Shown here: positions 1 through 64,000 of the stretch, piece after piece | How positions within the stretch are numbered: position 1 is the stretch's first letter | How the letters are laid out: the number at the start of each line of letters is the position of its first letter | Assembly (NCBI GenBank): GCA_007693785.1 | Contig: RECY01000026.1 | Coordinates: 62,001-126,000, forward strand | DNA length: 64,000 nt | Direction: 5' to 3' | Source of the DNA: Phycisphaerales bacterium | GTDB lineage: Bacteria > Planctomycetota > Phycisphaerae > Phycisphaerales > UBA1924 | Translations under genes and position numbers: made by a program | Notes under the pieces: generated by a model | Databases searched by the model: none | What the model was told of the DNA's origin: nothing | What the model saw: only the letters and a program-made list of their open reading frames with translations

Positions 1-43
1 CGTTTCCGGGGCACCAGAGACAGAGAAGCATCAAAAACATCCA

Positions 44-3000
44 TCACCGCACCCCCGCCGCGTTGAGCACGTTGCACCCGCAGTCGCCGCAGAGCATCGT
101 GTCGGCGTCCATCCCGCGACGGAGCTGCTCCAGCGCGTGCATCCGGTACGCCCGCGCCATCATCCGCTGCGCCAGCGGCAGGCGCCCGTCGTCCTCCTCC
201 GCATCCGCTTCGGGCGATTCGCCCGCGCGGTCGCTCTCGTCGCCGCCCATGATCTTCTGGATAAGTCGTGCCCGCTCGCGCTGGATCGCGCGCCGGTCCT
301 CGGCGTCGCGTTCCAGGCTGAACAGCTCCCGCCCGTCCACGAACACCCGCTCCGGGCGGGCGAAGCTCGACAGCGGGCGCGTGTTCCACACGACCAGGTC
401 CGCGTCCTTGCCCACCGCGATCGAGCCCACGCGGTCCCCCACGCCCATCTGGATCGCCGCGTTGATCGTGACGTATTTCAACGCCTCCGCCTCGGACACC
501 GGCGCGTCCGGGTGCGCATAACGCACGGCCTTCGCCGCCTCCATGTGCATCCGACGCGCCACGTCGTCCGAGTCGCTGTTATAACTCGTCAGCACGCCGA
601 CCTCGCTCTGCAACGGGCCCGCGCCCGGCACGCCGTCGTACACCTCCATCTTGAACGCCCACCAGTCGCTGAAGATGCTCGCCCCGATCGCGTGCTCCCG
701 CACCACCTCCGCCACCTTGTACACCTCCAGCCCGTGCTGGAACGTGCCGATCGTGATCCCGAAATCCTCCGCCACGCGGCAGAGCATCAGGATCTCGTCC
801 TGCCGGTAGCTGTGGCAGTGGATCAGGCGCTCGCCGCGGAGGATTTCCGCCAGCGGCTCCAATTCCAAGTCCAGGCGCGGGCGCTCCAAGGCCGCGATGC
901 GCCGGTCCTGCTCCTCCACCGTGATCCGCAGCATGCGGATGCGCTCGACCCGCTCGTTGTACGCATCCCACTTCTTCGCGTAGTCCTGGGCCGCGTGGAA
1001 GCGGTCGCGGATGATCGTCTCGACGCCCATCCGCGTCTGCGGGTAGCGGTTGGTGAAGCGGTCGCCCCAGTTGCTCTGCTTGACGTTCTCGCCGAGGGCG
1101 AACTTGATGCCGGGCTTTTCGTTGTCGAAGCGCATCTCGCGCGGGTGCTGCGCGCCCCAGCGGACTTTGTGGATCGCGCTCTGCCCGCCGATCGGGTTGG
1201 CCGAGCCGTGCAGGCTGAGCACCGTGGTCACGCCGCCGGCGAGCTGTCGGTACCAGTTGATCGCGCTCGGGTCGAGCGCATCGCTGATCCGAACCTCGCT
1301 GGTCACGGCCTGCCCGCCCTCGTTCACCCCCAGCCCGAACAGCCCCGTGTGCGAGTGCGCATCGACCAGCCCCGGCGTGATGTGCCGCCCTTCCAGGTCG
1401 ATCACCTCGCCCGGCCAATCGGGGCTCGGGCGCGAACGCTCGAACATCTCGCCCGTGCCCAGAAAAGCGATCTTGCCGTTCTCGATGACGACGACGCCGT
1501 GCTCGATCACGCCGCCCGCACCGTGCCGACGCTCGGCGTCCGCGTCGCTCGTCCACACCGTCGCATTGACCAGAGCCACCGCGCGCTGCTCGGGCCACGC
1601 CTCCCGCGAGTACGGCCCAAACGGCGCGCCCGCCAACGCCGGCACCGTCTTCAACTCGAACGCCTCGTCCTCATCCTCCTCGCCGTTCGCCTCCCCCTCG
1701 TCCTCCGGCGCACGCTTGCTCGCCCGCCACGGGAACCCCGCCCCGTCGCCGCGAACGCCCGTGCCGACGAGCCGCCGCTCGCCGTCCTCGCCCGGCACCA
1801 GCTCCCCGCTCACGCTCCAGATCCCCGCGCCCGGCCCCTCCTCAAACCCCAGCTTCCCGTGGTCGAACGCGAACCGCAGGCGTGTCCCCTCGACACGCAC
1901 GTTCACCGCGTCGACGCTCGCCGCCTCCGGCGCGTCTTCACCTTCCGCCGCCGGCGCGGGCTCGCCCCCGTCCCCGTCGCGCACGGTCACGCGCAGACGC
2001 TCGTCGATCTCAAAAACCAGCCGGAACCGGTCCCGCAGCACGGCGTCCCACGTCCCGACGAACGCGTCGTCCGAGCGTGTGATCTCGTGGCGCACGCCGT
2101 CGATGTAGACGTCGAGCACCTTCGCCGACGTCCCGGGCTCGAACAGCTCGGCGTCGCTCACGACCAGGTTCCCCGCCATCCCGGCCGCGATCCGCCCCAG
2201 CCGATCGCTCACGCCGAGCGCCGCCGCGGCCTCGGTCGTGACCGCCGCGTGCGCGGCCTCCCCCGGGAGCCCGTGCGCCATCGCCCGCCGCAGGCGGCTC
2301 GTGAAATCGCCCTTGTTCCGCAGGCGGTGCGTCGTCAGCGCGACCGGCACCCCCGCCTCGACGAGCCGCTGGGCGTTCGTCGGCGCCTGCTCCCAGGTCT
2401 GCAGCTCCCGCAGCTCCACGCTCTCCGCGGCCCCGGGGCTCGAGACGTCCGGCGCTTTCGGGAACGCCACCGGCACGATCAGCCGCGCCCCGGCCTCCCT
2501 CACGTCCTCCGCCACCGCGCCGATCGCCCGGAACTCCGTCCCGCTCGCCATCACCACCGCCGCCCGCCCCGCCTCCCGCGCCACGTCCACCGCGTGCAGC
2601 ACCTTCAGCTCGTGATCCGCATCAAAGACCAGCGCCACGTCCCGCGCCAGCTCGTCCAGCGCGCTCGCGGCGTCCGCCGCCGCCTCACCCCGAGGGAGCG
2701 CCCACCCCTGCGCGAGCGCATCCCGTCGCCACGTCGCGTCACTGAGCACCTGGCGCTGCAACGCGATCGCGCCCATGTGCGAGGACGGATACCCCCCCGT
2801 GCGCCACCCCGCGCGATCGAAGCCCAGGCTGTGGAACGCGCGGGCCTTGTACACCGCCGGGCGGCCCGTGCTCGCGTCGCTCGCTGGCTCCGCCAGGCTC
2901 ACCACCGCGCCCATCCCGCGAAACACCCCGCCCCGCGGCGAAAGACCGGCCGCCGCGAAACCCTGCCTACGCAAAGCCGCCCGGTCACGCCCGCTCAGCC

Positions 3001-3427
3001 CCTCGCCCGCGAGCACGTCCCGCTGCGGCGTTACAAACGGGTTCCAGTGCGCCCCCGGTCCGTTCGCGCCGACACCCGGCGCGTCCACCTCCACGTACGC
3101 ATCCACAAACCCCGCGTAGACATGCCGCCCGGTGAGATCGACCACGCGCGCCCCAGCCGGGGTATCGAGGCGACGCTCCGAGGCCGCCGCGATCCGCCCC
3201 TCGCGGATCAGCACCGAGCCCCCCGCCCAGACCACGCCCGGCTCCGGGTGCACCGTCGCGTTCACGAGCAGCAGCGTGTCCGTCGCGACCCGGCGCACGC
3301 TGTTCAGCGGCGCATCCAGCAGCCCGTCGCTCGTCGGACGCCCGCTCCCCGCCGCCGTTGACGACGCGAACCCCGCCAGCAACAACGCCCCAAGCCCGAG
3401 CCACGCCCGGGCGACGATCCAGTTCAT
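44..3427 (-). CDS. Secreted double-domain amidohydrolase
   Basis: A 1127-residue protein with two amidohydrolase-superfamily modules in tandem. The start is placed at the ATG giving MNWIVARAWLGLG, because a hydrophobic signal peptide follows at once; upstream in-frame Met codons lie in a repeat. The second module (about residues 650-1070) has the metal motif DAHSH near residue 690, later histidines in LIHCHSY and FQHGLE, and the family's C-terminal signature GKDADLVVW. The first module (about 70-480) has DAYVEVD where HxH is expected, so it probably lacks a metal site. An acidic linker near residue 580 and a Cys-rich tail (CGDCGC) are unusual. The substrate cannot be told; imidazolonepropionase- and dipeptidase-like hydrolases are the nearest general type. 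It is divergent from the phosphofructokinase gene. Confidence 0.85.
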   Translation of the reverse strand: MNWIVARAWLGLGALLLAGFASSTAAGSGRPTSDGLLDAPLNSVRRVATDTLLLVNATVHPEPGVVWAGGSVLIREGRIAAASERRLDTPAGARVVDLTGRHVYAGFVDAYVEVDAPGVGANGPGAHWNPFVTPQRDVLAGEGLSGRDRAALRRQGFAAAGLSPRGGVFRGMGAVVSLAEPASDASTGRPAVYKARAFHSLGFDRAGWRTGGYPSSHMGAIALQRQVLSDATWRRDALAQGWALPRGEAAADAASALDELARDVALVFDADHELKVLHAVDVAREAGRAAVVMASGTEFRAIGAVAEDVREAGARLIVPVAFPKAPDVSSPGAAESVELRELQTWEQAPTNAQRLVEAGVPVALTTHRLRNKGDFTSRLRRAMAHGLPGEAAHAAVTTEAAAALGVSDRLGRIAAGMAGNLVVSDAELFEPGTSAKVLDVYIDGVRHEITRSDDAFVGTWDAVLRDRFRLVFEIDERLRVTVRDGDGGEPAPAAEGEDAPEAASVDAVNVRVEGTRLRFAFDHGKLGFEEGPGAGIWSVSGELVPGEDGERRLVGTGVRGDGAGFPWRASKRAPEDEGEANGEEDEDEAFELKTVPALAGAPFGPYSREAWPEQRAVALVNATVWTSDADAERRHGAGGVIEHGVVVIENGKIAFLGTGEMFERSRPSPDWPGEVIDLEGRHITPGLVDAHSHTGLFGLGVNEGGQAVTSEVRISDALDPSAINWYRQLAGGVTTVLSLHGSANPIGGQSAIHKVRWGAQHPREMRFDNEKPGIKFALGENVKQSNWGDRFTNRYPQTRMGVETIIRDRFHAAQDYAKKWDAYNERVERIRMLRITVEEQDRRIAALERPRLDLELEPLAEILRGERLIHCHSYRQDEILMLCRVAEDFGITIGTFQHGLEVYKVAEVVREHAIGASIFSDWWAFKMEVYDGVPGAGPLQSEVGVLTSYNSDSDDVARRMHMEAAKAVRYAHPDAPVSEAEALKYVTINAAIQMGVGDRVGSIAVGKDADLVVWNTRPLSSFARPERVFVDGRELFSLERDAEDRRAIQRERARLIQKIMGGDESDRAGESPEADAEEDDGRLPLAQRMMARAYRMHALEQLRRGMDADTMLCGDCGCNVLNAAGVR

Positions 3428-3451
3428 TCCACGCATGGGCGGCAGCATAGC

Positions 3452-3533
3452 GGAAGGCACCAGGCATCGGGCACCAGGCACCAGTCCCTCATGTCTGGTG
3501 CCCGATGCCTGGTGCCTGATGCCCGGTCCCTGG
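3452..3533. repeat. Heptad repeat forming a perfect 22-bp inverted repeat
   Basis: Positions 3456-3477 and 3495-3516 are exact reverse complements, separated by 17 bases. Each arm is built of 7-base units of the type GGCACCA / GGCATCG. The element fills the divergent leader between the amidohydrolase and the phosphofructokinase. Related units occur at 9812-9991, 21558-21596 and 45161-45197. It could act as a hairpin in both leaders or simply be a dispersed repeat. Confidence 0.85.
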
Positions 3534-3564
3534 CCCCCGACCCCTTCCCCCCTATCCTCCCCCC

Positions 3565-4824
3565 ATGACCACCGATCTCATCCCCGGCAACGCCGTCATC
3601 GGGCAGTCCGGCGGCCCCACCGCCGTCATCAACCAGTCCGTCGTCGGCGTCATCGAAGGCCTCCGACACCACGCCAAAGCAGGCACCGGCGGCCCCATCG
3701 CCAAGATCCTCGGCATGCGCCACGGCGTCCGAGGGCTCACCCAAGGCGACTTCCACGACCTCACCAACACCCCCCAGGACTTCCTCGACCGCCTCGCCAC
3801 CAGCCCATCCGCCGGGCTCGGCTCCACACGCGACAAGCCCGACGCCGACTATTGCCAACGCATCTTCGAAGCCTGCGAGAAGCACAACATCCGCTACTTC
3901 TTCTACATCGGCGGCAACGACTCCAGCGACGCCTGCCGCATCGTCAACGAGCTCTCCACCCAGAAGGGCTACGAGCTCCGCTGCTTCCACGTCCCCAAGA
4001 CCGTCGACAACGACCTGATGGAGAACGACCACACCCCCGGCTTCCCCTCCGCCGCCCGCTTCGTCGCCACCGCCTGCATGGCCGACTTCCTCGACAACAT
4101 CTCCCTCCCCGGCATCAAGATCAACGTCATCATGGGACGCCACGCCGGCTTCCTCACCGCCGCCAGCGCCCTCGCACGGCGCAGCGACCGCCCCGAGCAC
4201 GAGGGCCCCTCCACCGACGGCCCCCAGCTCATCTACCTCCCCGAAGTCCCCTTCGACACCGACCGCTTCACACAGGACGTCGCGAAAATCTACGAAGCCA
4301 AAGGGCGATGCCACATCGCCGTCAGCGAGGGCATCAGCGACAAGGACGGCAACCCCATCGGCGCCACACTCATCAAGAACGCCCAGACCGACGACCACGG
4401 CAACGTCCAGCTCTCCGGCTCCGGCGCCCTCGGCGACGCCCTCGCCACCCACCTCAAGGACGCCCTCACCCCCGCCGGCGGCAAGCCGCTCCGCGTCCGG
4501 GCCGACACCTTCGGCTACATCCAGCGCTGCTGGCCCGACGCCAGCCCCGTCGACGCGATCGAGGCCCGCGGCGCCGGACGCTTCGCCGCACACCTCGCCT
4601 GCAAAGGCGAGCAGGACGGCTCGGTCGCCATCCGACGCGACTCCGAGCCCGGCCCGCTCGAGCACTACGAATCCGGCTTCAAACGCATCGACCTCGCCCA
4701 GGTCGCCGCCAAGACCCGCCACATGCCCAAAGAATTCATCGAAGGGCACAACAACGTCAGCCAGGCCTTCCTCAACTACGCCCGCCCCCTCATCGGCGAA
4801 CTCCCAAGATTCGAACGCCTCTAA
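3565..4824 (+). CDS. Pyrophosphate-dependent 6-phosphofructokinase
   Basis: Phosphorylates fructose 6-phosphate, most likely with pyrophosphate instead of ATP, in cytoplasmic glycolysis/gluconeogenesis. The 419-residue protein starts with the nucleotide-loop motif IGQSGGPTAVIN, has GGNDSSD near residue 117 and PKTVDND near residue 144. Family knowledge: the Lys in PKTxDND and an acidic residue after GG mark PPi-dependent enzymes, whereas ATP enzymes have PGTIDND and GGDGS; here the second glycine-loop position is Asn-Asp, still not the ATP form. Further family blocks are NVIMGRHAGFL and YLPEVPF. The start is the first Met before the conserved N-terminus; no clear Shine-Dalgarno is seen. PPi-dependence is inferred from residues only. 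Confidence 0.9.
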   Translation: MTTDLIPGNAVIGQSGGPTAVINQSVVGVIEGLRHHAKAGTGGPIAKILGMRHGVRGLTQGDFHDLTNTPQDFLDRLATSPSAGLGSTRDKPDADYCQRIFEACEKHNIRYFFYIGGNDSSDACRIVNELSTQKGYELRCFHVPKTVDNDLMENDHTPGFPSAARFVATACMADFLDNISLPGIKINVIMGRHAGFLTAASALARRSDRPEHEGPSTDGPQLIYLPEVPFDTDRFTQDVAKIYEAKGRCHIAVSEGISDKDGNPIGATLIKNAQTDDHGNVQLSGSGALGDALATHLKDALTPAGGKPLRVRADTFGYIQRCWPDASPVDAIEARGAGRFAAHLACKGEQDGSVAIRRDSEPGPLEHYESGFKRIDLAQVAAKTRHMPKEFIEGHNNVSQAFLNYARPLIGELPRFERL

Positions 4825-4828
4825 CCCC

Positions 4829-4851
4829 GTGGCACGGGCGTCCCGTGTCAC
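4829..4851. repeat. Short palindrome after phosphofructokinase, GTGGCAC type
   Basis: Ten-base arms (4829-4838 and 4842-4851, one G-T wobble) separated by CGT lie right after the phosphofructokinase stop, in a gap between convergent genes. There is no T-run, so it is at best a rho-independent-like pause or mRNA 3' protector. Its GTGGCAC start resembles palindromes at 37905-37940 and 60725-60871. Confidence 0.6.
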
Positions 4852-4926
4852 ACGTCATCGCAACACGCAGGCCGTTCTAGACCCCGCAGTGGATGTCCCG
4901 AGTCAAGCAAGCGATGTTGATGCGCC

Positions 4927-6741
4927 TCACGCCGCGCGTGCGGGGCGTCGGTGCTGCTCGATGAGCGTGCGGCAGGTCGCGATGAGCGTGGGCGCGTCGA
5001 TCGGCTTGGCGCCGTACTCGTCGCACCCCGCCGTCAGGCAGCGCTCGCGGTCTTCGTGCATCGCGTTCGCGGTCAGCGCCAGGATCGGGCCGACCCACCC
5101 GCTCTCGCGCAGCGTCCGAGCCGCGGTGTACCCGTCCATCACCGGCATCTGCATGTCCAGCACGATCAGGTCGAACGACCCCTCGCCCTCAAGCACCCGG
5201 CGCACGGCCTCCGCCCCGTCGCCCGCTTCGTCGACACGGAACCCCGCTTTGCGCAGGTGATGCCCGATCAGCCGCCGGTTGTCCGCGCCGTCGTCGGCCA
5301 GCAGGACCCGCGAGCCGCGGCACTCGACGGCCGAGGCGTCGTCCGCGTGCGCCGTCCCCGCCCCCGCTTCGTAATCCCCCGCCGAGGCCGACGGGGCCGG
5401 GATCCGCAGCGTAAAGACGCTTCCGCATCCCAGCTCGCTCTGGACCGACAGCGTCCCGCCCAGCAGCTCCGCCAGGTTGCGGCTGATCGACAGCCCGAGC
5501 CCCGTGCCGCCGAACCGGCGCGTCGTCGTCGCGTCCGCCTGACGGAACGGCTGGAAGATCGCCTCCAGACACTCCGCGGGGATCCCGATCCCACTGTCGC
5601 CGACCTCCACCACCAGCCAGGGCGACCCGTCTGCGCCGCCGTCCATCCAAGCCCGGATCGTGACCGACCCCGACTCGGTGAACTTGATCGCGTTGCCCAG
5701 AAGGTTGGTCAGGATCTGACGCACACGCGTCGGATCGGTCACGATCGCCTCGGGCAGGTCCGCCCCGCCCACGACTTCCAGCTTCAGGCCCTTGCTCTCG
5801 GCGCGGTGGCGCAGCATGCTGTCCACGTCCTCGAGCAGGCGGCGCGGGCTCGAGGCCTGGTGGTCCACTTCCATGCGGCCGGCCTCGATCTTCGACAGGT
5901 CCAGCACGTCGTTGATCACCTCGATCAGGTGCTCACCGTTCCGGCAGATCGTCTCCGCGTGCTCGGCCTGCTCCTCCGGCGTCAGATCACCCGAGCGGAT
6001 CAGCTCCGCGAAGCCCAGGATCGCCGTCATCGGCGTCCGGATCTCGTGGCTCATCCCCGCGATGAAATCGCTCTTGGCCCGGTTCGCCGCCTCCGCCTCG
6101 TCCGTCATCCGCTCCAGCTCCGACGTCCGCTGCGCGACCAGACGCTCCAGCTCCGCCTTCTCCCGCGTCAGGCTCTCGGCCAGCTCGCGCTCGAGCCGCT
6201 TGGCCTGCAGGCTCACGCCGAACCCCTCCAGGTTCGCCGCGAACTTCCACGACCACAGGTTCAGCATCACCAGCAGCACCGCCAGCAAGCGATAGGCCGG
6301 CCAGAAGAACATCACGATCGACATCGCGTACCCGCAGATCGCGCACCACAAAAAGATCTGCGCCAGGTCGTACATCTTCGTGTTGCGGTCCTGAGGCGCC
6401 TCGGCGAGATACGCCTTCCGCCAGAACAGCATGATCCTCGCGTACGCCCCGATCACACCCAGCGTGCCCAGCCCCAGCAGGATCACCCAGAGCCAGTCCG
6501 TCGAACCCTCCGCGGTCGACATGCAGTGCGTCCGCGGCATGTAGTTGCCGAAGTTGCTGAACACGTCGAAGTCCCGGAGGGATAACCCGCCCCAAGACCC
6601 CCCCGCCACCGGCAACGACGCCCCAGCCGCCTCCGAAGACCCGCACACACCCACGTCCACGCCCCCGCTTGAAGGCGAAGACAAGGGCGTGACAGGGGTC
6701 GCGTCCGCGTGGACGCGTGTCGGACGACCCGGGGCATTCAT
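4927..6741 (-). CDS. Membrane hybrid sensor histidine kinase with C-terminal receiver
   Basis: A 604-residue signalling protein. Order: a Ser/Gly/Pro-rich N-terminus (1-75), three predicted membrane segments (about 83-106, 125-147, 149-170), a coiled-coil linker (175-215), HisKA with the phospho-acceptor motif MSHEIRTPM near 230, HATPase with NLLGNAIKFT, DSGIGIP and GGTGLGLSI, and a receiver with LADD at its start and the phospho-acceptor Asp in VLDMQMPVMDG near 527. Phosphate would pass from His to the internal Asp and then probably to a separate Hpt protein, which is not in the window. The input domain is only the membrane part, so the stimulus is unknown. The start is the most upstream plausible ATG; a start close to the first membrane segment is also possible. 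Confidence 0.92.
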   Translation of the reverse strand: MNAPGRPTRVHADATPVTPLSSPSSGGVDVGVCGSSEAAGASLPVAGGSWGGLSLRDFDVFSNFGNYMPRTHCMSTAEGSTDWLWVILLGLGTLGVIGAYARIMLFWRKAYLAEAPQDRNTKMYDLAQIFLWCAICGYAMSIVMFFWPAYRLLAVLLVMLNLWSWKFAANLEGFGVSLQAKRLERELAESLTREKAELERLVAQRTSELERMTDEAEAANRAKSDFIAGMSHEIRTPMTAILGFAELIRSGDLTPEEQAEHAETICRNGEHLIEVINDVLDLSKIEAGRMEVDHQASSPRRLLEDVDSMLRHRAESKGLKLEVVGGADLPEAIVTDPTRVRQILTNLLGNAIKFTESGSVTIRAWMDGGADGSPWLVVEVGDSGIGIPAECLEAIFQPFRQADATTTRRFGGTGLGLSISRNLAELLGGTLSVQSELGCGSVFTLRIPAPSASAGDYEAGAGTAHADDASAVECRGSRVLLADDGADNRRLIGHHLRKAGFRVDEAGDGAEAVRRVLEGEGSFDLIVLDMQMPVMDGYTAARTLRESGWVGPILALTANAMHEDRERCLTAGCDEYGAKPIDAPTLIATCRTLIEQHRRPARAA

Positions 6742-7182
6742 GTAATTCTTTTCGTCGCGAGAGCGGCCTCGCTTGACGCTCCCCGCACCAAAGACACCGA
6801 ATCACGGGACACGCCGTCGTTCTCCCCTTATGTCGGGGATCCGGGAACCGCGACTATCGCGCGTTACCCTCCTCCCTCCGACCCCGGCCCGCTTGTTGGT
6901 GATATATTTTGGACTTCTTTGTGATGAATATATCGTTCTGCGGACGGTCCGTCCGTCGCGTGGGATCCTGGGTGTGCGGGAGCCCGTATCGGGTCCGACG
7001 GGCGACCCGCGCGGGCGTGGGGCGTCGCCTGCTAGTATGCTGGCCCAGCCACCGACCCCCGACGGGCAATGACCGGGGCGGTGCGGGTGATCGAGATCAG
7101 TGTTTCGGGTGGGCGTCGCGCGGTTTTCGGCGGCCCACGGACGAGGTCGGGCGTCGCCCGCCGCGGTTTTGGAGCAGATCAA
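6742..7182. other. Divergent intergenic region with AT-rich core
   Basis: A 441-base gap between the hybrid kinase (minus) and the coiled-coil protein (plus). Positions about 6895-6940 are clearly AT-rich (GATATATTTTGG, GAATATATCG) within GC-rich surroundings, and a short palindrome (CGGACGGTCCGTCCG at 6941-6955) follows. A weak plus-strand promoter can be proposed (TTGGAC at 6910, TATCGT 16 bases later). I see no convincing gene. Reading frames continue upstream of 7183 but lack an SD. Confidence 0.4.
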
Positions 7183-8544
7183 ATGGCTCGGACGAGCACC
7201 AGCGTGGGCATGGGCGTCACCATCACGATCCTCGGGATCCTGACCTTCGCCTTCTTCGTCACCACGATCATCTTCTTCGGGCAGATGAACTCGGCCCGGA
7301 ACGACCTGGCCGACTATGAGGCCCGCATGAGCGAGTGGGTCACCCCCGCCGACCAGCAGAACGACCAGATCCGCGTCTTCGCGGACCTCGCCGACCGCGA
7401 GAACAAGAGCGCCATCGCCTATCTCGCCGAGAGCCTCAACGAGTCGATCCGCCTCGGGCTGGGCGGGCGCGGGTCGATCACCGAGCTCCGCCAGGCCTCG
7501 GAGCCGCTGGTCGCCGGCTCGAGCCGAGGGCTCGTCGGCGCGGTGCGGCAGCGCGATTCCCAGGCTGCCCAGCTCAACACCCGGATCCGGGAGATCGAGG
7601 CCAGCCTCGAGACCGCCCAGCAGGCCCTGCTCGCCGAGCGACAGAAGGTCGAGCGGATCAGCCAGGACTTCAGCCGCCAGCTCGCCTCGATGGAGGAACA
7701 GGTCCAGCGCACCACCGGCGAGATCGAGAGCTACCGCACCGGGATCAACGCGGCAGAGATCGACATGGACCAGCGCGTCGAGCGGATCCGCACCGCCGCC
7801 CGCGACACCGAGGCCCAGCTCCAGGACAACATCCGACGCCTCGAGAGCGAGAACCTCCGCCTGCAGGACGCGATGGCCCGCCTGCAGGAAGGGCGCGCCG
7901 GGGACCGGCTCATGCCCACCGACGAGTTCGCTCTTGTCGATGGCGAGGTCACCGGGCTCAACCCCGTCGAGAACCAGGTCTTCATCAGCCTCGGGCGGCG
8001 CGACCGCCTCCGCCTGGGCATGCGGTTCCAGGTCTACGCCGATCCCAGCATCATCCGCCCCAACGCCGACGGCGATTACCCCCCCGGCAAGGCGACCATC
8101 GAGGTTGTCAGCATGGGCGAGACCTCCAGCGCCGCCCGGATCATCCGCCAGAGCACCGGTAACCCCGTCGCCCGCGGCGACGTCATCGCCAACCCGCTCT
8201 ACGATCCCAACAAGATCTACACCTTCCTCGTCTACGGGCTCTTTGACATCAACAACGACGGGCGCGCGACCGCGATGGGACGCGACGAGCTCCAGGCCCA
8301 GATCGAGCGCTGGGGCGGTCGCATCACCGACGAGCTCACCGGCGACGTGGACTTCCTCGTCCTCGGGCGTCGCCCCACGCTCCCCCCAGCCCCGCCCGCG
8401 ACCGCGCCCCTCGCCGTCCAGCAGGAATACATCCGCCTCAGCCAGCTCGTCCGTCGTTACGACGACCTGCTCGAGCGCGCCCAGCGGACCAGCCTGCCCA
8501 TCCTGAACCAGAACCGCCTCGCCACCCTGCTCGACGGGCGATGA
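7183..8544 (+). CDS. Membrane-anchored coiled-coil protein with BRCT-like C-terminal domain
   Basis: Not assignable to a named gene. The 453-residue protein starts at an ATG with GGAG nine bases upstream. It has one N-terminal membrane segment (about 13-31, very hydrophobic), a long Glu/Gln/Arg-rich coiled coil (about 95-245), a small beta-rich region with LGRRDRLRLGMRF (about 255-340), and a C-terminal stretch (about 344-395) that reads like a BRCT fold: a beta strand TFLVYGLF, then GRDELQAQIERWGGRIT, then VDFLVLGRRP. In NAD-dependent ligases the matching blocks are a first strand, an Ala/Gly helix ending in GG+, and a TDYLV strand. It ends in a Pro-rich linker and helix. The next gene starts four bases after its stop, so the two are likely co-transcribed. 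A structural or envelope-tethering role is only a guess. Confidence 0.75.
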   Translation: MARTSTSVGMGVTITILGILTFAFFVTTIIFFGQMNSARNDLADYEARMSEWVTPADQQNDQIRVFADLADRENKSAIAYLAESLNESIRLGLGGRGSITELRQASEPLVAGSSRGLVGAVRQRDSQAAQLNTRIREIEASLETAQQALLAERQKVERISQDFSRQLASMEEQVQRTTGEIESYRTGINAAEIDMDQRVERIRTAARDTEAQLQDNIRRLESENLRLQDAMARLQEGRAGDRLMPTDEFALVDGEVTGLNPVENQVFISLGRRDRLRLGMRFQVYADPSIIRPNADGDYPPGKATIEVVSMGETSSAARIIRQSTGNPVARGDVIANPLYDPNKIYTFLVYGLFDINNDGRATAMGRDELQAQIERWGGRITDELTGDVDFLVLGRRPTLPPAPPATAPLAVQQEYIRLSQLVRRYDDLLERAQRTSLPILNQNRLATLLDGR

Positions 8545-8548
8545 GGCG

Positions 8549-9799
8549 GTGAGCCGCGCCCCCGCCGACCCGCCCCGCGGGCCCGACGCGACCCCCCGGG
8601 CCGCGACCGAGCCCGACGATGAGATGGTCGGGCGCGTCTCCACGGGCCCTGATCGACCGCCGAAGAAACGCACGCCCCCCGCCCTCCACGGGGCGGCCTA
8701 TCTCGCGATCCGCGCCCTGCTCTCCGCCCCGCTCATCGCCGGGCCCAACGCCTCGGTCGAGATCGCCGGGAGCCTCGGGCGACGCTTCGGCGCCGCGCGG
8801 TTCAACCGCAAGCGCCTCGACCGCGCGATCGCCTCGGTCGCCCACGCCTTCCCCGATCGCGACCAGGCCTGGGCGCGCGAGACCGCGATCCGCAGCTACG
8901 AGCACCTGTTCCGCCTCGGGATCGAGGTCGCCTACACCCCGCGCCTGATGAGCGACGAGGGCTGGGTCGAGCGGTGCGAGCTCGCCAACGTCGGCCCCGC
9001 GATGGGCGCGATCGCGCAGAACGAACGCCCCGTCCTCATGCTCACCGGGCACTGCGGGAACTGGGAGCTCCTCGGCTACACCATGGCCCTGATCGGCTTC
9101 CCCACCCACGCGCTCTACCGACCCCTCGACATGAAGCCGCTCGACGCCTGGCTGCGGCGCACCCGCCAGCGGCGCGGGCTCGTGCTGGTCGATAAGTTCG
9201 GGGCCGCCCGGGTGCTCCCCAAACTCATCGAGCAGCACAAGCCCATCGGCTTCGTCGCCGACCAGAACGCCGGCGACCGCGGGCTGTTCGTCCCGTTCAT
9301 GGGCCGCCTGGCGAGCACGTACAAAACCATCGGCCTGCTCGCGCGGCGTTTCCGCGCCGACGTGATCTGCGCCTGCGCCCGGCGCCTAAGCGACCGGAAC
9401 ATGGTCGAAGCCGCCCCACCCCTCGCCCCGGGCGAGGTGGACTATGCCGGGTGGTCGATCGAGCGCGCGGGCAACTTCCGCTACCGCCTCGAGATCCACG
9501 ACGTGATCCGGGCCGAGGACTACGAGCCGCAGCCCGACCCGCTGTTCTATCTGACCGCCCGCTACCGGCGGGCGATCGAGCAGATGGTGCGCCGAGCGCC
9601 GGAGCAGTACCTCTGGATGCACCGGATGTGGAAGAGCCGCCCCAGGCACGAGCGCCTGAACCGCCCCTTCCCGGCGCCGCTCCGCGAGAAGCTCGCCGCC
9701 CTGCCGTGGATGGACGACGCCGGCGTTGAACAGATCGTCGCCCAGAGCGACCAGGACCGGGCCTGGCTGAAGGCGAACGGAACCGATCGGCTGGGGTAG
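8549..9799 (+). CDS. LpxL/HtrB-type lysophospholipid acyltransferase
   Basis: Probably transfers an acyl chain to a lipid A precursor or a related glycolipid at the inner membrane. The 416-residue protein has the family catalytic motif HX4E in TGHCGNWEL (about residues 168-176), then DKFGAARVLPKLI, GFVADQNAGDRGLFVPFMG (the family substrate block) and a C-terminal WMHRMWKSRP that matches the conserved end of LpxL proteins (WxHrRwK). A moderately hydrophobic stretch near residues 45-65 could anchor it. The start is a GTG four bases after the previous stop; an ATG at 8624 would remove a Pro-rich 25-residue tail. At 416 residues it is longer than the usual 290-320, partly from this N-terminus. 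Which lipid is used cannot be told. Confidence 0.88.
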   Translation: MSRAPADPPRGPDATPRAATEPDDEMVGRVSTGPDRPPKKRTPPALHGAAYLAIRALLSAPLIAGPNASVEIAGSLGRRFGAARFNRKRLDRAIASVAHAFPDRDQAWARETAIRSYEHLFRLGIEVAYTPRLMSDEGWVERCELANVGPAMGAIAQNERPVLMLTGHCGNWELLGYTMALIGFPTHALYRPLDMKPLDAWLRRTRQRRGLVLVDKFGAARVLPKLIEQHKPIGFVADQNAGDRGLFVPFMGRLASTYKTIGLLARRFRADVICACARRLSDRNMVEAAPPLAPGEVDYAGWSIERAGNFRYRLEIHDVIRAEDYEPQPDPLFYLTARYRRAIEQMVRRAPEQYLWMHRMWKSRPRHERLNRPFPAPLREKLAALPWMDDAGVEQIVAQSDQDRAWLKANGTDRLG

Positions 9800-9811
9800 A
9801 CGGAGGGCACT

Positions 9812-9991
9812 GGGGAAGGCACTAGGCATTGGGCATTGGGCACTAGGGGGAGAGGCCGTTTGGTCCGCACACGCGCCGCGCGAGGGGCGTAGAAGAGCGG
9901 CACGAGCCCGATGCAACGCCAAGCCCCCTCCCCCCGCCCCTCCCCCTAGTGCCTAGTGCCCAATGCCTGACCCCCAGGAGATGCCCAATGC
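9812..9991. repeat. Pair of inverted heptad repeats flanking the response-regulator leader
   Basis: At 9812-9850 the plus strand carries heptad units (GGCACTA, GGCATTG, GGGCATTG); at 9939-9970 and again at 9983-9991 the complementary units appear (TAGTGCC, CCAATGCC). The two halves are inverted relative to each other and about 90 bases apart. The last unit, GCCCAATGCC, contains the ATG used by the response regulator. Same family as 3452-3533. Confidence 0.8.
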
Positions 9992-10410
9992 CCGAACCCC
10001 GCCTTGAAGAAGTGCGTGTCCTGATCGTGGACGATGAGCGCGACGTGCGCGAGTCGCTGGAGGCGGCCTTCCTCGCCGAGGGCGCCGACGTGCAGACGGT
10101 GGACAACGGCAACGCCGCCGTGCGCGCCTGCGCCGGCGAGCCGCCGGATCTGGTGATCCTGGACATGATGCTCCCCGGTCGCAGCGGGTTTCTGGCGCTG
10201 GAGAAGATCAAGGGTCGGGACGATTCGCCGCTGGTGATCATGGTGACGGCCAACGAGGGCAAGCGTCACCAGGCGTACGCGGAGAGCCTGGGCGTGGACG
10301 GGTACATGCAGAAGCCGGTGCCGCTGGGGCAGTTGCTGAACCTGGCGGTGGAGCTGATCGACAAGGCGGACGCGGAGGACGAGGCCGCCGAGCAAACCGC
10401 GAGCGAGTGA
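9988..10410 (+). CDS. Single-domain CheY-like response regulator
   Basis: A 140-residue stand-alone receiver domain. It has the acidic pair in VLIVDDERDV, the phospho-acceptor Asp in LVILDMMLPGRSG (about residue 57), the switch Thr in MVTANEG and the conserved Lys in MQKPV. No output domain follows, so it must act by protein contact or as a phosphorelay intermediate. The ATG at 9988 has an AGGAG ending seven bases before it; this start codon lies inside a heptad repeat unit. The nearest kinases in the window are the hybrid kinase at 4.9-6.7 kb and the soluble kinase at 12.4 kb. No evidence links it to either. Confidence 0.92.
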   Translation: MPEPRLEEVRVLIVDDERDVRESLEAAFLAEGADVQTVDNGNAAVRACAGEPPDLVILDMMLPGRSGFLALEKIKGRDDSPLVIMVTANEGKRHQAYAESLGVDGYMQKPVPLGQLLNLAVELIDKADAEDEAAEQTASE

Positions 10411-10470
10411 AACGGGCTAATCTCCGGTTCTCCGGGCGCGGGTCGTTCCGGTGCAAAGGAGCCGCCCGGT

Positions 10471-10794
10471 ATGGCTAAGAAGCGTCGCCGCCTCGTCCTC
10501 CAGCGCCCGGACCCCGACAACCCGCCGGCGCTGCTGAGCCTCGGCAAGCCCGCGGATGTCGCCGAGGCGATGGCCCCCTACAACACCGCGCCCGACGGCG
10601 GGACCAAGAGCCTCGGCACGCTCATCCTCTACGGCCCCGGCATCACCGTCGAGCTCCCCACCAGCGCCCCGCAGGTTAATCAGGCGATGGTCACCGTCGT
10701 CGACGAAGAGTCGGCCTGGCCCGTCCTGAGCCGCATGTGCAAAGCCAACGACTGGAAAATGATCGACCCCGACACCGGGCGCAGCTTCGGCTGA
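10471..10794 (+). CDS. Conserved small protein of unknown function
   Basis: I do not recognise a named family. It is a 107-residue soluble protein with a very basic start (MAKKRRRLVLQRP), a GTLILYGPGITVELP block and a conserved-looking C-terminus (WPVLSRMCKANDWKMIDP). There is no signal peptide or cysteine pair (a single Cys). A good Shine-Dalgarno (AGGAG at 10457-10461) precedes the ATG by nine bases. The strong codon bias of its neighbours is kept, which supports a real gene. It lies between the response regulator and an FmdB-like protein on the same strand, with short gaps. Confidence 0.7.
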   Translation: MAKKRRRLVLQRPDPDNPPALLSLGKPADVAEAMAPYNTAPDGGTKSLGTLILYGPGITVELPTSAPQVNQAMVTVVDEESAWPVLSRMCKANDWKMIDPDTGRSFG

Positions 10795-10838
10795 ACGATC
10801 CAACGCCCACTGCCCCCGCCCCGCGCCAACAATCCCTT

Positions 10839-11141
10839 ATGCCGTTGTACGAATACGACATCCTCGACGCGAAGGGCGAGCCCACGGGCGAACGCTTCGA
10901 ACACTTCCAGTCCATCAAGGCGAAGGCCCTGACCAAGCACCCCGACGACGGGCGACCCGTCCGGCGCGCGATCGTCCGCCCCAACATCGCCGGCAAGTGG
11001 TCGGACCTCAAGGGCAAGAGCGCCCTGAGCAACGACAACCTCGAGCGCCTCGGCTTCACCAAGTACGAGCGCAAGGGGCAGGGCTACATGGAGCGCGTCG
11101 CGGGCAAGGAAGGCCCGAGGAGCATCTCGGCCGAGGACTGA
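10839..11141 (+). CDS. FmdB-like small protein lacking zinc-ribbon cysteines
   Basis: A 100-residue protein that opens with MPLYEYDI and continues RFEHFQSIKAKALTKHP and PVRRAI, the layout of the FmdB/putative regulatory zinc-ribbon family (MPxYEYxCxxCxxxFE, then CPxCxxPVRRxI). All four cysteines expected in that ribbon are missing here: the first pair is replaced by DILDAKGE and the second by HPDDGR. The C-terminal 45 residues are a basic, Gly/Lys-rich tail with KGQGYMERV. It probably keeps the fold without metal. The function of the family is not established. The start is chosen by the family N-terminus; there is no strong SD. Confidence 0.7.
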   Translation: MPLYEYDILDAKGEPTGERFEHFQSIKAKALTKHPDDGRPVRRAIVRPNIAGKWSDLKGKSALSNDNLERLGFTKYERKGQGYMERVAGKEGPRSISAED

Positions 11142-11199
11142 GCCGTCGGCGCTCCATCCTCGTGCGTCGCCGGGCGGGAGCGGCGCGTGCCGGGTCGTT

Positions 11200-12189
11200 T
11201 CAGTGCAGCGCGTCGCGGTAGCGGGCGACGACCTCGGGGGCCGCGGTGAGGTCGTGGTGCAGCGGCGTCACGGTGATCTTCCGCGCGAACAGCTCGTGGA
11301 CGTCGGTCCCCGGATCGGTCGCGTGGAAATCCAGCCCGCCGCCGGCCGGCCAGTAATAGGCCTCGCCCGCGGGGCTCGTCCGCCGCTCGTAGGCGTCGAT
11401 CAAGCCGTGCGTGTTCATGGGGCAGACGACGATCGGCATCTCGGCGTAGGGATCGTGGTCACCGGGCTCAACGGGCTTGCGACCGGCGGCCTGCGGCTCG
11501 TGCTCATAGGCCGGCGCGTCGCCGGGTTCGCCGGCCTCGCACCTGGGGATGTTGATGTTGATGCAGTGCCCGGGCTCGATCAGGCCCGTGTCCAGCACGC
11601 GGTCGATCGCGCGTCTCGCGTGGGCCGCCGCGACGTCCCAGAGCGGGCGACCCGGGCCGAGGTGGAGGCTGACGGCGATGGATGGGATCCCGAGGAAGGC
11701 CGCTTCGAGCGCCGCGGCCACGGTCCCGGAGTAGATGACGTTGATCCCGACGTTCGCGCCGGCGTTCATGCCGCTGATGACCAGGTCCGGCTTCGTGCCG
11801 CGCCCGAACTTCTCCGCCCAGAGCGCGCTGACGGCGACCTTGACGCAGTCGGCCGGACGCCCGCTCACCGCGACGCCCGCCACGCGCGCGGTCCGATCGC
11901 CCAGAATCCCGAGGCGGGCGGGTCGCGCCATCAGCGGCTCGCCGAACGTCACGCCGTGGCTTGTCGCCGACTGCACCGTCTCCGGCGCGACCGTCCAGAC
12001 CTCGCTCCCCGGGCCTCCAACGGGATCGGACGGCAAGATAGGCGGTTTTTGACCCGCATTTTGAGTGGAATCATCCGATTCTGGGCCCGGTGTCGCGCGT
12101 GCGGGGTGATCGGCCCCGGTGATCGCGTCATAGAGGGCCCGGATGCCCGGGGCGTGGATACCGTCGTCGTTGGTGAGGAGAACCCGCAT
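11200..12189 (-). CDS. surE: 5'-nucleotidase SurE
   Basis: Metal-dependent nucleoside monophosphate phosphatase. The 329-residue protein begins with the diagnostic MRVLLTNDDGIHAPG (the DD metal ligands), has APETVQSATSHGVTF (catalytic Ser region), SGMNAGANVGINVIYSGTV and NINIPRCE. It is longer than the usual 250-270 residues because about 37 Pro/Gly/Ser-rich residues (about 27-63) are inserted between the first helix and the strand WTVAPE; the C-terminus has the family block with TDVHELFARKITVTPL. The start is fixed by the conserved N-terminus although the frame stays open for 80 codons upstream. It is divergent from a histidine kinase and convergent with the FmdB-like gene. Confidence 0.93.
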   Translation of the reverse strand: MRVLLTNDDGIHAPGIRALYDAITGADHPARATPGPESDDSTQNAGQKPPILPSDPVGGPGSEVWTVAPETVQSATSHGVTFGEPLMARPARLGILGDRTARVAGVAVSGRPADCVKVAVSALWAEKFGRGTKPDLVISGMNAGANVGINVIYSGTVAAALEAAFLGIPSIAVSLHLGPGRPLWDVAAAHARRAIDRVLDTGLIEPGHCININIPRCEAGEPGDAPAYEHEPQAAGRKPVEPGDHDPYAEMPIVVCPMNTHGLIDAYERRTSPAGEAYYWPAGGGLDFHATDPGTDVHELFARKITVTPLHHDLTAAPEVVARYRDALH

Positions 12190-12359
12190 CGCGGGGAGCG
12201 TAGGGTGTTGGTGGAGCCGGGGGCGTTCAACCCACGGCTCGGCGACACGGACAGCGTTTGTGGCTTGTGGTCTGAGCGGTTCGCGTCGCATTCCGGGGCA
12301 ATACCGGCCGGCTCCCACCCGGGAGCCCGCACGTCCGTCGTGACGCGACCGGAGGCCCT

Positions 12360-14108
12360 GTGCCCACGGATCTCCCGAACCCGGATCAACGTTCAGACGC
12401 GTACGGCGCCCCGCGTGGTGCGTCGCCATCGCCGGCGGGACCGGAGCTCGACCACGACGCGGTGCGCATCTGGCTCATCGCCTTCGAGCACGCCGAGGCC
12501 GGGTTTGTCGTTGCTTCTGAAGAGGGCGAGTTGTTGGGGGCCAACGCCGCGGCCCGCTCGATGCTCGGGATCGAGCCGACCGATTTCGGCGCACCGGTCC
12601 GCGCGATGCTGGCCCGCGGGCGTTGGCGTCGTGAGTCGGGCGAAGCGTGCGAGCCGTCCGCCCTGCCTTTGTGGCGAGACGAGCGGGGCCCCTACCGAGG
12701 CACCAAGCGGGGCGCCGAGCGAGACACCGAGCAGGGCGAGCACCAGACGCTCGACATCGTCCGCGTCTTGCCGGGCGATCGCGACGCGGATCATCCCGAC
12801 ACGACGCATACCCGCGAGGCGGGCACCCGGGCGGAGGCGGGTGATGCGCTGGTGCTGCGTCTGGAGACCTGGCCCGCCGAGGGCGGGTTCTGGCTGACGC
12901 TGGTGCTCGATCTGACCGACCGGGCCGAGGCGGAGCGTCTCGGCAACGCGGTGCGGGAAGAGCTGCGCCGGGCGGGCAAGCTGGAGGCGATCGCACGCTT
13001 GAGCCGCGGGCTGGCGCACGATTTCCGCAACGTCGCCGCCGCCATCCGCGCCGCGGCCCAGCGCGCCCGGGGCGAGCTCGACTCCGGGGGCGACTGCGGC
13101 GAGGCGATCGAGGCGATCCGCGAGGCGAGCGAGCACGCGATCGGGCTCACCCGCGATCTTTCCGCCTTCGCCGGCGGATCCCCCGCGCACGGGCGCGGCG
13201 TCAGCGCGCCCGCCGAGGACGACCTCGACCTCCGCGACGTCGTCCGCGGCACCGTGCGCCTCGCTCAGCTCGCGATCGCGCCCAACATCCGCGTGCTGAC
13301 CACGACGCCCGACGAGCCCGTCCCCATCGTCGGCGACGCCGCCCAGCTCGCGCAGGTCGTCATGAACCTCGTGCTCAACGGCGCCCAGGCGATGACCCTC
13401 GGCGGGGAGGTGCATGTGCAGCTCCGCGTGCTGCCCAGCGAACGATCCGCCGAGCTCCGCGTCCGCGATCAGGGCTCCGGCATGGATCACGCGACCCTGG
13501 AACGCGCGACCGACCCCTACTTCACCACCCGGGGCGATCGCGGCGGCACCGGGCTCGGGCTCTCGATCACCCTCGGCATCCTCCGCGAGCACCACGGCTC
13601 GCTCCGCTTTGAAACCGCGCCCGAACGCGGGACCACCGCGATCGTGCGCCTCCCGATCCGCAGCGACGACCAACGCCCCGCACGCCACACCCCGCGCGAC
13701 GAGCGCTCGCCCGCCCTCGAACCCGGCGCCGCCGGCGAAGCGGTCGTCATCGCGCCGCCCTCTGCGATGCGCGGCGTGCTCGTCGGCGTGCTGGCGGACT
13801 TCGGGCTCAACGCCGAGGCGGTCGACCCCGCCGAGGCCGCGGGCGAGCCCTGCGGGCACGCCGCGCTCCGCGCTCGCCTGATCGTCATCGACAGCCTGCC
13901 GGACACGACCGCGCGCCAGCTCCGAGCCGCGACGCGCACGCTCGGGTGCAACGCCCCGATCCTCACCCTCCTCCCCCAGCCGACCGGCGACGCACAACAG
14001 AAGCACGGCGCACCCCCGGACACCGAGACGAACGTCACCGTCCTCCGACGCCCGTTCACGATCGCCGACCTCCGCGAGGCGATCCGCGACGCGATGCGGC
14101 AGGCGTAG
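12360..14108 (+). CDS. Soluble PAS histidine kinase with degenerate receiver
   Basis: A 582-residue cytoplasmic kinase. The GTG start has GGAGG five bases upstream. Domains: an acidic/Pro N-terminus, a PAS-like region (about 35-150, with AGFVVASEEGELLGANAAA), a dimerisation/phospho-acceptor helix with GLAHDFRNVAAAI (His near 220, NtrB-like HDF form), HATPase with NLVLNGAQAM, DQGSGM and GGTGLGLSITLGI, then a C-terminal receiver-like domain (about 460-582). The receiver has LIVIDSLPD with an Asp in the acceptor place, but IAPPS replaces the acidic pair and LRRPF replaces the conserved Lys, so phosphorylation there is doubtful. No membrane segment. The target regulator is unknown. Confidence 0.88.
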   Translation: MPTDLPNPDQRSDAYGAPRGASPSPAGPELDHDAVRIWLIAFEHAEAGFVVASEEGELLGANAAARSMLGIEPTDFGAPVRAMLARGRWRRESGEACEPSALPLWRDERGPYRGTKRGAERDTEQGEHQTLDIVRVLPGDRDADHPDTTHTREAGTRAEAGDALVLRLETWPAEGGFWLTLVLDLTDRAEAERLGNAVREELRRAGKLEAIARLSRGLAHDFRNVAAAIRAAAQRARGELDSGGDCGEAIEAIREASEHAIGLTRDLSAFAGGSPAHGRGVSAPAEDDLDLRDVVRGTVRLAQLAIAPNIRVLTTTPDEPVPIVGDAAQLAQVVMNLVLNGAQAMTLGGEVHVQLRVLPSERSAELRVRDQGSGMDHATLERATDPYFTTRGDRGGTGLGLSITLGILREHHGSLRFETAPERGTTAIVRLPIRSDDQRPARHTPRDERSPALEPGAAGEAVVIAPPSAMRGVLVGVLADFGLNAEAVDPAEAAGEPCGHAALRARLIVIDSLPDTTARQLRAATRTLGCNAPILTLLPQPTGDAQQKHGAPPDTETNVTVLRRPFTIADLREAIRDAMRQA

Positions 14109-14133
14109 CCGGAGCGGAACAAAAGCGATCGCC

Positions 14134-16416
14134 CTATCGCCCGTCCCCGCTCGCCGGGCCCGCTTCGCCAGCATCATCGCCCGCGCTGAGCGCGAGCGTG
14201 TGGACCCAGACGCCGTCGAATGTCACGTCCCCCGCCGCCCCCGCGCCAATGCGCACGCGCACGCGGGCCGAGCCGCTCGGCACGTCCACGACCTCGACCC
14301 GCCACCCGCCGCCGTGCGCATCATCCGGGCGCACCTCGCGCCCGCGCAGGATCCAAGCCGCACCGGCGGCGTCGCCCTCGGCGAAGACGTCGAGCACGAC
14401 GCCGTCGGTGCTGCGGTGCGCATCGGCGAGCTTGGCGCGGATCGCGACGCGACGCGTACCGGGCGGGAGTTCGAACGTCGCCTCGTCCCGATCCGGCAGC
14501 GCCGCGTACGCCGAGTGGAGCCAGAGGCTGTCGAGCGGGACGCCGTCCTCGAACCGGCGGCTCAGCGTCGCGGGCGAGCCGTCTGACCACTGCGCTGCAC
14601 GCAGCGTCGCCGACCGCCACCAGTCCCCGCTCGGGACGGCGTACGCACGCCCCTCCAGGCGCGACCCTGCGCCCGAAGCCGGGCAAGGCGACACCACGCG
14701 CGAGCCGTCCGCGTACGTCACCGCGAACGCCGGCCACACCCGCACCGACCCGTCCGACTCGATCGAGAACGGCACGACGCGCGACATCGGCGCCCAGTAT
14801 CCCGCGCCCTTGCGCGACGGGTCCGCCGGTTGCAGCTCCGTCCGGAACGACGTCGGCACGCGCACGCGCGACGCCTCCGCCGAGAGCACCGGGCTCTCGG
14901 CGCCGGGCGACCACACCCAGCCCGCGCTCACGTCGCGACGCCGGTACGCCTGCTGCACGATGTTCGGCGCGCCCCAGTTCACCGCCCACACGCTCATGAA
15001 CGACGCTTCAAACCGCGACCACCGCCCGCCCTCGCGCCCCACCCCCTCGGTCGCGACGAACACCGGCAGGAAGAACGCGTCGGGCGAAGGTGACGGCGCC
15101 GCGCGCACCAACGCCGACACCTCCGCCTGATCCCGCACCCACCGCTCGCGGAACGCCCCGGCGTAGCCCAGTTGCAGCAACGAGCCGCCCAGCCCCGCCG
15201 CCATCACCAGCATCGCCACCACGACGCGACCGGCGCGCACGGCGCCCGCGCCCCGCACGCGCTCCGAAGCCCACTCCAGCACCCCCGCGAGCGGCGCGAC
15301 CATCGCCATCGCCAGGAACGCCGACGGCGCGTGCAGGTAGCGCAGCTCGAGCGTCCAGCCGCTCGCCAGCAGGATCGGCGCAAAGCACCCTACGCCCGCA
15401 ACCAGCGCAAACACCGTCACCCCCGACGCGCGGCGCGCCCCCGCCCGCTCACCCGCCGACCACGCGACATACCCGCGCACCCACGCCGCCCCGCCGACGA
15501 CAACCAGCGCCAGCGTGGGCACCACAAGGATCGCGAACGCCGAAGCCGTGCGCACGCTCATCGCCCACGCGCCCGCCAGCTCCACCTCCCACCGGTGCAG
15601 CGCCGCGACGCCCTGCGCGAGACGGACGACCCCCTCAAAGACCTCCGACACGCCCACCGCCTGCGCGCGCGAGCCGCGCCACTCGGGCGGCGCGTGCGTC
15701 ACATACATCGCCAGGTACAGCGCCGCCCCAATCCACGCGGCCGCGCTCACCACGCCCGCCCGGATCAGCACCCCCCGCACCGCCCCACGGCGCTGCGCAC
15801 CGAAGACGATCGCCAGCAATGGGAGCGCGAGAAACGCCCCGGTCGCCTGCTCGTTCCAGCACGGCGTCGCCCAGCTCAGCACCACGAACCCCACGAGCGT
15901 CAGCGGGCGCAGGGCGTCGCGCACGAGCCGGACCGCGAGCACGCACGCGCCGAGCGCCGTCGCGGTCGAGGCGAGCGTGCCGAACGCCGCGATCCAGTGG
16001 ATCGCCTGCGCGTGGAGCGGATAAGTCAGAAACAGCACCGCGGCGGCCGCCGCCCCCCGACGCCCGAGCCCGAGCGCTCGCGCGAGCGCGAACACGAGCC
16101 ACGCGCACACGCCGTGCAGGAGGTTCACCATCGCGTGCCCGAGCCACGGGCGGTGAAAGCTCAGTGTCTCGAGCGCCATCGTGAAGATCAGGTGCAGCGG
16201 CCGCCAGTAGGGCGAATCGGCGAGCCACGTCAGGCGTTCGATCCGCCCGGTGACCGGGTCGATCCCCGCGAGGTCGTAATCATCGGTCCACAGCCCGAGA
16301 TGAAACGTCAGCAGCGCGGTGCCGAGCAACCAGAACGCCGCCGGGAGCGACCAGACGTCCCACGCGCTTGCCGCAAGCGCCCGACGCCCCGCCCGCTCGC
16401 CGCCCGTCGCGTTCAC
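14134..16416 (-). CDS. Polytopic membrane protein, GT-C glycosyltransferase-like
   Basis: A 760-residue protein with about ten to twelve membrane segments in the first 440 residues and a large soluble C-terminal part (about 470-760) rich in beta-type sequence. Early motif LWTDDYDLAGI followed by SPYWRPLHLI and FHRPWLGHAMVNLLHG resembles GT-C type glycosyltransferases or O-antigen-associated membrane proteins, where an acidic pair after the first membrane segment is catalytic. I cannot name the family. The start is the GTG overlapping the purK stop (GTGA), so it is translationally coupled to purK; upstream codons in this frame belong to purK read in another frame. The C-terminal end contains a jelly-roll-like DVTFDGVWVHTL. 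Confidence 0.7.
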   Translation of the reverse strand: MNATGGERAGRRALAASAWDVWSLPAAFWLLGTALLTFHLGLWTDDYDLAGIDPVTGRIERLTWLADSPYWRPLHLIFTMALETLSFHRPWLGHAMVNLLHGVCAWLVFALARALGLGRRGAAAAAVLFLTYPLHAQAIHWIAAFGTLASTATALGACVLAVRLVRDALRPLTLVGFVVLSWATPCWNEQATGAFLALPLLAIVFGAQRRGAVRGVLIRAGVVSAAAWIGAALYLAMYVTHAPPEWRGSRAQAVGVSEVFEGVVRLAQGVAALHRWEVELAGAWAMSVRTASAFAILVVPTLALVVVGGAAWVRGYVAWSAGERAGARRASGVTVFALVAGVGCFAPILLASGWTLELRYLHAPSAFLAMAMVAPLAGVLEWASERVRGAGAVRAGRVVVAMLVMAAGLGGSLLQLGYAGAFRERWVRDQAEVSALVRAAPSPSPDAFFLPVFVATEGVGREGGRWSRFEASFMSVWAVNWGAPNIVQQAYRRRDVSAGWVWSPGAESPVLSAEASRVRVPTSFRTELQPADPSRKGAGYWAPMSRVVPFSIESDGSVRVWPAFAVTYADGSRVVSPCPASGAGSRLEGRAYAVPSGDWWRSATLRAAQWSDGSPATLSRRFEDGVPLDSLWLHSAYAALPDRDEATFELPPGTRRVAIRAKLADAHRSTDGVVLDVFAEGDAAGAAWILRGREVRPDDAHGGGWRVEVVDVPSGSARVRVRIGAGAAGDVTFDGVWVHTLALSAGDDAGEAGPASGDGR

Positions 16417-17638
16417 CCCTGCGCCCGTTCGCTCGCGTCCGCCAGCTCGCGCAGGCGCGCCGCCCGCTCGCGGACCGCCGCAGCGTCCGCATCCCGCACC
16501 GTCACGTGCCCCAGCTTCCGACCCGGGCGCGCCGACTTGCCGTACAGGTGCACCCGCGCCCCCGGCACCGCCAGCATCTCTCCCATCGGCGGCACGCCCC
16601 CGATCAGGTTCACCATCGCGCACGGCATGATCGCCCGCGTTGCCCCGAGCGCCATCTCCAGCTTCGACCCCAGCACCGCGCGCACGTGGTTCTCGAACTG
16701 GCACGTCTCGCTCGCGTCCATCGTCCAATGCCCGCTATTGTGCACGCGCGGCGCAAACTCGTTCGCCAGCAGCGGCCTCGCCGCGTCGCCCGTCTCGAAC
16801 AGCTCCAGCGCGAGCACGCCGACGTAGCCCAGGTGCTCCGCCAGCGCTCGGGCCGAGCGCTCCGCGAGCTCGCGCGTCGCGTCATCAGTCATCGCCGGCG
16901 CGTGCGTCACGCGAAGGATGCCCCCCTCGTGCACGTTCTCGCACAAGGGATAGACCCGCGCTTCGCCCGTGTGCGCACGCACGATCAGCACGCTCAGCTC
17001 CCGCCTGAACGGGATGAACGTCTCCGCGATGAGGCCGAGTTCGCCAACGAAGCCCTCGCCGCGGATCGAGCGCAGGGCCGCGTCCAGCTCGCCCGCGGCG
17101 CGGACGACCGCCTGCCCTTTGCCGTCGTAGCCCATGCGCCGCGTCTTGAGCACGATCGGCCACCCGTGCGCCTCGCCGAACGCCCGCGCGTCGGCCGCCG
17201 AATCGACCGGCGCGAACGGGTGCGTCGGGATCCCGAGCGACTCAAACAGGCGCTTCTCCACGAGCCGGTCCTGCGCCGCCGCGAGCGCCCGCGCGTGCGG
17301 CTCGCACGGGACAAGCTCCGCCAGGCGCGCCGCCAGCGCCGCCGGGACGTTCTCGAACTCGTACGTCGCCGCCGTCAGCCCGTGCGCAAAGTGCTCCAGC
17401 GCGTGATCGAGCGCCGCGCCCCCGTCGTCCGGGTCCGCCACCACGAGCTGCGCGACGTGCCCCGCGACCGCGTCGGCGCTGCGATCCAGGCACCGCGTGC
17501 GCACGCCGAGGCGCGCCGCCGCGAGCGCCAGCATGCGCCCGAGCTGCCCCCCACCGAGCACGCCGAGGATCGGCGGGTCGTTGGGTGACGCGATCGTCCC
17601 CGTGCCGTGCGTGCCTCCCGCTGGTGCGACGGGCCCGC

Positions 17639-17642
<4 letters not shown>
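16413..17642 (-). CDS. purK: N5-carboxyaminoimidazole ribonucleotide synthase PurK
   Basis: ATP-grasp enzyme that carboxylates AIR with bicarbonate in purine synthesis, feeding PurE. The 409-residue protein has the N-terminal [16 protein letters not shown], the ATP-grasp stretch [20 protein letters not shown], the metal-binding end ELFETGD...[14 protein letters not shown] and [14 protein letters not shown]. The ATG overlaps the purE stop (ATGA). About 25 extra residues (Gly/Pro/Thr-rich) precede the conserved start, so a slightly later start is possible. purE and purK are in the usual order. Confidence 0.96.
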
Positions 17643-18184
<542 letters not shown>

Positions 18185-18226
18185 CGCACGCTCCCCTCAC
18201 CCCGCACACCGTCGCGGCACGCGATC

Positions 18227-19618
18227 CTATCTCGCCTTCCGCCCCCGCAGCGCACGCGCCAGCCGCGGCGGCGCCAAGTCCGGCACCATCAGCGACCCCG
18301 CACCGACCCCGAGCGCCACCTCGGCGGCCGCGTAGCCGCTCCGCGTCGCGCCCTCCATCGTCGCGGGCCAGCCCGTCCGCGTGTAATCCCCCGCGAGCAG
18401 CACGCCGCTCGGGCCGGCCGTCTCCGGGCGCAGCCGCTCGCCCTCGGGCGAGGCCAGGAACGTCGCCCGCTTCTCCTTGACCGCGCGAACAGACACCAGC
18501 TCCACCTCGCCCGCCGACGCGAAGCACGCCCGGAGATCGCCCAACACACGGTCCGCGATCTCACCCTCGCTCAGCTCCATCCACCCGTCGGCCGCGCTCA
18601 CCACCGCGTGCACGACCCGCCCCTCCTCGTCCTTCCGAAAGACCCACTGCGTCCCCACATCCAGCAGCACGGCGTGCGCCACCGCCACCACCGGGCGATC
18701 GAACACCATGTGCACGCCCAAAATCGGGCTGTGCGCGAGTTGCCCCGCCCGTCGCCCCCGCGTGTCGCCGTGATGATCGGGCAACAGCTTCGACGCCGCC
18801 GTCGCGGGGAGCGCACAGATCACGCGGTCGCCCTCGATCGCCTCGCCCGTGGTGAGACGCACCCGCTTGGCATCGAGCGACTCGACGCGCGCTCCCTTGC
18901 GCACGCCGAGCGACGCGTCCTCCGGGTCCACCATCGCGAGCTTCGCGTGCACACCTTGGTACAGCTCGCGCAGCGCGACCCCCGGCACACCGACCGCCCC
19001 CGCCGCGCGCGACGCGAACACGCCGCCCTGAAACACGTGCAGCGCGACCGACGCGTCGAGCGCCTCCGCCTCCGCGTTGCACGCGCTGACGATCACGGGT
19101 CGCCAGAACCGCGCGACCGCGCGCGCCGGCTGCCCGTGGGCCGCGAGCCAGTCGCCGAACGTGCGCCCCGCGTGCTCGCGCCTGTCGGCACGGATCGCGG
19201 CGAGCACGCCACGCGCCACCGCGCGTTTCTCGTGCCGATCGAGGAACCGCGCCCGCGCGAACGACGCCCCCGCGTGCAGTGGCGCGGGCAGCCACCACGA
19301 CGGCCGGACCGCGCTCGTGCGCGCGCCGCGCCCCTCGCCCGCGGGCTCGACAAACGTCAGCGTCTCGCTCCACGCCATCGCGTCCAGCGTGCCGAGGCGG
19401 TCGAGCAGGTCGAGATAGTTCGTGCAGCACCCCATCGCGACGTGCTGACAGTTGTCGATCACCTCGCCCGTGCGCACGTCGTCAAAACTGCTCGCGCGCC
19501 CGCCGAGCCGGTTCGAGGCTTCGAAGAGCGTCACCCGCGCCCCGGCCTCGGCGCAGCGCACCGCCGCCGCGATCCCCGCCACGCCGCCGCCCACGACCAG
19601 CACGCGCACGCCCCTCAC
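18227..19618 (-). CDS. hpnE: Hydroxysqualene dehydroxylase HpnE
   Basis: FAD-dependent enzyme that reduces hydroxysqualene to squalene, the last of three steps in the HpnCDE route. The 463-residue protein opens with the Rossmann motif VLVVGGGVAGIAAAVRCAEAG and has NRLGGRASSF, the HpnE-typical DNCQHVAMGCCTNYLDLL, FWRPVIVSACN (CNAE follows) and a C-terminal FAD block GDYTRTGWPATMEGATRSGYAA. The GTG start overlaps the hpnD stop (GTGA), indicating coupling. Together with hpnD and hpnC it forms a complete squalene synthesis unit. Confidence 0.95.
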   Translation of the reverse strand: MRGVRVLVVGGGVAGIAAAVRCAEAGARVTLFEASNRLGGRASSFDDVRTGEVIDNCQHVAMGCCTNYLDLLDRLGTLDAMAWSETLTFVEPAGEGRGARTSAVRPSWWLPAPLHAGASFARARFLDRHEKRAVARGVLAAIRADRREHAGRTFGDWLAAHGQPARAVARFWRPVIVSACNAEAEALDASVALHVFQGGVFASRAAGAVGVPGVALRELYQGVHAKLAMVDPEDASLGVRKGARVESLDAKRVRLTTGEAIEGDRVICALPATAASKLLPDHHGDTRGRRAGQLAHSPILGVHMVFDRPVVAVAHAVLLDVGTQWVFRKDEEGRVVHAVVSAADGWMELSEGEIADRVLGDLRACFASAGEVELVSVRAVKEKRATFLASPEGERLRPETAGPSGVLLAGDYTRTGWPATMEGATRSGYAAAEVALGVGAGSLMVPDLAPPRLARALRGRKAR

Positions 19619-20532
19619 GCCCGCGCCCTCTCGCGCATCCCCGCCCGCGGCACCGGCTGCACCAGCGACGACGCCACGATCGCCAGCTTCCGCGGCTTCG
19701 ACAAGCGCACCCGACCGCGACCCACGCGCGACGGGTCACGCTCGATCCGCGACAGGATCGTCTCGTACAGCCCCGTCATCGTCCGCAGCACACGCACACA
19801 GTCCGGCGCGATCATGAGCTCCAGCGCCCGCGATCGCTCGTACCGCTCCCGCGCGTACGCCGCCTGCGCGCGCACGAGCGCGGCGCAGCGGCCCGCGGGC
19901 GACCACGCCGCCAGCTCGCTCGGCGTCAGCCCGTGAGCCGCCAGCACGCTCGCCGGCACGTACACCCGCCCGGTCTCGAAATCCTCGCGGATATCCCGCA
20001 GAATGTTCGTCCGCTGGAACGCGATCCCGCGATCGACCGCCAGTTCGCTCGCACGCCCGGCGTCCGCGTGCGCCCGAAGCCCCCAGATCGCGACGCACGC
20101 CCGCCCCACCGTCGAGCCCACACGACGGCAGTATGCGTCGAGCGCCGCGTCGTCGGCGTACACCGCCTCCCCCGTCGGCTGCGACAGGTCCGCGCGAAGC
20201 CCCTCGAGCGTCATCGTGAACACGTCCCGCTCGATCGGGTATCGCGCGCACGCGTCGGCGAGCGAAACGCCCATCGCGCCGAGCGCTGTCGCGTCACGAT
20301 CGTCGAGCACCGAAGCTGTGCGCTCCGCGAATGCGTCCAGCGCCGCGCGACGGGCGCCGATCGTCTCGTGCGGATCGTCCGCGATATCGTCGGCCTCGCG
20401 CATCCACGCGTACAACGCGAACAACGCGTCCCGGCGCGGTCGTGGCGTCAAGCGCAAGCCGAGATAGAAATGCCGCGCCCGCTCACGCGTCACCGACTCG
20501 CAGTGCGCCCGCGCCTCGACCAGCGCGCTCAC
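19615..20532 (-). CDS. hpnD: Presqualene diphosphate synthase HpnD
   Basis: Condenses two farnesyl diphosphates to presqualene diphosphate. The 305-residue trans-isoprenyl synthase has the first acidic motif in YAWMREADDIADDP (DDIAD), the second in NILRDIREDFETGRVYVP (DIRED) and ARHFYLGLRL near the N-terminus. The GTG start overlaps the hpnC stop (GTGA); the upstream extension of the frame is inside hpnC. Assigned to HpnD and not HpnC by its Tyr/Phe-rich first helix, its position between hpnC and hpnE and the EDFETGRVYVP form. Confidence 0.93.
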   Translation of the reverse strand: MSALVEARAHCESVTRERARHFYLGLRLTPRPRRDALFALYAWMREADDIADDPHETIGARRAALDAFAERTASVLDDRDATALGAMGVSLADACARYPIERDVFTMTLEGLRADLSQPTGEAVYADDAALDAYCRRVGSTVGRACVAIWGLRAHADAGRASELAVDRGIAFQRTNILRDIREDFETGRVYVPASVLAAHGLTPSELAAWSPAGRCAALVRAQAAYARERYERSRALELMIAPDCVRVLRTMTGLYETILSRIERDPSRVGRGRVRLSKPRKLAIVASSLVQPVPRAGMRERARA

Positions 20533-21551
20533 GACGCACCCCCGCGCCGCCCAGCACCGAGCGCCCCGATCCGCGCACCCGCCCACGCCCGAGCCACCAT
20601 CGCGCCCCGCGCGCCCTTGCCGAGTTTCGGGCGAGCCCACAGCGTCCCGGGCTCGCGCTCCACCAGCGCCAGCGTCCGCTCGCCACCCTCGATGAACAGC
20701 CGCACGATCGGCACGAGCGCCCCGTGCCCGTGCGCACGAAGCAGGCTCAGGATCGAACGCCCCTCCTCGAACATCGCCCGCGTCCGCGCCAGCAGCGGCC
20801 CGATCGCCTCGCCGTACCGGGCGCGCACGCCCGCATCATCCCCGCGATCCAGCCACGCGCGCAGCGTGGCGTCGTCCAAGCCGGTGATCTCCGACGGCAG
20901 ATACACACGGTCGCGCTCCACCAGGTCGCGGCGGGCGTCCTGCCAGAAGTTCGTGAGCTGGAGGGCCGAGCAGACCGCGTCGCTCGTACGTACGATCTCG
21001 TCCCACCCGTGCCCGGGCGTGCGCCGCGAGGGCGGGATGCCGATCGAGAGCACGAGGCGACCGACCGGATCGGCGCTCCGCGTGCAATAGCCCAGCACGT
21101 CCGCCCACGAGGCATACCGCGTCACGCGCTGGTCCTGCTCGAACGCATCGATGAGATCCAAAAACGCCTGCTTCGGCAGCTCGCGCCGCTCGACACTGGG
21201 CCGAAGGGCCACGAAGACCGGGTGCCTCGGCTCGCCGGCGTAACACGCCTCCAGCTCCTCGCGCCACCACGCGAGCAGTTCCATGCTGTGCTCGCGCGCG
21301 CGGGGGCCGTGCCCGGTTTCGTCCGCCAGGTCGTCGGCCCATCGGCAGAAGGCGTACACCGCCGCGAAGTCATCCCGCCAACCCCGCGGCACCAACGCCG
21401 TCAGCACCGGGAAGTTCTCTTCGTGCGCCCGCGCGAGCCCGCGGCAATACGCGATCGCGGAATCCACATCGCCCCCCGACGCACGCGAGCCCGGGGGGCC
21501 GACCGCGCTCAGCTGCTCGACGATCGGACGTGTTGGATCGAGCGTGAGCAT
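20529..21551 (-). CDS. hpnC: Hydroxysqualene synthase HpnC
   Basis: Converts presqualene diphosphate to hydroxysqualene. The 340-residue protein has the first acidic motif in YAFCRWADDLADETG, the second in LTNFWQDARRDLVERDRVYLP and ENFPVLTALVPR near the N-terminus, which is characteristic of HpnC (SENFPV). The start MLTLDPTRP is preferred to an in-frame ATG 24 bases upstream that lies in a heptad repeat. It heads the overlapping hpnC-hpnD-hpnE-purE-purK run. The leader contains the repeat at 21558-21596. Confidence 0.94.
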   Translation of the reverse strand: MLTLDPTRPIVEQLSAVGPPGSRASGGDVDSAIAYCRGLARAHEENFPVLTALVPRGWRDDFAAVYAFCRWADDLADETGHGPRAREHSMELLAWWREELEACYAGEPRHPVFVALRPSVERRELPKQAFLDLIDAFEQDQRVTRYASWADVLGYCTRSADPVGRLVLSIGIPPSRRTPGHGWDEIVRTSDAVCSALQLTNFWQDARRDLVERDRVYLPSEITGLDDATLRAWLDRGDDAGVRARYGEAIGPLLARTRAMFEEGRSILSLLRAHGHGALVPIVRLFIEGGERTLALVEREPGTLWARPKLGKGARGAMVARAWAGARIGALGAGRRGGAS

Positions 21552-21557
21552 GGGAGT

Positions 21558-21596
21558 GGGGAAGGCATTCGGCATCGGGCAATAGGCATAGGGGGG
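21558..21596. repeat. Heptad repeat in the hpnC leader
   Basis: Plus-strand units GAAGGCATTC, GGCATCG, GGCAATA, GGCATAG directly upstream of the hpnC start, in the 113-base gap to the upstream crtN-like gene. Divergent from, but clearly related to, the units at 3452, 9812 and 45161. Confidence 0.7.
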
Positions 21597-21664
21597 AGGG
21601 GCGAGGAGTGGAAGCTTGCGATCTGGAGTGCGTGCCGTTGGGTTGCGGCGTCACGGTGCCCAGG

Positions 21665-23329
21665 TTACACCCCCGCCGGCTCCGGCGCTGGCTCGGCCTC
21701 GGGGGACGCACGCTGGATCGGCGCTGAGTCGCTCTTCGTTCGCGTTTTCAGCGAGATCCGCTGGGCCGCCGGGTCGGGCAGGCCCAGTTCCTCCCCGATC
21801 AGGCGGCTCGTGATCTGGCTCGACAGGAAGATCACCGGCAGCCCGCTCCCCGGGTGCGTCCCGCCGCCGACGAGCCACAGCCCCTCCAGCCCCGGCACCT
21901 TGTGCTGCGGGCGCTTGTGCAGCATCTGGTCCAGCCCGTGCGCGAGGTTGAATGTCGCGCCGAACTGGATCCCCTGCGCCCGCCAGTCGTCCGGCGTCAG
22001 CGCCAGCTCCGCCCGGATGTGCGGGCGCACGTCCAGCCCCAGCCGCTCGCGGATCTGATCCAGCGCACGCTCGCGCAACCGCGGGCCCTCGACGCTCCAA
22101 TCGATCTTCGCCCGCGTGTTCGGCGTCGGCACCAGCACGTACAGCGCGCTCCGGCCCGCGGGCGCCAGCGTCGGGTCCGTGCGGCTCGGGTTGCAGACGT
22201 AGAACGACGGATCGTCCGAGAGCGAGCCGCCGAAGCCCGCGTCGCGACCGATGTCTTCGAGGTTCTGCTTGTACCCCGCGCTCGTGTAGATCGTGTGGTG
22301 CGGGAGATCGACCTCGCGGTCGAGCCCCAGGTACAGCATGAACGTGCTGCACGAGTACTTCTTCTGATCGAAGTCCGCGTCGGTGTACCCCGCCTCGCGC
22401 AACGGCTCCGGCACCAGGTGCGTCAGCGCCCACGCGGCGTCGGCGTTGAGCACGACGTGGTCGAACGCGTGGTGCTCGCCGCCGGCGATCACGCCCGTGA
22501 CGCGCCGCCCGGAAAAGTCCAGGCTCTCGACGGGCGTGGCGAGTCGGACGCGCCCGCCGAGGGATTCGAGCGTGCGCGCCAGCCCGTGCATGAGCGCGTT
22601 GCACCCGCCGATCGGGTGCCAGATGCCGTACTCGTACTCGATGAACGGCAGGATCGTGAACAGGCTCGGGCAGTCGAACGGGCTCATCCCGAGGTACTTG
22701 CTCTGGAAGCTGACGCCGAGCTGCACCGCGGGGTGACGGAAATACTTCTTCAGCAGTTGATGCACCGACAGGTGCGGCTTGATGTGGGCGGCCGCCGCCA
22801 ACGCGTCCGGGCGCGCCAGGTCCAGCGCCGAGCGGATCGGGCGACGCAAGATCGGCTCGGCCGCGTCCAGCTTCTTGCGGTTGTCGTCGATGAAGCGCCG
22901 GAACGCCTTCCCGTCGTGCGCGTCGATCGCCGAGATCCGCTCGACCATCCGGTCCAGATCCTGCGTCGCGTTCAGCACCACCGGCTTGCCGCCCGCCTGC
23001 CCGATCACCAAGCGGTACATCGGATCCAAGCGGCGCAGGTCGGCCATGTCCGCCAGGCGCGTGCCGGCGGCCCGGCAGATCTCGTCCAGCACGTGCGGCA
23101 TCAGAAAAAACGTCGGCCCGCGATCGAAGCGGTACGTCTCGCCGTCGTCGCCTTCCAGGTCGATCCGGCTCGTCCGCCCGCCGAGCGTGGGCTGACGCTC
23201 GAAGACCGTCACGTCCACCCCACGGGCCGCGAGCAGGACGCCCGCCGCCAAGCCGCCCGGACCCGCCCCAACGATCGCGACGCGGGGCGGCTTGGCGTGT
23301 CCGGGGCTCGTGGGCGCTGGTGTGGGCAT
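21665..23329 (-). CDS. CrtI/CrtN-type carotenoid desaturase
   Basis: FAD-dependent phytoene-desaturase-family enzyme. The 554-residue protein has RVAIVGAGPGGLAAGVLLAA, FERQPTLGGRTS, RFDRGPTFFLMP, the family block SFQSKYLGMSP, IWHPIGGCNALMHGLA and the C-terminal signature WLVGGGTHPGSGLPVIFLSS. With squalene genes 113 bases downstream on the same strand, the likely role is dehydrogenation of squalene to a C30 polyene (CrtN-like). The start MPTPAPTSPGHAK is chosen because the Rossmann motif follows at residue 16; the frame runs far upstream without support. The last 40 residues are a Pro/Glu-rich tail. Whether this one or the plus-strand paralogue is the desaturase cannot be settled from sequence alone. 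Confidence 0.9.
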   Translation of the reverse strand: MPTPAPTSPGHAKPPRVAIVGAGPGGLAAGVLLAARGVDVTVFERQPTLGGRTSRIDLEGDDGETYRFDRGPTFFLMPHVLDEICRAAGTRLADMADLRRLDPMYRLVIGQAGGKPVVLNATQDLDRMVERISAIDAHDGKAFRRFIDDNRKKLDAAEPILRRPIRSALDLARPDALAAAAHIKPHLSVHQLLKKYFRHPAVQLGVSFQSKYLGMSPFDCPSLFTILPFIEYEYGIWHPIGGCNALMHGLARTLESLGGRVRLATPVESLDFSGRRVTGVIAGGEHHAFDHVVLNADAAWALTHLVPEPLREAGYTDADFDQKKYSCSTFMLYLGLDREVDLPHHTIYTSAGYKQNLEDIGRDAGFGGSLSDDPSFYVCNPSRTDPTLAPAGRSALYVLVPTPNTRAKIDWSVEGPRLRERALDQIRERLGLDVRPHIRAELALTPDDWRAQGIQFGATFNLAHGLDQMLHKRPQHKVPGLEGLWLVGGGTHPGSGLPVIFLSSQITSRLIGEELGLPDPAAQRISLKTRTKSDSAPIQRASPEAEPAPEPAGV

Positions 23330-23369
23330 CGGTGGTCCGTCAAGAGGATGGGGTGCGAGCGGGCGGGAA

Positions 23370-23384
23370 GCGTGTTCGACACGC
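23370..23384. promoter_or_regulatory. Candidate operator palindrome between the two carotenoid arms
   Basis: GCGTGTTCGACACGC, a perfect 6-base inverted repeat around TCG, lies in the 133-base region between the divergent desaturase (start 23329) and aldehyde dehydrogenase (start 23463). Its position would allow one regulator to control both arms. There is no recognisable promoter hexamer pair around it, and a palindrome of this size can occur by chance. Confidence 0.35.
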
Positions 23385-23462
23385 GCCCCGGGGATGGATG
23401 CCCGGGGGCGATTCCGGGGCGTCCTTCGGGCGGACTGTAGCGACGCCTCTAGACTTCCGCCG

Positions 23463-25043
23463 ATGCCCAAGCCCCCCCAATCCGCACCCCCGCGTTCGGC
23501 CCAGTGGCCGCTGGCGGCCCGCGTGCGCTGGGTGCGGGCCTTCCGAGCTCTCATCGTCCGCGAGCTCGACGCCCTCTGCGCGGCCATGGAGGGCGAAGTC
23601 GCCAAGACCCGCTGGGAGGCGATGACCAGCGATCTGCTCCCCCTGCTCGCGAGCTGCCGCTGGCACGAGCGACGGGCCCCCCGCCTCCTCCGCCCGAAGC
23701 CCGTCCGCGGGCGGGCGATCTGGCAGGTTGGGCAGCGGGTGCGGCTCCGGCGCGAGCCAATCGGGCGGGTCGCGATCATCGCGACGTGGAACTACCCGGT
23801 GCAGTTGCTCGGCATCCAGCTCGTGCAGGCGGTGCTCGCGGGGAGCGAGCGGGCCGGGAACCGCGTGGTGGTCAAGCCGAGCGAGCGGTGCCCGCGGACG
23901 CAGGCGCTCTTGCTGGACCTCGCCGAGGAGGCCGGGCGTCTCGCGGGGATGCCCCCGGGCGTGATCGAGCGTGCCCCGGCGACGCGCGAGGCGGGAGCCG
24001 AGCTGCTCGACGCGCCCCACCCCGGCGGCTCCCAGCCCGCCCTCTGGGGGCGGTTCGACCACGTCGTCTTCACCGGCTCGACCGAGGTCGGGCGCCGCGT
24101 CGCGTCGGCCCTCGCGGGCCCGCTCACGCCCTCGACGCTGGAGCTCAGCGGTCGCGACTCGGCCTTCGTCCTCCCCGGGGCCGACGCCGCCCTCGCCGCC
24201 CGCTCCATCTGGGCGATGGTCCTCATGAACGCCGGGCAGACGTGCATGGCCCCGCGACGCGCCATCGTCGTCGGCGAGGCGTGGGAGCCGTTCGTTGGGG
24301 CCCTGAAGCCCCTCATCGAGGGATCGTCGCCGGTGTCACTGATCGACGAGGCGGCCGCCGAGCGGGTGCGGGGGCTGGTGGCGGGGGCGACACAGCCGGT
24401 GATTCGCGGTCGCGAAGCGTCGGCGGACGACCCGCGCCTGGTGACGCCGACCGCGGTGCTGGAGGCCGACCCGGCGGGGGAAGTCGCGGGCGGGGCCCAT
24501 TTCGGGCCGCTGCTGGCGGTGGTCCGGTGCGCCACGCTCGACGAGGCCGTCGCGGCCCACGCCCTCTGCGACCAGCACCTCGCGACCAGCATCTACCCCC
24601 CGCGCGGGCGGGGCGGGCGGGCATCCGCCGAGGCGCTGGTGTCGAAGCTGGGCGAGCGCGGGCGGCTCGGCGGGAGCGTCACGATCATGGACACCGTCCT
24701 GCCCACCGCCCAGCCCGGGGCGAGCATCGCCGGGCACGGGGCGAGCGGGTGGGGCGCGAGCCGTGGGGCGGCGGGGCTCCTGGCGATGACCCGCGCGGTC
24801 CACGTGAGCACGACCTCGCCCCGCGTGCGCACGCCGCTGGGCGAGCCGCCGGCGAAGCAGCAAGCCTCGTTCGAACGGTTCGTCCGATGGTGGTACGGTC
24901 TGGGGGGCGGCCTCAAGCACGGGGCGAGGCCCGCCCCGAAGACCGATGAACAGCAGGGCGACGCGCCGGCGCGTCGGACAGCGACAGCAGCACCGCGGGC
25001 GACGGGTCACCGGGCGCACGCGACACAGGAGCGGGTCTCATGA
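23463..25043 (+). CDS. Aldehyde dehydrogenase of the carotenoid locus
   Basis: NAD(P)-dependent aldehyde dehydrogenase. The 526-residue protein has the cofactor block IIATWNYPVQLL, VVKPSERCP, FTGSTEVGRRVA, the general-base Glu in TLELSGRDSAFVLPGADA, and the catalytic Cys in NAGQTCMAPRRAIV. Context points to oxidation of a carotenoid terminal aldehyde to the acid, the job done by AldH in staphyloxanthin synthesis. The last 45 residues are a low-complexity basic tail and are atypical. Its stop overlaps the start of the next oxidase (ATGA). The start is the ATG at 23463; the open frame continues upstream but across the divergent promoter region. Confidence 0.9.
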   Translation: MPKPPQSAPPRSAQWPLAARVRWVRAFRALIVRELDALCAAMEGEVAKTRWEAMTSDLLPLLASCRWHERRAPRLLRPKPVRGRAIWQVGQRVRLRREPIGRVAIIATWNYPVQLLGIQLVQAVLAGSERAGNRVVVKPSERCPRTQALLLDLAEEAGRLAGMPPGVIERAPATREAGAELLDAPHPGGSQPALWGRFDHVVFTGSTEVGRRVASALAGPLTPSTLELSGRDSAFVLPGADAALAARSIWAMVLMNAGQTCMAPRRAIVVGEAWEPFVGALKPLIEGSSPVSLIDEAAAERVRGLVAGATQPVIRGREASADDPRLVTPTAVLEADPAGEVAGGAHFGPLLAVVRCATLDEAVAAHALCDQHLATSIYPPRGRGGRASAEALVSKLGERGRLGGSVTIMDTVLPTAQPGASIAGHGASGWGASRGAAGLLAMTRAVHVSTTSPRVRTPLGEPPAKQQASFERFVRWWYGLGGGLKHGARPAPKTDEQQGDAPARRTATAAPRATGHRAHATQERVS

Positions 25044-26686
25044 AGCGGAACAACGCCGGGCGGGATGCGCACGTGGTCGTCGTCGGGGGCGGGCTCGCGG
25101 GGCTGGCCGCCGCGTGCGACTGCGCCTCGGCCGGGCTCCGCGTCACCCTCCTCGAGCAGAACCTCCACCTCGGCGGCAAGATGAACGTCCTCGAGCAGGA
25201 CGGCTTCACCTTCGACATGGGCCCCACCATCCTCACCCTCCCCGAGGTCGTCAGCGGCGTCATCCGGCGCGCCGGACGCAAGCCCGAGGACGAGCTCGAC
25301 CTCGTCCGGCTCGACCCCCAGTGGCGCTGCATGTACGAGGACGGCGTCACGCTCGACCTGCTCGAGAACCCCGAGCAGATGGCCGCCCAGCTCGACCGAC
25401 AGTTCCCGGGCCAGAACGCCGGCGAGGGCTGGAAGACGCTCATCAACTACGCGCGTCGCATGAACCGTCTCAGCCGACGCGTCTTCTACTACCGCGACGT
25501 CGGCGGCGTCACCGACGTCATGCGCGGCACGCCCATGGGCGATTTCGACCTCCTCAAGGACGTCATGGCGATGCGCCTGCACTCGACCGTCGGCGCGACC
25601 GTCGAGAAGCACCTCCGCGAGCCCCACGCCCGCCAGCTCGCCGAGCACTTCCTCCAGTACGTCGGCTCCAGCCCCTTCCTCGCCCCCGCGATCCTTACCC
25701 TCATTGCCTCGGCACAGGTCGATCAGGGGTGCTGGTACGCGATGGGGGGCACGCGACAGGTCGCCCGCGCGCTCGAACGCATCGCGCGCGACAGCGGCGT
25801 CGAGATCCACACCGGCGTCAAGGTCGCCCGCATCGTCTGCGACGGCGATCTGGCGCAGGCCGTCGAGCTGGAAGACGGGCGACGCTTCGAGGCCGACGCC
25901 GTCGTGAGCAACTGCGACGTCCAGCGCACCGACCGCGACCTGCTCGCGACGCCGGAGGCGAAACGCGACGGGGAGCGCATCGCGAGCCGGTACACGCCCG
26001 CGTGCAGCGGCGTCGTGCTCTACCTCGGCCTGAACAAGCGGTACGACCACCTGGCGCACCACAACTTCCTGTTCAGCAAGAACAGCAAGGCCGAGTTCAG
26101 CGACATCTACGAGCTCGGCATCCCGGCGCGCGACCCGACGCTCTACCTCTGCGTCCCGAGCCGCACCGACCCCGCGCAGGCGCCCGACGGCGGCGAGGCG
26201 CTCTACGTGCTCATCCACACGCCGTACACGCGCGCCGATCACCAATGGGAAGGCCCCGGCGGGATGCTGGAACAGTACAAGCCCGTCGTCATGGACAAGC
26301 TCAAACGCTTTGGCATGGAGGACATCGAGTCGCGCATCGTCGTGGATCGTGCGCTCACGCCGACGGGGATCAAGCGGATGTACAACGCCGAGGGGGGTGC
26401 GATCTACGGGCTCGCGAGCCACGGCAAGCTGCACGGGGGCTTCAAGCCCAAAAACCGGAGCCGCGTGGTGGAGAACCTCTACCTCGCCGGCGGGAGCGTG
26501 AACCCCGGGCCGGGCGTGCCGATGGTCATCATGAGCGGCGTCACCGCGGCGAAGACGCTGTGCGAGGACCTGGGCATCGAGATCGACACCGCCGGCACGA
26601 GCGGCGAGCCGACGGTCTACCAGCGCGACGCGGTCCTGCGCCAGGACGCGGCCAACGCGGCCAGCGCGATCGGTGCGGGGGCCTGA
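25040..26686 (+). CDS. CrtI-family carotenoid oxidase/desaturase (CrtP-like)
   Basis: Second FAD-dependent phytoene-desaturase-family enzyme. The 548-residue protein has VVVVGGGLAGLAAACDCASAG, NLHLGGKMNVL, TFDMGPTILTLP, FLQYVGSSPFLAPA, GCWYAMGGTRQVARAL, CVPSRTDPAQAP and the C-terminal NLYLAGGSVNPGPGVPMVIMSG. In staphyloxanthin-type pathways a CrtN paralogue, CrtP, oxidises a terminal methyl to the aldehyde; placement directly after an aldehyde dehydrogenase fits that. It is coupled to the preceding gene by a 4-base overlap. It might instead be the main desaturase, with the minus-strand paralogue as the oxidase. Confidence 0.9.
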   Translation: MKRNNAGRDAHVVVVGGGLAGLAAACDCASAGLRVTLLEQNLHLGGKMNVLEQDGFTFDMGPTILTLPEVVSGVIRRAGRKPEDELDLVRLDPQWRCMYEDGVTLDLLENPEQMAAQLDRQFPGQNAGEGWKTLINYARRMNRLSRRVFYYRDVGGVTDVMRGTPMGDFDLLKDVMAMRLHSTVGATVEKHLREPHARQLAEHFLQYVGSSPFLAPAILTLIASAQVDQGCWYAMGGTRQVARALERIARDSGVEIHTGVKVARIVCDGDLAQAVELEDGRRFEADAVVSNCDVQRTDRDLLATPEAKRDGERIASRYTPACSGVVLYLGLNKRYDHLAHHNFLFSKNSKAEFSDIYELGIPARDPTLYLCVPSRTDPAQAPDGGEALYVLIHTPYTRADHQWEGPGGMLEQYKPVVMDKLKRFGMEDIESRIVVDRALTPTGIKRMYNAEGGAIYGLASHGKLHGGFKPKNRSRVVENLYLAGGSVNPGPGVPMVIMSGVTAAKTLCEDLGIEIDTAGTSGEPTVYQRDAVLRQDAANAASAIGAGA

Positions 26687-26691
26687 ACGCC

Positions 26692-27669
26692 GTGGTGGAC
26701 GGGCCATCCGCCAGCGAGGGTGCCGAGACCGCGCCGGGACGCGGCCCGCTCTGGGTAGCGAAGCCCAACGCGCACGTCGCGCGCTTCTTTCACCGGTACA
26801 CGCGCCGCCTGTTCTCGAAAAAGTTCCACGCCGTGCGTTTCACGCCGGGCTCGGGCGACCTGCTCCGTGCGCTGAACGACGCGTCGGAGCCCGTGATCGT
26901 CGCGATGAACCACTGCAGCTGGTGGGACCCGATGGTCGGCGTGCTGCTTGCGTCGGGCGCGACGCCGGATCGGCGCACGTTCGCGCCGATGGAGCTCGCG
27001 CAGCTCGAGCAGTTCGCGTTCTTTCGGATGCTGGGCGTCTTCGGGCTGGACCCGGAGCACCCGCGGGCGGTGGAGGCGATGACCGCGTACATCCTCGAAC
27101 AGTTCGGCTCCCCAACGAGCCGCGACCGTGAGGGAGCGGTTTCCCCGATCTCAGGCGAGGACCGCTCCCTCACGGTCGCGGCTCGTTCGGAAAGGCGTTC
27201 GCCCGCCTCGCTCTGGCTGACGCCGCAGGGCTCGTTCGCCGACGTGCGCACGCCCGCGAAACTCCGCCCCGGGGCCGCCGCCGTCGCGGCCGCCGCCTGC
27301 ACCCGCTTCCAGCACGTCCGCGTCGTCACGCTCGCGATCGAGTACGGGTTCTGGACCGATCAGAAACCCGAGGTCTTCCTCCACGCCGAGCCCGTGCCCA
27401 CGCCCGACCGCGCCGACAGCACCACCGCCTGGCACCGCGCGCTCACGTGCTCGCTGCGCAGCTCGCAGAGCGCCCTCGCCGAACGCGTCGCCGCGCGCGA
27501 TCCCGCGGGCTTCGAGCTCCGCCCCGATCTCGTCGGCGGGCGCGTCGATCGCGAACGCGCGCAGGTCAACCCGATCTACGACCTCTGGCTGCGCCTCCGC
27601 GGCCAGAGCGGCAAGGTGACCCCGCGGGATCTGGCTTCCCGCGCCCCGTCGGAAAGGAGCCGCGGATGA
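26692..27669 (+). CDS. PlsC-like acyltransferase of the carotenoid locus
   Basis: Probably adds a fatty acyl group to the glycosylated carotenoid. The 325-residue protein has the acyltransferase motif HX4D in NHCSWWDP (about residue 73), a FAPMEL block, LWLTPQGSFADVR and the later ALAIEYGF-like strand TLAIEYGFW. The GTG at 26692 begins six bases after the previous stop, with a second GTG three bases on; there is no ATG alternative near the conserved region. Residues about 141-165 come from a perfect 27-bp inverted repeat inserted in frame between a helix and LWLTPQG, so this loop is longer than usual. It overlaps the glycosyltransferase start by four bases. Confidence 0.85.
   Translation: MVDGPSASEGAETAPGRGPLWVAKPNAHVARFFHRYTRRLFSKKFHAVRFTPGSGDLLRALNDASEPVIVAMNHCSWWDPMVGVLLASGATPDRRTFAPMELAQLEQFAFFRMLGVFGLDPEHPRAVEAMTAYILEQFGSPTSRDREGAVSPISGEDRSLTVAARSERRSPASLWLTPQGSFADVRTPAKLRPGAAAVAAAACTRFQHVRVVTLAIEYGFWTDQKPEVFLHAEPVPTPDRADSTTAWHRALTCSLRSSQSALAERVAARDPAGFELRPDLVGGRVDRERAQVNPIYDLWLRLRGQSGKVTPRDLASRAPSERSRG
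27114..27187. repeat. In-frame palindromic insertion, perfect 27-bp inverted repeat
   Basis: Arms 27114-27140 and 27161-27187 are exact reverse complements with a 20-base loop. The left arm reads AACGAGCCGCGACCGTGAGG and continues GAGCGGT. The element lies wholly inside the acyltransferase gene and encodes TSRDREGAV ... RSLTVAARSE without a stop. Only one copy is in this window. Such GAGCCGCGACCGTGAGGGAG palindromes recur in planctomycete genomes to my recollection; that was not checked. Confidence 0.9.
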
Positions 27670-28874
27670 CGACGCTGCTGCTGGTCGCGCTCTGGACCGG
27701 GCTCTTCGCCTGCACGGTCGCGCTCGCGATGACCATCGCCAACCTGCGCTTCTACGCCAGGGCGACCGCGGAGCCGCTCGATCCGGCCGCGGCCCCCAGT
27801 CTCACCGTCTGCGTTCCCGCGCGCAACGAGGAAGCCAACCTCGAAGCCTGCGTGCGCTCGCTGCTCGCCTCGAACTATCCAAGGCTCGAGATCCTCGTCT
27901 ACGACGACGCCTCGACCGACCGCACGCCGGAGATCCTCGCGAGGCTCTGCGCCGAGGACGCGCGCGTGCGCACGGCCGACACCGTCCCGCTCCCCGACGG
28001 TTGGAACGGCAAGCAACACGCCTGCGACCGCATGGGGCGACAGGCGACCGGCGAGTGGCTGCTGTTCACAGACGCCGACGTCCGCTTCGAGCCCGCCTGC
28101 CTCGAACGCGCGATCGCCGAAACCCAGCGCCCACGCGCGACGGATGTGCCGGGCTCCAAGCCCGTCGCCCTCGTCAGCACCTTCCCGCGCCAGATCACCG
28201 GCACGCTCGGCGAGGCGCTCGTCGTCCCCATGATCTTCTTCATCCTGCTCAGCTACCTCCCGCTCGGGCGCATGCGCTCGACCACCGACCCCGGCGCGAG
28301 CGCCGGGTGCGGGCAGTTCCTCTGCGTCTGGAAGCCCGCCTGGCTCGAGGCCGGCGGGCACGCGGCCTTCCGCGACTCCATGCACGACGGCATCAAGCTC
28401 CCCCGCAACCTCCGACGACTCGGCTACCGCACCGATCTGTTCGACGCGACCGAGCTGTGCGCCTGCCGCATGTACCACGGCTTCGCCGCCACCTGGCGCG
28501 GCTTCGCCAAGAACGCCTACGAAGGGCTCGGCTCCGTCCCCCTGCTCGTCTTCATCACCGTCATGCACCTGTGCGGGCACGTGCTGCCGTGGATCGTGCT
28601 GCCGGCCGCGCTGCTCGGGCTTGCGGGCGTTGTGCCGCAACTCCCCATGCTCGCGCTCGTGCTCAGCGCGGGCTGCGTCGCGGGCGCGCTGATTCAGCGG
28701 GTCATGCTCGCGAGGCGCTTCAAGCAGTCCCCCGCCAGCGTCGCGCTCCACCCCGTCGGCGTCGCGCTCATGACCCTCATCCAGTGGCGCAGCCTCTACC
28801 TCGCCAAGACCGGCAGGCGCACCTGGCGCGGGCGCACGCAGGGTGAAGCCCCGACCGCCGAGCCCGCCGGGTAA
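27666..28874 (+). CDS. Family-2 membrane glycosyltransferase (CrtQ/HpnB-like)
   Basis: Likely transfers a sugar to the carotenoid acid at the membrane. The 402-residue protein starts with a membrane segment, then SLTVCVPARNEEANLEACVRSLL, EILVYDDASTDRT, WNGKQHACDRMG, the DxD-type metal site in LLFTDADVRFEP, and GCGQFLCVWK; three to four membrane segments follow (about 290-380). Two homologous groups fit: CrtQ of staphyloxanthin synthesis and hopene-associated HpnB. The carotenoid context favours CrtQ. The start overlaps the acyltransferase stop (ATGA). It is the last gene of the plus-strand arm; purB converges after 12 bases. Confidence 0.88.
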   Translation: MTTLLLVALWTGLFACTVALAMTIANLRFYARATAEPLDPAAAPSLTVCVPARNEEANLEACVRSLLASNYPRLEILVYDDASTDRTPEILARLCAEDARVRTADTVPLPDGWNGKQHACDRMGRQATGEWLLFTDADVRFEPACLERAIAETQRPRATDVPGSKPVALVSTFPRQITGTLGEALVVPMIFFILLSYLPLGRMRSTTDPGASAGCGQFLCVWKPAWLEAGGHAAFRDSMHDGIKLPRNLRRLGYRTDLFDATELCACRMYHGFAATWRGFAKNAYEGLGSVPLLVFITVMHLCGHVLPWIVLPAALLGLAGVVPQLPMLALVLSAGCVAGALIQRVMLARRFKQSPASVALHPVGVALMTLIQWRSLYLAKTGRRTWRGRTQGEAPTAEPAG

Positions 28875-28886
28875 CGCCGCGTCGGT

Positions 28887-30587
28887 TCACACCCCCCGAT
28901 CGCTCGAGCCCAGCTCGCGCAGCTCCTCCTCATACCGCTCCCGGAGCGGCTCGACCACTTCTTCTACGAACCGCTCGGTCTGCTCCACGCTCCGCCCGAC
29001 GTACCGCATCGGGTCGAGCAGGGCGTCCTCGGTCAGCAGGTGGTGGACGCTGGCGAAGGCCGCGTCGGCGCGGAGGCGCTCGATCAGGTCGTTCTCGAGC
29101 CCTTCCTGCTTCACCCGCATCCCCGCAGCCTGCGCGTGCACGCGGATCTTCTCGTGCAGCTCCTGACGGTCCCCCCCCGCGCGGACGGCGGCCATCAGGA
29201 TGTTCTCCGTCGCCAGAAACGGCAGCTCGGCCATCAGGTTCTTCCGAACCATCGCCTCGTGCACCACCAGCCCACTCGCCACCTCGTGCATCAGGTCCAG
29301 TGCCCCATCGAGCGCCAGAAACGCCTCCGGCAGGCTCAGGCGACGGTTGGACGAATCATCGAGCGTGCGCTCGAGCCACTGCGTCGCGGCCGTGTCGTAC
29401 GCGTTGCCGACGAGGTTCATCACAAACCGCGACAGCCCGCAGATCCGCTCGCACTTCATCGGGTTCCGCTTGTAGGGCATCGCCGACGAACCGATCTGCT
29501 TGTCGCCGAAGGGCTCGTCGAGCTCTTTGCGATTGGAAAGCAGGCGGATGTCGGTGGCGATCTTGTGGAGCACGGCGGCGACACTGGCGAGATCGGCAAG
29601 CACCATCGCATCGTGTATGCGCGGATATGTCTGGCCCGTCAACTCCCAGATTTCCGTTCCTGCGCGAAGCGTGATCGAAAACGACTCGGGCAGCTCTGTT
29701 TCGTCGTCCAGTTCCTGCATATCAATATCAACGTCCGATGTGCCGTACGAAATCCCATCTTCGTCAAGTGCGGAAAGATCCTCGCCATAGATAAATGATT
29801 GAAAGAAGTAGTTTTCAAGTCGATCAACATCCGTATCGTTGCCATTTAAAAGTTCAAGAAACGACGCCTGGGTGCCCGTCGCGCCGCGGAGCCCACGCCA
29901 CCTACGGTCCCACCCCGTCGAGTTATCAATCGATGTATGCACAGTCGTAAGCTCGCACGCCCAGTACGCGAGTCGGCGCCCTACGGTGACCGGTTGCGCC
30001 GGCTGATAGTGCGTGAATCCGAGCGTCGGCACGCGTAACCAGCCCGACGCCTGCTCACCAAGCGCGGATATGACGCGGACGACCTTTGCAACAATCTGGT
30101 CTGTCGCTTCGTGCATGATGAACAGGTCCGCATTGCACACCACATCCTGACTCGTACACCCCAGATGAATGATCCCCTTCGCCTCCGGGCAGGACTCGCC
30201 GAGGCAGTGGACGTGGGCCATCACGTCGTGGCGGAGCTCGCGTTCCAGTTCCGCCGCCCGCTCCAACTCAGCATCGGTGATCCCGCTCTCGCGCTCGACC
30301 ACCTTCCGCAGCGCCTCAACCTGGGCTTTGGTGACCAACGGCCCGGACGAGCCGCGACCGCCAGCCAGCGGTCCGCCCGACTCGCCCCCGCCGCCAGCCC
30401 CGCCCTTCTCCTGCCCCCAGTCCTTCGTCACCTCGTACTGCGCCTCGGCGACCGCGAGCCAGATCCGTCGCCACGTGTTGAACTTGTGCCGAGCCGACCA
30501 GAGCTTGAGCATCGCCGGGCTGGCGTTGCGGCTGGCGAGCGGGCTGGTGTACGTGTCGTGCGGGGAGGGGCTGGACGAGTTGGGCAT
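28887..30587 (-). CDS. purB: Adenylosuccinate lyase with acidic insertion
   Basis: Cleaves adenylosuccinate and SAICAR in purine synthesis. The 566-residue protein matches the eukaryote-like ADSL branch: SPLASRNASPAMLKLWS, RHDVMAHVHCLGE, IHLGCTSQDVVCNADL, TLGFTHYQPAQPVTVGRR, GTQASFLELLNG, LTGQTYPRIHD, the signature loop QIGSSAMPYKRNPMKCERI, and ATQWLERTLDDSSNRR. It is longer than the usual 430-485 for two reasons: a Gly/Ser-rich insert near 60-80, and about 44 extra acidic residues (about 225-275, e.g. GEDLSALDEDG, DMQELDDETEL) between the DVDRLE helix and LTGQTY. The DNA there is much less GC-rich than the rest (about 45% over 29701-29880 by hand count). Catalytic residues are kept, so activity is expected. 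Confidence 0.93.
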   Translation of the reverse strand: MPNSSSPSPHDTYTSPLASRNASPAMLKLWSARHKFNTWRRIWLAVAEAQYEVTKDWGQEKGGAGGGGESGGPLAGGRGSSGPLVTKAQVEALRKVVERESGITDAELERAAELERELRHDVMAHVHCLGESCPEAKGIIHLGCTSQDVVCNADLFIMHEATDQIVAKVVRVISALGEQASGWLRVPTLGFTHYQPAQPVTVGRRLAYWACELTTVHTSIDNSTGWDRRWRGLRGATGTQASFLELLNGNDTDVDRLENYFFQSFIYGEDLSALDEDGISYGTSDVDIDMQELDDETELPESFSITLRAGTEIWELTGQTYPRIHDAMVLADLASVAAVLHKIATDIRLLSNRKELDEPFGDKQIGSSAMPYKRNPMKCERICGLSRFVMNLVGNAYDTAATQWLERTLDDSSNRRLSLPEAFLALDGALDLMHEVASGLVVHEAMVRKNLMAELPFLATENILMAAVRAGGDRQELHEKIRVHAQAAGMRVKQEGLENDLIERLRADAAFASVHHLLTEDALLDPMRYVGRSVEQTERFVEEVVEPLRERYEEELRELGSSDRGV

Positions 30588-30618
30588 GGGCAAGGGTAGT
30601 GCCCGGCGAGCCCGGGGG

Positions 30619-31338
30619 TCAGCGCTCGCTCGCCTCCGGCGCGGGGACGCCAAGGCGCTGGTGGAGCCGGCGCGCCAGGCGTCGCTCCAGCTCGTGATCC
30701 CGCCCGATCGGCACGGCGTGCTGCGGCCACATCCCGCGGTCCCGCAGGTCCGGGTCGATGTGCATCGGGCTCAGGCGGATCGAGGCCGGCTCCGGACGGA
30801 ACCCGGGACGCTGCACCCGCTCGATCGTCACGCGGAACGTCGCGACCACCGGGCCTTGGTACGACCGCAGGTCGCGCCGCATCGTCGTCCGAACCGGGGG
30901 CTCGAACGCCTCGCCCGATCCGTCATCTCGCGACGCACCCGCCGGCTCCTCCAGCCCTTCGACCGACGCCGGGCTCCGCGGGCCCGACTCGGGCGGGGGC
31001 GGCTCGGCCGCGGTGAACTCCACCCGCACCGCCCGCTGGTGACGGTTCAGCGTGTCGCGCATCTCGTGACGCAGCGAGGCCTGCTCGCGATCCCAGGGCG
31101 TCGCGAGCCCGGCCGTCCCCTTGGCGCGGGTCGTGATCACGCCCTCCCGCGCGTCCACACGCTCAAGGACAAACCCCTGCCCGAGCAGCAGGTTGCGCGT
31201 CTCGCGGAACGCCTCCGCGTAGCGATCGCCCGGGAGCGTCACGCTCGGGCCGGTCGAGCCCGCGCCCCCCGCGCAACCGCCCAGCGACCACGCGCCCGCG
31301 AGCCACACCAGCACCAGCAGAACACGCGAGCATCGCAT
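30619..31338 (-). CDS. Lipoprotein of unknown function
   Basis: Not recognised. A 239-residue protein with a lipoprotein signal: MRCSRVLLVLVWLAGAWSLGGC, with the lipobox cysteine near residue 22. The mature part has DRYAEAFRETRNLLLGQGFVLERVDAREGVITTRAK, a pattern common in small lipoproteins that handle beta-sheet complexes, and a Pro/Glu-rich middle. A C-terminal basic helix (ELERRLARRLHQRL) closes it. The start is the ATG immediately before the signal peptide. It sits between purB and the M3 peptidase on the same strand with short gaps, so co-transcription is possible. Confidence 0.7.
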   Translation of the reverse strand: MRCSRVLLVLVWLAGAWSLGGCAGGAGSTGPSVTLPGDRYAEAFRETRNLLLGQGFVLERVDAREGVITTRAKGTAGLATPWDREQASLRHEMRDTLNRHQRAVRVEFTAAEPPPPESGPRSPASVEGLEEPAGASRDDGSGEAFEPPVRTTMRRDLRSYQGPVVATFRVTIERVQRPGFRPEPASIRLSPMHIDPDLRDRGMWPQHAVPIGRDHELERRLARRLHQRLGVPAPEASER

Positions 31339-31373
31339 CGGTGCAGAATAGCCGCAAGCCCGGGGCCGCGGCT

Positions 31374-33122
31374 TCACGCCGGGAGCTTCGCGAGCTCGTC
31401 CGCCACACGCTCGGCCAGACGCGCGATCGTCGCCTTCCCGAAATCGAACGGCAGCCCGGCGGCCTCGAACAGCTCCGGGAGCGGCTTGCTCCCGCCCAGA
31501 CGCAGAGCCGCCATGTACCGGTCGATCGCCGACGCCTCCCCGTGCTCGAGGCTGTGCAGCCAGAGCCCGAGCGCGCCGAGCTGCGCGATCCCGTACTCGA
31601 TGTAGTAAAACGGCGAGCCGAACAGGTGGCCCTGACGCTGCCACTGCGTCTCCCGGGCGGGCTCGATCGTGCTCCAGTCCACCGTGTGCCCGAACCGCCC
31701 GTCGAGCCCCAGCCAGTGGGCCGTCCGCTCCGCCCGGGTGTGCCCCGGGTTCGCGTACAACCAGTGCTGGTACGCGTCGATCGTCGCGATCCAAGGCAGC
31801 AGCCCCACCGCGCCCTCGAGCTGCTTCCGCTGCGCCCGCGCCAGCGACTCCGGGTCGTTGTAATACTCGTCCCAGTACGGCATCGTCAGCAGCTCCATCG
31901 TCATGCTCGCGACCTCCGCGAACTCGATCGGGCTGTGGCGATAGTGCAGCAGCGGCTCCTCCTTCGCCAGCATCGAGTGGAACGCGTGCCCCGCCTCGTG
32001 CACCATCGTCTCCACGTCGCGGTGCAACCCCGCCGCGTTCATAAAGATGAACGGCACGCGGCTCCGGTCCCGGTTGTACTGATACCCCCCCGGCGCCTTC
32101 CCGCGACGCGAATCCAGGTCCAGGCACGCCCCGCCCTCGGCCCCCTGCGACCCCGACCCGTCCCCGAGCGTCCGGAACATCGCCGCCAGACGCGGGTCCA
32201 GACGCTCGAGCGCACGCGTCGTCCGCGTCACCAGGTCCTTCCCGTCCTCAAACGGCTCCAACGCCGACCGACCCTTCACGTCCACCGACAGATCCCACGG
32301 ACGCAGACGATCCACCCCCAGCGAAGACACGCGCGACGCGTCCAGATCGCGCACCACCGGCACCACCAGCTCCGCGACCGCGTCGTGGAACGCCACGCAG
32401 TCCGCCGGCGTGTAGTCGAACCGGCGCCGCGCCCGGAACGCGTAGCCCACGTAATCCGCAAAGCCCGCGTTCTGCGCGACCTTGTGACGCAGCCCAATCA
32501 TCTCGTCGAACACCGCGTCGATCGCCTCGCGCTCCTGCAAGCGCCGGTCCGTGACCGCGCGCCACGCGCGCTCGCGCAGCTCGCGGTCGGTCGATTCCTG
32601 GTACCGCCCCATCTGCGGGAGCGTCCGCTCCTGCCCGTCGAACTCGACGGTCATCGCGCCGGCGATCTGGTCGTACTTCTGGCTCAGCTTGTCCAGCTCG
32701 GTCTGAAGCGGGACGTTCTCTTCCCGGAACAGCTCGACCTCCGCCCGCGTGTCTCGATCCAGCACGCCGAAGCGCGCCGCGGGCAGCGGGAAGCGGTCCG
32801 CGAGCTCGACCTGACGCTCATCGAGGCGGAACCCCGCCCGCTTGAGCTCGGGCGCGACCTCGCTGATGTAGGCCGTGTACGCCCCCTGCTTCGCCTCGTC
32901 GTGGGTGTGGCAGGTCATCGCGATGTAAAGGATCGCGGCGCTCTCGCTGCACGCCGCCTCCAGCTCGCTCCGGTCGTGCAGCCACGACTCGAACGCCTCG
33001 GGCGAGGCGACCTCGCGCGCCAGCAGCGCCCGCACCAGCGGCTCCACGGCGGACCACGAGGCCCCGTCCAGGTCGGCGGGCACAAAACCCGTGTTCATCA
33101 TCGTCGGGCTGCTGGCGGGCAT
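31374..33122 (-). CDS. M3-family oligoendopeptidase (PepF-like)
   Basis: Zinc metallopeptidase that cleaves oligopeptides in the cytoplasm. The 582-residue protein is essentially helical, with the M3 motif HEXXH in MVHEAGHAFHSM (about residue 385), the third ligand region FAEVASMTMELL, and family blocks VPFIFMNAAG, FGHTVDWS and GSPFYYIEYGIAQLGALGLW, which are typical of the M3B/PepF branch. Length fits (560-600). The start is the Met 30 codons into the open frame, with GGAG 13 bases before it; no signal peptide is seen. Confidence 0.92.
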   Translation of the reverse strand: MPASSPTMMNTGFVPADLDGASWSAVEPLVRALLAREVASPEAFESWLHDRSELEAACSESAAILYIAMTCHTHDEAKQGAYTAYISEVAPELKRAGFRLDERQVELADRFPLPAARFGVLDRDTRAEVELFREENVPLQTELDKLSQKYDQIAGAMTVEFDGQERTLPQMGRYQESTDRELRERAWRAVTDRRLQEREAIDAVFDEMIGLRHKVAQNAGFADYVGYAFRARRRFDYTPADCVAFHDAVAELVVPVVRDLDASRVSSLGVDRLRPWDLSVDVKGRSALEPFEDGKDLVTRTTRALERLDPRLAAMFRTLGDGSGSQGAEGGACLDLDSRRGKAPGGYQYNRDRSRVPFIFMNAAGLHRDVETMVHEAGHAFHSMLAKEEPLLHYRHSPIEFAEVASMTMELLTMPYWDEYYNDPESLARAQRKQLEGAVGLLPWIATIDAYQHWLYANPGHTRAERTAHWLGLDGRFGHTVDWSTIEPARETQWQRQGHLFGSPFYYIEYGIAQLGALGLWLHSLEHGEASAIDRYMAALRLGGSKPLPELFEAAGLPFDFGKATIARLAERVADELAKLPA

Positions 33123-33217
33123 CGGCACGTCGGGGCTCCTTCGATCGGTGACGCGTGATTCACGTGTCGGATTCTCGCGCCCGATCGTAGGGGTCGCCCC
33201 GCCGCCGACCACGAAAA

Positions 33218-33248
33218 ACCGCGACCCGGGACAGGCCCGGGCCGCGGT
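33218..33248 (-). terminator. Intrinsic terminator of the ClpP-like pair
   Basis: Stem of 13 bases (33218-33230 with 33236-33248, one mismatch) and a 5-base loop. On the minus strand the stem is followed directly by TTTTT (AAAAA at 33214-33218 on plus). It lies about 30 bases after the stop of the gene ending at 33278, as expected for a rho-independent terminator. Confidence 0.85.
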
Positions 33249-33277
33249 GAGGGAGTCTCGTCGTCAGCACACGCCGC

Positions 33278-34555
33278 TCAACGCATCAGGTCGCGCAGGA
33301 ACTCCTCCTGCTGGCGGATCCACTCGCGGTAGTCCTCTTCGGTCGGCTGGTTGAGTGTGAAGAGCATGTGCCCGGTGCTGTCGCCGACCGCTTGGGTCAG
33401 CTCGCGCAGCGCCCGACGTGCGATCCCGACCATCCGGGCCCGCGCCTGGCGGTCGCCCGCCCCCTGGGCCGCGTTGAGCGCCTGCCCGTACTGGTTCGCA
33501 AGCCCGGCCAGGCGGACCTCGCTCCGCGCCGTCCGATCGCGGAACGACCGCATCGCCGCCTCGGCCCGCGACACGGGGTACGGCACGCCGCGGACCTGCT
33601 CGCCCACCCACTCCACCTCCTGCAGCCCCATCGCCTGCGCGAGCTGCTCCAGGTTCGACGCCGTCCCGCGGCTGAACCCGAACCGCTCCGCGTCGAGCGC
33701 GTTCAGCGTCAGGATCCGCCCGCGCGGGTTCACCACGTGATCCCCCGATTCGTCCTGACGCCACACCGCCTCGCCGCGGTCGTCGAACGACACGCTCAGC
33801 GGCTCGTCGATCTGCATCGAACGCATGATCTGGATCGGGTACCCGCCCTTCTCCGAGATCTGCTCCATCATGTAGAGAACCTCCGAGAGCCCGCGCCCGG
33901 AGACCGCCTGCCCACGCCCGTACCAGCCCGTCGCCGCCCCGTAGTTGCCCTGCGGCATGAAGTAGATCTCTTCGATCACGTGGCTCGTCATCGCCGCCGC
34001 GCTGATCGCCGACTCGACCCACGACACCACCCGGAACTCCGGCTTGAGCTGCTCGTGGATGAAGTCGGTCAGACGCCGGATCTCGAGCAGCAAACCGCCG
34101 CCGGAGTTGATACGGAAGACAACGATGTCCACCTCTTCTTCGCGGAGCAGGGGGACGATGTCGCGGATGCTCGAGGCCGTGATGTACAGCCCGACCATGT
34201 CGTTCTGCCCGTCGCCCAAGCTGATGACGGCGGCACGCGGCGCGCCCGACACGCGACGTTGCTCCGGCGCCGCCTCGCGCGACGGACGCGCACGCTCGAC
34301 CGGGCGCTCCTCCACCGTCTCCCGCTCGACCCGCGTGTAGTCCTGCGGCGCGAAGATCGATTCCACGTGGATCCCGCCCACGTTGTGGCGGAACCAGATG
34401 TGCCCGTCCAGCTCGCGCAGGACCTCGCCCTCGAGCACGCGCCCGTCGGCGAGATGGATCCGGTCGGCCGCGAACGCGCCCGCCGACGCCAACGACACCA
34501 ACACCACCGCGCACAGCACCAGCAGACGCGCCCAGCTATCTCGGAACAGGTTCAT
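33278..34555 (-). CDS. Secreted ClpP/S49-like protein, second of a tandem pair
   Basis: A 425-residue exported protein with a signal peptide (1-30, ending AGAFAADR). Residues 30-75 form a small beta domain (LADGRVLEGEVLREL). A crotonase/ClpP-like domain follows: VVFRINSGGGLLLEIRRLTDF (the oxyanion-type SGGG) and WVESAISAAAMTSHVIEEIYFMPQG, which matches the place where NfeD/SppA-type proteases have the catalytic Ser. The catalytic Ser is therefore likely but unproven. The rest is helical. The substrate is unknown. It is paralogous to the next upstream gene and ends in a good terminator. Confidence 0.75.
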   Translation of the reverse strand: MNLFRDSWARLLVLCAVVLVSLASAGAFAADRIHLADGRVLEGEVLRELDGHIWFRHNVGGIHVESIFAPQDYTRVERETVEERPVERARPSREAAPEQRRVSGAPRAAVISLGDGQNDMVGLYITASSIRDIVPLLREEEVDIVVFRINSGGGLLLEIRRLTDFIHEQLKPEFRVVSWVESAISAAAMTSHVIEEIYFMPQGNYGAATGWYGRGQAVSGRGLSEVLYMMEQISEKGGYPIQIMRSMQIDEPLSVSFDDRGEAVWRQDESGDHVVNPRGRILTLNALDAERFGFSRGTASNLEQLAQAMGLQEVEWVGEQVRGVPYPVSRAEAAMRSFRDRTARSEVRLAGLANQYGQALNAAQGAGDRQARARMVGIARRALRELTQAVGDSTGHMLFTLNQPTEEDYREWIRQQEEFLRDLMR

Positions 34556-34612
34556 CAGTCGGGTTCTCCGTCGGGTTCATGCTCGCCCCGGGCCGAGGCC
34601 CGCGGCTCGGGG

Positions 34613-36094
34613 TTACTGGTCCGTCTGCATCTGGAAACGGATCTCCTGGATCCGCGCGTTGATCGCCTCGATCGACGACCCGCCCGGCAGGCGCCACCAC
34701 GGCAGCGCGCCGTCGTACTGCATCAGGATCGAACGCATGCTCTCCAGGATCCGGATCTGCTGGCCGCGCCCACGGTTCCGCTCGCGACGCGTCGCGCCCT
34801 CGACACGCACCTCGTTGAGGTCCCGCGCCAGACGCACGTAGTTCCGCTCCGCCTCGCGCACGCTCCGCGACCAGCGGTCCAAAATCCGGTCGCCGTCGCC
34901 GTCGATCAGCGTGTGGTTCCGGTGGATCCCCAGCTCGAACAGCAACCCGTCGAGGTCCGTCACGGTCCCCTTGCTGATCCCCAGCACCTTCGCGATCTCC
35001 GCGTTCAGCGTCAGGATGTCGCGCGAGGTCCCGCGGATAAAGTCGTCCACCGTGTCCTGACGCTCGCCCTTGGCGATCGCACGCGTGAGCTGCACCTGCC
35101 CGCTCGTCCCGTCCTTGAGCACCACGCGCCCGTCCTCGTACGAGTAGCTCAACGCGTACCCCGCCACCATCATCGCGCGCATGATCCTCGGGTCGTACCC
35201 CGCCTTGATCGCCAGCCCCTCGGCGTGACCCATCCGGAGCGAGATCTGCTTCTCGTCCACCATCGAGTCCCCGCCCATCTCGAACCAGTCCAGGTACCCG
35301 ATCCCACCCATCCGCGCCTCGGGATGGAAATAGATGCTCTCGCCCAGGAACGGCAGGAACGCCGCCCCGCCCATCGCGCGACGCACGAAGAAAATCACCT
35401 TCGGCCGGCGCTCCCACTCCGTGTCCATCAGCTCGGTCAGCAGCGGCGCCATCCGCTCCACCAGGAACAGGTTGTCATACTGCGGCCCGAGATCGACCTC
35501 TAACAACTCCTCTTCCGCCAGACGACCCGCCATCGACGCGTTCCAGTCGTTCTCAAGAGTGAAAATCAGATAGTCCGGCGCGTGCTTCGCCGCGTCGCGA
35601 ACCAAACGCTCCATCGACTGCAACGCGATGTCCCGAGAGAACACGCCGCGCAGCGGCGCGTGGTAGACCACCGGCCCGCCCTCCCCGGACACCCGTCGAT
35701 CGCGAGACGCCGTCTCCGTCGGCGACGGTCGGCGCACCTCGCCGCGTTCGGGCGTGCCCGACCCCTCCGCCTCCACGTCGCGCTGGATGGTCAGGATGTC
35801 CGCGAGCTCGTACGTCGCCTCGAAGCTGATCCCGTGCGAGGTCCCGCGGAAGGTCACCTGCGTCGCGGTCTCCGAGAGAATCTTGCCCTCGAGCGTGTTC
35901 CCGTTGCGGAAGACCAGCACGTCCTTGGTCTCGACCTCAACCGCCGCACCCGCCGACGCGAGCGCCCGCGCGGGCGACGGGCCCAGCGGCGCCTGCGACG
36001 CCAAGAGCGACGCCCACGCAACCGCGACCAGCGCCGCGTTCCGAACCACCCGCCCGCGAACGGGCGTCTTGCCTGAGAAAAGCTTCCGAATCAT
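34613..36094 (-). CDS. Secreted ClpP/S49-like protein, first of a tandem pair
   Basis: A 493-residue exported protein, paralogous to the gene at 33278. It has a basic N-terminus and hydrophobic signal segment (about 15-48), a small beta domain (FRNGNTLEGKILSETATQVTFRG), then a ClpP-like domain. The motif row is less conserved: FTLENDWNASMAGRL replaces INSGGG, and FFVRRAMGGAAFLPFLGESIYFHPEA replaces SAISAAAMTSHVIEEIYF, keeping an Ala-rich helix and IYF. The catalytic Ser is not obvious, so it may be an inactive partner of the other protein. The start is the ATG before the basic segment MIRKLFSGK. The pair forms a two-gene operon with a 57-base gap. Confidence 0.7.
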   Translation of the reverse strand: MIRKLFSGKTPVRGRVVRNAALVAVAWASLLASQAPLGPSPARALASAGAAVEVETKDVLVFRNGNTLEGKILSETATQVTFRGTSHGISFEATYELADILTIQRDVEAEGSGTPERGEVRRPSPTETASRDRRVSGEGGPVVYHAPLRGVFSRDIALQSMERLVRDAAKHAPDYLIFTLENDWNASMAGRLAEEELLEVDLGPQYDNLFLVERMAPLLTELMDTEWERRPKVIFFVRRAMGGAAFLPFLGESIYFHPEARMGGIGYLDWFEMGGDSMVDEKQISLRMGHAEGLAIKAGYDPRIMRAMMVAGYALSYSYEDGRVVLKDGTSGQVQLTRAIAKGERQDTVDDFIRGTSRDILTLNAEIAKVLGISKGTVTDLDGLLFELGIHRNHTLIDGDGDRILDRWSRSVREAERNYVRLARDLNEVRVEGATRRERNRGRGQQIRILESMRSILMQYDGALPWWRLPGGSSIEAINARIQEIRFQMQTDQ

Positions 36095-36460
36095 CGTCCA
36101 GACTCCCGTCGGCCCGCTCCCGGGCCCGTGCCGACACGCGACCGAAGCCGCCGCCGAACACGCGTGCATCGTGTGCTGTCCAGCCCCACAACCCCAAAAA
36201 TCCGACGCCCGAATCCCGGGCCCACGCCGCGAGAGGTGCACCCAACCTGTCCCGCGGCACGCGCCGCTTCACAGCCCCAGCCTGCAGAACACCCCGCAGA
36301 ACACCCGTCGCCACATCCAAACTCTACTTCTTCGTACCTACCTGTACGCCCCCCGGCTGCGACCGGATCGGGCATTCCATCTTACAGCGCCCGCACCCGA
36401 ACCGGGCCCACGCACGCCGGGATTCGCATGAAATCCCGCACGCCAGCACCACCCGTTGGC
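36095..36460. other. Leader region of the ClpP-like operon
   Basis: 366 bases between the start of the ClpP-like pair and the end of the nucleotidyltransferase gene, both minus strand. It should hold the promoter of the pair, but I see no clear hexamer pair. A short tandem (CGCAGAACACC, about 36290-36312) and a less GC-rich patch (36316-36345) are the only features. Open frames across it are of shadow type. Confidence 0.35.
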
Positions 36461-37852
36461 TCAGCGGTCCGGATCCTCGCCCGAGCCCAAATCCGAATCC
36501 GGATCCGCCCCCGGATCCGGATCGGGCTCGCGTTCCGGGTCGTCCGGGTCGATCCCCGCCGCCCGAGCCGCCGACCGGGCCCGGAGCAACGCCCCGCCCA
36601 TCTCGAGCGCCAGCTCCGGCGTCGAGAGGCGGTCCTCGAGCTGCGCGTCGTACACCAACGCCAGCACCGTCGCAAAATCGGAAGATGGTGCATAACCAGC
36701 CCTGATTAGGTGGTCACCCGTCAGCAGCGGCGTCGGCTGGAGCCCGCTGGGCGTCGCGGCGAGCTGATCCACGTGCAGGCGGAGACGGACCATCGTTTCG
36801 GGGTCTTGGGCGTTCACGAGGCGGAGGGCTTCGGTGAAGTACGCCCCGGAGGCCGTCCGCTTCTGCTGGGCGACCGTCAGCCCGTTCCAGGCCCGCTGGA
36901 GGGTGCCCAGGGTGATCAGCGTCCCCTTGAGCGCGTCGCGTTCCTCGTTGCTCAGGCAGAGGGCCCGCCGCCAGTGCTCGACGAGGCCCGCGACCTGGGT
37001 CAGCTCGATCAAGCCCCGGTCGACGGCCCACGCCGCCAGGCACGTCGCGAACGGCGGCGGCGCCCCGTCCGAGCCCGCCAAGCGTCCCAGCGTCTTCGGA
37101 GCCGCGTCCTGGTGGTGCTCGCCGAGCAGGGGCGCGTCCAGCCCGAGATATTGCAGCGTCCACGCCGCGAGCGCCCGGCTCTCGTCGCCCATCATCCGGC
37201 GCAGCTCGTCCCCGATCCGCTCGCGGCTCACCCCCGCCAGCTCCGACGCGTGCGCCCGGATCGCCTGAGCCGTCGGCTCGTCGATCGTGAACCCCAGGCG
37301 GCTCGCAAATCGCACCGCGCGCAACGCCCGCAGGTGGTCCTCCGCCAGGCGGTCGTTCGGATCCCCCACCGCCCGGATCAGCCCGGCCTCCAGGTCGTCC
37401 AGCCCGCCGACGTGGTCCACCACCTGCCCGCGGATCACCCGACCCCGCACCAGCGTCCGCTCGGTCACCAGCGGGTCCAGGAACAGCGCGTTGATCGTGA
37501 AATCCCGGCGCTTCGCGTCCGCCTTCGCCTCGGCGAACTCAACGTGGTCCGGGCGGCGACGATCCGTGTATGGCCCGTCGGCCCGGAAGGTCGCGACCTC
37601 CAGCGTGACATCCCCGGCGTGGACCAGCACCACGCCGAACGCCGCCCCGACCTCAGCGGTGCGCCGGAAGAGCGCCCGGATCGCCTCCGGGCGGGCGCTG
37701 GTCGCGACGTCGTAATCGGTCGGGTGCCGGTCGAGCAGCTCGTCCCGCACGCACCCGCCGGCGAAATACGCCTCGTGCCCGGCCTCGCGGAGCGTGCGGA
37801 CCGTGTCCGTCGCGGCTTGCCGGGCTTCAGCGGGGTTCGGGGCGTGACCCAT
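36461..37852 (-). CDS. CCA-adding/poly(A)-type tRNA nucleotidyltransferase
   Basis: Class II nucleotidyltransferase that adds CCA to tRNA 3' ends or A tails to RNA. The 463-residue protein has [20 protein letters not shown] (GGxVRD and DxD carboxylates), [27 protein letters not shown], the [21 protein letters not shown] motif and [14 protein letters not shown]. The form RRDFTINAL and R/E motifs do not separate CCA-adding from poly(A) activity here. The C-terminal 35 residues are an Asp/Pro-rich tail ([13 protein letters not shown]) coded by repetitive GATCCGG-type DNA. Start: the ATG giving MGHAPNP; earlier in-frame starts are less likely. Confidence 0.9.
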
Positions 37853-37904
37853 GGGCAACTGTATCGGCACGATCGGGGTGGATCGGGGGCGGAATGGGCA
37901 TGCT

Positions 37905-37940
37905 GGGGGACACAGCTCGGAGAGCTGTGCCACCAAGGGG
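37905..37940. repeat. GTGGCAC-type palindrome upstream of ribB
   Basis: CACAGCTCGGAGAGCTGTG (37911-37929) has perfect 8-base arms around GGA; it is flanked by GGGGGA on one side and CCACC on the other, so the minus strand reads GGTGGCACAGCTC. It lies in the divergent gap between the nucleotidyltransferase and the RibB gene. Related by its GTGGCAC start to elements at 4829 and 60725-60871. Confidence 0.65.
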
Positions 37941-37971
37941 AGTGGAGATCGGCGCGGGCTTACCATCGCCC

Positions 37972-39138
37972 ATGCCCTTCGCCCCCATCCCTGAGATTCT
38001 CGACGAGTTGCGTGCCGGGCGGATGGTCGTGCTGACCGACGACGAGGACCGGGAGAACGAGGGCGACCTCGTCCTCCCCGCCGAGTTTGTCACGCCCGAG
38101 GCGATCACCTTCATGCTCAGCGTCGCGCGGGGCTATCTCTGCCTCAGCCTGACCGAGGGCGACTGCGACCGGCTCGACCTGCACCCCCAGGCCGCGGTCA
38201 ACACCAGCGTCCGCGGCACGCCCATGACCGTCTCCATCGACGGGCACCCGAGGCACGGCTTCACCACCGGGGTCAGCGCCGGCGAGCGGGCGCGGACGAT
38301 CCGCCTCGCCCTCGACCCCGCGAGCACGCCGAGCGATTTCGTCCGCCCCGGGCACATCAACCCCCTGCGCTCCCGCGACGGGGGGGTGCTGGTGCGGATC
38401 GGGCAGACCGAGGGCTCGATCGACCTCTGCCGCCTCGCGGGGCTCAAGCCGGCGGCGATCATCATCGAGGTCATGCGCGACGACGGCGAAATGGCCCGAC
38501 TCCCGGACCTCCAGAAACTGTGCGCCCAGCACGGCATGAAGATGTGCTCGGTGCGCCAGATCATCGAGCACCGCCTGAGCCGATCGAGCGTCGTCGAGCG
38601 CGTCGAGCCCAAGAGCGGCGTCCCGATCGAGACGAACGAGGGCGTGTTCACGCTCATCGCCTTCCGCTCGATCGTCGATCCGCTCCCGCACCTGGCGCTC
38701 ACCGTCGGCGGCGTCGGGGCCCTGACCCCCGCGGGCGACACGATCGAGACGAACGAGCCCACGCTCGTCCGCGTCCACCGGCGCGACCTGCTGGGAGACA
38801 TTTTCGACGACGCCGCGAGCGGCTCGCCCTCGAGCGGGCGCGTGCTGCGGGCCTCGATGCGGGCGGTGCAGGAAGCCGGGCGCGGGGCGGTGGTCTACCT
38901 GCGTCCGCAGGGCGGGGGCGAGGCGCTGACCCAGCGCCTGACACGCCCGTTCGGGGACGACGACGCGGATCGCCCCTCGCAGAGCGTGCCGTCGCAGGTG
39001 CTGGAGTACGGCACGGGGAGCCAGATCCTCCGCGCCCTGGGGCTCCGCCGCCTGCGTCTGCTGACCAACTCCGAGACGCCCTATCCCCAGCTCGAGGCCT
39101 TCGGGCTGGAGATCGCCGAGCGCGTCCCCATCGGGTAA
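37972..39138 (+). CDS. ribB: 3,4-dihydroxy-2-butanone 4-phosphate synthase with inactive RibA-like domain
   Basis: Makes the four-carbon riboflavin precursor from ribulose 5-phosphate. In the 388-residue protein, residues 1-200 are Rib[45 protein letters not shown], and [13 protein letters not shown]. The usual GHTE is GQTE here. Residues about 205-388 have the GTP cyclohydrolase II shape ([41 protein letters not shown]), but the zinc-binding SLRCDCG is replaced by DDAASGS and the QEGRGIGL loop by RPQGGGEAL. The second domain cannot bind zinc in the known way, so a separate RibA must exist elsewhere. RibB fused to a dead RibA domain (called RibBX) is a described class. The ATG at 37972 fits the conserved start. 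Confidence 0.92.
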
Positions 39139-39212
39139 GGGGGCGGATTGCTCCCGGCACGGGAGGCGTTCGCGGGGGTGCGCACCCCTGCTGAAAACAT
39201 CTGTTGATTCTC

Positions 39213-39241
39213 TTGGACAACCCTCCGCGCCGGGGTACATT
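39213..39241 (+). promoter_or_regulatory. Orphan sigma70-type promoter
   Basis: TTGGAC (39213-39218), a 17-base spacer and TACATT (39236-39241), in a locally AT-richer stretch after the ribB stop. It points into non-coding sequence; the next plus-strand gene is over 2 kb away. Predicted start of transcription about 39247-39249. Confidence 0.55.
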
Positions 39242-39246
39242 CAAAG

Positions 39247-39398
39247 CCGCAGAACCCCACCTGCTCGAACCTCTGGAGGGAGGGACGCCCCGGACGCCCC
39301 ACGGCGACGGGGCGTTGTTCTTGGGCGTCCGCATCGTGTTTGCCCGCTCTAGACCACAACCGCGGCCCGGCGCTGAGCGCCGGGCCGCGGTCGTGGTC
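39247..39398 (+). ncRNA. Candidate structured small RNA
   Basis: About 150 bases follow the orphan promoter and end in a long GC hairpin. Inside are nested helices: 39283-39290 pairs with 39323-39330 (GGACGCCC/GGGCGTCC) and 39294-39300 pairs with 39309-39315 (ACGCCCC/GGGGCGT). There is no good reading frame with a Shine-Dalgarno. A 6S-like RNA was considered because of length and a long closing helix, but the 5' and 3' ends do not clearly pair. No other family signature (SRP, RNase P, tmRNA) is seen. Confidence 0.4.
39352..39398. terminator. Long bidirectional GC hairpin
   Basis: A 14-bp perfect stem (39360-39373 with 39377-39390, loop TGA) is extended by GACCAC (39352-39357) pairing with GTGGTC (39393-39398). 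It lies between the candidate RNA (plus) and the stop of the B12-fold gene at 39433 (minus), so it can end both transcripts. Neither strand has a T-run after it. Confidence 0.6.
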
Positions 39399-39432
39399 TG
39401 TGTGATCAAGAGCCGGTGGCGGCGTCGAGGAA

Positions 39433-40143
39433 TCAGGCCGCCCGACGCTGCTTCTGCTGGCGGGTGCGTCCGACGGTCCGCTGCGTGGGCTCGGCCCGGC
39501 GCAGGGGCTCGTGGGTCATGGACTCGACCAGCTCGATCGGGTCGCTCGCCCAGAGGTCCGCGCCGATCTCTTCGGCCAGGCCTTCGGCGCGGTTGAAGAC
39601 GCCGCCGCCGACCACGATCTGCAGGTCCGGGCAGGCGTTGATCTCGTGGATCTGATCGATCATGCCGCGGATCTCGGGCAGGTCGCTCGGGGCCGAGGCG
39701 AACAGCAGCAGCACGTCCGGCTTCTCCTCATGGACGTAGCCCATGATCTCGTCGGCCGGGATCGAGCCGCCCGCGTACGTCACGTCGAACCCGCCCGCTT
39801 CCAGCAGGTCCACCGCCATCTGCGCGCCGAGTTCGTCGGCGTCGTTGGGCCCGCAAACCGCGAACACCGACCGACGCCGAGCGTGCCCGCGCTCGAGCCC
39901 CAGAGCCGTCTGATCCACCATCACGCGGAGCAGACGCGTCGCGAGCCGGTAACTGAGCTGGCTCAACTGATCGTTGCGGAACAGGCGCTCGACCAGCTCG
40001 TACGTCGGCCAGTACAGGTCCGCGATGAGCTGGTCCGAGGAGGCCCCCGCCTGCTCGGCTTCCCGAACCAGGCGTCGAGCGCCGGGCCGATCCCCGTTGA
40101 TGAGGACCTCAAAGAAACGTTCCACGTGTTGATCGGTGGTCAT
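39433..40143 (-). CDS. Cobalamin-binding-fold protein without the cobalt-ligand histidine
   Basis: A 236-residue cytoplasmic protein of the corrinoid-protein type: residues about 1-85 are a four-helix cap (RLVREAEQAGASSDQLIADLYWPTYELV, of the B12-binding cap kind), residues about 90-205 a Rossmann-like B12-binding domain. The usual DxHxxG is DADELG, so the histidine that coordinates cobalt in base-off binding is absent; the last glycine pair (QIVVGGGVF) is kept. It could bind cobalamin another way, or only keep the fold. There is a Lys/Arg/Gln-rich tail. Similar cap-plus-B12 modules are found in light-sensing regulators and corrinoid methyltransferase subunits; no HTH is attached here. The start has GGAG about 12 bases upstream. 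Confidence 0.8.
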   Translation of the reverse strand: MTTDQHVERFFEVLINGDRPGARRLVREAEQAGASSDQLIADLYWPTYELVERLFRNDQLSQLSYRLATRLLRVMVDQTALGLERGHARRRSVFAVCGPNDADELGAQMAVDLLEAGGFDVTYAGGSIPADEIMGYVHEEKPDVLLLFASAPSDLPEIRGMIDQIHEINACPDLQIVVGGGVFNRAEGLAEEIGADLWASDPIELVESMTHEPLRRAEPTQRTVGRTRQQKQRRAA

Positions 40144-40533
40144 GATGGCACTGCTCCGCGTCTTGTAAGTGAGCGGCGCGGTTCCACCGCGACCTCCCGT
40201 CGTCCGTGTGTGTGTGGGTGGTGTCGCGGGCGTGTTTCCGTCCTTGGCGCCCGGCCTCGTCCTCCGACGCGGCACCCCAGGATCGGGCCCAAACACTCGA
40301 GCGAGTGAAGCCGACATCATCGCGCCGGACCTGCGCCACCCACGTCCAATAACAGCGCGAAAGACGTCCGAAACCGCGATCCGCTCCCCCATAGCAGGCA
40401 GATTCCCGGGGCGATCGCCAGCCGACCCGGGCGACCACCGCCGTAAACACCCCACGCCCACGCCACCCCGGGCCCGGCGCGGGCGCGCGAAAAAATCAAA
40501 CAACATGTCGGACAACGCGAATACGCCCGCGAG
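40144..40533. other. Leader of the B12-fold gene; no gene seen
   Basis: 390 bases between the B12-fold gene start and the stop of the methyltransferase gene, both minus strand. A GT-rich run (40206-40222) and an A/T patch (40492-40515, AAAAAATCAAACAACATG) are present; the latter is next to the methyltransferase end and could be part of a weak terminator on the minus strand. Open frames here are not supported by codon use. Confidence 0.35.
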
Positions 40534-41349
40534 TTATCGGCGTCTGGCGAGATATCGGACGCAGATCCCGAGGCTCAGCCCCTTCGCCGAGGCCCCCTCG
40601 AATCCCGCCGCACCGATCGCGCCCACCAGCTCGTCCCGCGTCATGAACGCCCCGACGCTCCGCGGGAGGTAGCGGTACGCCCCCGAGCGGTCGCGGCTGA
40701 TCAGCGTCGCCGTCCGCGGCATCACCCACCCGGCGTAAAAGCTGTTGAACCACCGCACCGGCGCGAGCCGCGGCGTGTCGAACTCCAGAATCACCAGACG
40801 CCCGCCCGGCTTGAGCACCCGCGCGAACTCCGCCAACGCCCGCCGAGGCTCCTGCACGTTCCGGATCCCGAACGCGATCGACACCACGTCGAACGAGGCG
40901 TCCTCGAACGGCAACGCCATCGCGTCGCCTTCCAGATAGGCGATCTTCGAGCCGGCCCGCTCCGGGAGGCGTGCCTTTTTGTGCTCGGCGATATCCAGCA
41001 TCGGGCGGGTGAAATCCAGCCCCACGACCTCGCTCGCCGGGGTGCGGGCGAACGCCTGGGTCAGGTCGCCGGTCCCGCAGGCGACGTCGAGCACGCGGTC
41101 GCCCGGGCGGACGCCCCCCGCCCGCACGGCCGAGGCGCGCCAACGCTGGTCCTGCCAGAGCGAATGGACGCGGTTGTTCAGGTCGTAGCTCCGCGCGATC
41201 GCGGCGAACATCGCCCGGACCTTGGGGGCCTTGTCGGCGTGGGCGTGGGGATCCCCCGCGAGCTCCTCGTCGCGCCAGGCGGGGGCGGCGGGCGCGGGCT
41301 TGGCGGGCGTCTGGGCGATATCGTGTTCGGTCGGGGGTGTGGTGGGCAC
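40534..41349 (-). CDS. UbiE/MenG quinone C-methyltransferase
   Basis: SAM-dependent methyltransferase of menaquinone or ubiquinone synthesis. The 271-residue protein has the signature MFAAIARSYDLNNRVHSLWQDQRWR, the SAM motif VLDVACGTGDLT, GLDFTRPMLDIA, LPFEDASFDVVSIAFGIRNV (motif II of UbiE) and RVLKPGGRLVILEF. Family knowledge favours demethylmenaquinone as substrate for planctomycetes, which use menaquinone. The GTG start giving VPTTPPTEH is chosen, because the next gene upstream is divergent with an SD at 41392; an ATG 25 codons upstream would overlap that leader. About 40 extra Pro/Ala-rich residues lie before the conserved region. Confidence 0.92.
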   Translation of the reverse strand: MPTTPPTEHDIAQTPAKPAPAAPAWRDEELAGDPHAHADKAPKVRAMFAAIARSYDLNNRVHSLWQDQRWRASAVRAGGVRPGDRVLDVACGTGDLTQAFARTPASEVVGLDFTRPMLDIAEHKKARLPERAGSKIAYLEGDAMALPFEDASFDVVSIAFGIRNVQEPRRALAEFARVLKPGGRLVILEFDTPRLAPVRWFNSFYAGWVMPRTATLISRDRSGAYRYLPRSVGAFMTRDELVGAIGAAGFEGASAKGLSLGICVRYLARRR

Positions 41350-41402
41350 GGGCGATCCTAAGCGGGGGCGTCGCCCGTCGCCCGTATGGAAAGGAGCCAG
41401 CG

Positions 41403-42413
41403 GTGGGCCGAACGCGGAAAACAAGATGGCTGGGCGCGGTGGCGGGCGGGTTGCTCGCGGGCTTCGCCGGACCGGTGATGAGCGGATGCACGACCAACCC
41501 CGCGACGGGGCGTTCGCAGCTGGCGTTGATGTCGATGGACCAGCAGATCGCCCTCGGCACCGAGGCCGCCCCGGAGCTGACCGCCGAGTACGGGGGCGAG
41601 GTCCGCGACGAGCAGTTGCGGGCGTACGTCCGCGACATCGGGGAGCGCATGGCCGCGACCACCGAAGCGAACTATCCCAGCTTGCCCTGGACGTTCACCC
41701 TGCTCGATTCGGACGTGCTCAACGCCTTCGCGCTGCCGGGTGGCAAGGTCTTCATCTCGCGCGGGCTCGCGCAGCGGATGACCAACGAGGCGCAGCTCGC
41801 GTCGGTGATCGGGCACGAGATCGGGCACGTGACGGCCGAGCACGTCCCGGAGCGCATCACCCGCGGGATGGTCGCGCAGGGCCTGATCGCCGGGACCGCC
41901 GCCGCCGCCGGGCTGAGCGATAGCGATCTCGTCCGCGCGGGCGTGCCCCTGCTGATCGGCGTGGGTGGGCAGGGCTACCTCCTGCGCTTCGGGCGCGAGC
42001 AGGAGCTCGAGGCCGACGCCCTCGGCGTCCGCTACATGGTCAACGTCGGCTACGACCCGCTCGGCGCGCGACAGATCCAGGAGATCCTCGGCGCCGCCAG
42101 CGGGGGTGCCGCCCAACTCGAGATCCTCAGCACCCACCCGCTCTCGGAGACACGCGTCCGGCGCATCGACGAGATGCTCCGCAACGAGTTCGCCCACACC
42201 CAGAACAACCCGCAGTTCTCGCTCCACCGCGAACGCTACCAGAGCCAGTTCCTGAACCGCATGGCCGAGCTCCCGCCGGCGCGTCACCGCGGCGTCGCCC
42301 GGTTCGCGCACGCGCACGACGCCCCCCAGCACGAAGCCCAACACGACCAGATCGACTGGGACAACCCCGTCACGTGGTGCGGCGTGTGCGCCGGGCTCGC
42401 CGCGGCGGACTGA
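41403..42413 (+). CDS. M48-family lipoprotein metalloprotease (BepA/LoiP-like)
   Basis: Exported zinc protease probably acting on misfolded envelope proteins. The 336-residue protein starts at a GTG with AGGAG (41392-41396) six bases upstream. It has a signal segment and lipobox (VMSGC, Cys near 29), the family start NPATGRSQLALMS, LPGGKVFISRGLA, the zinc motif HEIGHVTAEH (about residue 140), the third ligand region GREQELEADALGVRYM, and LSTHPLSETRVRRI. There is no C-terminal TPR, unlike BepA; the tail is His-rich (HAHDAPQHEAQHD), which is unusual. It is divergent from ubiE. Confidence 0.92.
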   Translation: MGRTRKTRWLGAVAGGLLAGFAGPVMSGCTTNPATGRSQLALMSMDQQIALGTEAAPELTAEYGGEVRDEQLRAYVRDIGERMAATTEANYPSLPWTFTLLDSDVLNAFALPGGKVFISRGLAQRMTNEAQLASVIGHEIGHVTAEHVPERITRGMVAQGLIAGTAAAAGLSDSDLVRAGVPLLIGVGGQGYLLRFGREQELEADALGVRYMVNVGYDPLGARQIQEILGAASGGAAQLEILSTHPLSETRVRRIDEMLRNEFAHTQNNPQFSLHRERYQSQFLNRMAELPPARHRGVARFAHAHDAPQHEAQHDQIDWDNPVTWCGVCAGLAAAD

Positions 42414-42452
42414 CGCCGACGCGTGCCCCACGCCCGCGGCCCGCACCGGCGC

Positions 42453-43127
42453 TCAGCGTTTGGCGAACCCGGCCGCGAGCCCCGTCGTCGCCAGCGCCGC
42501 CGACGGCAGGTAGCCGGTCATGAAGGCCCTGAAGCTGTCGAACTCGCTCGCGAGCCAGCCCCCGGCCGCGTCGTACCGCGCCTCCAGCACGCCCCACTTC
42601 ACCTCGATCAGCCCCGCGTACTGCAGCCCAAACATCGCGAGGAAAAACAACCCCAGCGCCACCACGCTGATCTTCACAAACTGGCGCAGCGCGAACGCGA
42701 TCGCGAAGCCCACAAAGAAGCTGAACCCCGCGCGGAAGACCGCGGGGCTCACGTAGTCCCGCTGCTCGAGCTCGACCCGCGTTCCCCCCGGCTCGTCCCC
42801 GGGCGTGCCGTCCGCACCGGGCGTCGCACCCCCACCGCTCGGGAGAAACCCGCCGACGATCGGCGTGCCGGCGCGCGTGCGCGCCGTCCCGTCCGCCTCG
42901 GTCTCGACCGCCGCCACGACCCGCCCGCGGTCATCGACCGCCACGGTCTGGCGCGTGTCGGCCAGCAACGGCAGCGCGATCCCGAGCCCCATGATCAGCA
43001 CCGACAACGCGACCACGCCCCACTGCCAGAGGCGGAGGGCCGCCAGCCCGCGCGGGCGCGGGGCGCCCGCGCCGGGCTTCGCCTCGCCGGGGGCGGCCCC
43101 GTCGCTGTTCCTGGGTTTCTCGTGCAT
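42453..43127 (-). CDS. FUN14-like membrane protein
   Basis: A 224-residue protein with an N-terminal membrane segment (about 33-55), a long Gly/Thr/Pro-rich external loop, and a C-terminal pair or triplet of membrane segments (about 130-220). The C-terminal half, with FFVGFAIAFALRQFVKISVVALGLFFLAMFGLQYAGLIEVKWG split over positions 133-175, fits the FUN14 family found in bacteria and mitochondria. The role of bacterial FUN14 proteins is not known. Start: the ATG before MHEKPRNSD. It lies next to a lipoprotein gene on the same strand. Confidence 0.65.
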   Translation of the reverse strand: MHEKPRNSDGAAPGEAKPGAGAPRPRGLAALRLWQWGVVALSVLIMGLGIALPLLADTRQTVAVDDRGRVVAAVETEADGTARTRAGTPIVGGFLPSGGGATPGADGTPGDEPGGTRVELEQRDYVSPAVFRAGFSFFVGFAIAFALRQFVKISVVALGLFFLAMFGLQYAGLIEVKWGVLEARYDAAGGWLASEFDSFRAFMTGYLPSAALATTGLAAGFAKR

Positions 43128-43167
43128 CGGTGGTTCTCCGGGCGAGCGGGCGTGGGCGATCCGGCGC

Positions 43168-43764
43168 TCACCACGACGTCGGGAGCGGGAGCCCTTCGAG
43201 CAAGCTCGCGATCGACGAGAGCGAATCGTTCGCCCGCAATCGCGACAGCTCCCCGTCGAACCGCGTCCGCAGCTCATCGATCCGGCCCTCAAACATCGAC
43301 GCGAGCCGCCCCCGCACCTCCGGCGACAGCCCCTGCAGCTCGTCCCAAAGCGCACGCACGTGCGAGACGCTCGACGACACCCCCGCGCCGCGCGTCGCGG
43401 CGTCCATCCGCGAGCGGATCCCGCCGACCTCGTCCAGCAGCCCCTCGAACGTCTCCAGATACTGCGACATCGTGTCCTGGGCCGCCTCGGGCACCGGCCG
43501 GGCCGACGGCTCGGGCGCCTCGTCCCCAGGCGGCGTCGCCGAGGGCTGGGGCGCGCCCGGCTCCGGCGCAGCAGGCTGCGGCGTCACAGGTTCGGGGGTG
43601 ACCGCTTCCGGGGCCGAGTCGGTGGGCGCCGTCGGGGCGGGGGCCCCCTCGTCGTCCGCGTCTCGCCCGCAGGCGGGCAGGCTGACGATCAGCGAGGCGG
43701 CGATGATCGCCGCCGCCCCATACGCGCCGCGCCGCCGCCAGGATTCCGTGCCGTGCCGTCCCAT
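43168..43764 (-). CDS. Pro-rich lipoprotein
   Basis: Not recognised. The 198-residue protein has a basic start, a membrane segment (18-31), and a lipobox SLPAC (Cys near 32). A Pro/Ala/Glu/Thr-rich linker (about 35-90, with repeated TPEP and PEP units) leads to a helical domain (about 90-198: YLETFEGLLDEVGGIRSRMD, LSPEVRGRLASMFEGRIDEL). The linker is of the type that spans peptidoglycan. It ends 41 bases before the FUN14-like gene, so the two may be co-transcribed. Confidence 0.7.
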   Translation of the reverse strand: MGRHGTESWRRRGAYGAAAIIAASLIVSLPACGRDADDEGAPAPTAPTDSAPEAVTPEPVTPQPAAPEPGAPQPSATPPGDEAPEPSARPVPEAAQDTMSQYLETFEGLLDEVGGIRSRMDAATRGAGVSSSVSHVRALWDELQGLSPEVRGRLASMFEGRIDELRTRFDGELSRLRANDSLSSIASLLEGLPLPTSW

Positions 43765-43974
43765 GTCGCCCTCCAGACGTTTTGTTGAGCCCGTCCCTCA
43801 TGCTACCGGCAACACCCCGCACGGAACAGGCCGCCCCTCGCCGGGGGCGATCCGCACGCCCCCCCGATGCCGCCGACGCCGCCGCACCCCGCATAATCTC
43901 ACACCGGCATCCACACGAACACCAGCGGCGATCCCTCGCGGGGCCCACACCACCGGCGGTAGCAGGAGGCGGCG

Positions 43975-44685
43975 TTGCGACCGAACCCCGGCAAACTCGG
44001 CACAACGCACCACCCACCCGGGGACGCGCCGCGCTCACGCCTCTCGCCCGCGCCCGCCCACCTTGCGAGCCACGCCACCACCGAGGCCCGCACGCCCGCG
44101 CGCACGGCCGGCGCCACCGACGACCACGCCCGCGCCCTGCACACGCTGATGCTCCGCCTGCTCGGCGTGCTGACCTTTCCTTTTCTGGTCGGGCTCGGGG
44201 CGCAGCTCGCCGTCCCCCTCCCGCCCGACGGCGTGCCGATGACGCTGCAAACGCTCGCGGTCGTCCTCGCCGCCCTCTGCCTGGGGCCGAGGCTCGGGAC
44301 GGTCTCGATGCTGCTTTACGTCGTGGTCGGCACCGCGGGGGCCGCGATCTTTGCCGGGGGCGAGAAGGGCCTCGGCGCGATCGTCGGGCAGACCGGGGGC
44401 TATCTCGTCGGCTTCGTCCTCTGCCAGCCCGTCATCGTCGCGATCATCAAGCGTCCCGACGGCTCCATCCGCGGGTGGGGCGCAATGACGCTCGCCATGC
44501 TCGCCGGGCACGCCGTCATCTTCGCGATCGGCGTCCCTTGGCTCGCGATCGTTAACGGCTTCGGCCTGATGCGCGCGCTCGAGGGCGGGCTCTACCCCTT
44601 CATCCCGGGCGCCATCGTCAAAACAGTCGCCGCGGTCTACATCGGCAAGCTCGCCGCACCCTGGGCCTCGCGCCGGATCTGGTGA
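43975..44685 (+). CDS. bioY: Biotin transporter BioY
   Basis: Substrate-binding membrane subunit of an energy-coupling-factor or stand-alone biotin transporter. The 236-residue protein has six membrane segments and the family blocks QLAVPLPPDGVPMTLQTLAVVLAA, LGTVSMLLYVVVGTAGAAIFAGG, GQTGGYLVGFVL and the C-terminal GLYPFIPGAIVKTVAAVYIG. The start is a TTG at 43975 with a strong AGGAGG (43964-43969) five bases upstream; it leaves about 50 extra residues before the first membrane segment. No BioM/BioN genes are nearby. Its 3' end overlaps the convergent SRPBCC gene by 49 bases. Confidence 0.92.
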   Translation: MRPNPGKLGTTHHPPGDAPRSRLSPAPAHLASHATTEARTPARTAGATDDHARALHTLMLRLLGVLTFPFLVGLGAQLAVPLPPDGVPMTLQTLAVVLAALCLGPRLGTVSMLLYVVVGTAGAAIFAGGEKGLGAIVGQTGGYLVGFVLCQPVIVAIIKRPDGSIRGWGAMTLAMLAGHAVIFAIGVPWLAIVNGFGLMRALEGGLYPFIPGAIVKTVAAVYIGKLAAPWASRRIW

Positions 44686-45143
44686 TCCCCGCCCGAGGAC
44701 GCCCCGCCAAACAGCTCCTGCATCACCTTCTGCCGGTGCGCGAAGATCGCCTCGATGTCCTTCCGCACCCACCAACTCTCCACGAGCGGCTGCGCCATAT
44801 AGCTGTACGTCACCACGTCGCGGCACAGCGTCCCGCCGTCCCGCGCCTCGAACGTGTGCTCGTGGTGCCACAGGCGGTAGGGACCCTTGATCTGCGTGTC
44901 GATGAACCGGAACGGCGGCTCCCACGCCGCGATCCGTGTCCGCCAGCGGATCGGAAAACCCTTGAGCCGCAGCCGGTAGTCAATGATCGCTCCCTCCCGC
45001 ATCTCCAGCGGCTTCGGCGTCAGCACCTCGAACTTCAGAAACGGCGGCGTGATCCGCTCGAGGTTCCACGCGTCGGCGAAGAAGGGGAAGACCTCGTCGA
45101 TCGGCGTGGGCAGCCAGCACTCGGTTTCGTACGTGCGGGGCAT
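44637..45143 (-). CDS. SRPBCC-family ligand-binding protein
   Basis: A 168-residue protein of the START/Bet v 1 superfamily; cytoplasmic and of unknown ligand. It reads PRTYETECWLPTPIDEVFPFFADAWNLERITPPFLKFEVL, then GAIIDYRLRLKGFPIRWRTRI, PFRFIDTQIKGPYRLWHHEHTFE and DVVTYSYMAQPLV, all typical of the cyclase/dehydrase-like SRPBCC group. The start is the ATG just after a heptad-repeat leader. It overlaps bioY by 49 bases at the 3' ends, which may allow mutual interference. Confidence 0.88.
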   Translation of the reverse strand: MPRTYETECWLPTPIDEVFPFFADAWNLERITPPFLKFEVLTPKPLEMREGAIIDYRLRLKGFPIRWRTRIAAWEPPFRFIDTQIKGPYRLWHHEHTFEARDGGTLCRDVVTYSYMAQPLVESWWVRKDIEAIFAHRQKVMQELFGGASSGGDHQIRREAQGAASLPM

Positions 45144-45160
45144 GGGGGCTCCGGGGGGGG

Positions 45161-45197
45161 AGGAAGGCACCAGGCATTGGGGACCAGGCACGAGGGC
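45161..45197. repeat. Heptad repeat in the SRPBCC leader
   Basis: Plus-strand AGGAAGGCACCAGGCATTGG followed by GGACCAGGCACGAGGG, a close relative of the unit at 3452. It lies 18 bases before the start of the SRPBCC gene. Confidence 0.7.
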
Positions 45198-45383
45198 GGA
45201 AAGGATTCGACTCGGAGCGATGCGTGGATGCCGGTGCGGGACCGGTGGCGGGGTCGGCAATTCTGGCCGCTCGGCGCGGTTGTTGCCGATGTGTTCTCGG
45301 ACGCTTGGCTGGACGCCGGGCGATGTGGCTTTGGACACGCACAGACTCGGGGCTCTCGCGCCCCGCGGCGGAGGATCCGCTCG

Positions 45384-45962
45384 ATGACGCAGGACGCGCA
45401 GCAGACGACCGTGATCGGCCCGGACGCCGAGATCGCCGGCGAGATGACCTTCGGCGGCAACGCCCGCGTCCTCGGGCGCTTCGAGGGGCGGATCGCGGCC
45501 AAGGGCGAGGTCGAGATCGGGCAGGGGGCCCGTTGCCGGGCGACGATCGAGGCCGCGACCGTTGTGATCGACGGGCAGGTCGAGGGCGACGTGATCGCGC
45601 GCGACCGCGTCCGCCTTGGGCCCAACGCGAAAGTGACCGGCGACGTCACCGCGCGGACGCTGGCCGTCAGCGAGGGCGCTCACTGGATCGGGCGTTGCAA
45701 CGTCACCAGCGACGCCGAGGCGAGCGCCAAGCAGCGCCCCCACGCCCGCCCGACACCCCGCCCCGCCGAGGCTTCGGGCGACGCCCCAAGCGAGCCCAAG
45801 GCGGGTGCCCGCCCGGCGTGGCTCAGTGGCGCCCGCGCCGGCGCCCCCGCCGAGCCGAGCTGGCTGAAGCGCCCCGGCGCGAGCGAGCCGACCAAGGACG
45901 AGCCCCTCACCCGGGGCGACGCGTCCGACGCCGAGCCCGCAGCCACCACGGCCCGCGCCTGA
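45384..45962 (+). CDS. Bactofilin
   Basis: Small polymerising cytoskeletal protein. The 192-residue protein has the bactofilin core (about 1-110) with the beta-helix repeats IGPDAEIAGEMTFGGNARVLGRFEG, KGEVEIGQGARCRATIEAATVVIDGQVEGDVIA and GPNAKVTGDVTARTLAV, followed by a disordered Pro/Ala/Arg-rich tail. GGAGG lies ten bases before the ATG. A second bactofilin-like gene follows after eight bases, so the two are probably made together. Confidence 0.9.
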   Translation: MTQDAQQTTVIGPDAEIAGEMTFGGNARVLGRFEGRIAAKGEVEIGQGARCRATIEAATVVIDGQVEGDVIARDRVRLGPNAKVTGDVTARTLAVSEGAHWIGRCNVTSDAEASAKQRPHARPTPRPAEASGDAPSEPKAGARPAWLSGARAGAPAEPSWLKRPGASEPTKDEPLTRGDASDAEPAATTARA

Positions 45963-45970
45963 TCCAACCC

Positions 45971-46642
45971 ATGCGTCCCCGGTTCGCCACACCCCCGACG
46001 CCCGAGCGTGAGGTCGCCTGCTGCTGGTGCGGGCACGACTTCCGCGTGCCCCGGAAGGCCGAGAGCGTCGTCTGCCCAGGGTGCTACAAACGCGCCCTCG
46101 TCGCGGACGTGATCGTGCGCACCAAGCACACCGTCGGCTCCATCGCGACCTGCGGGCGCTTTGTCGTCGAAAAACGCGGGCTCGCGACGCCGGGCAAAGT
46201 TGTTGCCGGCGCGGGGGTCGAGGTCTTCGGCACGCTCGACGCGACTGTCGAAACGCCCGGCTCGCTCATCGTGGGACCGAAGGGTGTGCTGCGCGGGCGC
46301 GTCCGGGCGGCTTCGATCCTGATCGAACCCGGGGGCGACGTCCGCGACGCCGACATGACCATCGGCACACCCCCCGCCGAAGCCGCCCGACGCGAAACCG
46401 TCAGCGCCGCCCTCGCCGGCCCGGCTCGAGAGACCCTCCCGGAACCCAAGATCCAACCCAAGCCCACCCCGCCCAAGCCACCCGCCACGACGCCGGAAGC
46501 GAGCCCAAAAACGCCGCCCCGCGACCCGGCGCTGTCACCGGAACCCAAGCCCTCGCCCTCAAAGGTCTTCGGCGCGCCAGCGTCCGGCGGGGATTCGACC
46601 CGTGTCACCCGCGGCGGCACCGTCCGCCTGCGGATCGGGTGA
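45971..46642 (+). CDS. Zinc-ribbon bactofilin
   Basis: A 223-residue protein with two parts. Residues about 14-42 form a four-Cys zinc ribbon (CCWCGHDFRVP and VVCPGC). Residues about 55-125 carry bactofilin-type beta-helix repeats (TPGKVVAGAGVEVFGTLDATVETPGSLIVGPKG, split into rungs). The tail (about 130-223) is Pro/Lys-rich and disordered, ending VRLRIG. It is likely a partner of the upstream bactofilin, whose stop is eight bases before its ATG. The zinc ribbon would give it an added nucleic-acid or protein contact. Confidence 0.82.
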   Translation: MRPRFATPPTPEREVACCWCGHDFRVPRKAESVVCPGCYKRALVADVIVRTKHTVGSIATCGRFVVEKRGLATPGKVVAGAGVEVFGTLDATVETPGSLIVGPKGVLRGRVRAASILIEPGGDVRDADMTIGTPPAEAARRETVSAALAGPARETLPEPKIQPKPTPPKPPATTPEASPKTPPRDPALSPEPKPSPSKVFGAPASGGDSTRVTRGGTVRLRIG

Positions 46643-46731
46643 CCCTGCGATCTCCACGGTGGCAGCGAATAGCTGCACCGCGTGGACGGTTGCGACCGAT
46701 GGGCGGAAGCCGCCCGGTTTGGAGGCCTGTT

Positions 46732-47100
46732 GTGCGTGTGATGGTCATCGGGGCGTCGTCGGACCGCGCCAAGTTCGGGAACAAGGCCGTCCGCGCCTAC
46801 GCGGCTCTGGGGCACGAGGTCGTCCCGATCAACCCGAAGGGCGGGCGGATCGAGGGCGTGCCCGTGGTGGGCTCGATCGGCGAGGCCGAGGGCCCGTTCG
46901 ATCTCGCGAGCCTGTATCTGCCCGCCGAGCCTGGGCTGGAGGCGGTGCGGGCACTCGCCGAGCGCGGGGACGTCGCGGAGCTCTGGCTCAATCCGGGCGC
47001 GGACGACCCGCGTGTGGTCGAGGCCGCCGAGCAAGTCGGGCTGCGCGTGGTGCAGGCGTGCTCGATCATGGCGGTGGGCCCGATGCCGTCGGACGGGTGA
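46732..47100 (+). CDS. CoA-binding-domain protein (YccU-like)
   Basis: A 122-residue Rossmann-fold protein of the CoA_binding family: VMVIGASSDRAKFGNKAVRAYAALGHEVVPINPKG, VPVVGSIGEAEG, DLASLYLPAE and the C-terminal EVGLRVVQACSIMAVG-like GLRVVQACSIMA. The GTG at 46732 has GGAGG (46721-46725) six bases upstream, better than the ATG nine bases on. It probably binds CoA or a nucleotide; the cellular role is unknown. An AT-rich region follows. Confidence 0.85.
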   Translation: MRVMVIGASSDRAKFGNKAVRAYAALGHEVVPINPKGGRIEGVPVVGSIGEAEGPFDLASLYLPAEPGLEAVRALAERGDVAELWLNPGADDPRVVEAAEQVGLRVVQACSIMAVGPMPSDG

Positions 47101-47132
47101 TCTTTATGGCTCGACAACTTTAGTTTAAACAA

Positions 47133-47160
47133 TTGACATACCGGGAATCCGCGGTATTTA
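47133..47160 (+). promoter_or_regulatory. Possible promoter with overlapping palindrome
   Basis: TTGACA (47133-47138) is a perfect -35; a -10 (TATTTA at 47155, 16-base spacing) is weak. A short inverted repeat (ATACCG at 47138-47143, CGGTAT at 47152-47157) covers the spacer, so a regulator could sit on the promoter. The stretch 47101-47200 is far less GC-rich than its surroundings. It would serve the SRPBCC gene at 47250. Confidence 0.45.
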
Positions 47161-47249
47161 CCAGTGTTTTCCTCTAGATTTTTCCCGCATTCTGTCGCTC
47201 ATCGCCCGCCCGGTCGATACGCAGTGCGGGGATCGTACGTTTGGGATGG

Positions 47250-47837
47250 ATGCGGCAGGCCGCACGGCAAGCCCCGGATGGGATCGGGTGGATGGGCGGG
47301 TTTCTGCGCACGATGGTGATCCGACGCCCCGCGGCGGAGGTGTACGCGTTCCTCACCGACTTCGAGCGGTGCGGGCCGATCTACGCCGGCGACGTCGGCA
47401 CGTGCGAATCGCGCGCGCCGAGCGACACCCCGGACGCCGACGCATCCCCCGTTGGCACCCGCCTCCGCGTCTTCACGCCCTTTGGGCACATCGACCCGGC
47501 ACCGCCCGAGGCCGAGCTCCGCGTCACGGGCGCGACGCCCGGGCGATCGCTCGAGATCCGGCACGAGGACCCGCGGCGCGGGCGCGTGGTCTACCGCTAC
47601 ACGCTCGAGCCCCTCGAAGGCGGCGACGCCACCCGCCTCACGCACGAGGCGAGCGTCCACCTCCGCGGCCTCATCCGACGCCTGTTCACGCCGTGGACCG
47701 TCGCCGCGATGCGGCGCGCCGACTGGGCCCAGGTCGAGCGGATCAAGTTCGGCGTGGAATCGGCCCACGCCGCCCACGCCTTTGACCCGCACGGAGCCCA
47801 TCCGGGCCGCGAGACGCCAAGCCGACGCCAAGCCTGA
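47250..47837 (+). CDS. SRPBCC-family protein
   Basis: A second START/Bet v 1-like protein, about 195 residues. Core: MVIRRPAAEVYAFLTDFERCGPIYAG, GTRLRVFTPFG, EIRHEDPRRGRVVYRYTLEPLEGG and TRLTHEASVHLRGLIRRLFTPWTVAAM. The last 25 residues are basic. The start is uncertain: the ATG at 47250 is used here, but the ATG at 47292 (MGGFLRTMVIRR) is close to the domain start and equally possible. No similarity to the other SRPBCC protein beyond the fold. It precedes the DCC gene on the same strand by 64 bases. Confidence 0.8.
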   Translation: MRQAARQAPDGIGWMGGFLRTMVIRRPAAEVYAFLTDFERCGPIYAGDVGTCESRAPSDTPDADASPVGTRLRVFTPFGHIDPAPPEAELRVTGATPGRSLEIRHEDPRRGRVVYRYTLEPLEGGDATRLTHEASVHLRGLIRRLFTPWTVAAMRRADWAQVERIKFGVESAHAAHAFDPHGAHPGRETPSRRQA

Positions 47838-47901
47838 CTCGCTCGCCCGCCGCATCCCGCACGGGCGTTCGGGCGAAACACTTCAACGGAGGTTCGCACG
47901 C

Positions 47902-48324
47902 ATGGGTGACTGGCGTTTCCGCATTCTGATCGACGGCGACTGCCCGCTCTGCGCGAAGGAAGCGGCGATGCTGCGGTGGATGGACGCCGGGCGGGGGCGG
48001 CTCGACGTGGAGGACATCGCCGACCCCGCCTTCGACGCCGCCCGCTACGGCACGGACTGGGCAACGCTCATGGGGCGCATCCACGGCGTCACGCCCGAGG
48101 GCGAGCTTGTCGAAGGCGTCGACGTTTTCCGTCGCGCGTACGACGCTGTCGGGTGGGGGTGGGTCGCACGCTGGACCGCGTGGCCGGGCGTTCGCCCGGT
48201 CGTCGATCGCGCGTACGTCTGGTTCGCGAAGAACCGGCACCGCCTGACCTTCCGCGCGGACCCGTGCGCGAGCGGTCGGTGCGCGATGCCGCCAAGCGAG
48301 CCGGAGAAGGCCGCGTCGGCTTAA
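47902..48324 (+). CDS. DCC-family thiol-disulfide oxidoreductase-like protein
   Basis: A 140-residue protein with the hallmark DGDCPLCAKEAAMLRWMD (DxxCxxC), the DIADPAF block, GVDVFRRAYDAVGWGWVARWTAWPG and an extra C-terminal Cys pair (CASGRC). The family (DUF393) is thioredoxin-like and of uncertain substrate. GGAGG (47888-47892) precedes the ATG by nine bases. It follows an SRPBCC gene. Bacterial DCC proteins often sit near SRPBCC or cyclopropane-type genes; here no such pathway is seen. Confidence 0.9.
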   Translation: MGDWRFRILIDGDCPLCAKEAAMLRWMDAGRGRLDVEDIADPAFDAARYGTDWATLMGRIHGVTPEGELVEGVDVFRRAYDAVGWGWVARWTAWPGVRPVVDRAYVWFAKNRHRLTFRADPCASGRCAMPPSEPEKAASA

Positions 48325-48373
48325 GCCAAACGCGTTGCCCGCCTTGCGGAACACGCGGCTTCGGGCGGTGCGA

Positions 48374-48862
48374 TCAGCGGTCGGCGTGCAGGTGGGCCTC
48401 GACGAACCAGAGCAACTGATCGGTCTCGCGCACGATCTCGGTGAGCACGTCGGCCGACGCCTCGTCGCCCAGTTCGCCCGCTTTGGCGATCGAGCCGCGG
48501 ACGCCCTTCGCGAACGCGCCGAGCGCCCCGGCCAGCGCCTCGACGTGGCCGTTGCCGGACACGATGTCTGCGGGGTAGTCCGCCAGCACGGTGCGGGCGG
48601 CGGCGGATCTCGCGTCGCCGAGGGCGACGCCGCCGAGCGCCGCGGCCCGCTCGGCGATCAGGTCCGCGTGCCCATGCGCCTTGGCGGCGACGTCGTCGAA
48701 CAGCTCGTGGAGCGCAATGAACGACGGGCCGCGAACGTTCCAGTGCGCCTGCTTGGCGTGCGTCGCGAGGACGACCGCGTCGGCGAGGCGCTCGTTGAGG
48801 ATCGAGACCAGCGTGGCCCGCGCCTCAGCGGGCAGATCGTGCCGGGTCGGTCGCATCGCCAT
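48374..48862 (-). CDS. dps: Dps-family ferritin-like protein
   Basis: DNA-binding/iron-storing protein of the starvation-induced type. The 162-residue protein has the ferroxidase region HAKQAHWNVRGPSFIALHELFDDVAAKAHGHADLIAERAAALGG (split over positions 35-80), with the His and Asp/Glu ligands kept, and TDQLLWFVEAHL at the end. A GGAG lies seven bases before the ATG at 48862. The first 38 bases overlap the end of the upstream lipoprotein gene, so the two are read from one message. Confidence 0.94.
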   Translation of the reverse strand: MAMRPTRHDLPAEARATLVSILNERLADAVVLATHAKQAHWNVRGPSFIALHELFDDVAAKAHGHADLIAERAAALGGVALGDARSAAARTVLADYPADIVSGNGHVEALAGALGAFAKGVRGSIAKAGELGDEASADVLTEIVRETDQLLWFVEAHLHADR

Positions 48863-49463
48863 AAGCCCTCTCCGTGTCGGTGTACTCGTCGTTCAGCCGC
48901 GTGTCGCGCCAGTAGCGCGTGGCGTTTAGCGTAGCGGTGATCGCCAGCCCGTTCCGGGTGATGTGATAGACGGTGACGCTCCGTCGCCCGTTCGCGCCGC
49001 CCGCGAGCGCGCCGCCCGCGTCGCCGAGCCTCGCGGCCAGATCCGCCTCGAAGTTCGCCTCCCACCGGTTGCTCAGGAAATCTTCAAGCGTTTCGGCGTC
49101 GTGAAACACCATGACGGCCTGATAATCCTTGACCCCCAGCCCGAACCCGAGGCCCAGGCCACCAGCACGCATGTAGGTGTCCTCGCCCGTGGCGCGGTCG
49201 TGAACGATGCCGTACCCGCCGACGGTGGAGATCGGGATGATCTTGGTCCCGAGCGCGCTGAACACCCCGTGCCCGGCGGCGCCCTCGATCTCTTCCTCCG
49301 TCCAGGGCCTGCGCTCGTAGAGGGTCGCGAGGGTCGTGTCGCGCATCTCCTGCGTGAAGGTGCGCTTGGCTTCAGGCGTCGAGCCCTTCGGGCCGGCGCA
49401 CCCGGTCAGGAACACGCCCGTGAGGGCGAGCAGGGATGTCACAATCAAGAGTCTCTTCAGCAC
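48825..49463 (-). CDS. Ysc84-like lipoprotein
   Basis: A 212-residue lipoprotein: a GTG start with AGGAG eight bases upstream, signal MLKRLLIVTSLLALTGVFL, lipobox TGC (Cys near 22). The mature part has GHGVFSALGTKIIPISTVGGYGIV, TGEDTYMRAGGLGLGFGLGVKDYQAVMVF and LEDFLSNRWEANFEADLAA, the pattern of Ysc84/lipid-binding SYLF-type domains. The role in bacteria is unknown. It has a paralogue next door (49601) and overlaps dps by 38 bases. Confidence 0.82.
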   Translation of the reverse strand: MLKRLLIVTSLLALTGVFLTGCAGPKGSTPEAKRTFTQEMRDTTLATLYERRPWTEEEIEGAAGHGVFSALGTKIIPISTVGGYGIVHDRATGEDTYMRAGGLGLGFGLGVKDYQAVMVFHDAETLEDFLSNRWEANFEADLAARLGDAGGALAGGANGRRSVTVYHITRNGLAITATLNATRYWRDTRLNDEYTDTERAYGDATDPARSAR

Positions 49464-49600
49464 GTGTGTTTCTCCTATACAAGGGATCGGGGGCCGGGGG
49501 GACGGTCGTATTCACGGGACCGCTTCGGCTGCGAGTTTCGCTCATCGGGGGCGGGTGTTTGGGGTGCTCGATTGCATCGGAGCGTTTCTGCAGATTCGGC

Positions 49601-50182
49601 TCAGTTCAGGCGTCGGTCGCGCCAATAGCGGGTGCCGCTCACGCTGGCGCCGAGCACGATCCCGTTTTCGGTGAACTGGTAGACGCTGATCCCGCGAGAG
49701 GAGGTCGCGCCGGCCGAGGCCGCCCCGCCCTGGTCGCCCGCCTTGGCGGCGGCGTCCGCGTCGGCCCCGAACTCCCACCCGGTTTCCACAAACCGGTTCA
49801 GCGTGTCCTCGTCGTGGAAAACGAACACGGCCCGGAAGTCTTTGACGCCCAGCCCGATCCCGACGCCGACCTCCCCCATGCGCATGTAGGTTTCTTCGCC
49901 CGTGCGGTTGTTGGTGACCACGCCGTAGCCCCCGCCGGTGGTGACGAAGATGACGTTGGTGCCGATCGCGCTGAAGACGCCGTAGCCCGCGGCGTTGCGG
50001 ATCTCCTCGCGCGTCGCCGGGCGGGCATTATGAAGCTCCTCCAGCGTCGTCTCGCGCATGTCCATCGCGTAGGTGCGCCGCTCCTCGGGTGTGCCCCCCT
50101 GCGCCGACGCGCAACCGCCGAGCGCCAGCCCAAACCCGAGCACAACCAACGAGCCAACCACCACCGCCACACGCTGCGTCAT
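49601..50182 (-). CDS. Ysc84-like lipoprotein, paralogue
   Basis: A 193-residue lipoprotein, clearly paralogous to the gene at 48825 (shared AGYGVFSAIGTN, YGVVTNNRTGEETYMRMG, GVGIGLGVKDFRAVFVFHD, SGTRYWRDRRLN). The start MTQRVAVVVG is chosen because the signal segment (1-20) and lipobox GGC (Cys near 23) follow; an ATG 24 bases upstream is possible. The gap to the next paralogue is 137 bases, so a separate promoter is likely. The conserved C-termini (TRYWRD) show that the two arose by duplication. Confidence 0.82.
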   Translation of the reverse strand: MTQRVAVVVGSLVVLGFGLALGGCASAQGGTPEERRTYAMDMRETTLEELHNARPATREEIRNAAGYGVFSAIGTNVIFVTTGGGYGVVTNNRTGEETYMRMGEVGVGIGLGVKDFRAVFVFHDEDTLNRFVETGWEFGADADAAAKAGDQGGAASAGATSSRGISVYQFTENGIVLGASVSGTRYWRDRRLN

Positions 50183-50368
50183 CACAAAAGCCTCCGATCC
50201 GTGCATGGTCTCATCGCGCCCGCGGAACACGGGCGACCAATCATCATCACCGGGCGTCGCCTCGGCCATCGCGACCGCCGGCGGCGTCCGAACGGCTCAA
50301 CCCGTGCTGTTGCGCGGTTGTTCCCCGAGGGTTCCCTCGCCCGCCGATCCCGCCCCTACCCTTGAGCC

Positions 50369-52171
50369 ATGCCCACGGACCGGGCTTCCGCCCGTGCGAA
50401 CGAGCCGATCGCGGGGGATCCGCCCGCGCTGACCAAGCCGCCGCCGAGCTTTGCGCTCTGGGCCAGGCCCTGGGGGCCGACGCTGGCGCTGATCGGCGCG
50501 GTGCTCGCGGCCCGTCTGATCTTCCTCGCCTGCTTCAGCCCCTACGCCCTCGTGGAGGACGAGGCCCACTACTGGGAATGGGCGCGCAACCTCGACTGGT
50601 CGTACTACTCCAAGGGCCCCGGCGTCGCGTGGACGATCGCCGCCGGGTGGGCCCTCACGGGCGAGGCCCGGTTCGTCGGGCTCGAGCCCGAGTTCGGCGT
50701 CCGCGTGCTCGCCCCGGTCTTCGCCGCGATGCTGAGCCTCTGCGTCGCCGCCCTGGCGAGGGACGCGTTCGATGACGGGCGGGTCGCCTTTGCCGCGGCC
50801 GCCGTCACCTGCCTCGTCCCGGTGTTCCAGGTGCTCGCGTTTCTGATGACGATCGACGGGCCGTTCGCGGCGTTCTGGGCGCTGGCGGCGCTGGCGGCCT
50901 GGAAAGCGATCGTGCGCGGGGGCGAAGGCTGGTGGGCGGTGTTCGGGCTCGCGGTCGCCGGCTCGTTCCTCTTCAAATACACCGCGCTGCTCATCGTCCC
51001 GGGGGTGATCGCGTTCGCCCTGCTGCGCGCCCGGCTCTCGCGTGCGGGGCTGGTCGAGCCCGGACGCGTCCGCCCCGCTCCCATGCTCGCCGGGAGCGCC
51101 CTCATGCTCCTCGGGCTGGTGCCCGTACTCGTCTGGAACGCGCAGAACGAGTGGGTCACGGTCCGCCACCTCATGGGGCACCTCGGGCTCCCCGGGGGCG
51201 ACCGCCCGTCGGCCGAGATCGCCCAGCGGAGCTACGCGCCCAACCCCCTGTTCACCCTGGAGTTTCTCGCGCTCCAGCTCGCGATCGTCGGGCCGGCGCT
51301 CGTCCTCATGATCTACGGCTACCGGCGCACCTGGCGGGGCAGCCCGCACCAGCCCGCCGCCCGGGGTGAGCGGGCGGCGGCCGTCTTCTGCCTCTGCATC
51401 GGCGCCCCGGTCATCCTGTTCTACCTCGCGATCAGCCCGTGGGTGCGCGTCGAGGGCAACTGGACGCTCGCGGGGTACGTCTCGCTCGCGGCCCTCGCCG
51501 GGTGGGCCGCCGTGGACGGCATGGACGTCCGGCGACGGCGCGTGCGCGACTGGCGCGCCCTGCCCGATCCCCGCCCGCGGGCGGGGATCTTCCGGCGCAC
51601 ACCCGAGGCCCACCGCCAAGTCGCCTGGCACGCCACGCTCTGGATCGGGCTCGTCGTCGGGCTGCTCATGCTCCGCGTCGACCTGCTCGCGCGACTGCCC
51701 GTGCTCGACCGGCTCATCCCCGTCGGGCGTCTCGAATCCGGCGAGCGCCTCTCGGCCGACGTCGCCCAGCGCCTCGACGAGCTCCGCGAGCGGGGCTCGG
51801 AGGCACCGTTCGCGATCGCCCAGCACTACGGGCGGGCGAGCCAGCTCGCGTTCTACCTCCCGGGTCGCCCGGTGGTGTACTGTGCGTCCAGCCACATGGC
51901 CGGGCGCGACACGCAATACGACGTCTTCCCCCACACGGACCTGCGTCGCGCGTCGGTCTTCGAGCGCCTCCGCGGGCGCGACGCCGTCGCCCTGGGCGGG
52001 ACCGGCGAGCAGTGGGCGACCGCGTTCGAGCGCGTCGAGGCGATCGATCCGCTCCCGGGCGACCACAAGCAGCGGGAGGCGTTCCTTCTGTTCAACTACC
52101 GCGGGTTCCCCACCGGCGCGCACGAGCCGCCGCACGCCGGGGGCACGCGCCGCGACAGGGGCGGGTCATGA
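50369..52171 (+). CDS. GT83-like membrane glycosyltransferase
   Basis: Probably transfers a sugar from a polyprenyl-phosphate donor at the outer face of the inner membrane. The 600-residue protein has about ten to twelve membrane segments (30-420) and the family's catalytic loop EDEAHYWEWARNLDWSYYSKGPG (split; the acidic ED at about 63-64), with SYYSKGP matching SYYDHPP of ArnT-like enzymes. The C-terminal 150 residues are soluble. It opens a coupled set: its stop overlaps the PAP2 start (ATGA). The acceptor could be a lipid or a protein; the sequence does not say. Confidence 0.85.
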   Translation: MPTDRASARANEPIAGDPPALTKPPPSFALWARPWGPTLALIGAVLAARLIFLACFSPYALVEDEAHYWEWARNLDWSYYSKGPGVAWTIAAGWALTGEARFVGLEPEFGVRVLAPVFAAMLSLCVAALARDAFDDGRVAFAAAAVTCLVPVFQVLAFLMTIDGPFAAFWALAALAAWKAIVRGGEGWWAVFGLAVAGSFLFKYTALLIVPGVIAFALLRARLSRAGLVEPGRVRPAPMLAGSALMLLGLVPVLVWNAQNEWVTVRHLMGHLGLPGGDRPSAEIAQRSYAPNPLFTLEFLALQLAIVGPALVLMIYGYRRTWRGSPHQPAARGERAAAVFCLCIGAPVILFYLAISPWVRVEGNWTLAGYVSLAALAGWAAVDGMDVRRRRVRDWRALPDPRPRAGIFRRTPEAHRQVAWHATLWIGLVVGLLMLRVDLLARLPVLDRLIPVGRLESGERLSADVAQRLDELRERGSEAPFAIAQHYGRASQLAFYLPGRPVVYCASSHMAGRDTQYDVFPHTDLRRASVFERLRGRDAVALGGTGEQWATAFERVEAIDPLPGDHKQREAFLLFNYRGFPTGAHEPPHAGGTRRDRGGS

Positions 52172-52935
52172 GCTATCGGAGCCCGACCGAGCGGAAGCTC
52201 CACCGACGGCGTGTGCTCCGCCTGACGGGCGTCGCGTTGCTGGGGCTGCTGATCGCGAGCGTGCTGGACGTGCCGGCCTTCTTCGCGTTGACCGAGCGCG
52301 TGCCGGTGAGCGAGGCGATGCGTCTGCAGGCGTCCGAAGCCGGCGAGCGCGTGCCGTACGTCGTCCATACCGACCGGTTCGTGCGCAACGACTGGTACCG
52401 CGTGCTCCGCGTCTCGGGCTCCTTGTGGGCGTGGGTGGTGGTGGCGTTGGCGTTCGTGCTGGTGGACCGGGCGCGCCCGCCGACGCGGTTCGGCGTGCGT
52501 CACCCGTTCGAGGCGTACCGGCGCGGGGCGATCCTGCTCGCCAGCGCCGTCGCGGCGGGCCTGATCGCGGAGCTGCTGAAGCTGATCATCGGGCGCGAGC
52601 GCCCCATCGACGGCGCGGTCTACCAGGGCTACGTCTTTAAGCCGTTCCTTTCGGCGCTGGCGGGCAACGGGGGGAACCTCGGCATCCCGAGCAGCCACAC
52701 GGCCGTCGCCTTCGGCGCCGCCGCCGCGCTCGCCCGCCTCCACGCCCCGCTCCGCGCCCTGGTGTACACCCTGGCGATCGGGTGCGCCCTGTCGCGGATG
52801 GTCGTCGGGGCGCACTGGCTCAGCGACGTGTACCTTGGGGGCGTGCTCGGCTTCGCCACCGCGTCGCTTGTGCACCCGCTGCTGGGCGGGCGCCCGCCCT
52901 CCGGCGGCGTGGTCCGACGGAGCCGACTCGGATGA
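52168..52935 (+). CDS. PAP2-family membrane phosphatase
   Basis: Removes a phosphate from a lipid, probably undecaprenyl pyrophosphate or a phosphatidic acid-type lipid. The 255-residue protein has five or six membrane segments and the three family motifs: KLIIGRERP (KX6RP), GIPSSHTAVAF (PSGH variant PSSH), and SRMVVGAHWLSDVYLG (SRX5HX3D). All catalytic residues are in place. The start overlaps the glycosyltransferase stop (ATGA) and its stop overlaps the LptF/G start (ATGA). Confidence 0.92.
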   Translation: MSYRSPTERKLHRRRVLRLTGVALLGLLIASVLDVPAFFALTERVPVSEAMRLQASEAGERVPYVVHTDRFVRNDWYRVLRVSGSLWAWVVVALAFVLVDRARPPTRFGVRHPFEAYRRGAILLASAVAAGLIAELLKLIIGRERPIDGAVYQGYVFKPFLSALAGNGGNLGIPSSHTAVAFGAAAALARLHAPLRALVYTLAIGCALSRMVVGAHWLSDVYLGGVLGFATASLVHPLLGGRPPSGGVVRRSRLG

Positions 52936-54086
52936 ACCTGCTCGACCGCTACATCGCGCGACAGTTCCTGCTCAACATCGTGATCCTCGCGGTCATCCTC
53001 TTCTCGTTCGTCATCACGATCGACGCCGCGATCAACATGAACCGCTTCGCACGTCTGGCCGACCAGATGGGCTCGGTGATCAACGAGGCGGGGGAGACCG
53101 TGCAGCCCGGCGGTTTGCGCCGGACGCTGATGGTGGTGCTCTTGATCGCAGACCTGTGGTGGCCCCGCCTGTTCCAGCTTTCCGGGTTCCTGCTGGGGAT
53201 GCTGCTGGTCGCGGGGATGGGCTTCACGTGCGCGCAGATGGTGCACAAGCGGGAGCTGGTCGCGGTCCTCGCGAGCGGGCAGAGCCTGCACCGGGTCTGG
53301 CGTCCGTTCCTGATCGTCGCGGTCGGGCTGAGCGTGCTGCAGGTGCTCAACCAGGAGCTGGTGCTCCCGCGGATCGCGCCGCTGCTGACGCGTGACCACG
53401 GGCAGGCCGGGCAGCGGGCGCTGGGCGAAACGCGTGTGCCCCTGCTGGCCGACAGCCTCGGACGCCGGTTTTATGCGGAGACGTTCGACGCCGACGCGGG
53501 CACGATCGAGGGGCTGATCGTGTACGAGTTCGACGCGTCGGGTGTCGCGGAGCGCCGGATCTCGGCGCGTCGCGCTGCGTGGCGCGACGGGGCGTGGGCG
53601 TGCGAGCCGCAGGCCGTCTCGGTCAGCCTGAAGGACCGCCGCGCCCCCGCGGTCTTGCTGGACCGCATCGAGACGGACCTGGACCCCACGACGATCCGGG
53701 CGCGCCGGTTCGCGGGGTACGCGCAGAACCTCAGCTTCGCGGAAGTCAGCCAGCTCATCCGCCTGAGCCGTCGCCTCGACGGCTCCACCGCGGAGGCCGA
53801 CGCCAACATCGCCCGCCTCGAGCGCATCCGCTGGGGGCGGTTCGCGGTGCTCGCGAGCAACGTGCTCGCGCTGATCATCTGCCTGCCCTTTTTCATCATG
53901 CGCGTACCCGGGAACATGGCGATCCAGGGCCTGCGCGTCGCGCCGGTCGCGGGGGTCGCGCTCATGGGCGGCGTGCTGGGCTCGGCCGCCGCGGTCCCGG
54001 GCCTCCCGCCCGTGCTCGGCGTCTTCGTCCCGGTCATGATCCTCGTCCCCGTCGCGATCGCCACCGCGAGCAGCGTCAAGACCTAA
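52932..54086 (+). CDS. LptF/LptG-family permease
   Basis: Inner-membrane permease for moving lipopolysaccharide-like lipids to the cell surface. The 384-residue protein has the N-terminal LLDRYIARQFLLNIVILAVILFSFVITIDA (split), further membrane segments near 75-95, 115-140 and 295-375, and a periplasmic beta region between. FMDB-type blocks GMGFTCAQMVHKRELVAVLASGQS and VLNQELVLPRIAP fit the LptF/G core. It is longer in the first periplasmic loop than E. coli LptF. No LptB or LptC is nearby. The start overlaps the previous stop. Confidence 0.88.
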   Translation: MNLLDRYIARQFLLNIVILAVILFSFVITIDAAINMNRFARLADQMGSVINEAGETVQPGGLRRTLMVVLLIADLWWPRLFQLSGFLLGMLLVAGMGFTCAQMVHKRELVAVLASGQSLHRVWRPFLIVAVGLSVLQVLNQELVLPRIAPLLTRDHGQAGQRALGETRVPLLADSLGRRFYAETFDADAGTIEGLIVYEFDASGVAERRISARRAAWRDGAWACEPQAVSVSLKDRRAPAVLLDRIETDLDPTTIRARRFAGYAQNLSFAEVSQLIRLSRRLDGSTAEADANIARLERIRWGRFAVLASNVLALIICLPFFIMRVPGNMAIQGLRVAPVAGVALMGGVLGSAAAVPGLPPVLGVFVPVMILVPVAIATASSVKT

Positions 54087-54109
54087 CCCCCGGAAGGATC
54101 GAGAACCCC

Positions 54110-55351
54110 ATGACGGCGGTGGTCTGCTACTTCCAGGTGCACCAGCCCCACCGCCTGCGCCGGTTCTCCGCGTTCGACCGCGGGCACGACTATTTCGACG
54201 ACGCGCAGAACGCCGAGATCTGCCGCAAGGTCGCCGACAAGTGCTACCGCCCCGCGACGGACCTGCTGCTCGAGCTCGTCGAGCGCCACGCGGGCGCGTT
54301 CCGCGTCGCGATGAGCCTGAGCGGGTGCGTGATCGATCAGCTCGAACGCTTCGCCCCCGACGCGCTGGAGCGCTTCCAGCGCCTCGCCGCGAGCGGGTGC
54401 TGCGAGCTTCTCGCCGAGACCCACGACCACACGCTCAGCTTTCCGGACGACCCCGACGAGTTTCGCGAGCAGGTCGAGCGTCACACGGCCCGCGTCGAGG
54501 CGTGCTTCCATCATCGCCCGCGCGTCTTCCGAAACACCGAGCTGATCTACAGCAACGCGCTCGCGCGCGAGCTCAGCGCATGGCGCGAGCCGGACGCCTC
54601 CCCCCGATTCATCGCCTGCCTCGCCGAGGGCGTGGACCGCGTGCTCGCGGGGCGCACGCCCAACGCCGTCTACGCCGCCCGCCCGCGCGAGGCCCGCCTC
54701 GCCCTGCTGCTGCGCAACCACCGCCTGAGCGACGACATCGCCTTCCGCTTCGCGAACCGCGCCTGGGACGCGTGGCCGCTCACCCCGGACAAGTTCGCCG
54801 CATGGATCGACCGGCTCCACGACGCGGGCGGGACGGTCTGCAACCTCTTCATGGACTACGAGACCTTCGGCGAGCACCAGTGGCGCGAGACCGGCATCTT
54901 CGACTTCCTGCGCGAGCTGCCCGGCGCGGTGCTCCGCTCCGGGCGGCACAAGTTCCGCACGCCGTCGGAGGCGGTCGCTCGCGCCGCCCCGGTCGGCGTC
55001 TACGACTGCCCGGAGCTCACGAGCTGGGCCGACACCGAGCGCGACCTCTCCGCCTGGCGCGGCAACGCGATGCAGGCCCACGCCGCCGCCCGCCTCGAAT
55101 CGCTCGGGACCGAGCTGCGCCGCGCCCTCCAAGCCCACGAAACGCCGCCCGCTGATCTCCTCGAGCTCCGGCACGACTGGCGACGCCTCTGCACCAGCGA
55201 CCACGTCTATTACATGGCGACCAAGCGCCCGGACGACGACGGCGTGCACGCCTACTTCAGCCCGTACGACTCCCCCTACGACGCGTATATCAACCTCATG
55301 AACGTGCTCGACAGCATCGAGTCGCGCCTCGCGGCCGCCGCCGCGTCGTAA
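54110..55351 (+). CDS. GH57-family glycoside hydrolase
   Basis: Probably an alpha-amylase-type glucan hydrolase. The 413-residue protein opens with VVCYFQVHQPHRLR (GH57 motif I, HQP), has SGCVIDQLERFAPDAL, LLAETHDHTLSF, VFRNTELIYSNALA (the nucleophile Glu in the NTEL motif), and FMDYETFGEHQWRETGIFDFL (the acid/base Asp in DYETFGEH). A C-terminal helical part ends with YFSPYDSPYDAYINLMNVLDSIE, typical of the family. The ATG at 54110 has GGAAGG upstream. It follows the permease by 23 bases, so probably the same operon. There is no signal peptide. Confidence 0.9.
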   Translation: MTAVVCYFQVHQPHRLRRFSAFDRGHDYFDDAQNAEICRKVADKCYRPATDLLLELVERHAGAFRVAMSLSGCVIDQLERFAPDALERFQRLAASGCCELLAETHDHTLSFPDDPDEFREQVERHTARVEACFHHRPRVFRNTELIYSNALARELSAWREPDASPRFIACLAEGVDRVLAGRTPNAVYAARPREARLALLLRNHRLSDDIAFRFANRAWDAWPLTPDKFAAWIDRLHDAGGTVCNLFMDYETFGEHQWRETGIFDFLRELPGAVLRSGRHKFRTPSEAVARAAPVGVYDCPELTSWADTERDLSAWRGNAMQAHAAARLESLGTELRRALQAHETPPADLLELRHDWRRLCTSDHVYYMATKRPDDDGVHAYFSPYDSPYDAYINLMNVLDSIESRLAAAAAS

Positions 55352-55369
55352 CCGGATCGCCGCCGGCAC

Positions 55370-56212
55370 TCAGAACAGGATGCGCACGCCGAAGCCCACG
55401 CCCCAGGCCCGCTCGGGTCGGTGATCGACCTCTTGGATGAGCGGGAGGCGCACGCTGATCTCGCCCGCCCAGTTGCTCGCTTCCCAGAGCAGCCCGGGGC
55501 TGATGAGGCTCTCGACGTCGCCGTTGGTTTCGTAGACGCCGTTGTGCTCGAGCACGATGTACGCCGCGCCCGCTTCTTCGCCGGTGTATCGCTCCGGATA
55601 AAGGCGGAAGAGATAGCTGGTGTCGAAGCGGAGCGCGTCGTCAGTCCCCTGCCCGGGCGCGAGCGGGTTCGCGTCGGTGCCGGTCGCGAAGGTGTAGCTC
55701 GCGGCTTGGTTCAACCCGTGCCGCCCGCGCACGCCGGTGTACACCGCGCCGAAGCCCGGGTTCCACGAGTGGCTCGAGAGATCGCCCGTGCCCGTTGGCG
55801 TCTCCAGATTCGCAAACGCCGCCAGACGCTGGGTGTCGATCCCGCTCGTGTCGTGCTGCCAGAACCGCCACTTTGCGGTCAGGACAAAATCTCCCGCGCC
55901 CGCGTCCGTCCCGCCGAGCCCGAGCGCGCGCCCCGCGTCGTTCGTCTCGGTCTCCCGGTGGACGAAGGGGATCTCGGCCGTGAACGAGACGTCCCGCGTC
56001 AACCCATAGTTCAGCCGCGCGCGGAGGACCGATTCGTCCACCCGTCGCCCGAGCCCGGTCGGGTCGTTCTGATACCGCGTGTACTCGGCCCGCACCGCGC
56101 CGGTCCACTGCCCGCGCCCGGGCTGCGTCGCCGCGGGAGTCCAGTACGATTCCTGCGCGCCGGCAAGGCCCGCCAGCGACCACACCACCACCGCCGAAAA
56201 GCCACGAGACAT
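55370..56212 (-). CDS. Outer-membrane beta-barrel, phenol-degradation MetA-like
   Basis: A 280-residue exported protein: signal peptide (1-20, ending LAGAQ), then alternating-residue beta strands and a C-terminal Phe (GVGFGVRILF), the usual barrel end. Blocks GRGQWTGAVRAEYTRYQ, DVSFTAEIPFVHRETE and GLLWEASNWAGEISVRLPLI resemble the 'transporter' family first known from phenol-degradation operons. The substrate is not known. It is the downstream member of a group with an HMA-domain lipoprotein and a Cys-rich protein on the same strand. Confidence 0.72.
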   Translation of the reverse strand: MSRGFSAVVVWSLAGLAGAQESYWTPAATQPGRGQWTGAVRAEYTRYQNDPTGLGRRVDESVLRARLNYGLTRDVSFTAEIPFVHRETETNDAGRALGLGGTDAGAGDFVLTAKWRFWQHDTSGIDTQRLAAFANLETPTGTGDLSSHSWNPGFGAVYTGVRGRHGLNQAASYTFATGTDANPLAPGQGTDDALRFDTSYLFRLYPERYTGEEAGAAYIVLEHNGVYETNGDVESLISPGLLWEASNWAGEISVRLPLIQEVDHRPERAWGVGFGVRILF

Positions 56213-56303
56213 CGAAAGCTCCTTTATCCAACAGACCGCGCACCGAGGACGGGCCGCGGCGCGGATCGTGATCCAGTCTCCAGCACAAGCCCCGTGCGGC
56301 GCG

Positions 56304-56702
56304 TCAGGGCGTGCGCACGCCGCGAACCGTGAACCCCGCGTCGTAGACGGCGCTCGCGAGCTGCCCGCGGGTCACCCGCGGCTGCCCCGTCAGCATGACG
56401 GTCACCTCGCCCGCCTCCAGATCGACCGAGCTGGACAGCACGCCCGCCATGTTCCGGAACTGCCGGTCGACATTGGTCGCGCACATCGGGCAGCCCAGCC
56501 CGTCCACCAGCAGCACCGCCGACACGCCCTCGACGGGCGTCGTGTCCTCGATCAGCTCGCGCTGGGTGACGCCGCCCGTGCCCTCCGCCCCAACGGGGGC
56601 CGACGCGCACGCGCCGAGCAGCATCGCCCCGCTCATCACCACGGACGCCGCCACAACCACCGACGCCGAGCGGCGCCGACCCGAATGCTTCATCGCCTGC
56701 AT
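56304..56702 (-). CDS. HMA-domain lipoprotein
   Basis: A 132-residue protein with a signal segment (12-31), lipobox LGAC (Cys near 34), and a heavy-metal-associated domain (about 60-130). The metal site is GLGCPMCATNV (CxxC), in the usual loop after the first beta strand; the rest, RQFRNMAGVLSSSVDLEAGEVTVMLTGQ and LASAVYDAGFTVRGV, fits the ferredoxin-like fold. A periplasmic copper or zinc chaperone is likely. The start is the ATG giving MQAMKHSG; the frame is open upstream without support. Confidence 0.82.
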   Translation of the reverse strand: MQAMKHSGRRRSASVVVAASVVMSGAMLLGACASAPVGAEGTGGVTQRELIEDTTPVEGVSAVLLVDGLGCPMCATNVDRQFRNMAGVLSSSVDLEAGEVTVMLTGQPRVTRGQLASAVYDAGFTVRGVRTP

Positions 56703-56904
56703 GAGACACCTTTCCTTGACGCGCGTTCGTGCGCACGCCGCAAACTCCGGCGCCCGTCGCGCGGGCGTGTCGCCCGTGCGCACCAGGGCGCCCGACTTCC
56801 AGAGATCCAACTCGAACAACACAAAATCAAGACCGGCGCACCGAAACAGGGCGCACGCGACATCACGCCCCGTGCGCCACGCGCCGCACGGGGCGAGCTT
56901 GCTT

Positions 56905-57369
56905 CTACACCAGCCAGGCGCCGAGCTGAGCCCGCGTGGCGCAGTTCGCCCGCGTCGGCTTCACCCACCCCGCAACCGCGTGCTCCCGCGCAGTCGCCGT
57001 CTCCATCACCCATCCCGTACGCACGCCCGCCGCCGGCAGGTGAGCGCGAAGGTCTTGGCCCGTCGCGGGCGCGGTCGGCTCACGCGACGGGAGCGCCGGG
57101 CGATCCCGCGCAGCGCACCGGCAACCCGGGCACACACACCCGCACCCCACGCCGTCTGACGAAACCTCGCCCCTCGACACGTCCTCCGCCCGAACACCCA
57201 CGCAGAGCGGGCAGCCCGCCGCGCCCGCGGGCGCGGGAGCCGCGACAGCAACCGAGCAGCACGCCGCGCCCAGCGCACCAGCATCGCCCGACGCCGCCCC
57301 GCGCACCGTCGGCAGCACGCTCACCGAGGCGAGCATCGCGACCATCAGCACGGCAAGCAGGCGTCCCAA
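56905..57369 (-). CDS. Small Cys-rich exported protein
   Basis: Not recognised. A 154-residue protein with a signal-type N-terminus, starting at a TTG with AAGGAG eight bases upstream (an ATG 24 bases later is also possible). The mature part has three Cys clusters: CCS, CPLC and CGCVCPGCRC, which could bind a soft metal. It overlaps no gene and ends in GAWLV. It lies between the HMA lipoprotein and a DUF3299-like gene on the same strand. The long Ala/Gly/Val composition also makes a spurious frame possible. Confidence 0.5.
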   Translation of the reverse strand: MGRLLAVLMVAMLASVSVLPTVRGAASGDAGALGAACCSVAVAAPAPAGAAGCPLCVGVRAEDVSRGEVSSDGVGCGCVCPGCRCAARDRPALPSREPTAPATGQDLRAHLPAAGVRTGWVMETATAREHAVAGWVKPTRANCATRAQLGAWLV

Positions 57370-57392
57370 CGCGATCGCTCCTTCGCACGTGC

Positions 57393-58016
57393 TCAGCGCC
57401 GACGCGCGATGTCCGTCTCGACCTCGGCCCGATCGATCACCCAGAGCCCGAGCAGCCACTGATCCATGACGTAGGGCTCGGCCTTGAAGATCCCCGTGAT
57501 CGTCCCGCGGTTGAACTGGCTGTGCCCGCCCGTCACCCGCACCACTTCCTTCAGCTCCACCTCGATCGCGTCATACGCCGACGGCGGGACCCCGAGGCAG
57601 CACCCGTCCCACTCGTTCAGCATGAGCAGGACCTCGTCGCTCTCGTTGGCCATGAACGGGAAGGCGATGTACCCCGCGAGCTTCACGTGCCGCCCGTGGA
57701 TCAGGCGTGTCCAGCGGGGGAGCCGCGTCTTGCCGAGTTGCGGGCTGAACTCGTCGGCCGCCGCCGTCAGCATCCGCCAATCGATCTCGAACGGCTTCTC
57801 GGGCGTCCCCTCGCCCTTGATCGTCCATCGCTCGGCGACCAGCAGCGAGCCGTCCGCCTGACGCTGGATGTACTCCCCGTCGATCATCTCGGCGATCGGT
57901 CGCGACTCGGCGCGAGGGATCGCCCCCGGCTCGCCAGCCGACGCCGACCAGCCCGACGGGCCGGTGACCGACCAGCACAACCCCGCCGCCAACCACGCCT
58001 TCCAGAACGTTCGCAT
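57393..58016 (-). CDS. DUF3299-like exported protein
   Basis: A 207-residue exported protein with a signal peptide (1-27). The middle has HVKLAGYIAFPFMANESDEVLLMLNEWDGCCLGVPPSAYDAIEVEL (about 110-155), which fits the DUF3299 pattern (xGKxVxIxGYxVP...EFLLVPxxGxCxHxPPP). The Cys pair (GCC) replaces the single Cys before GVPP. The function of this family is not known, but members are often near metal or efflux genes. The ATG at 58016 has GGAGG nine bases upstream and is preferred to the GTG six bases earlier. It starts the minus-strand group ending at 55370. Confidence 0.62.
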   Translation of the reverse strand: MRTFWKAWLAAGLCWSVTGPSGWSASAGEPGAIPRAESRPIAEMIDGEYIQRQADGSLLVAERWTIKGEGTPEKPFEIDWRMLTAAADEFSPQLGKTRLPRWTRLIHGRHVKLAGYIAFPFMANESDEVLLMLNEWDGCCLGVPPSAYDAIEVELKEVVRVTGGHSQFNRGTITGIFKAEPYVMDQWLLGLWVIDRAEVETDIARRR

Positions 58017-58232
58017 GCGCACAAGCCTCCAGCTACATGCTACCGCGGGAGGCGGGGCCGGTTGACGCCCGATCCCAAAGGATCCGCGGAACAGGCCACG
58101 CCGAGCCCGCCCCGAGCCCGCCCCGAGGCCCGAAAAAGCTCTCCAGAGGTCCGAAAAACGCGATTTTGGCGTGCCCCTCGCGAAGCCCTGCGATCGGTGG
58201 AGGTCGCGACGCCCGCGACCGGCCCAGCGAGG

Positions 58233-59075
58233 TCAGTTTTCGTCGGCGTGGTCTCGCTGGACCCCGACGCGACGGGTCTTGCCCGCCTGACCCTGGCGCG
58301 CGATCCGGAGGACGTCCTCCGGCGAGAGGTGGACCAGCCCGCTCTCAATCGCGATCCGGGCCAGCTCCACGCGCCCCGAGGCGCCGAGCTTGTAGCCCAG
58401 GCTGAGGCGGTGCCCCTCGATCGTCTTGGCGCTGCGGAAGAGTTGCTTGGCGATCTCGGCCGTCGTGTACCCGAGCCCGATCAGGCGCAGCACCTCGAGC
58501 TCCCGCTCGGTGAGGCGGCTCAGACGCCCCAGGTCGTCGCGGCTCGCGCGGACGTGGGCCACGCTGTCCGCGTCGGGGGCCGGGAGCGCGTGGTCCGCCG
58601 AAGCCGCGACCACGAGGAGCCCCGAGGCCCCGGTCTGCTGATCCTTCACCCGTCGGAACGTCGTTCGCGACCACGCCCCCTTGAACATGCCCTCGATGCG
58701 CACCGGCTCGCCCGTGTCCAGCACACGCCGGCAGAAGCCCAGGCGCTCCTCGATCAGCCCGTCATCCATCATGACCGACGCGTGCTGCCCGGCCGCCTGC
58801 GCGTGCGCCATCCCGACACGCGACAACGCCGCCGCGTTCGCGTCGACGACCCGCAGCTCCGCGTCCAGCAGGATCACAAAACACCCGGTGTCCGCGATCA
58901 ACGCGTCGAGCGCCGGGCGAGGGTCGATCCCCGACAAGCCCAAAGGGTGCTGGGCGCTCGCGGGCGCGCCCGAACCGGCACCCTCGCTCGCGCGGGCGGC
59001 ACGCGCCAGCGGACGGCCGGAGGCCGCCGCCGACCCGCCCACCGACCGCTCCATCCCACCCAAATCATGTTCCAT
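58233..59075 (-). CDS. PAS-LuxR transcription regulator
   Basis: A 280-residue DNA-binding protein. Residues about 50-165 form a PAS domain (ALDALIADTGCFVILLDAELRVVDANAAALSRVG). Residues about 190-255 are the LuxR-type HTH: LTERELEVLRLIGLGYTTAEIAKQLFRSAKTIEGHRLSLGYKLG (split). The N-terminal 45 residues are low-complexity. There is no phospho-acceptor receiver, so the signal is probably a ligand or redox change in the PAS domain. Target genes are unknown; the adjacent metal group (downstream on the same strand) is one candidate. Confidence 0.88.
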   Translation of the reverse strand: MEHDLGGMERSVGGSAAASGRPLARAARASEGAGSGAPASAQHPLGLSGIDPRPALDALIADTGCFVILLDAELRVVDANAAALSRVGMAHAQAAGQHASVMMDDGLIEERLGFCRRVLDTGEPVRIEGMFKGAWSRTTFRRVKDQQTGASGLLVVAASADHALPAPDADSVAHVRASRDDLGRLSRLTERELEVLRLIGLGYTTAEIAKQLFRSAKTIEGHRLSLGYKLGASGRVELARIAIESGLVHLSPEDVLRIARQGQAGKTRRVGVQRDHADEN

Positions 59076-59483
59076 GACAGGGTCCTAACCCTTTCGCGCC
59101 ATCACGCGCACCCTTGCGATCGAGAGCCCCGGAAACCCGCGAACTACGCTAGGGCCCCAGGCGCACAGCGGCGATCCGCCCACACACAACAGGCGGATGT
59201 CCCCCCCTTCATCCGGAATCCGGATGCAAGGCCTCACCCACACCGAGGCGAGGAAAACGACTCCCGGAAGCACCGGAAGGCTTCTCACCCCCTCCGCTGC
59301 GACCATCGTCGGCCGATGGATCCCACCGGCACAAGCGCATCCGCCAATTCAAGGGGATTGCCCTAGGCTCATCCCCTGAAATATCTGTAATAACAATGAT
59401 TGTGATGCTGTAAAAAGAAACGCCCGCCGTCCTACGACGCGGGCGTTGTTCCGTTGCCAGCGATTCGGCGTGGCCCTTCGCCG
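59076..59483. other. Leader of the LuxR gene and downstream region of FBP aldolase
   Basis: 408 bases. The left part (59076-59360) is GC-rich and should hold the LuxR promoter on the minus strand, but I see no clear hexamers. 59370-59420 is AT-rich (AAATATCTGTAATAACAATG) and precedes the terminator at 59419-59447. No gene is supported. Confidence 0.4.
59419..59447 (-). terminator. Intrinsic terminator of FBP aldolase
   Basis: Nine-base arms AACGCCCGC (59419-59427) and GCGGGCGTT (59439-59447) with an 11-base loop. On the minus strand the stem is followed by TCTTTTTAC. It lies 37 bases after the aldolase stop, as expected. Confidence 0.88.
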
Positions 59484-60584
59484 TCAGGCGATGGTCACCG
59501 ACTGGTCGAGATACACGTCCTGGATCGCGTGGAGCAGGCCCACGCCCTCCTTCATCGGGCGCTGGAAGGCCTTACGCCCGGAGATCAGGCCCATCCCGCC
59601 GGCCCTCTTGTTCACGACGGCCGTTGTGACGGCGTCCTTCAGGTCGCTCTCCCCTTTGCTCTCGCCGCCAGAGTTAATCAGGGGGATGCGCCCCATGTAG
59701 TTGTTGATGATCTGGTAGCGGCAGAGGTCGATCGGGTGCCCGCCCCCGCCGTTCTCGTCCGATCCCGCGAGGGTGGTGTAGACCTCCTTGCGGAACTTGC
59801 CGTAAGAGGAATCGCCCGAGTTGAGGGCTTTGAACCCGCCGTTGAGGGTGGGGAGCTTCTGCTTGATGATGTCGGCCTGGATGGTCGCGCCGAGGTGGTT
59901 CGCCTGCCCGGTCAGGTCGGCCGAAGTATGGTAGTCCTTCCCGCCGGTCTTGAAGGCGTCGTTGCGGATGTAGCACCAGAGAACGGTCGCCATGCCGTAG
60001 TCGTGGGCCTCGGCGAACATGTCGCTGACGTACTGGATCTGGTGCGTCGAATCGTCGGAGCCGAAGTAGATCGTCGCGCCGACGGCGACCGCGCCCATCT
60101 CGAAGCATTGGCGGACGGTGCCGAAGGGGATCTGCTTGAACTGGTTGGGGTAGGTCATCAGCTCGTTGTGATTGAACTTGACCATGAAGGGGATCTTGTG
60201 GGCGTACTTGCGCGCGACGGCCCCGAGGACGCCGAAGGTGCTCGCGACGGCGTTGCACCCGCCCTCGATCGCGAGCTGGACGATCTTCTCGGGGTCGAAG
60301 TAGTCGGCGTTCGGGGCGAAGCTGGCGCCGCCGGAGTGCTCGACGCCCTGATCGACGGGGAGGATGGAGACGTACCCGGTGCCGGCGAGGCGCCCGGAGT
60401 TGAGCATGTGCTGCATGTTGCGCAGCACGGCCGGCTTGCGGTCGGTCTGGCTGAAGACGTCGTCGACGAAGCTGGGCCCGGGGAGGTAGAGGTGGTTCTT
60501 GCCGACGGTCTTGCTCTCGTAGGCGAGGAGCTCGTTGGCGTCGGAGCCGAGGACGTCGCGGACGTTGATGGTCAGGTCGGGCAT
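59484..60584 (-). CDS. fbaB: Class I fructose-bisphosphate aldolase
   Basis: Cleaves or forms fructose 1,6-bisphosphate in glycolysis. The 366-residue protein fits the archaeal-type/FbaB class: [18 protein letters not shown] (active-site Asp and phosphate loop), [51 protein letters not shown] (the Schiff-base Lys region further on), [13 protein letters not shown] (Gly-Gly phosphate motif) and [20 protein letters not shown]. The start [10 protein letters not shown] has GGGAG eight bases upstream; the frame upstream runs into repeats. Pairs with the PPi-phosphofructokinase elsewhere in the window. Confidence 0.95.
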
Positions 60585-60652
60585 GGCGCTGCTCCCTCGT
60601 GCGCGTGAATTGGAGGTTGGAACGGGTTTGCGGGGGAGTCTACGCCGGAGAT

Positions 60653-60701
60653 CCCCCTCCGTCGGCTGCGCCGACACCTCCCCCGCCGGGGCGGGGGAGG
60701 G
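60653..60701. repeat. PSVGCADTS-type GC repeat, copy 1
   Basis: A 49-base unit beginning CCCCCTCCGTCGGCTGCGCC with internal stems GTCGGC-TGC-GCCGAC and CCTCCCCCGC/GCGGGGGAGG. A direct repeat lies at 60939-60987 with one base changed. In one frame it encodes [15 protein letters not shown], a peptide seen in many spurious annotations; the element is widely dispersed in bacteria to my recollection. Confidence 0.8.
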
Positions 60702-60724
60702 CAAGAGAGGCGGCCCCTTCCCCC

Positions 60725-60758
60725 TGTGCCACTGACCCTGTCCGCAAGGTCAGTGCTC
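60725..60758. repeat. CACTGACC hairpin, copy 1
   Basis: Arms CACTGACC (60730-60737) and GGTCAGTG (60748-60755) with a 10-base loop. It has GTGC before and CTC after. A second, longer-armed copy in the opposite orientation lies at 60840-60871. Confidence 0.7.
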
Positions 60759-60839
60759 TGACTTCTTCTCCCCCTTCACCGCTCCTTCGTCGTGGTCGCT
60801 GATCTGCGCGGGTCGGAAGAAGGAGAGAGGGCGGCCCGG

Positions 60840-60871
60840 AGCACTGACCTCTCGGAAGAGGTCAGTGGCAC
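60840..60871. repeat. CACTGACCTCT hairpin, copy 2
   Basis: Perfect 11-base arms (60842-60852 and 60857-60867) around CGGA, ending GGCAC. Inverted relative to copy 1 (60725-60758), with about 80 bases between. Confidence 0.8.
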
Positions 60872-60938
60872 ATCCGGAGGGTGGGTGTCCGGATCTGGCC
60901 CTTCGGCCCTTTGTGCTTCTGGCTCTTTCCCCCCCGGA

Positions 60939-60987
60939 CCCCCTCCGTCGGCTGCGCCGACACCTCCCCCGCTGGGGCGGGGGAGGG
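60939..60987. repeat. PSVGCADTS-type GC repeat, copy 2
   Basis: Second copy of the 49-base unit at 60653-60701 in the same orientation, 286 bases on, ending 24 bases before the YpdA-like start. With the two hairpins it fills most of the 426-base gap 60585-61010, which holds no gene I can support. Confidence 0.8.
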
Positions 60988-61010
60988 CGGGACGGCACCT
61001 ACGGTTGAAC

Positions 61011-62075
61011 ATGGACAGTCTGACGAACGAGCGGCACGGGCTGGTGATCGTCGGCGCGGGCCCGATCGGGATCGAGCTGGCGGTCGCGTGCCGGCGGGCT
61101 GAGATCCCCGCGCTGCAGGTCGAGGCGGGGTGCCTGGGCGCCACGATCGCATGGTGGGCGCCGGGAACGCGGTTCTTCTCGAGCCCGGAGCGGATCGAGA
61201 TCGCCGGGCTTCCGCTGGAGACGCCGATCCAGGACAAGGCGACCCGCGAGGACTACCTGACCTATCTCCGCCAGGTCGTCGGGCGCGAGGGGCTGCGGAT
61301 CGAGACCGGCACGCGCGTCGTCGAGGCAAGCCCGGCCCCCAAATCGTCGCCCGATGGCGGGTACCGCCTCGTGCTGGAGACGCGCGGCGTCCGTCGCACG
61401 GTGCTCGCCGATCGCGTCGCCCTGGCAACCGGCAACATGGATCGCCCGCGTCGCCTGGGCGTGCCGGGCGAGGACGCGCCGTGGGTGAGCCATTATCTGC
61501 GCGAGCCGCACGTGTACGCGGGGCGTCGGGTGCTGATCGTGGGCGGGAAGAACTCGGCCGCCGAGGCGGCGGTGCGCCTGCACCGCATCGGGGCCGAGGT
61601 GACGATGAGCTACCGGGGCGCCGAGTTCGACGCCGAGCGGATCAAGTACTGGCTCTTGCCGGAGCTGAAGTGGCTGATCGAGAAATCGAAGATCGGCTTC
61701 CTGCCCGAGACGTGCGTGACACGGATCGCGCCCGAGGGCGTCCATCTCGCGCCGGCGGGCGGCGGCGGCGGGGCCCGGGTCGTGGACGCCGACGACGTGC
61801 TGCTGATGACCGGCTACGTCCAGGACCGCACCCTGTACGACCAGCTCGGCGTCGGCGCGCGCGGGGAGGAACAACGACCGGTCTACGACGCCGACACGAT
61901 GGAGACCGACGCGCCCGGCGTCTACGTCCTCGGCACCGCCTGCGGCGGGAGCCAGCGGCGCGCCCGCGTCTTCATCGAGAACAGCCACGTCCACGTTGAA
62001 CGCGTCGTCGCCCACATCACCGGGCGCGCGGTTGAGAAAGCGGACGTCACGTACGGGGCGATGGAAGAGAGCTGA
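61011..62075 (+). CDS. YpdA-like flavin disulfide reductase
   Basis: A 354-residue FAD/NADPH flavoprotein. Motifs: GLVIVGAGPIGIELAVACRRA (FAD), TRFFSSPERIEIAGLPL, KATREDYLTYLRQVV, ATGNMDRPRRLGVPGED, VSHYLREPHVYAGRRVLIVGGKNSAAEAAVRLHRIGAEV (NADPH; GGKNSA is the YpdA signature), and VLLMTGYVQD. YpdA reduces bacillithiol disulfide in Bacillales; no CxxC redox pair is present, as in YpdA and unlike thioredoxin reductase. The thiol substrate in this organism is unknown. The start follows repeats with only a weak SD. It is convergent with ppk. Confidence 0.85.
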   Translation: MDSLTNERHGLVIVGAGPIGIELAVACRRAEIPALQVEAGCLGATIAWWAPGTRFFSSPERIEIAGLPLETPIQDKATREDYLTYLRQVVGREGLRIETGTRVVEASPAPKSSPDGGYRLVLETRGVRRTVLADRVALATGNMDRPRRLGVPGEDAPWVSHYLREPHVYAGRRVLIVGGKNSAAEAAVRLHRIGAEVTMSYRGAEFDAERIKYWLLPELKWLIEKSKIGFLPETCVTRIAPEGVHLAPAGGGGGARVVDADDVLLMTGYVQDRTLYDQLGVGARGEEQRPVYDADTMETDAPGVYVLGTACGGSQRRARVFIENSHVHVERVVAHITGRAVEKADVTYGAMEES

Positions 62076-62120
62076 AGCGCCTGCGTGGGCGGCACGCGGC
62101 GCGTCACCCCTCCCGGGCGC

Positions 62121-64000
62121 TCAGCCCGCGTTCGCGTCGCGCATCATCGTGACGAACGTGCCGAGGTGCTCGGGCCCGTCGGCCTCGATATCGGGATCCG
62201 TGCTGGTGGACTCGGGCTGCGGGTCCGGCGTGCGCCGGAGGTACCGCCCGTCGGGCTGCGCTTCCCACGCGTTGCGCCCGTCGCGCTCGTGGACGTCCAT
62301 CAGGCGGAGCAGGCGGGCGCGCGCGTCGGTGTCGAGGATCGGCACGATCGCTTCGACGCGGTTGTTCAGGTTGCGGTACATCCAGTCGGCCGAGCCCATG
62401 AACCACGCGCCCTCGACCGGGTCCTCCCGCCCCTGCGCGAAGTGGAAGATCCGCGAGTGCTCAAGGAACCGCCCGACGACCGAGATCACGCGGATGTGCT
62501 CGCTCAGCCCCGGCACGCCCGGGCGCAGGCAGCAGAACCCGCGGACGACCAGCAGCACCTCGACCCCGGCCGCCGAGGCCTCGTAGAGCTTCTCGGCGAT
62601 GCGCCGGTCCTCCATCGAGTTCACCTTCGCCCAGATCCGCGCGGGTCGGCCCGCCTTGGCGTGCTCGATCTCGGCGTCGATGAGCGCCTCGAACCGGCCG
62701 CGCATGGAGTGCGGGGCGACGAGCAGGTGCTTGTAGGGCGGCTCGTGCGCGCGCCCGGTGAGCTCGTTGAACAGCGTGACGACGTCGTCGGTGATCGCGG
62801 GGTTGGCGGTGAAGACGCCGAGGTCGGTGTAGAGCTGCGCGGTCGCGGGGTTGTAGTTGCCGGTGCCGAGGTGGGCGTAGGCGCGGATGCCCTCGTCCTC
62901 GCGGCGCACGACGAGCGAGCACTTGCAGTGGGTCTTGAGCCCGACGACGCCGTAGGCGACGTGGACGCCGTGCTGCTCGAGCTGTCGCGCGAAGCGCACG
63001 TTGCGCTGTTCATCAAAACGCGCGCGCAGCTCCACGAGGCACGCGACGGCCTTGCCCTCCTCGGCCGCACGGATCAGGCTGGTCACGAACGGCGAGTCGC
63101 GGCTCGTGCGGTAGATCGTCTGCTTGATCGCCAGCACGTCCGGGTCGCGGGCGGCCGCGTGAATGAAGCGCTCCACGCTCAGGCGGAAGCTCTCGTAGGG
63201 GTGATGCACGAGCACGTCGCGCTCGCGGATCACGCGGAAGATGTCGGTCTCCTCCCCGCGCAGAGCGGGGGGCGTGACGGCCGCCCACACCGGCTCGCGC
63301 AGCTCCGGCAACGGCAAATCCGCCAGCGGGAACAGGTCGCCGTATTCGAGCGGGCCGGCGCGGCAGAAGACGTCCTCGTCGGTCAGGCCCAGCTCGTTCC
63401 GCACCAGCTCCAGCACGCCGCGGCTCGGCTCCGGGCCCATCTCCAAGCGCACGGCGCTCGCGAAGCGGCGCAGGTGCAGCTCCGCCTCCACGTGCTCGAG
63501 CACGTCGTCCACGTCTTCGTCCTCGACCTCCACCGCCGCCGACCGCGTCACGCGGAACGGCGAGACCTCCGAGATCGACATCCCCGGGAACAGGTCGTCC
63601 AGGTTGGACGTGATGATCTGCTCCAGCGGGACCAGCGTGATCGGCACCGACAGCTCGCCCCTGGGCTGACGCTCCCCCTCGCCCAGCAGCGGCACCAGAC
63701 GCGGGAACACGTCCGGGATCTTGATCCGCGCAAAGCGACGCTCGCCGCCCCCGGGCGAGGTCACCACCACGCCCAGGTTCTCGCTCAGGTTGCTGATGAA
63801 CGGGAACCGGTGCCCCGGGTCCACCGCGAGCGGCGTCAGCACCGGGAAGACCGTTGACGCGAACCACCCGTCCAAACGCGCACGCGACGCCTCGTCCAGC
63901 TCCCGGTACTCCGCGATCCGGACTCCGGCCTCTGCGAGCGCCGGGCGGACCTCCTCCTCCCAGCACCGCGCCTGCTCGCCCTGCATCTCCACGACCAACG
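62121..64000 (-). CDS. ppk1: Polyphosphate kinase Ppk1, N-terminus outside the window
   Basis: Makes polyphosphate from ATP. The visible 626 or so residues lack about the first 80-100 of a 700-720-residue enzyme; the frame is open to the right edge. Family blocks: PVLTPLAVDPGHRFPFISNLSENLGV, VRLEMG, VLVHHPYESF, AIKQTIYRTS, EGKAVACLVELRARFDEQRN, the autophosphorylated His in VVGLKTHCKCSLVVRRE, HLGTGNYNPATAQLYTDLG, and the second His in SRIFHFAQG. The C-terminal 40 residues are an acidic tail. The Met near the edge is internal. Confidence 0.95.
   Translation of the reverse strand, partial: LVVEMQGEQARCWEEEVRPALAEAGVRIAEYRELDEASRARLDGWFASTVFPVLTPLAVDPGHRFPFISNLSENLGVVVTSPGGGERRFARIKIPDVFPRLVPLLGEGERQPRGELSVPITLVPLEQIITSNLDDLFPGMSISEVSPFRVTRSAAVEVEDEDVDDVLEHVEAELHLRRFASAVRLEMGPEPSRGVLELVRNELGLTDEDVFCRAGPLEYGDLFPLADLPLPELREPVWAAVTPPALRGEETDIFRVIRERDVLVHHPYESFRLSVERFIHAAARDPDVLAIKQTIYRTSRDSPFVTSLIRAAEEGKAVACLVELRARFDEQRNVRFARQLEQHGVHVAYGVVGLKTHCKCSLVVRREDEGIRAYAHLGTGNYNPATAQLYTDLGVFTANPAITDDVVTLFNELTGRAHEPPYKHLLVAPHSMRGRFEALIDAEIEHAKAGRPARIWAKVNSMEDRRIAEKLYEASAAGVEVLLVVRGFCCLRPGVPGLSEHIRVISVVGRFLEHSRIFHFAQGREDPVEGAWFMGSADWMYRNLNNRVEAIVPILDTDARARLLRLMDVHERDGRNAWEAQPDGRYLRRTPDPQPESTSTDPDIEADGPEHLGTFVTMMRDANAG

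Follow-up and report, generated by a model that had tools for sequence, protein, structure and literature searches.

Gene content and organization of the locus

The window, that is, the whole 64,000-nucleotide stretch of DNA analyzed here, comes from a Phycisphaerales bacterium. Open reading frames and profile searches confirmed all eight genes of the locus within positions 18227-28874; they are listed with a repeat element.

18227-19618, minus strand: HpnE, hydroxysqualene dehydroxylase (third step to squalene); TIGR03467, 385 bits against a cut-off of 283
19615-20532, minus strand: HpnD, presqualene diphosphate synthase; TIGR03465, 198.8 bits, below the cut-off of 278.6; HpnD tree group
20529-21575, minus strand: HpnC, hydroxysqualene synthase; TIGR03464, 239.3 bits, below the cut-off of 250.45; HpnC clade
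21665-23329, minus strand: CrtN-type desaturase (predicted, squalene to C30 polyene); TIGR02734, 424 bits against a cut-off of 238.1; N group
23463-25043, plus strand: aldehyde dehydrogenase (ALDH; predicted, aldehyde to carboxylic acid); PF00171, 192 bits; larger cassette-linked clade
25040-26686, plus strand: CrtP-type terminal (4,4') oxidase (predicted); TIGR02734, 396 bits; P group, 100/100
26692-27669, plus strand: PlsC-like acyltransferase (CrtO-equivalent); PF01553, 20.0 bits, below the 23-bit cut-off
27666-28874, plus strand: family-2 glycosyltransferase, GT2 (CrtQ-equivalent); PF00535, 89 bits
27118-27183, no strand: palindromic repeat element, in frame inside the PlsC-like gene; recognized by its arms and its absence from homologs

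The sequence-only reading had described HpnCDE, two CrtI-family proteins, an ALDH, a GT2 and a PlsC-like protein as adjacent and divergent, and all eight are there. The genes are tightly packed: HpnC and HpnD overlap by four bases (GTGA, 20532-20529), PlsC and GT2 likewise (ATGA), and HpnD/HpnE and ALDH/CrtP overlap too, judged by their coordinates. The HpnD frame is open as far as 20640, with the GTG at 20532, which overlaps the HpnC stop, as its likely start; the starts of CrtN, ALDH, PlsC and GT2 were picked by eye within longer open frames.

Assignment of the two CrtI-family paralogs

An earlier CrtI-family tree, which drew on 24 of the 40 fetched loci and included HpnE and CrtD rows, had long branches and was superseded by a tree of 53 rows, with ten locus prefixes left out and seven named loci added. 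In the latter, CrtP-type rows, including Staphylococcus CrtP, form a single group (100/100), and C40 CrtI rows form a separate one (100/100). Support for the CrtN-type rows is 92/61 with Staphylococcus CrtN and 100/100 without it; for rows from genera other than Staphylococcus, we assigned N or P by gene order and similarity. The product of 21665-23329 shares 46-49% identity with four CrtN-type proteins of alphaproteobacteria; that of 25040-26686 shares 47-52% with four CrtP-type proteins, also from alphaproteobacteria, and 34-36% with those of Staphylococcus and Cytobacillus. No CrtP relatives were found in viral contigs.

Which paralog desaturates and which oxidizes had been left to a phylogeny of both proteins. 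The phylogeny answers this: one groups with CrtN, the other with CrtP, and neither with C40 CrtI, so that 21665-23329 is a predicted CrtN-type desaturase and 25040-26686 a predicted CrtP-type terminal oxidase. By tree and identities, the locus has the CrtN and CrtP orthologs of a squalene-route C30 pathway.

Predicted squalene supply and search for a hopanoid sink

Despite their sub-cut-off scores, the HpnC and HpnD of the window sit in the HpnC and HpnD tree groups, HpnC in a clade with Limimaricola HpnC (100/99), and neither synthase falls in the CrtM group. HpnD carries the motifs DDIAD and DIRED, and HpnC carries DDLAD and DARRD. They are the only two SQS_PSY genes found in the genome: no third one, CrtM or CrtB, was found in an assembly that is 95.5% complete in 45 contigs, where CrtB, CrtM or SHC could lie in the unseen part. 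The genome thus has HpnC, HpnD and HpnE without CrtM or CrtB, as the squalene-route C30 pathway has, at that 95.5% completeness. It also has two polyprenyl synthases, among which there may be a CrtE-like enzyme.

Hopanoids as the sole squalene product had been named as an outcome that would speak against a carotenoid locus. Our search of the genome for squalene-hopene cyclase yielded nothing near the TIGR01507 cut-off (best match, E = 1.3e-4). Two PF13243 (SQHop_cyclase_C) matches score 24.3 and 22.6 bits, under Pfam's 26.1-bit cut-off, and pass it only after their in-frame neighbors are added (30.5 and 36.2 bits). With each covering less than half of its model and so weak a match to TIGR01507, we read them as other repeat proteins; our search thus found no convincing hopene cyclase and no hopanoid sink in this genome. 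Among 151 genomes of the order, HpnE exceeded its cut-off in 101, and 100 of these also had a hopene cyclase and/or a CrtI-family protein above cut-off; 18 of those order genomes, this one included, have a CrtI-family protein without cyclase (all counts are uncorrected for relatedness, and CrtI-family here includes C40 types).

Glycosyltransferase and acyltransferase

GT2 is 48% identical to the glycosyltransferase (GT) of the Azospirillum brasilense cluster and 27% identical to Staphylococcus equorum CrtQ; across four cluster-linked GTs, including that of A. brasilense, identity is 37-48%. The PlsC-like protein has no NCBIfam match. It has an HX4D motif at residue 74, is 34% identical over 281 residues to a cluster-linked lysophospholipid acyltransferase of Limimaricola, shares 28-34% identity with four PlsC proteins from such clusters, including that of A. 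brasilense, and gave no BLAST match to two Staphylococcus CrtO proteins at E 1e-3. By sequence, it is of the PlsC type demonstrated in Methylobacterium extorquens AM1 (PMC10448405), unlike the CrtO of staphyloxanthin. Both GT2 and the PlsC-type protein are thus homologous to those of characterized clusters of the squalene-route C30 pathway. The repeat inside the PlsC-like gene consists of two 22-base arms (27118-27139 and 27162-27183), and this palindromic insert is missing from all 13 aligned homologs.

The linked aldehyde dehydrogenase

The ALDH of the window has the catalytic-type residues Asn, Lys, Glu and Cys. It belongs to a 25-row cassette-linked clade (100/99), and most of the linked ALDHs sampled form one clade. 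A linked ALDH with catalytic residues is therefore part of the squalene-route gene set here, in a pathway role that is predicted. In five relatives' loci (L060, L061, L063, L065 and L069, four of the five from one genus), ALDH is still beside CrtN while CrtP lies elsewhere. We also looked for a Methylobacterium counterpart of the clade: the Microvirga cluster ALDH had, as the best of six matches in M. planeticum, a protein 32% identical to it, and two of these matches and the Microvirga query itself all fell outside the 25-row clade, a weak test with one genome. In M. extorquens AM1, two AldH candidates were dispensable on deletion (PMC10448405). In A. brasilense Sp7, aldH lies outside the deletions described in the available part of the report, which cover hpnCDE and crtNPOQ (PMC13274349).

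Conservation of the cassette

The cassette CrtN-ALDH-CrtP-PlsC-GT is present in 24 of the 40 loci fetched around relatives' CrtI-family matches and in 43 of 80 named loci; because it recurs in this way, the gene grouping is not due to chance. This recurrence across the order and other phyla is new. Of the genomes compared within this group of relatives, this one alone has HpnCDE directly beside the cassette, an arrangement also seen in three alphaproteobacteria. Four relatives have a single squalene-synthase-like gene directly after crtN, and a fifth has one beside a crtN remnant; none of the five has HpnE above the cut-off (in G021, an HpnE-like match reaches 250 bits and falls short of it). 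Three of these synthases were scanned, and their closest NCBIfam model was TIGR01559; two scored 78.8 and 95.1 bits and a fragment scored 30.5 bits, all far under its cut-off. One was compared with the PDB, where a putative farnesyltransferase and squalene synthases ranked top, above CrtM. Because CrtN goes together with another synthase in some cassettes of this order, the cassette alone is no proof of a squalene substrate.

Proposed pathway and alternatives

We propose, with a probability of roughly 0.86, that the locus makes a squalene-derived C30 carotenoid, an acylated glycosyl ester of diapocarotenoic acid. HpnD, HpnC and HpnE would convert two farnesyl diphosphates to presqualene diphosphate, hydroxysqualene and squalene; CrtN would turn squalene into a conjugated C30 chain; CrtP would convert the terminal methyl group at one end or at both into an aldehyde, and ALDH would take this to the acid. 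GT2 would then glycosylate the acid and the PlsC-like enzyme would acylate its sugar with a fatty acid, so that the end product in the membrane would be a diapocarotenoic acid (mono- or dioic) esterified with an acylated sugar. From characterized relatives we infer each reaction, the sequence of the oxidations, how many ends become acids and which sugar and fatty acid are used, and with them the pigment of the organism. What the analysis itself shows is the gene content, the phylogenetic assignment of CrtN and CrtP, the conservation of the cassette and searches that turned up no competing enzyme for precursor or sink. The best-supported reading is that HpnCDE supplies squalene and that CrtN, CrtP, ALDH, GT and the acyltransferase follow.

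Staphylococcal CrtN acts on dehydrosqualene, and a scheme in which dehydrosqualene (diapophytoene) is the precursor, as in staphylococci, with HpnD or HpnC being CrtM-like and HpnE incidental, would also fit the SQS-family synthase after crtN in the four relatives, and beside the remnant in the fifth, that have no HpnE above the cut-off. We consider it improbable: HpnC and HpnD group with HpnC and HpnD, not with CrtM, HpnE is far above its cut-off within the same overlapping gene run, and deletion of crtNPOQ in A. brasilense led to squalene build-up, as described in the available part of PMC13274349. A C40 carotenoid locus has hardly any probability left. Two CrtI-family genes could represent CrtI and CrtD, in two relatives (G007 and G053) a further CrtI, of C40 type, lies next to a phytoene-synthase match (L058 and L067), and one of the two polyprenyl synthases may be a CrtE-like enzyme. 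However, both paralogs lie outside the C40 CrtI group (100/100), and HpnC and HpnD are the only SQS_PSY genes found. CrtB/CrtE with the paralogs in the C40 clade, the other outcome raised against the sequence-only reading, is thus not what we see, and a C40 pathway was rejected, with neither phytoene synthase nor C40-type CrtI found by SQS_PSY search and trees.

The end group could also differ: the C30 backbone might come from squalene and end as a free or methyl-esterified acid, with GT2 and PlsC making another end group or acting on other lipids. M. extorquens PA1 has counterpart GT and acyltransferase genes, yet its dioic acid is unmodified (PMC10448405). Locus L090 has CrtN, ALDH and CrtP with no PlsC or GT match in the 3 kb visible past CrtP, and L089, from the same genus, has none in the 1.3 kb visible. 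On the other hand, PlsC and GT2 directly follow crtP here and overlap by four bases, and CrtP-PlsC-GT is intact in four loci of one genus where CrtN lies elsewhere (L059, L062, L064 and L066); we consider this alternative unlikely.

Relation to characterized systems

The acyl glycosyl ester pathway is already known from other bacteria; here what appears to be its full gene set stands side by side. A. brasilense Sp7 has the same eight functions (hpnCDE, crtNPOQ and aldH), and the available text of its report describes verification of hpnCDE and crtNPOQ by deletion, with squalene accumulation and pigment loss in the crtNPOQ mutant (PMC13274349). Identities to the window are 48% for CrtN, 52% for CrtP, 48% for GT, 36% for ALDH and 31% for PlsC. 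According to that text, its hpnCDE is at another locus, whereas hpnCDE follows crtN in the window. The aldH of A. brasilense is divergent to crtN, whereas in the window the gene runs on into crtP. Limimaricola variabilis and Tropicimonas (L045, a plasmid, and L195) have all eight functions in about 9.5 kb with hpnCDE adjoining crtN, as in the window, but their hpnCDE is divergent from crtN rather than co-directional, and their ALDH is of a different clade and lies after GT on the opposite strand.

M. extorquens AM1, whose product is 4-[2-O-11Z-octadecenoyl-glucosyl]-diapolycopenedioic acid and whose GT and PlsC-type acyltransferase were studied by deletion, shares the squalene route, CrtN, CrtP, GT and PlsC-type acyltransferase; its hpnCDE lies with shc, whereas the window has a clustered ALDH and no shc was found (PMC10448405). 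Within the phylum, in another class, Planctopirus limnophila has a squalene-derived C30 carotenoid (from the available parts of PMC11958385 and PMC12078418), and hpnD deletion gave white colonies in P. limnophila and S. maiorica (available part of PMC11958385). The staphylococcal crtOPQMN operon has CrtN, CrtP and GT2 homologs and the same acid-sugar-fatty acid logic, but has CrtM where the window has HpnCDE. The description of the locus as the staphyloxanthin set with CrtM replaced by HpnCDE stands for CrtN, CrtP, GT2 and the missing CrtM, and does not for the acyltransferase, which is PlsC-like with no CrtO match. An exact crtOPQMN operon was rejected on CrtM (tree, no third SQS_PSY gene) and on CrtO (BLAST).

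Implications

We suggest tentatively, at somewhat less than even odds, that the place after crtN is a supply slot, filled by hpnCDE here and, in the nearest cassette relatives, by one squalene-synthase-like enzyme that forms a clade of its own, and that the linked ALDH clade is a dedicated carotenoid ALDH whose Methylobacterium counterpart is missing. If true, a three-for-one swap in place would show that selection maintains squalene, not dehydrosqualene, as the intermediate, and bacteria would have a squalene synthase for C30 pigments that is encoded by one gene; the relatives with one synthase in place of hpnCDE are a practical lead. The locus also offers a physically linked ALDH as a lead for the step that has no assigned enzyme in M. 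extorquens. The available part of a 2025 review reports no characterized secondary metabolite from Phycisphaerae (PMC12078418), and the predicted locus would extend a proven pathway to this class of planctomycetes.

Organization of the pigment cluster

The window lies on a contig of 384,582 bases in a genome of 3.06 Mb (45 contigs, 95.5% complete). Eight genes occupy positions 18227-28874, arranged in two arms as follows.

Genes of the pigment cluster
21665-23329, minus strand: probable crtN, followed by hpnC, hpnD, and hpnE, which reach 18227
23463-25043, plus strand: aldehyde dehydrogenase (ALDH) gene aldH, the first of the plus-strand arm
25040-26686, plus strand: predicted crtP, after aldH
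26692-27669, plus strand: PlsC-like acyltransferase gene, after crtP
27666-28874, plus strand: family-2 glycosyltransferase (GT2) gene, after the PlsC-like gene

The four-base overlaps between HpnC and HpnD (GTGA) and between PlsC and GT2 (ATGA) were read in the sequence, and those at HpnD/HpnE and ALDH/CrtP follow from coordinates; the starts of CrtN, ALDH, PlsC, and GT2 were picked by eye within longer frames. At 16413-18184 and 28887-30653, the cluster is bordered by what we take to be purK- and purE-like genes and, at its opposite end, an adenylosuccinate lyase (purB)-like gene. HpnC, HpnD, and PlsC score below curated cut-offs. HpnC and HpnD nonetheless cluster with their expected kin in a tree, and PlsC is 28-34% identical to four cluster-linked lysophospholipid acyltransferases. 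In a comparison with HpnC proteins of the order, the window's HpnC falls among them without a close partner.

A palindromic element at 27118-27183 forms an in-frame insertion in the PlsC-like gene (protein TSRDREGAVSPISGEDRSLTVAARSE) and is missing from all 13 aligned homologues. Allowing at most one mismatch, the genome holds 21 copies of a 19-base arm pattern; 12 of these copies form six opposed pairs, 41-86 bases apart, and the backward control gave none.

Assignment of CrtN and CrtP

The sequence-only reading had left open which CrtI-family paralogue is the desaturase CrtN and which the terminal oxidase CrtP, and had proposed a phylogeny, which now separates the two. References came from annotated plasmids, among them those carrying the crtOPQMN genes of Staphylococcus xylosus and S. 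equorum; from the staphylococcal operon order, we take CrtN to be the gene overlapping CrtM (dehydrosqualene synthase) and CrtP to be the gene after CrtO. We labeled the Azospirillum brasilense Sp7, Limimaricola, Gluconobacter, and Microvirga proteins from gene order and similarity, and a Cytobacillus reference protein as P from similarity; CrtI enzymes of Pantoea and Roseobacter represented the C40 pathway. In the 53-row tree, all 25 P rows, with staphylococcal CrtP and the window's 25040-26686 product, form one group (100/100), and all 24 N rows, including the 21665-23329 product, form another (92/61, or 100/100 without the staphylococcal pair); the four C40 CrtI rows group together (100/100). 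Rows of unnamed loci were labeled N or P by best BLAST hit, which leaves the staphylococcal pairs and the C40 enzymes as independent anchors. On this phylogeny, 25040-26686 is clearly predicted to encode CrtP, and 21665-23329 is likely to encode CrtN.

The cassette in relatives and other phyla

Among 40 loci taken around CrtI-family matches in relatives, 24 have the complete cassette of CrtN, ALDH, CrtP, PlsC, and glycosyltransferase (GT). CrtN and CrtP are both present in 27, all but one of which (26/27) have ALDH. Five loci have CrtN and ALDH without CrtP, and four have CrtP, PlsC, and GT without CrtN; a single genus accounts for four of the former and all four of the latter, so only about two independent cases link ALDH to CrtN.

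HpnC, HpnD, and HpnE were detected in none of the 40 loci at E 1e-8. Match coordinates, as we read them, place HpnE less than 20 kb from CrtN or CrtP in no genome but this one; the next-nearest pair seen is about 26 kb apart (genome G039, whose other genes of the squalene/phytoene synthase family, SQS_PSY, lie elsewhere). CrtN flanks HpnC, within up to 1.5 kb, in one of 30 HpnC loci from this genome and its relatives: the window's own.

The named-genome scan covered the best 80 loci from at least 591 matching stretches. The full five-gene cassette was found in at least 43 of them, CrtN in at least 60, ALDH (120 bits or more) in at least 61, and hpn genes in at least two (Roseitranquillus and Tropicimonas); these are lower bounds because many contigs are short. 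Cassette hosts among the matches listed include Planctomycetota, Verrucomicrobiota, Acidobacteriota (Granulicella), and Alphaproteobacteria. Limimaricola and Tropicimonas have all eight functions together, as in the window; thus, the complete locus is not unique.

The aldehyde dehydrogenase

Of the 32 rows in the ALDH tree, one is the window's, 12 come from loci of relatives, and named loci supplied another 11; the rest are five plasmid references, two Methylobacterium planeticum proteins, and an unlinked fragment. A 100/99 branch sets apart 25 cassette-linked rows, the window's among them, from Planctomycetota, Verrucomicrobiota, Acidobacteriota, Azospirillum, Skermanella, and acetic acid bacteria. 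The Limimaricola, Tropicimonas, and Microvirga ALDHs belong to a different group, and both M. planeticum rows fall outside the 25; no ALDH reaching 120 bits lies near the cassette in the scanned locus of that organism. The residues that we take to be of catalytic type are widely retained: Asn and Glu in 32/32 rows, Cys in 31/32 (the fragment lacks it), and Lys in 29/32.

In one relative's locus (L053, genome G011), no separate ALDH frame was detected between CrtN and CrtP, and the CrtP open frame spans 1099 codons, possibly an ALDH-CrtP fusion or a lost stop.

Squalene supply and sinks

A search of the genome (95.5% complete) found two SQS_PSY genes, both in this cluster, and two polyprenyl synthases at family level. 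For hopene cyclase, TIGR01507 matched only at E 1.3e-4; two PF13243 matches (24.3 and 22.6 bits), each spanning less than half of the model, exceed the Pfam cut-off only with in-frame neighbours added (30.5 and 36.2 bits). The carotenoid cassette is the sole convincing squalene sink found in this genome.

Across 151 genomes of the order, profile cut-offs were exceeded by CrtI-family proteins in 60 (a count that takes in C40-type genes, e.g., in G053), HpnE in 101, and hopene cyclase in 85. The 101 genomes with HpnE divide into 35 with both CrtI-family and cyclase genes, 47 with cyclase only, 18 with CrtI-family only (this genome among them), and one with neither (G030); thus, almost all HpnE bearers own a squalene sink. 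HpnE is over cut-off in 53 of the 60 CrtI-family genomes (exceptions: G012, G021, G053, G064, G081, G135, and G139), an association with Fisher p 3.4e-6 when relatedness is ignored.

Loci L058 and L067 (genomes G007 and G053) have a separate C40-type CrtI adjoining a phytoene-synthase hit, and G007 combines C40-type CrtI with C30 genes. In Microvirga ossetica (L047, 13397-15055), a 552-residue SQS_PSY-family protein resembles HpnC fused to HpnD, and each of these two proteins from the window aligns to it in two stretches.

A one-gene synthase position downstream of crtN

A single SQS_PSY-family gene lies directly 3' of crtN on the same strand in four genomes (G012, G021, G064, and G135); in a fifth, G149, it adjoins a CrtN-like remnant. 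None of these five genomes has HpnE over cut-off (the 250-bit HpnE-like match of G021 falls below it); four have CrtI-family proteins over cut-off, G149 being the exception, and besides the gene after crtN, another SQS_PSY match occurs in G064. Named loci L128 and L137 share the arrangement.

Synthase genes in this position
L076: 6866-7828
L078: 11680-12882
L079: 12395-12856
L128: 192-1421
L137: 4663-5982
L093 and L095: also present (crtN remnant in L095)

These synthases form their own group (100/100), separate from CrtM, CrtB, HpnC, and HpnD in a tree built without a proven squalene synthase; among NCBIfam models, TIGR01559 (squalene synthase) comes closest, with scores far below cut-off. 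Their product may be squalene or dehydrosqualene. CrtN and CrtP from the window group as sisters with their counterparts in G012, G021, and G064 (100/98 and 99/95, respectively), which, together with the layout, indicates that hpnCDE in the window fills the one-gene synthase position of the closest sampled cassettes.

Relation to the proven pathway

The original planctomycete paper is reportedly that of Santana-Molina in 2022. Among the papers listed, none had a title or abstract opening on a tested carotenoid pathway in Phycisphaerae; the five compound classes characterised in the phylum by 2025 were all from Planctomycetia (PMC12078418). Deletion of hpnD whitened P. limnophila and S. maiorica (PMC11958385). 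In A. brasilense Sp7, where aldH lies within the cluster, deletion of either hpnCDE or crtNPOQ abolished carotenoids, and squalene built up on crtNPOQ deletion (PMC13274349). The M. extorquens AM1 product is octadecenoyl-glucosyl diapolycopenedioic acid, and its GT and PlsC-type acyltransferase were proven by deletion and complementation; that source reports neither a CrtO homologue nor an assigned AldH for the strain (PMC10448405).

The cluster is an ordinary, compact member of this proven pathway. What it contributes is an answer on CrtN and CrtP and two leads, the synthase position downstream of crtN and the ALDH clade.
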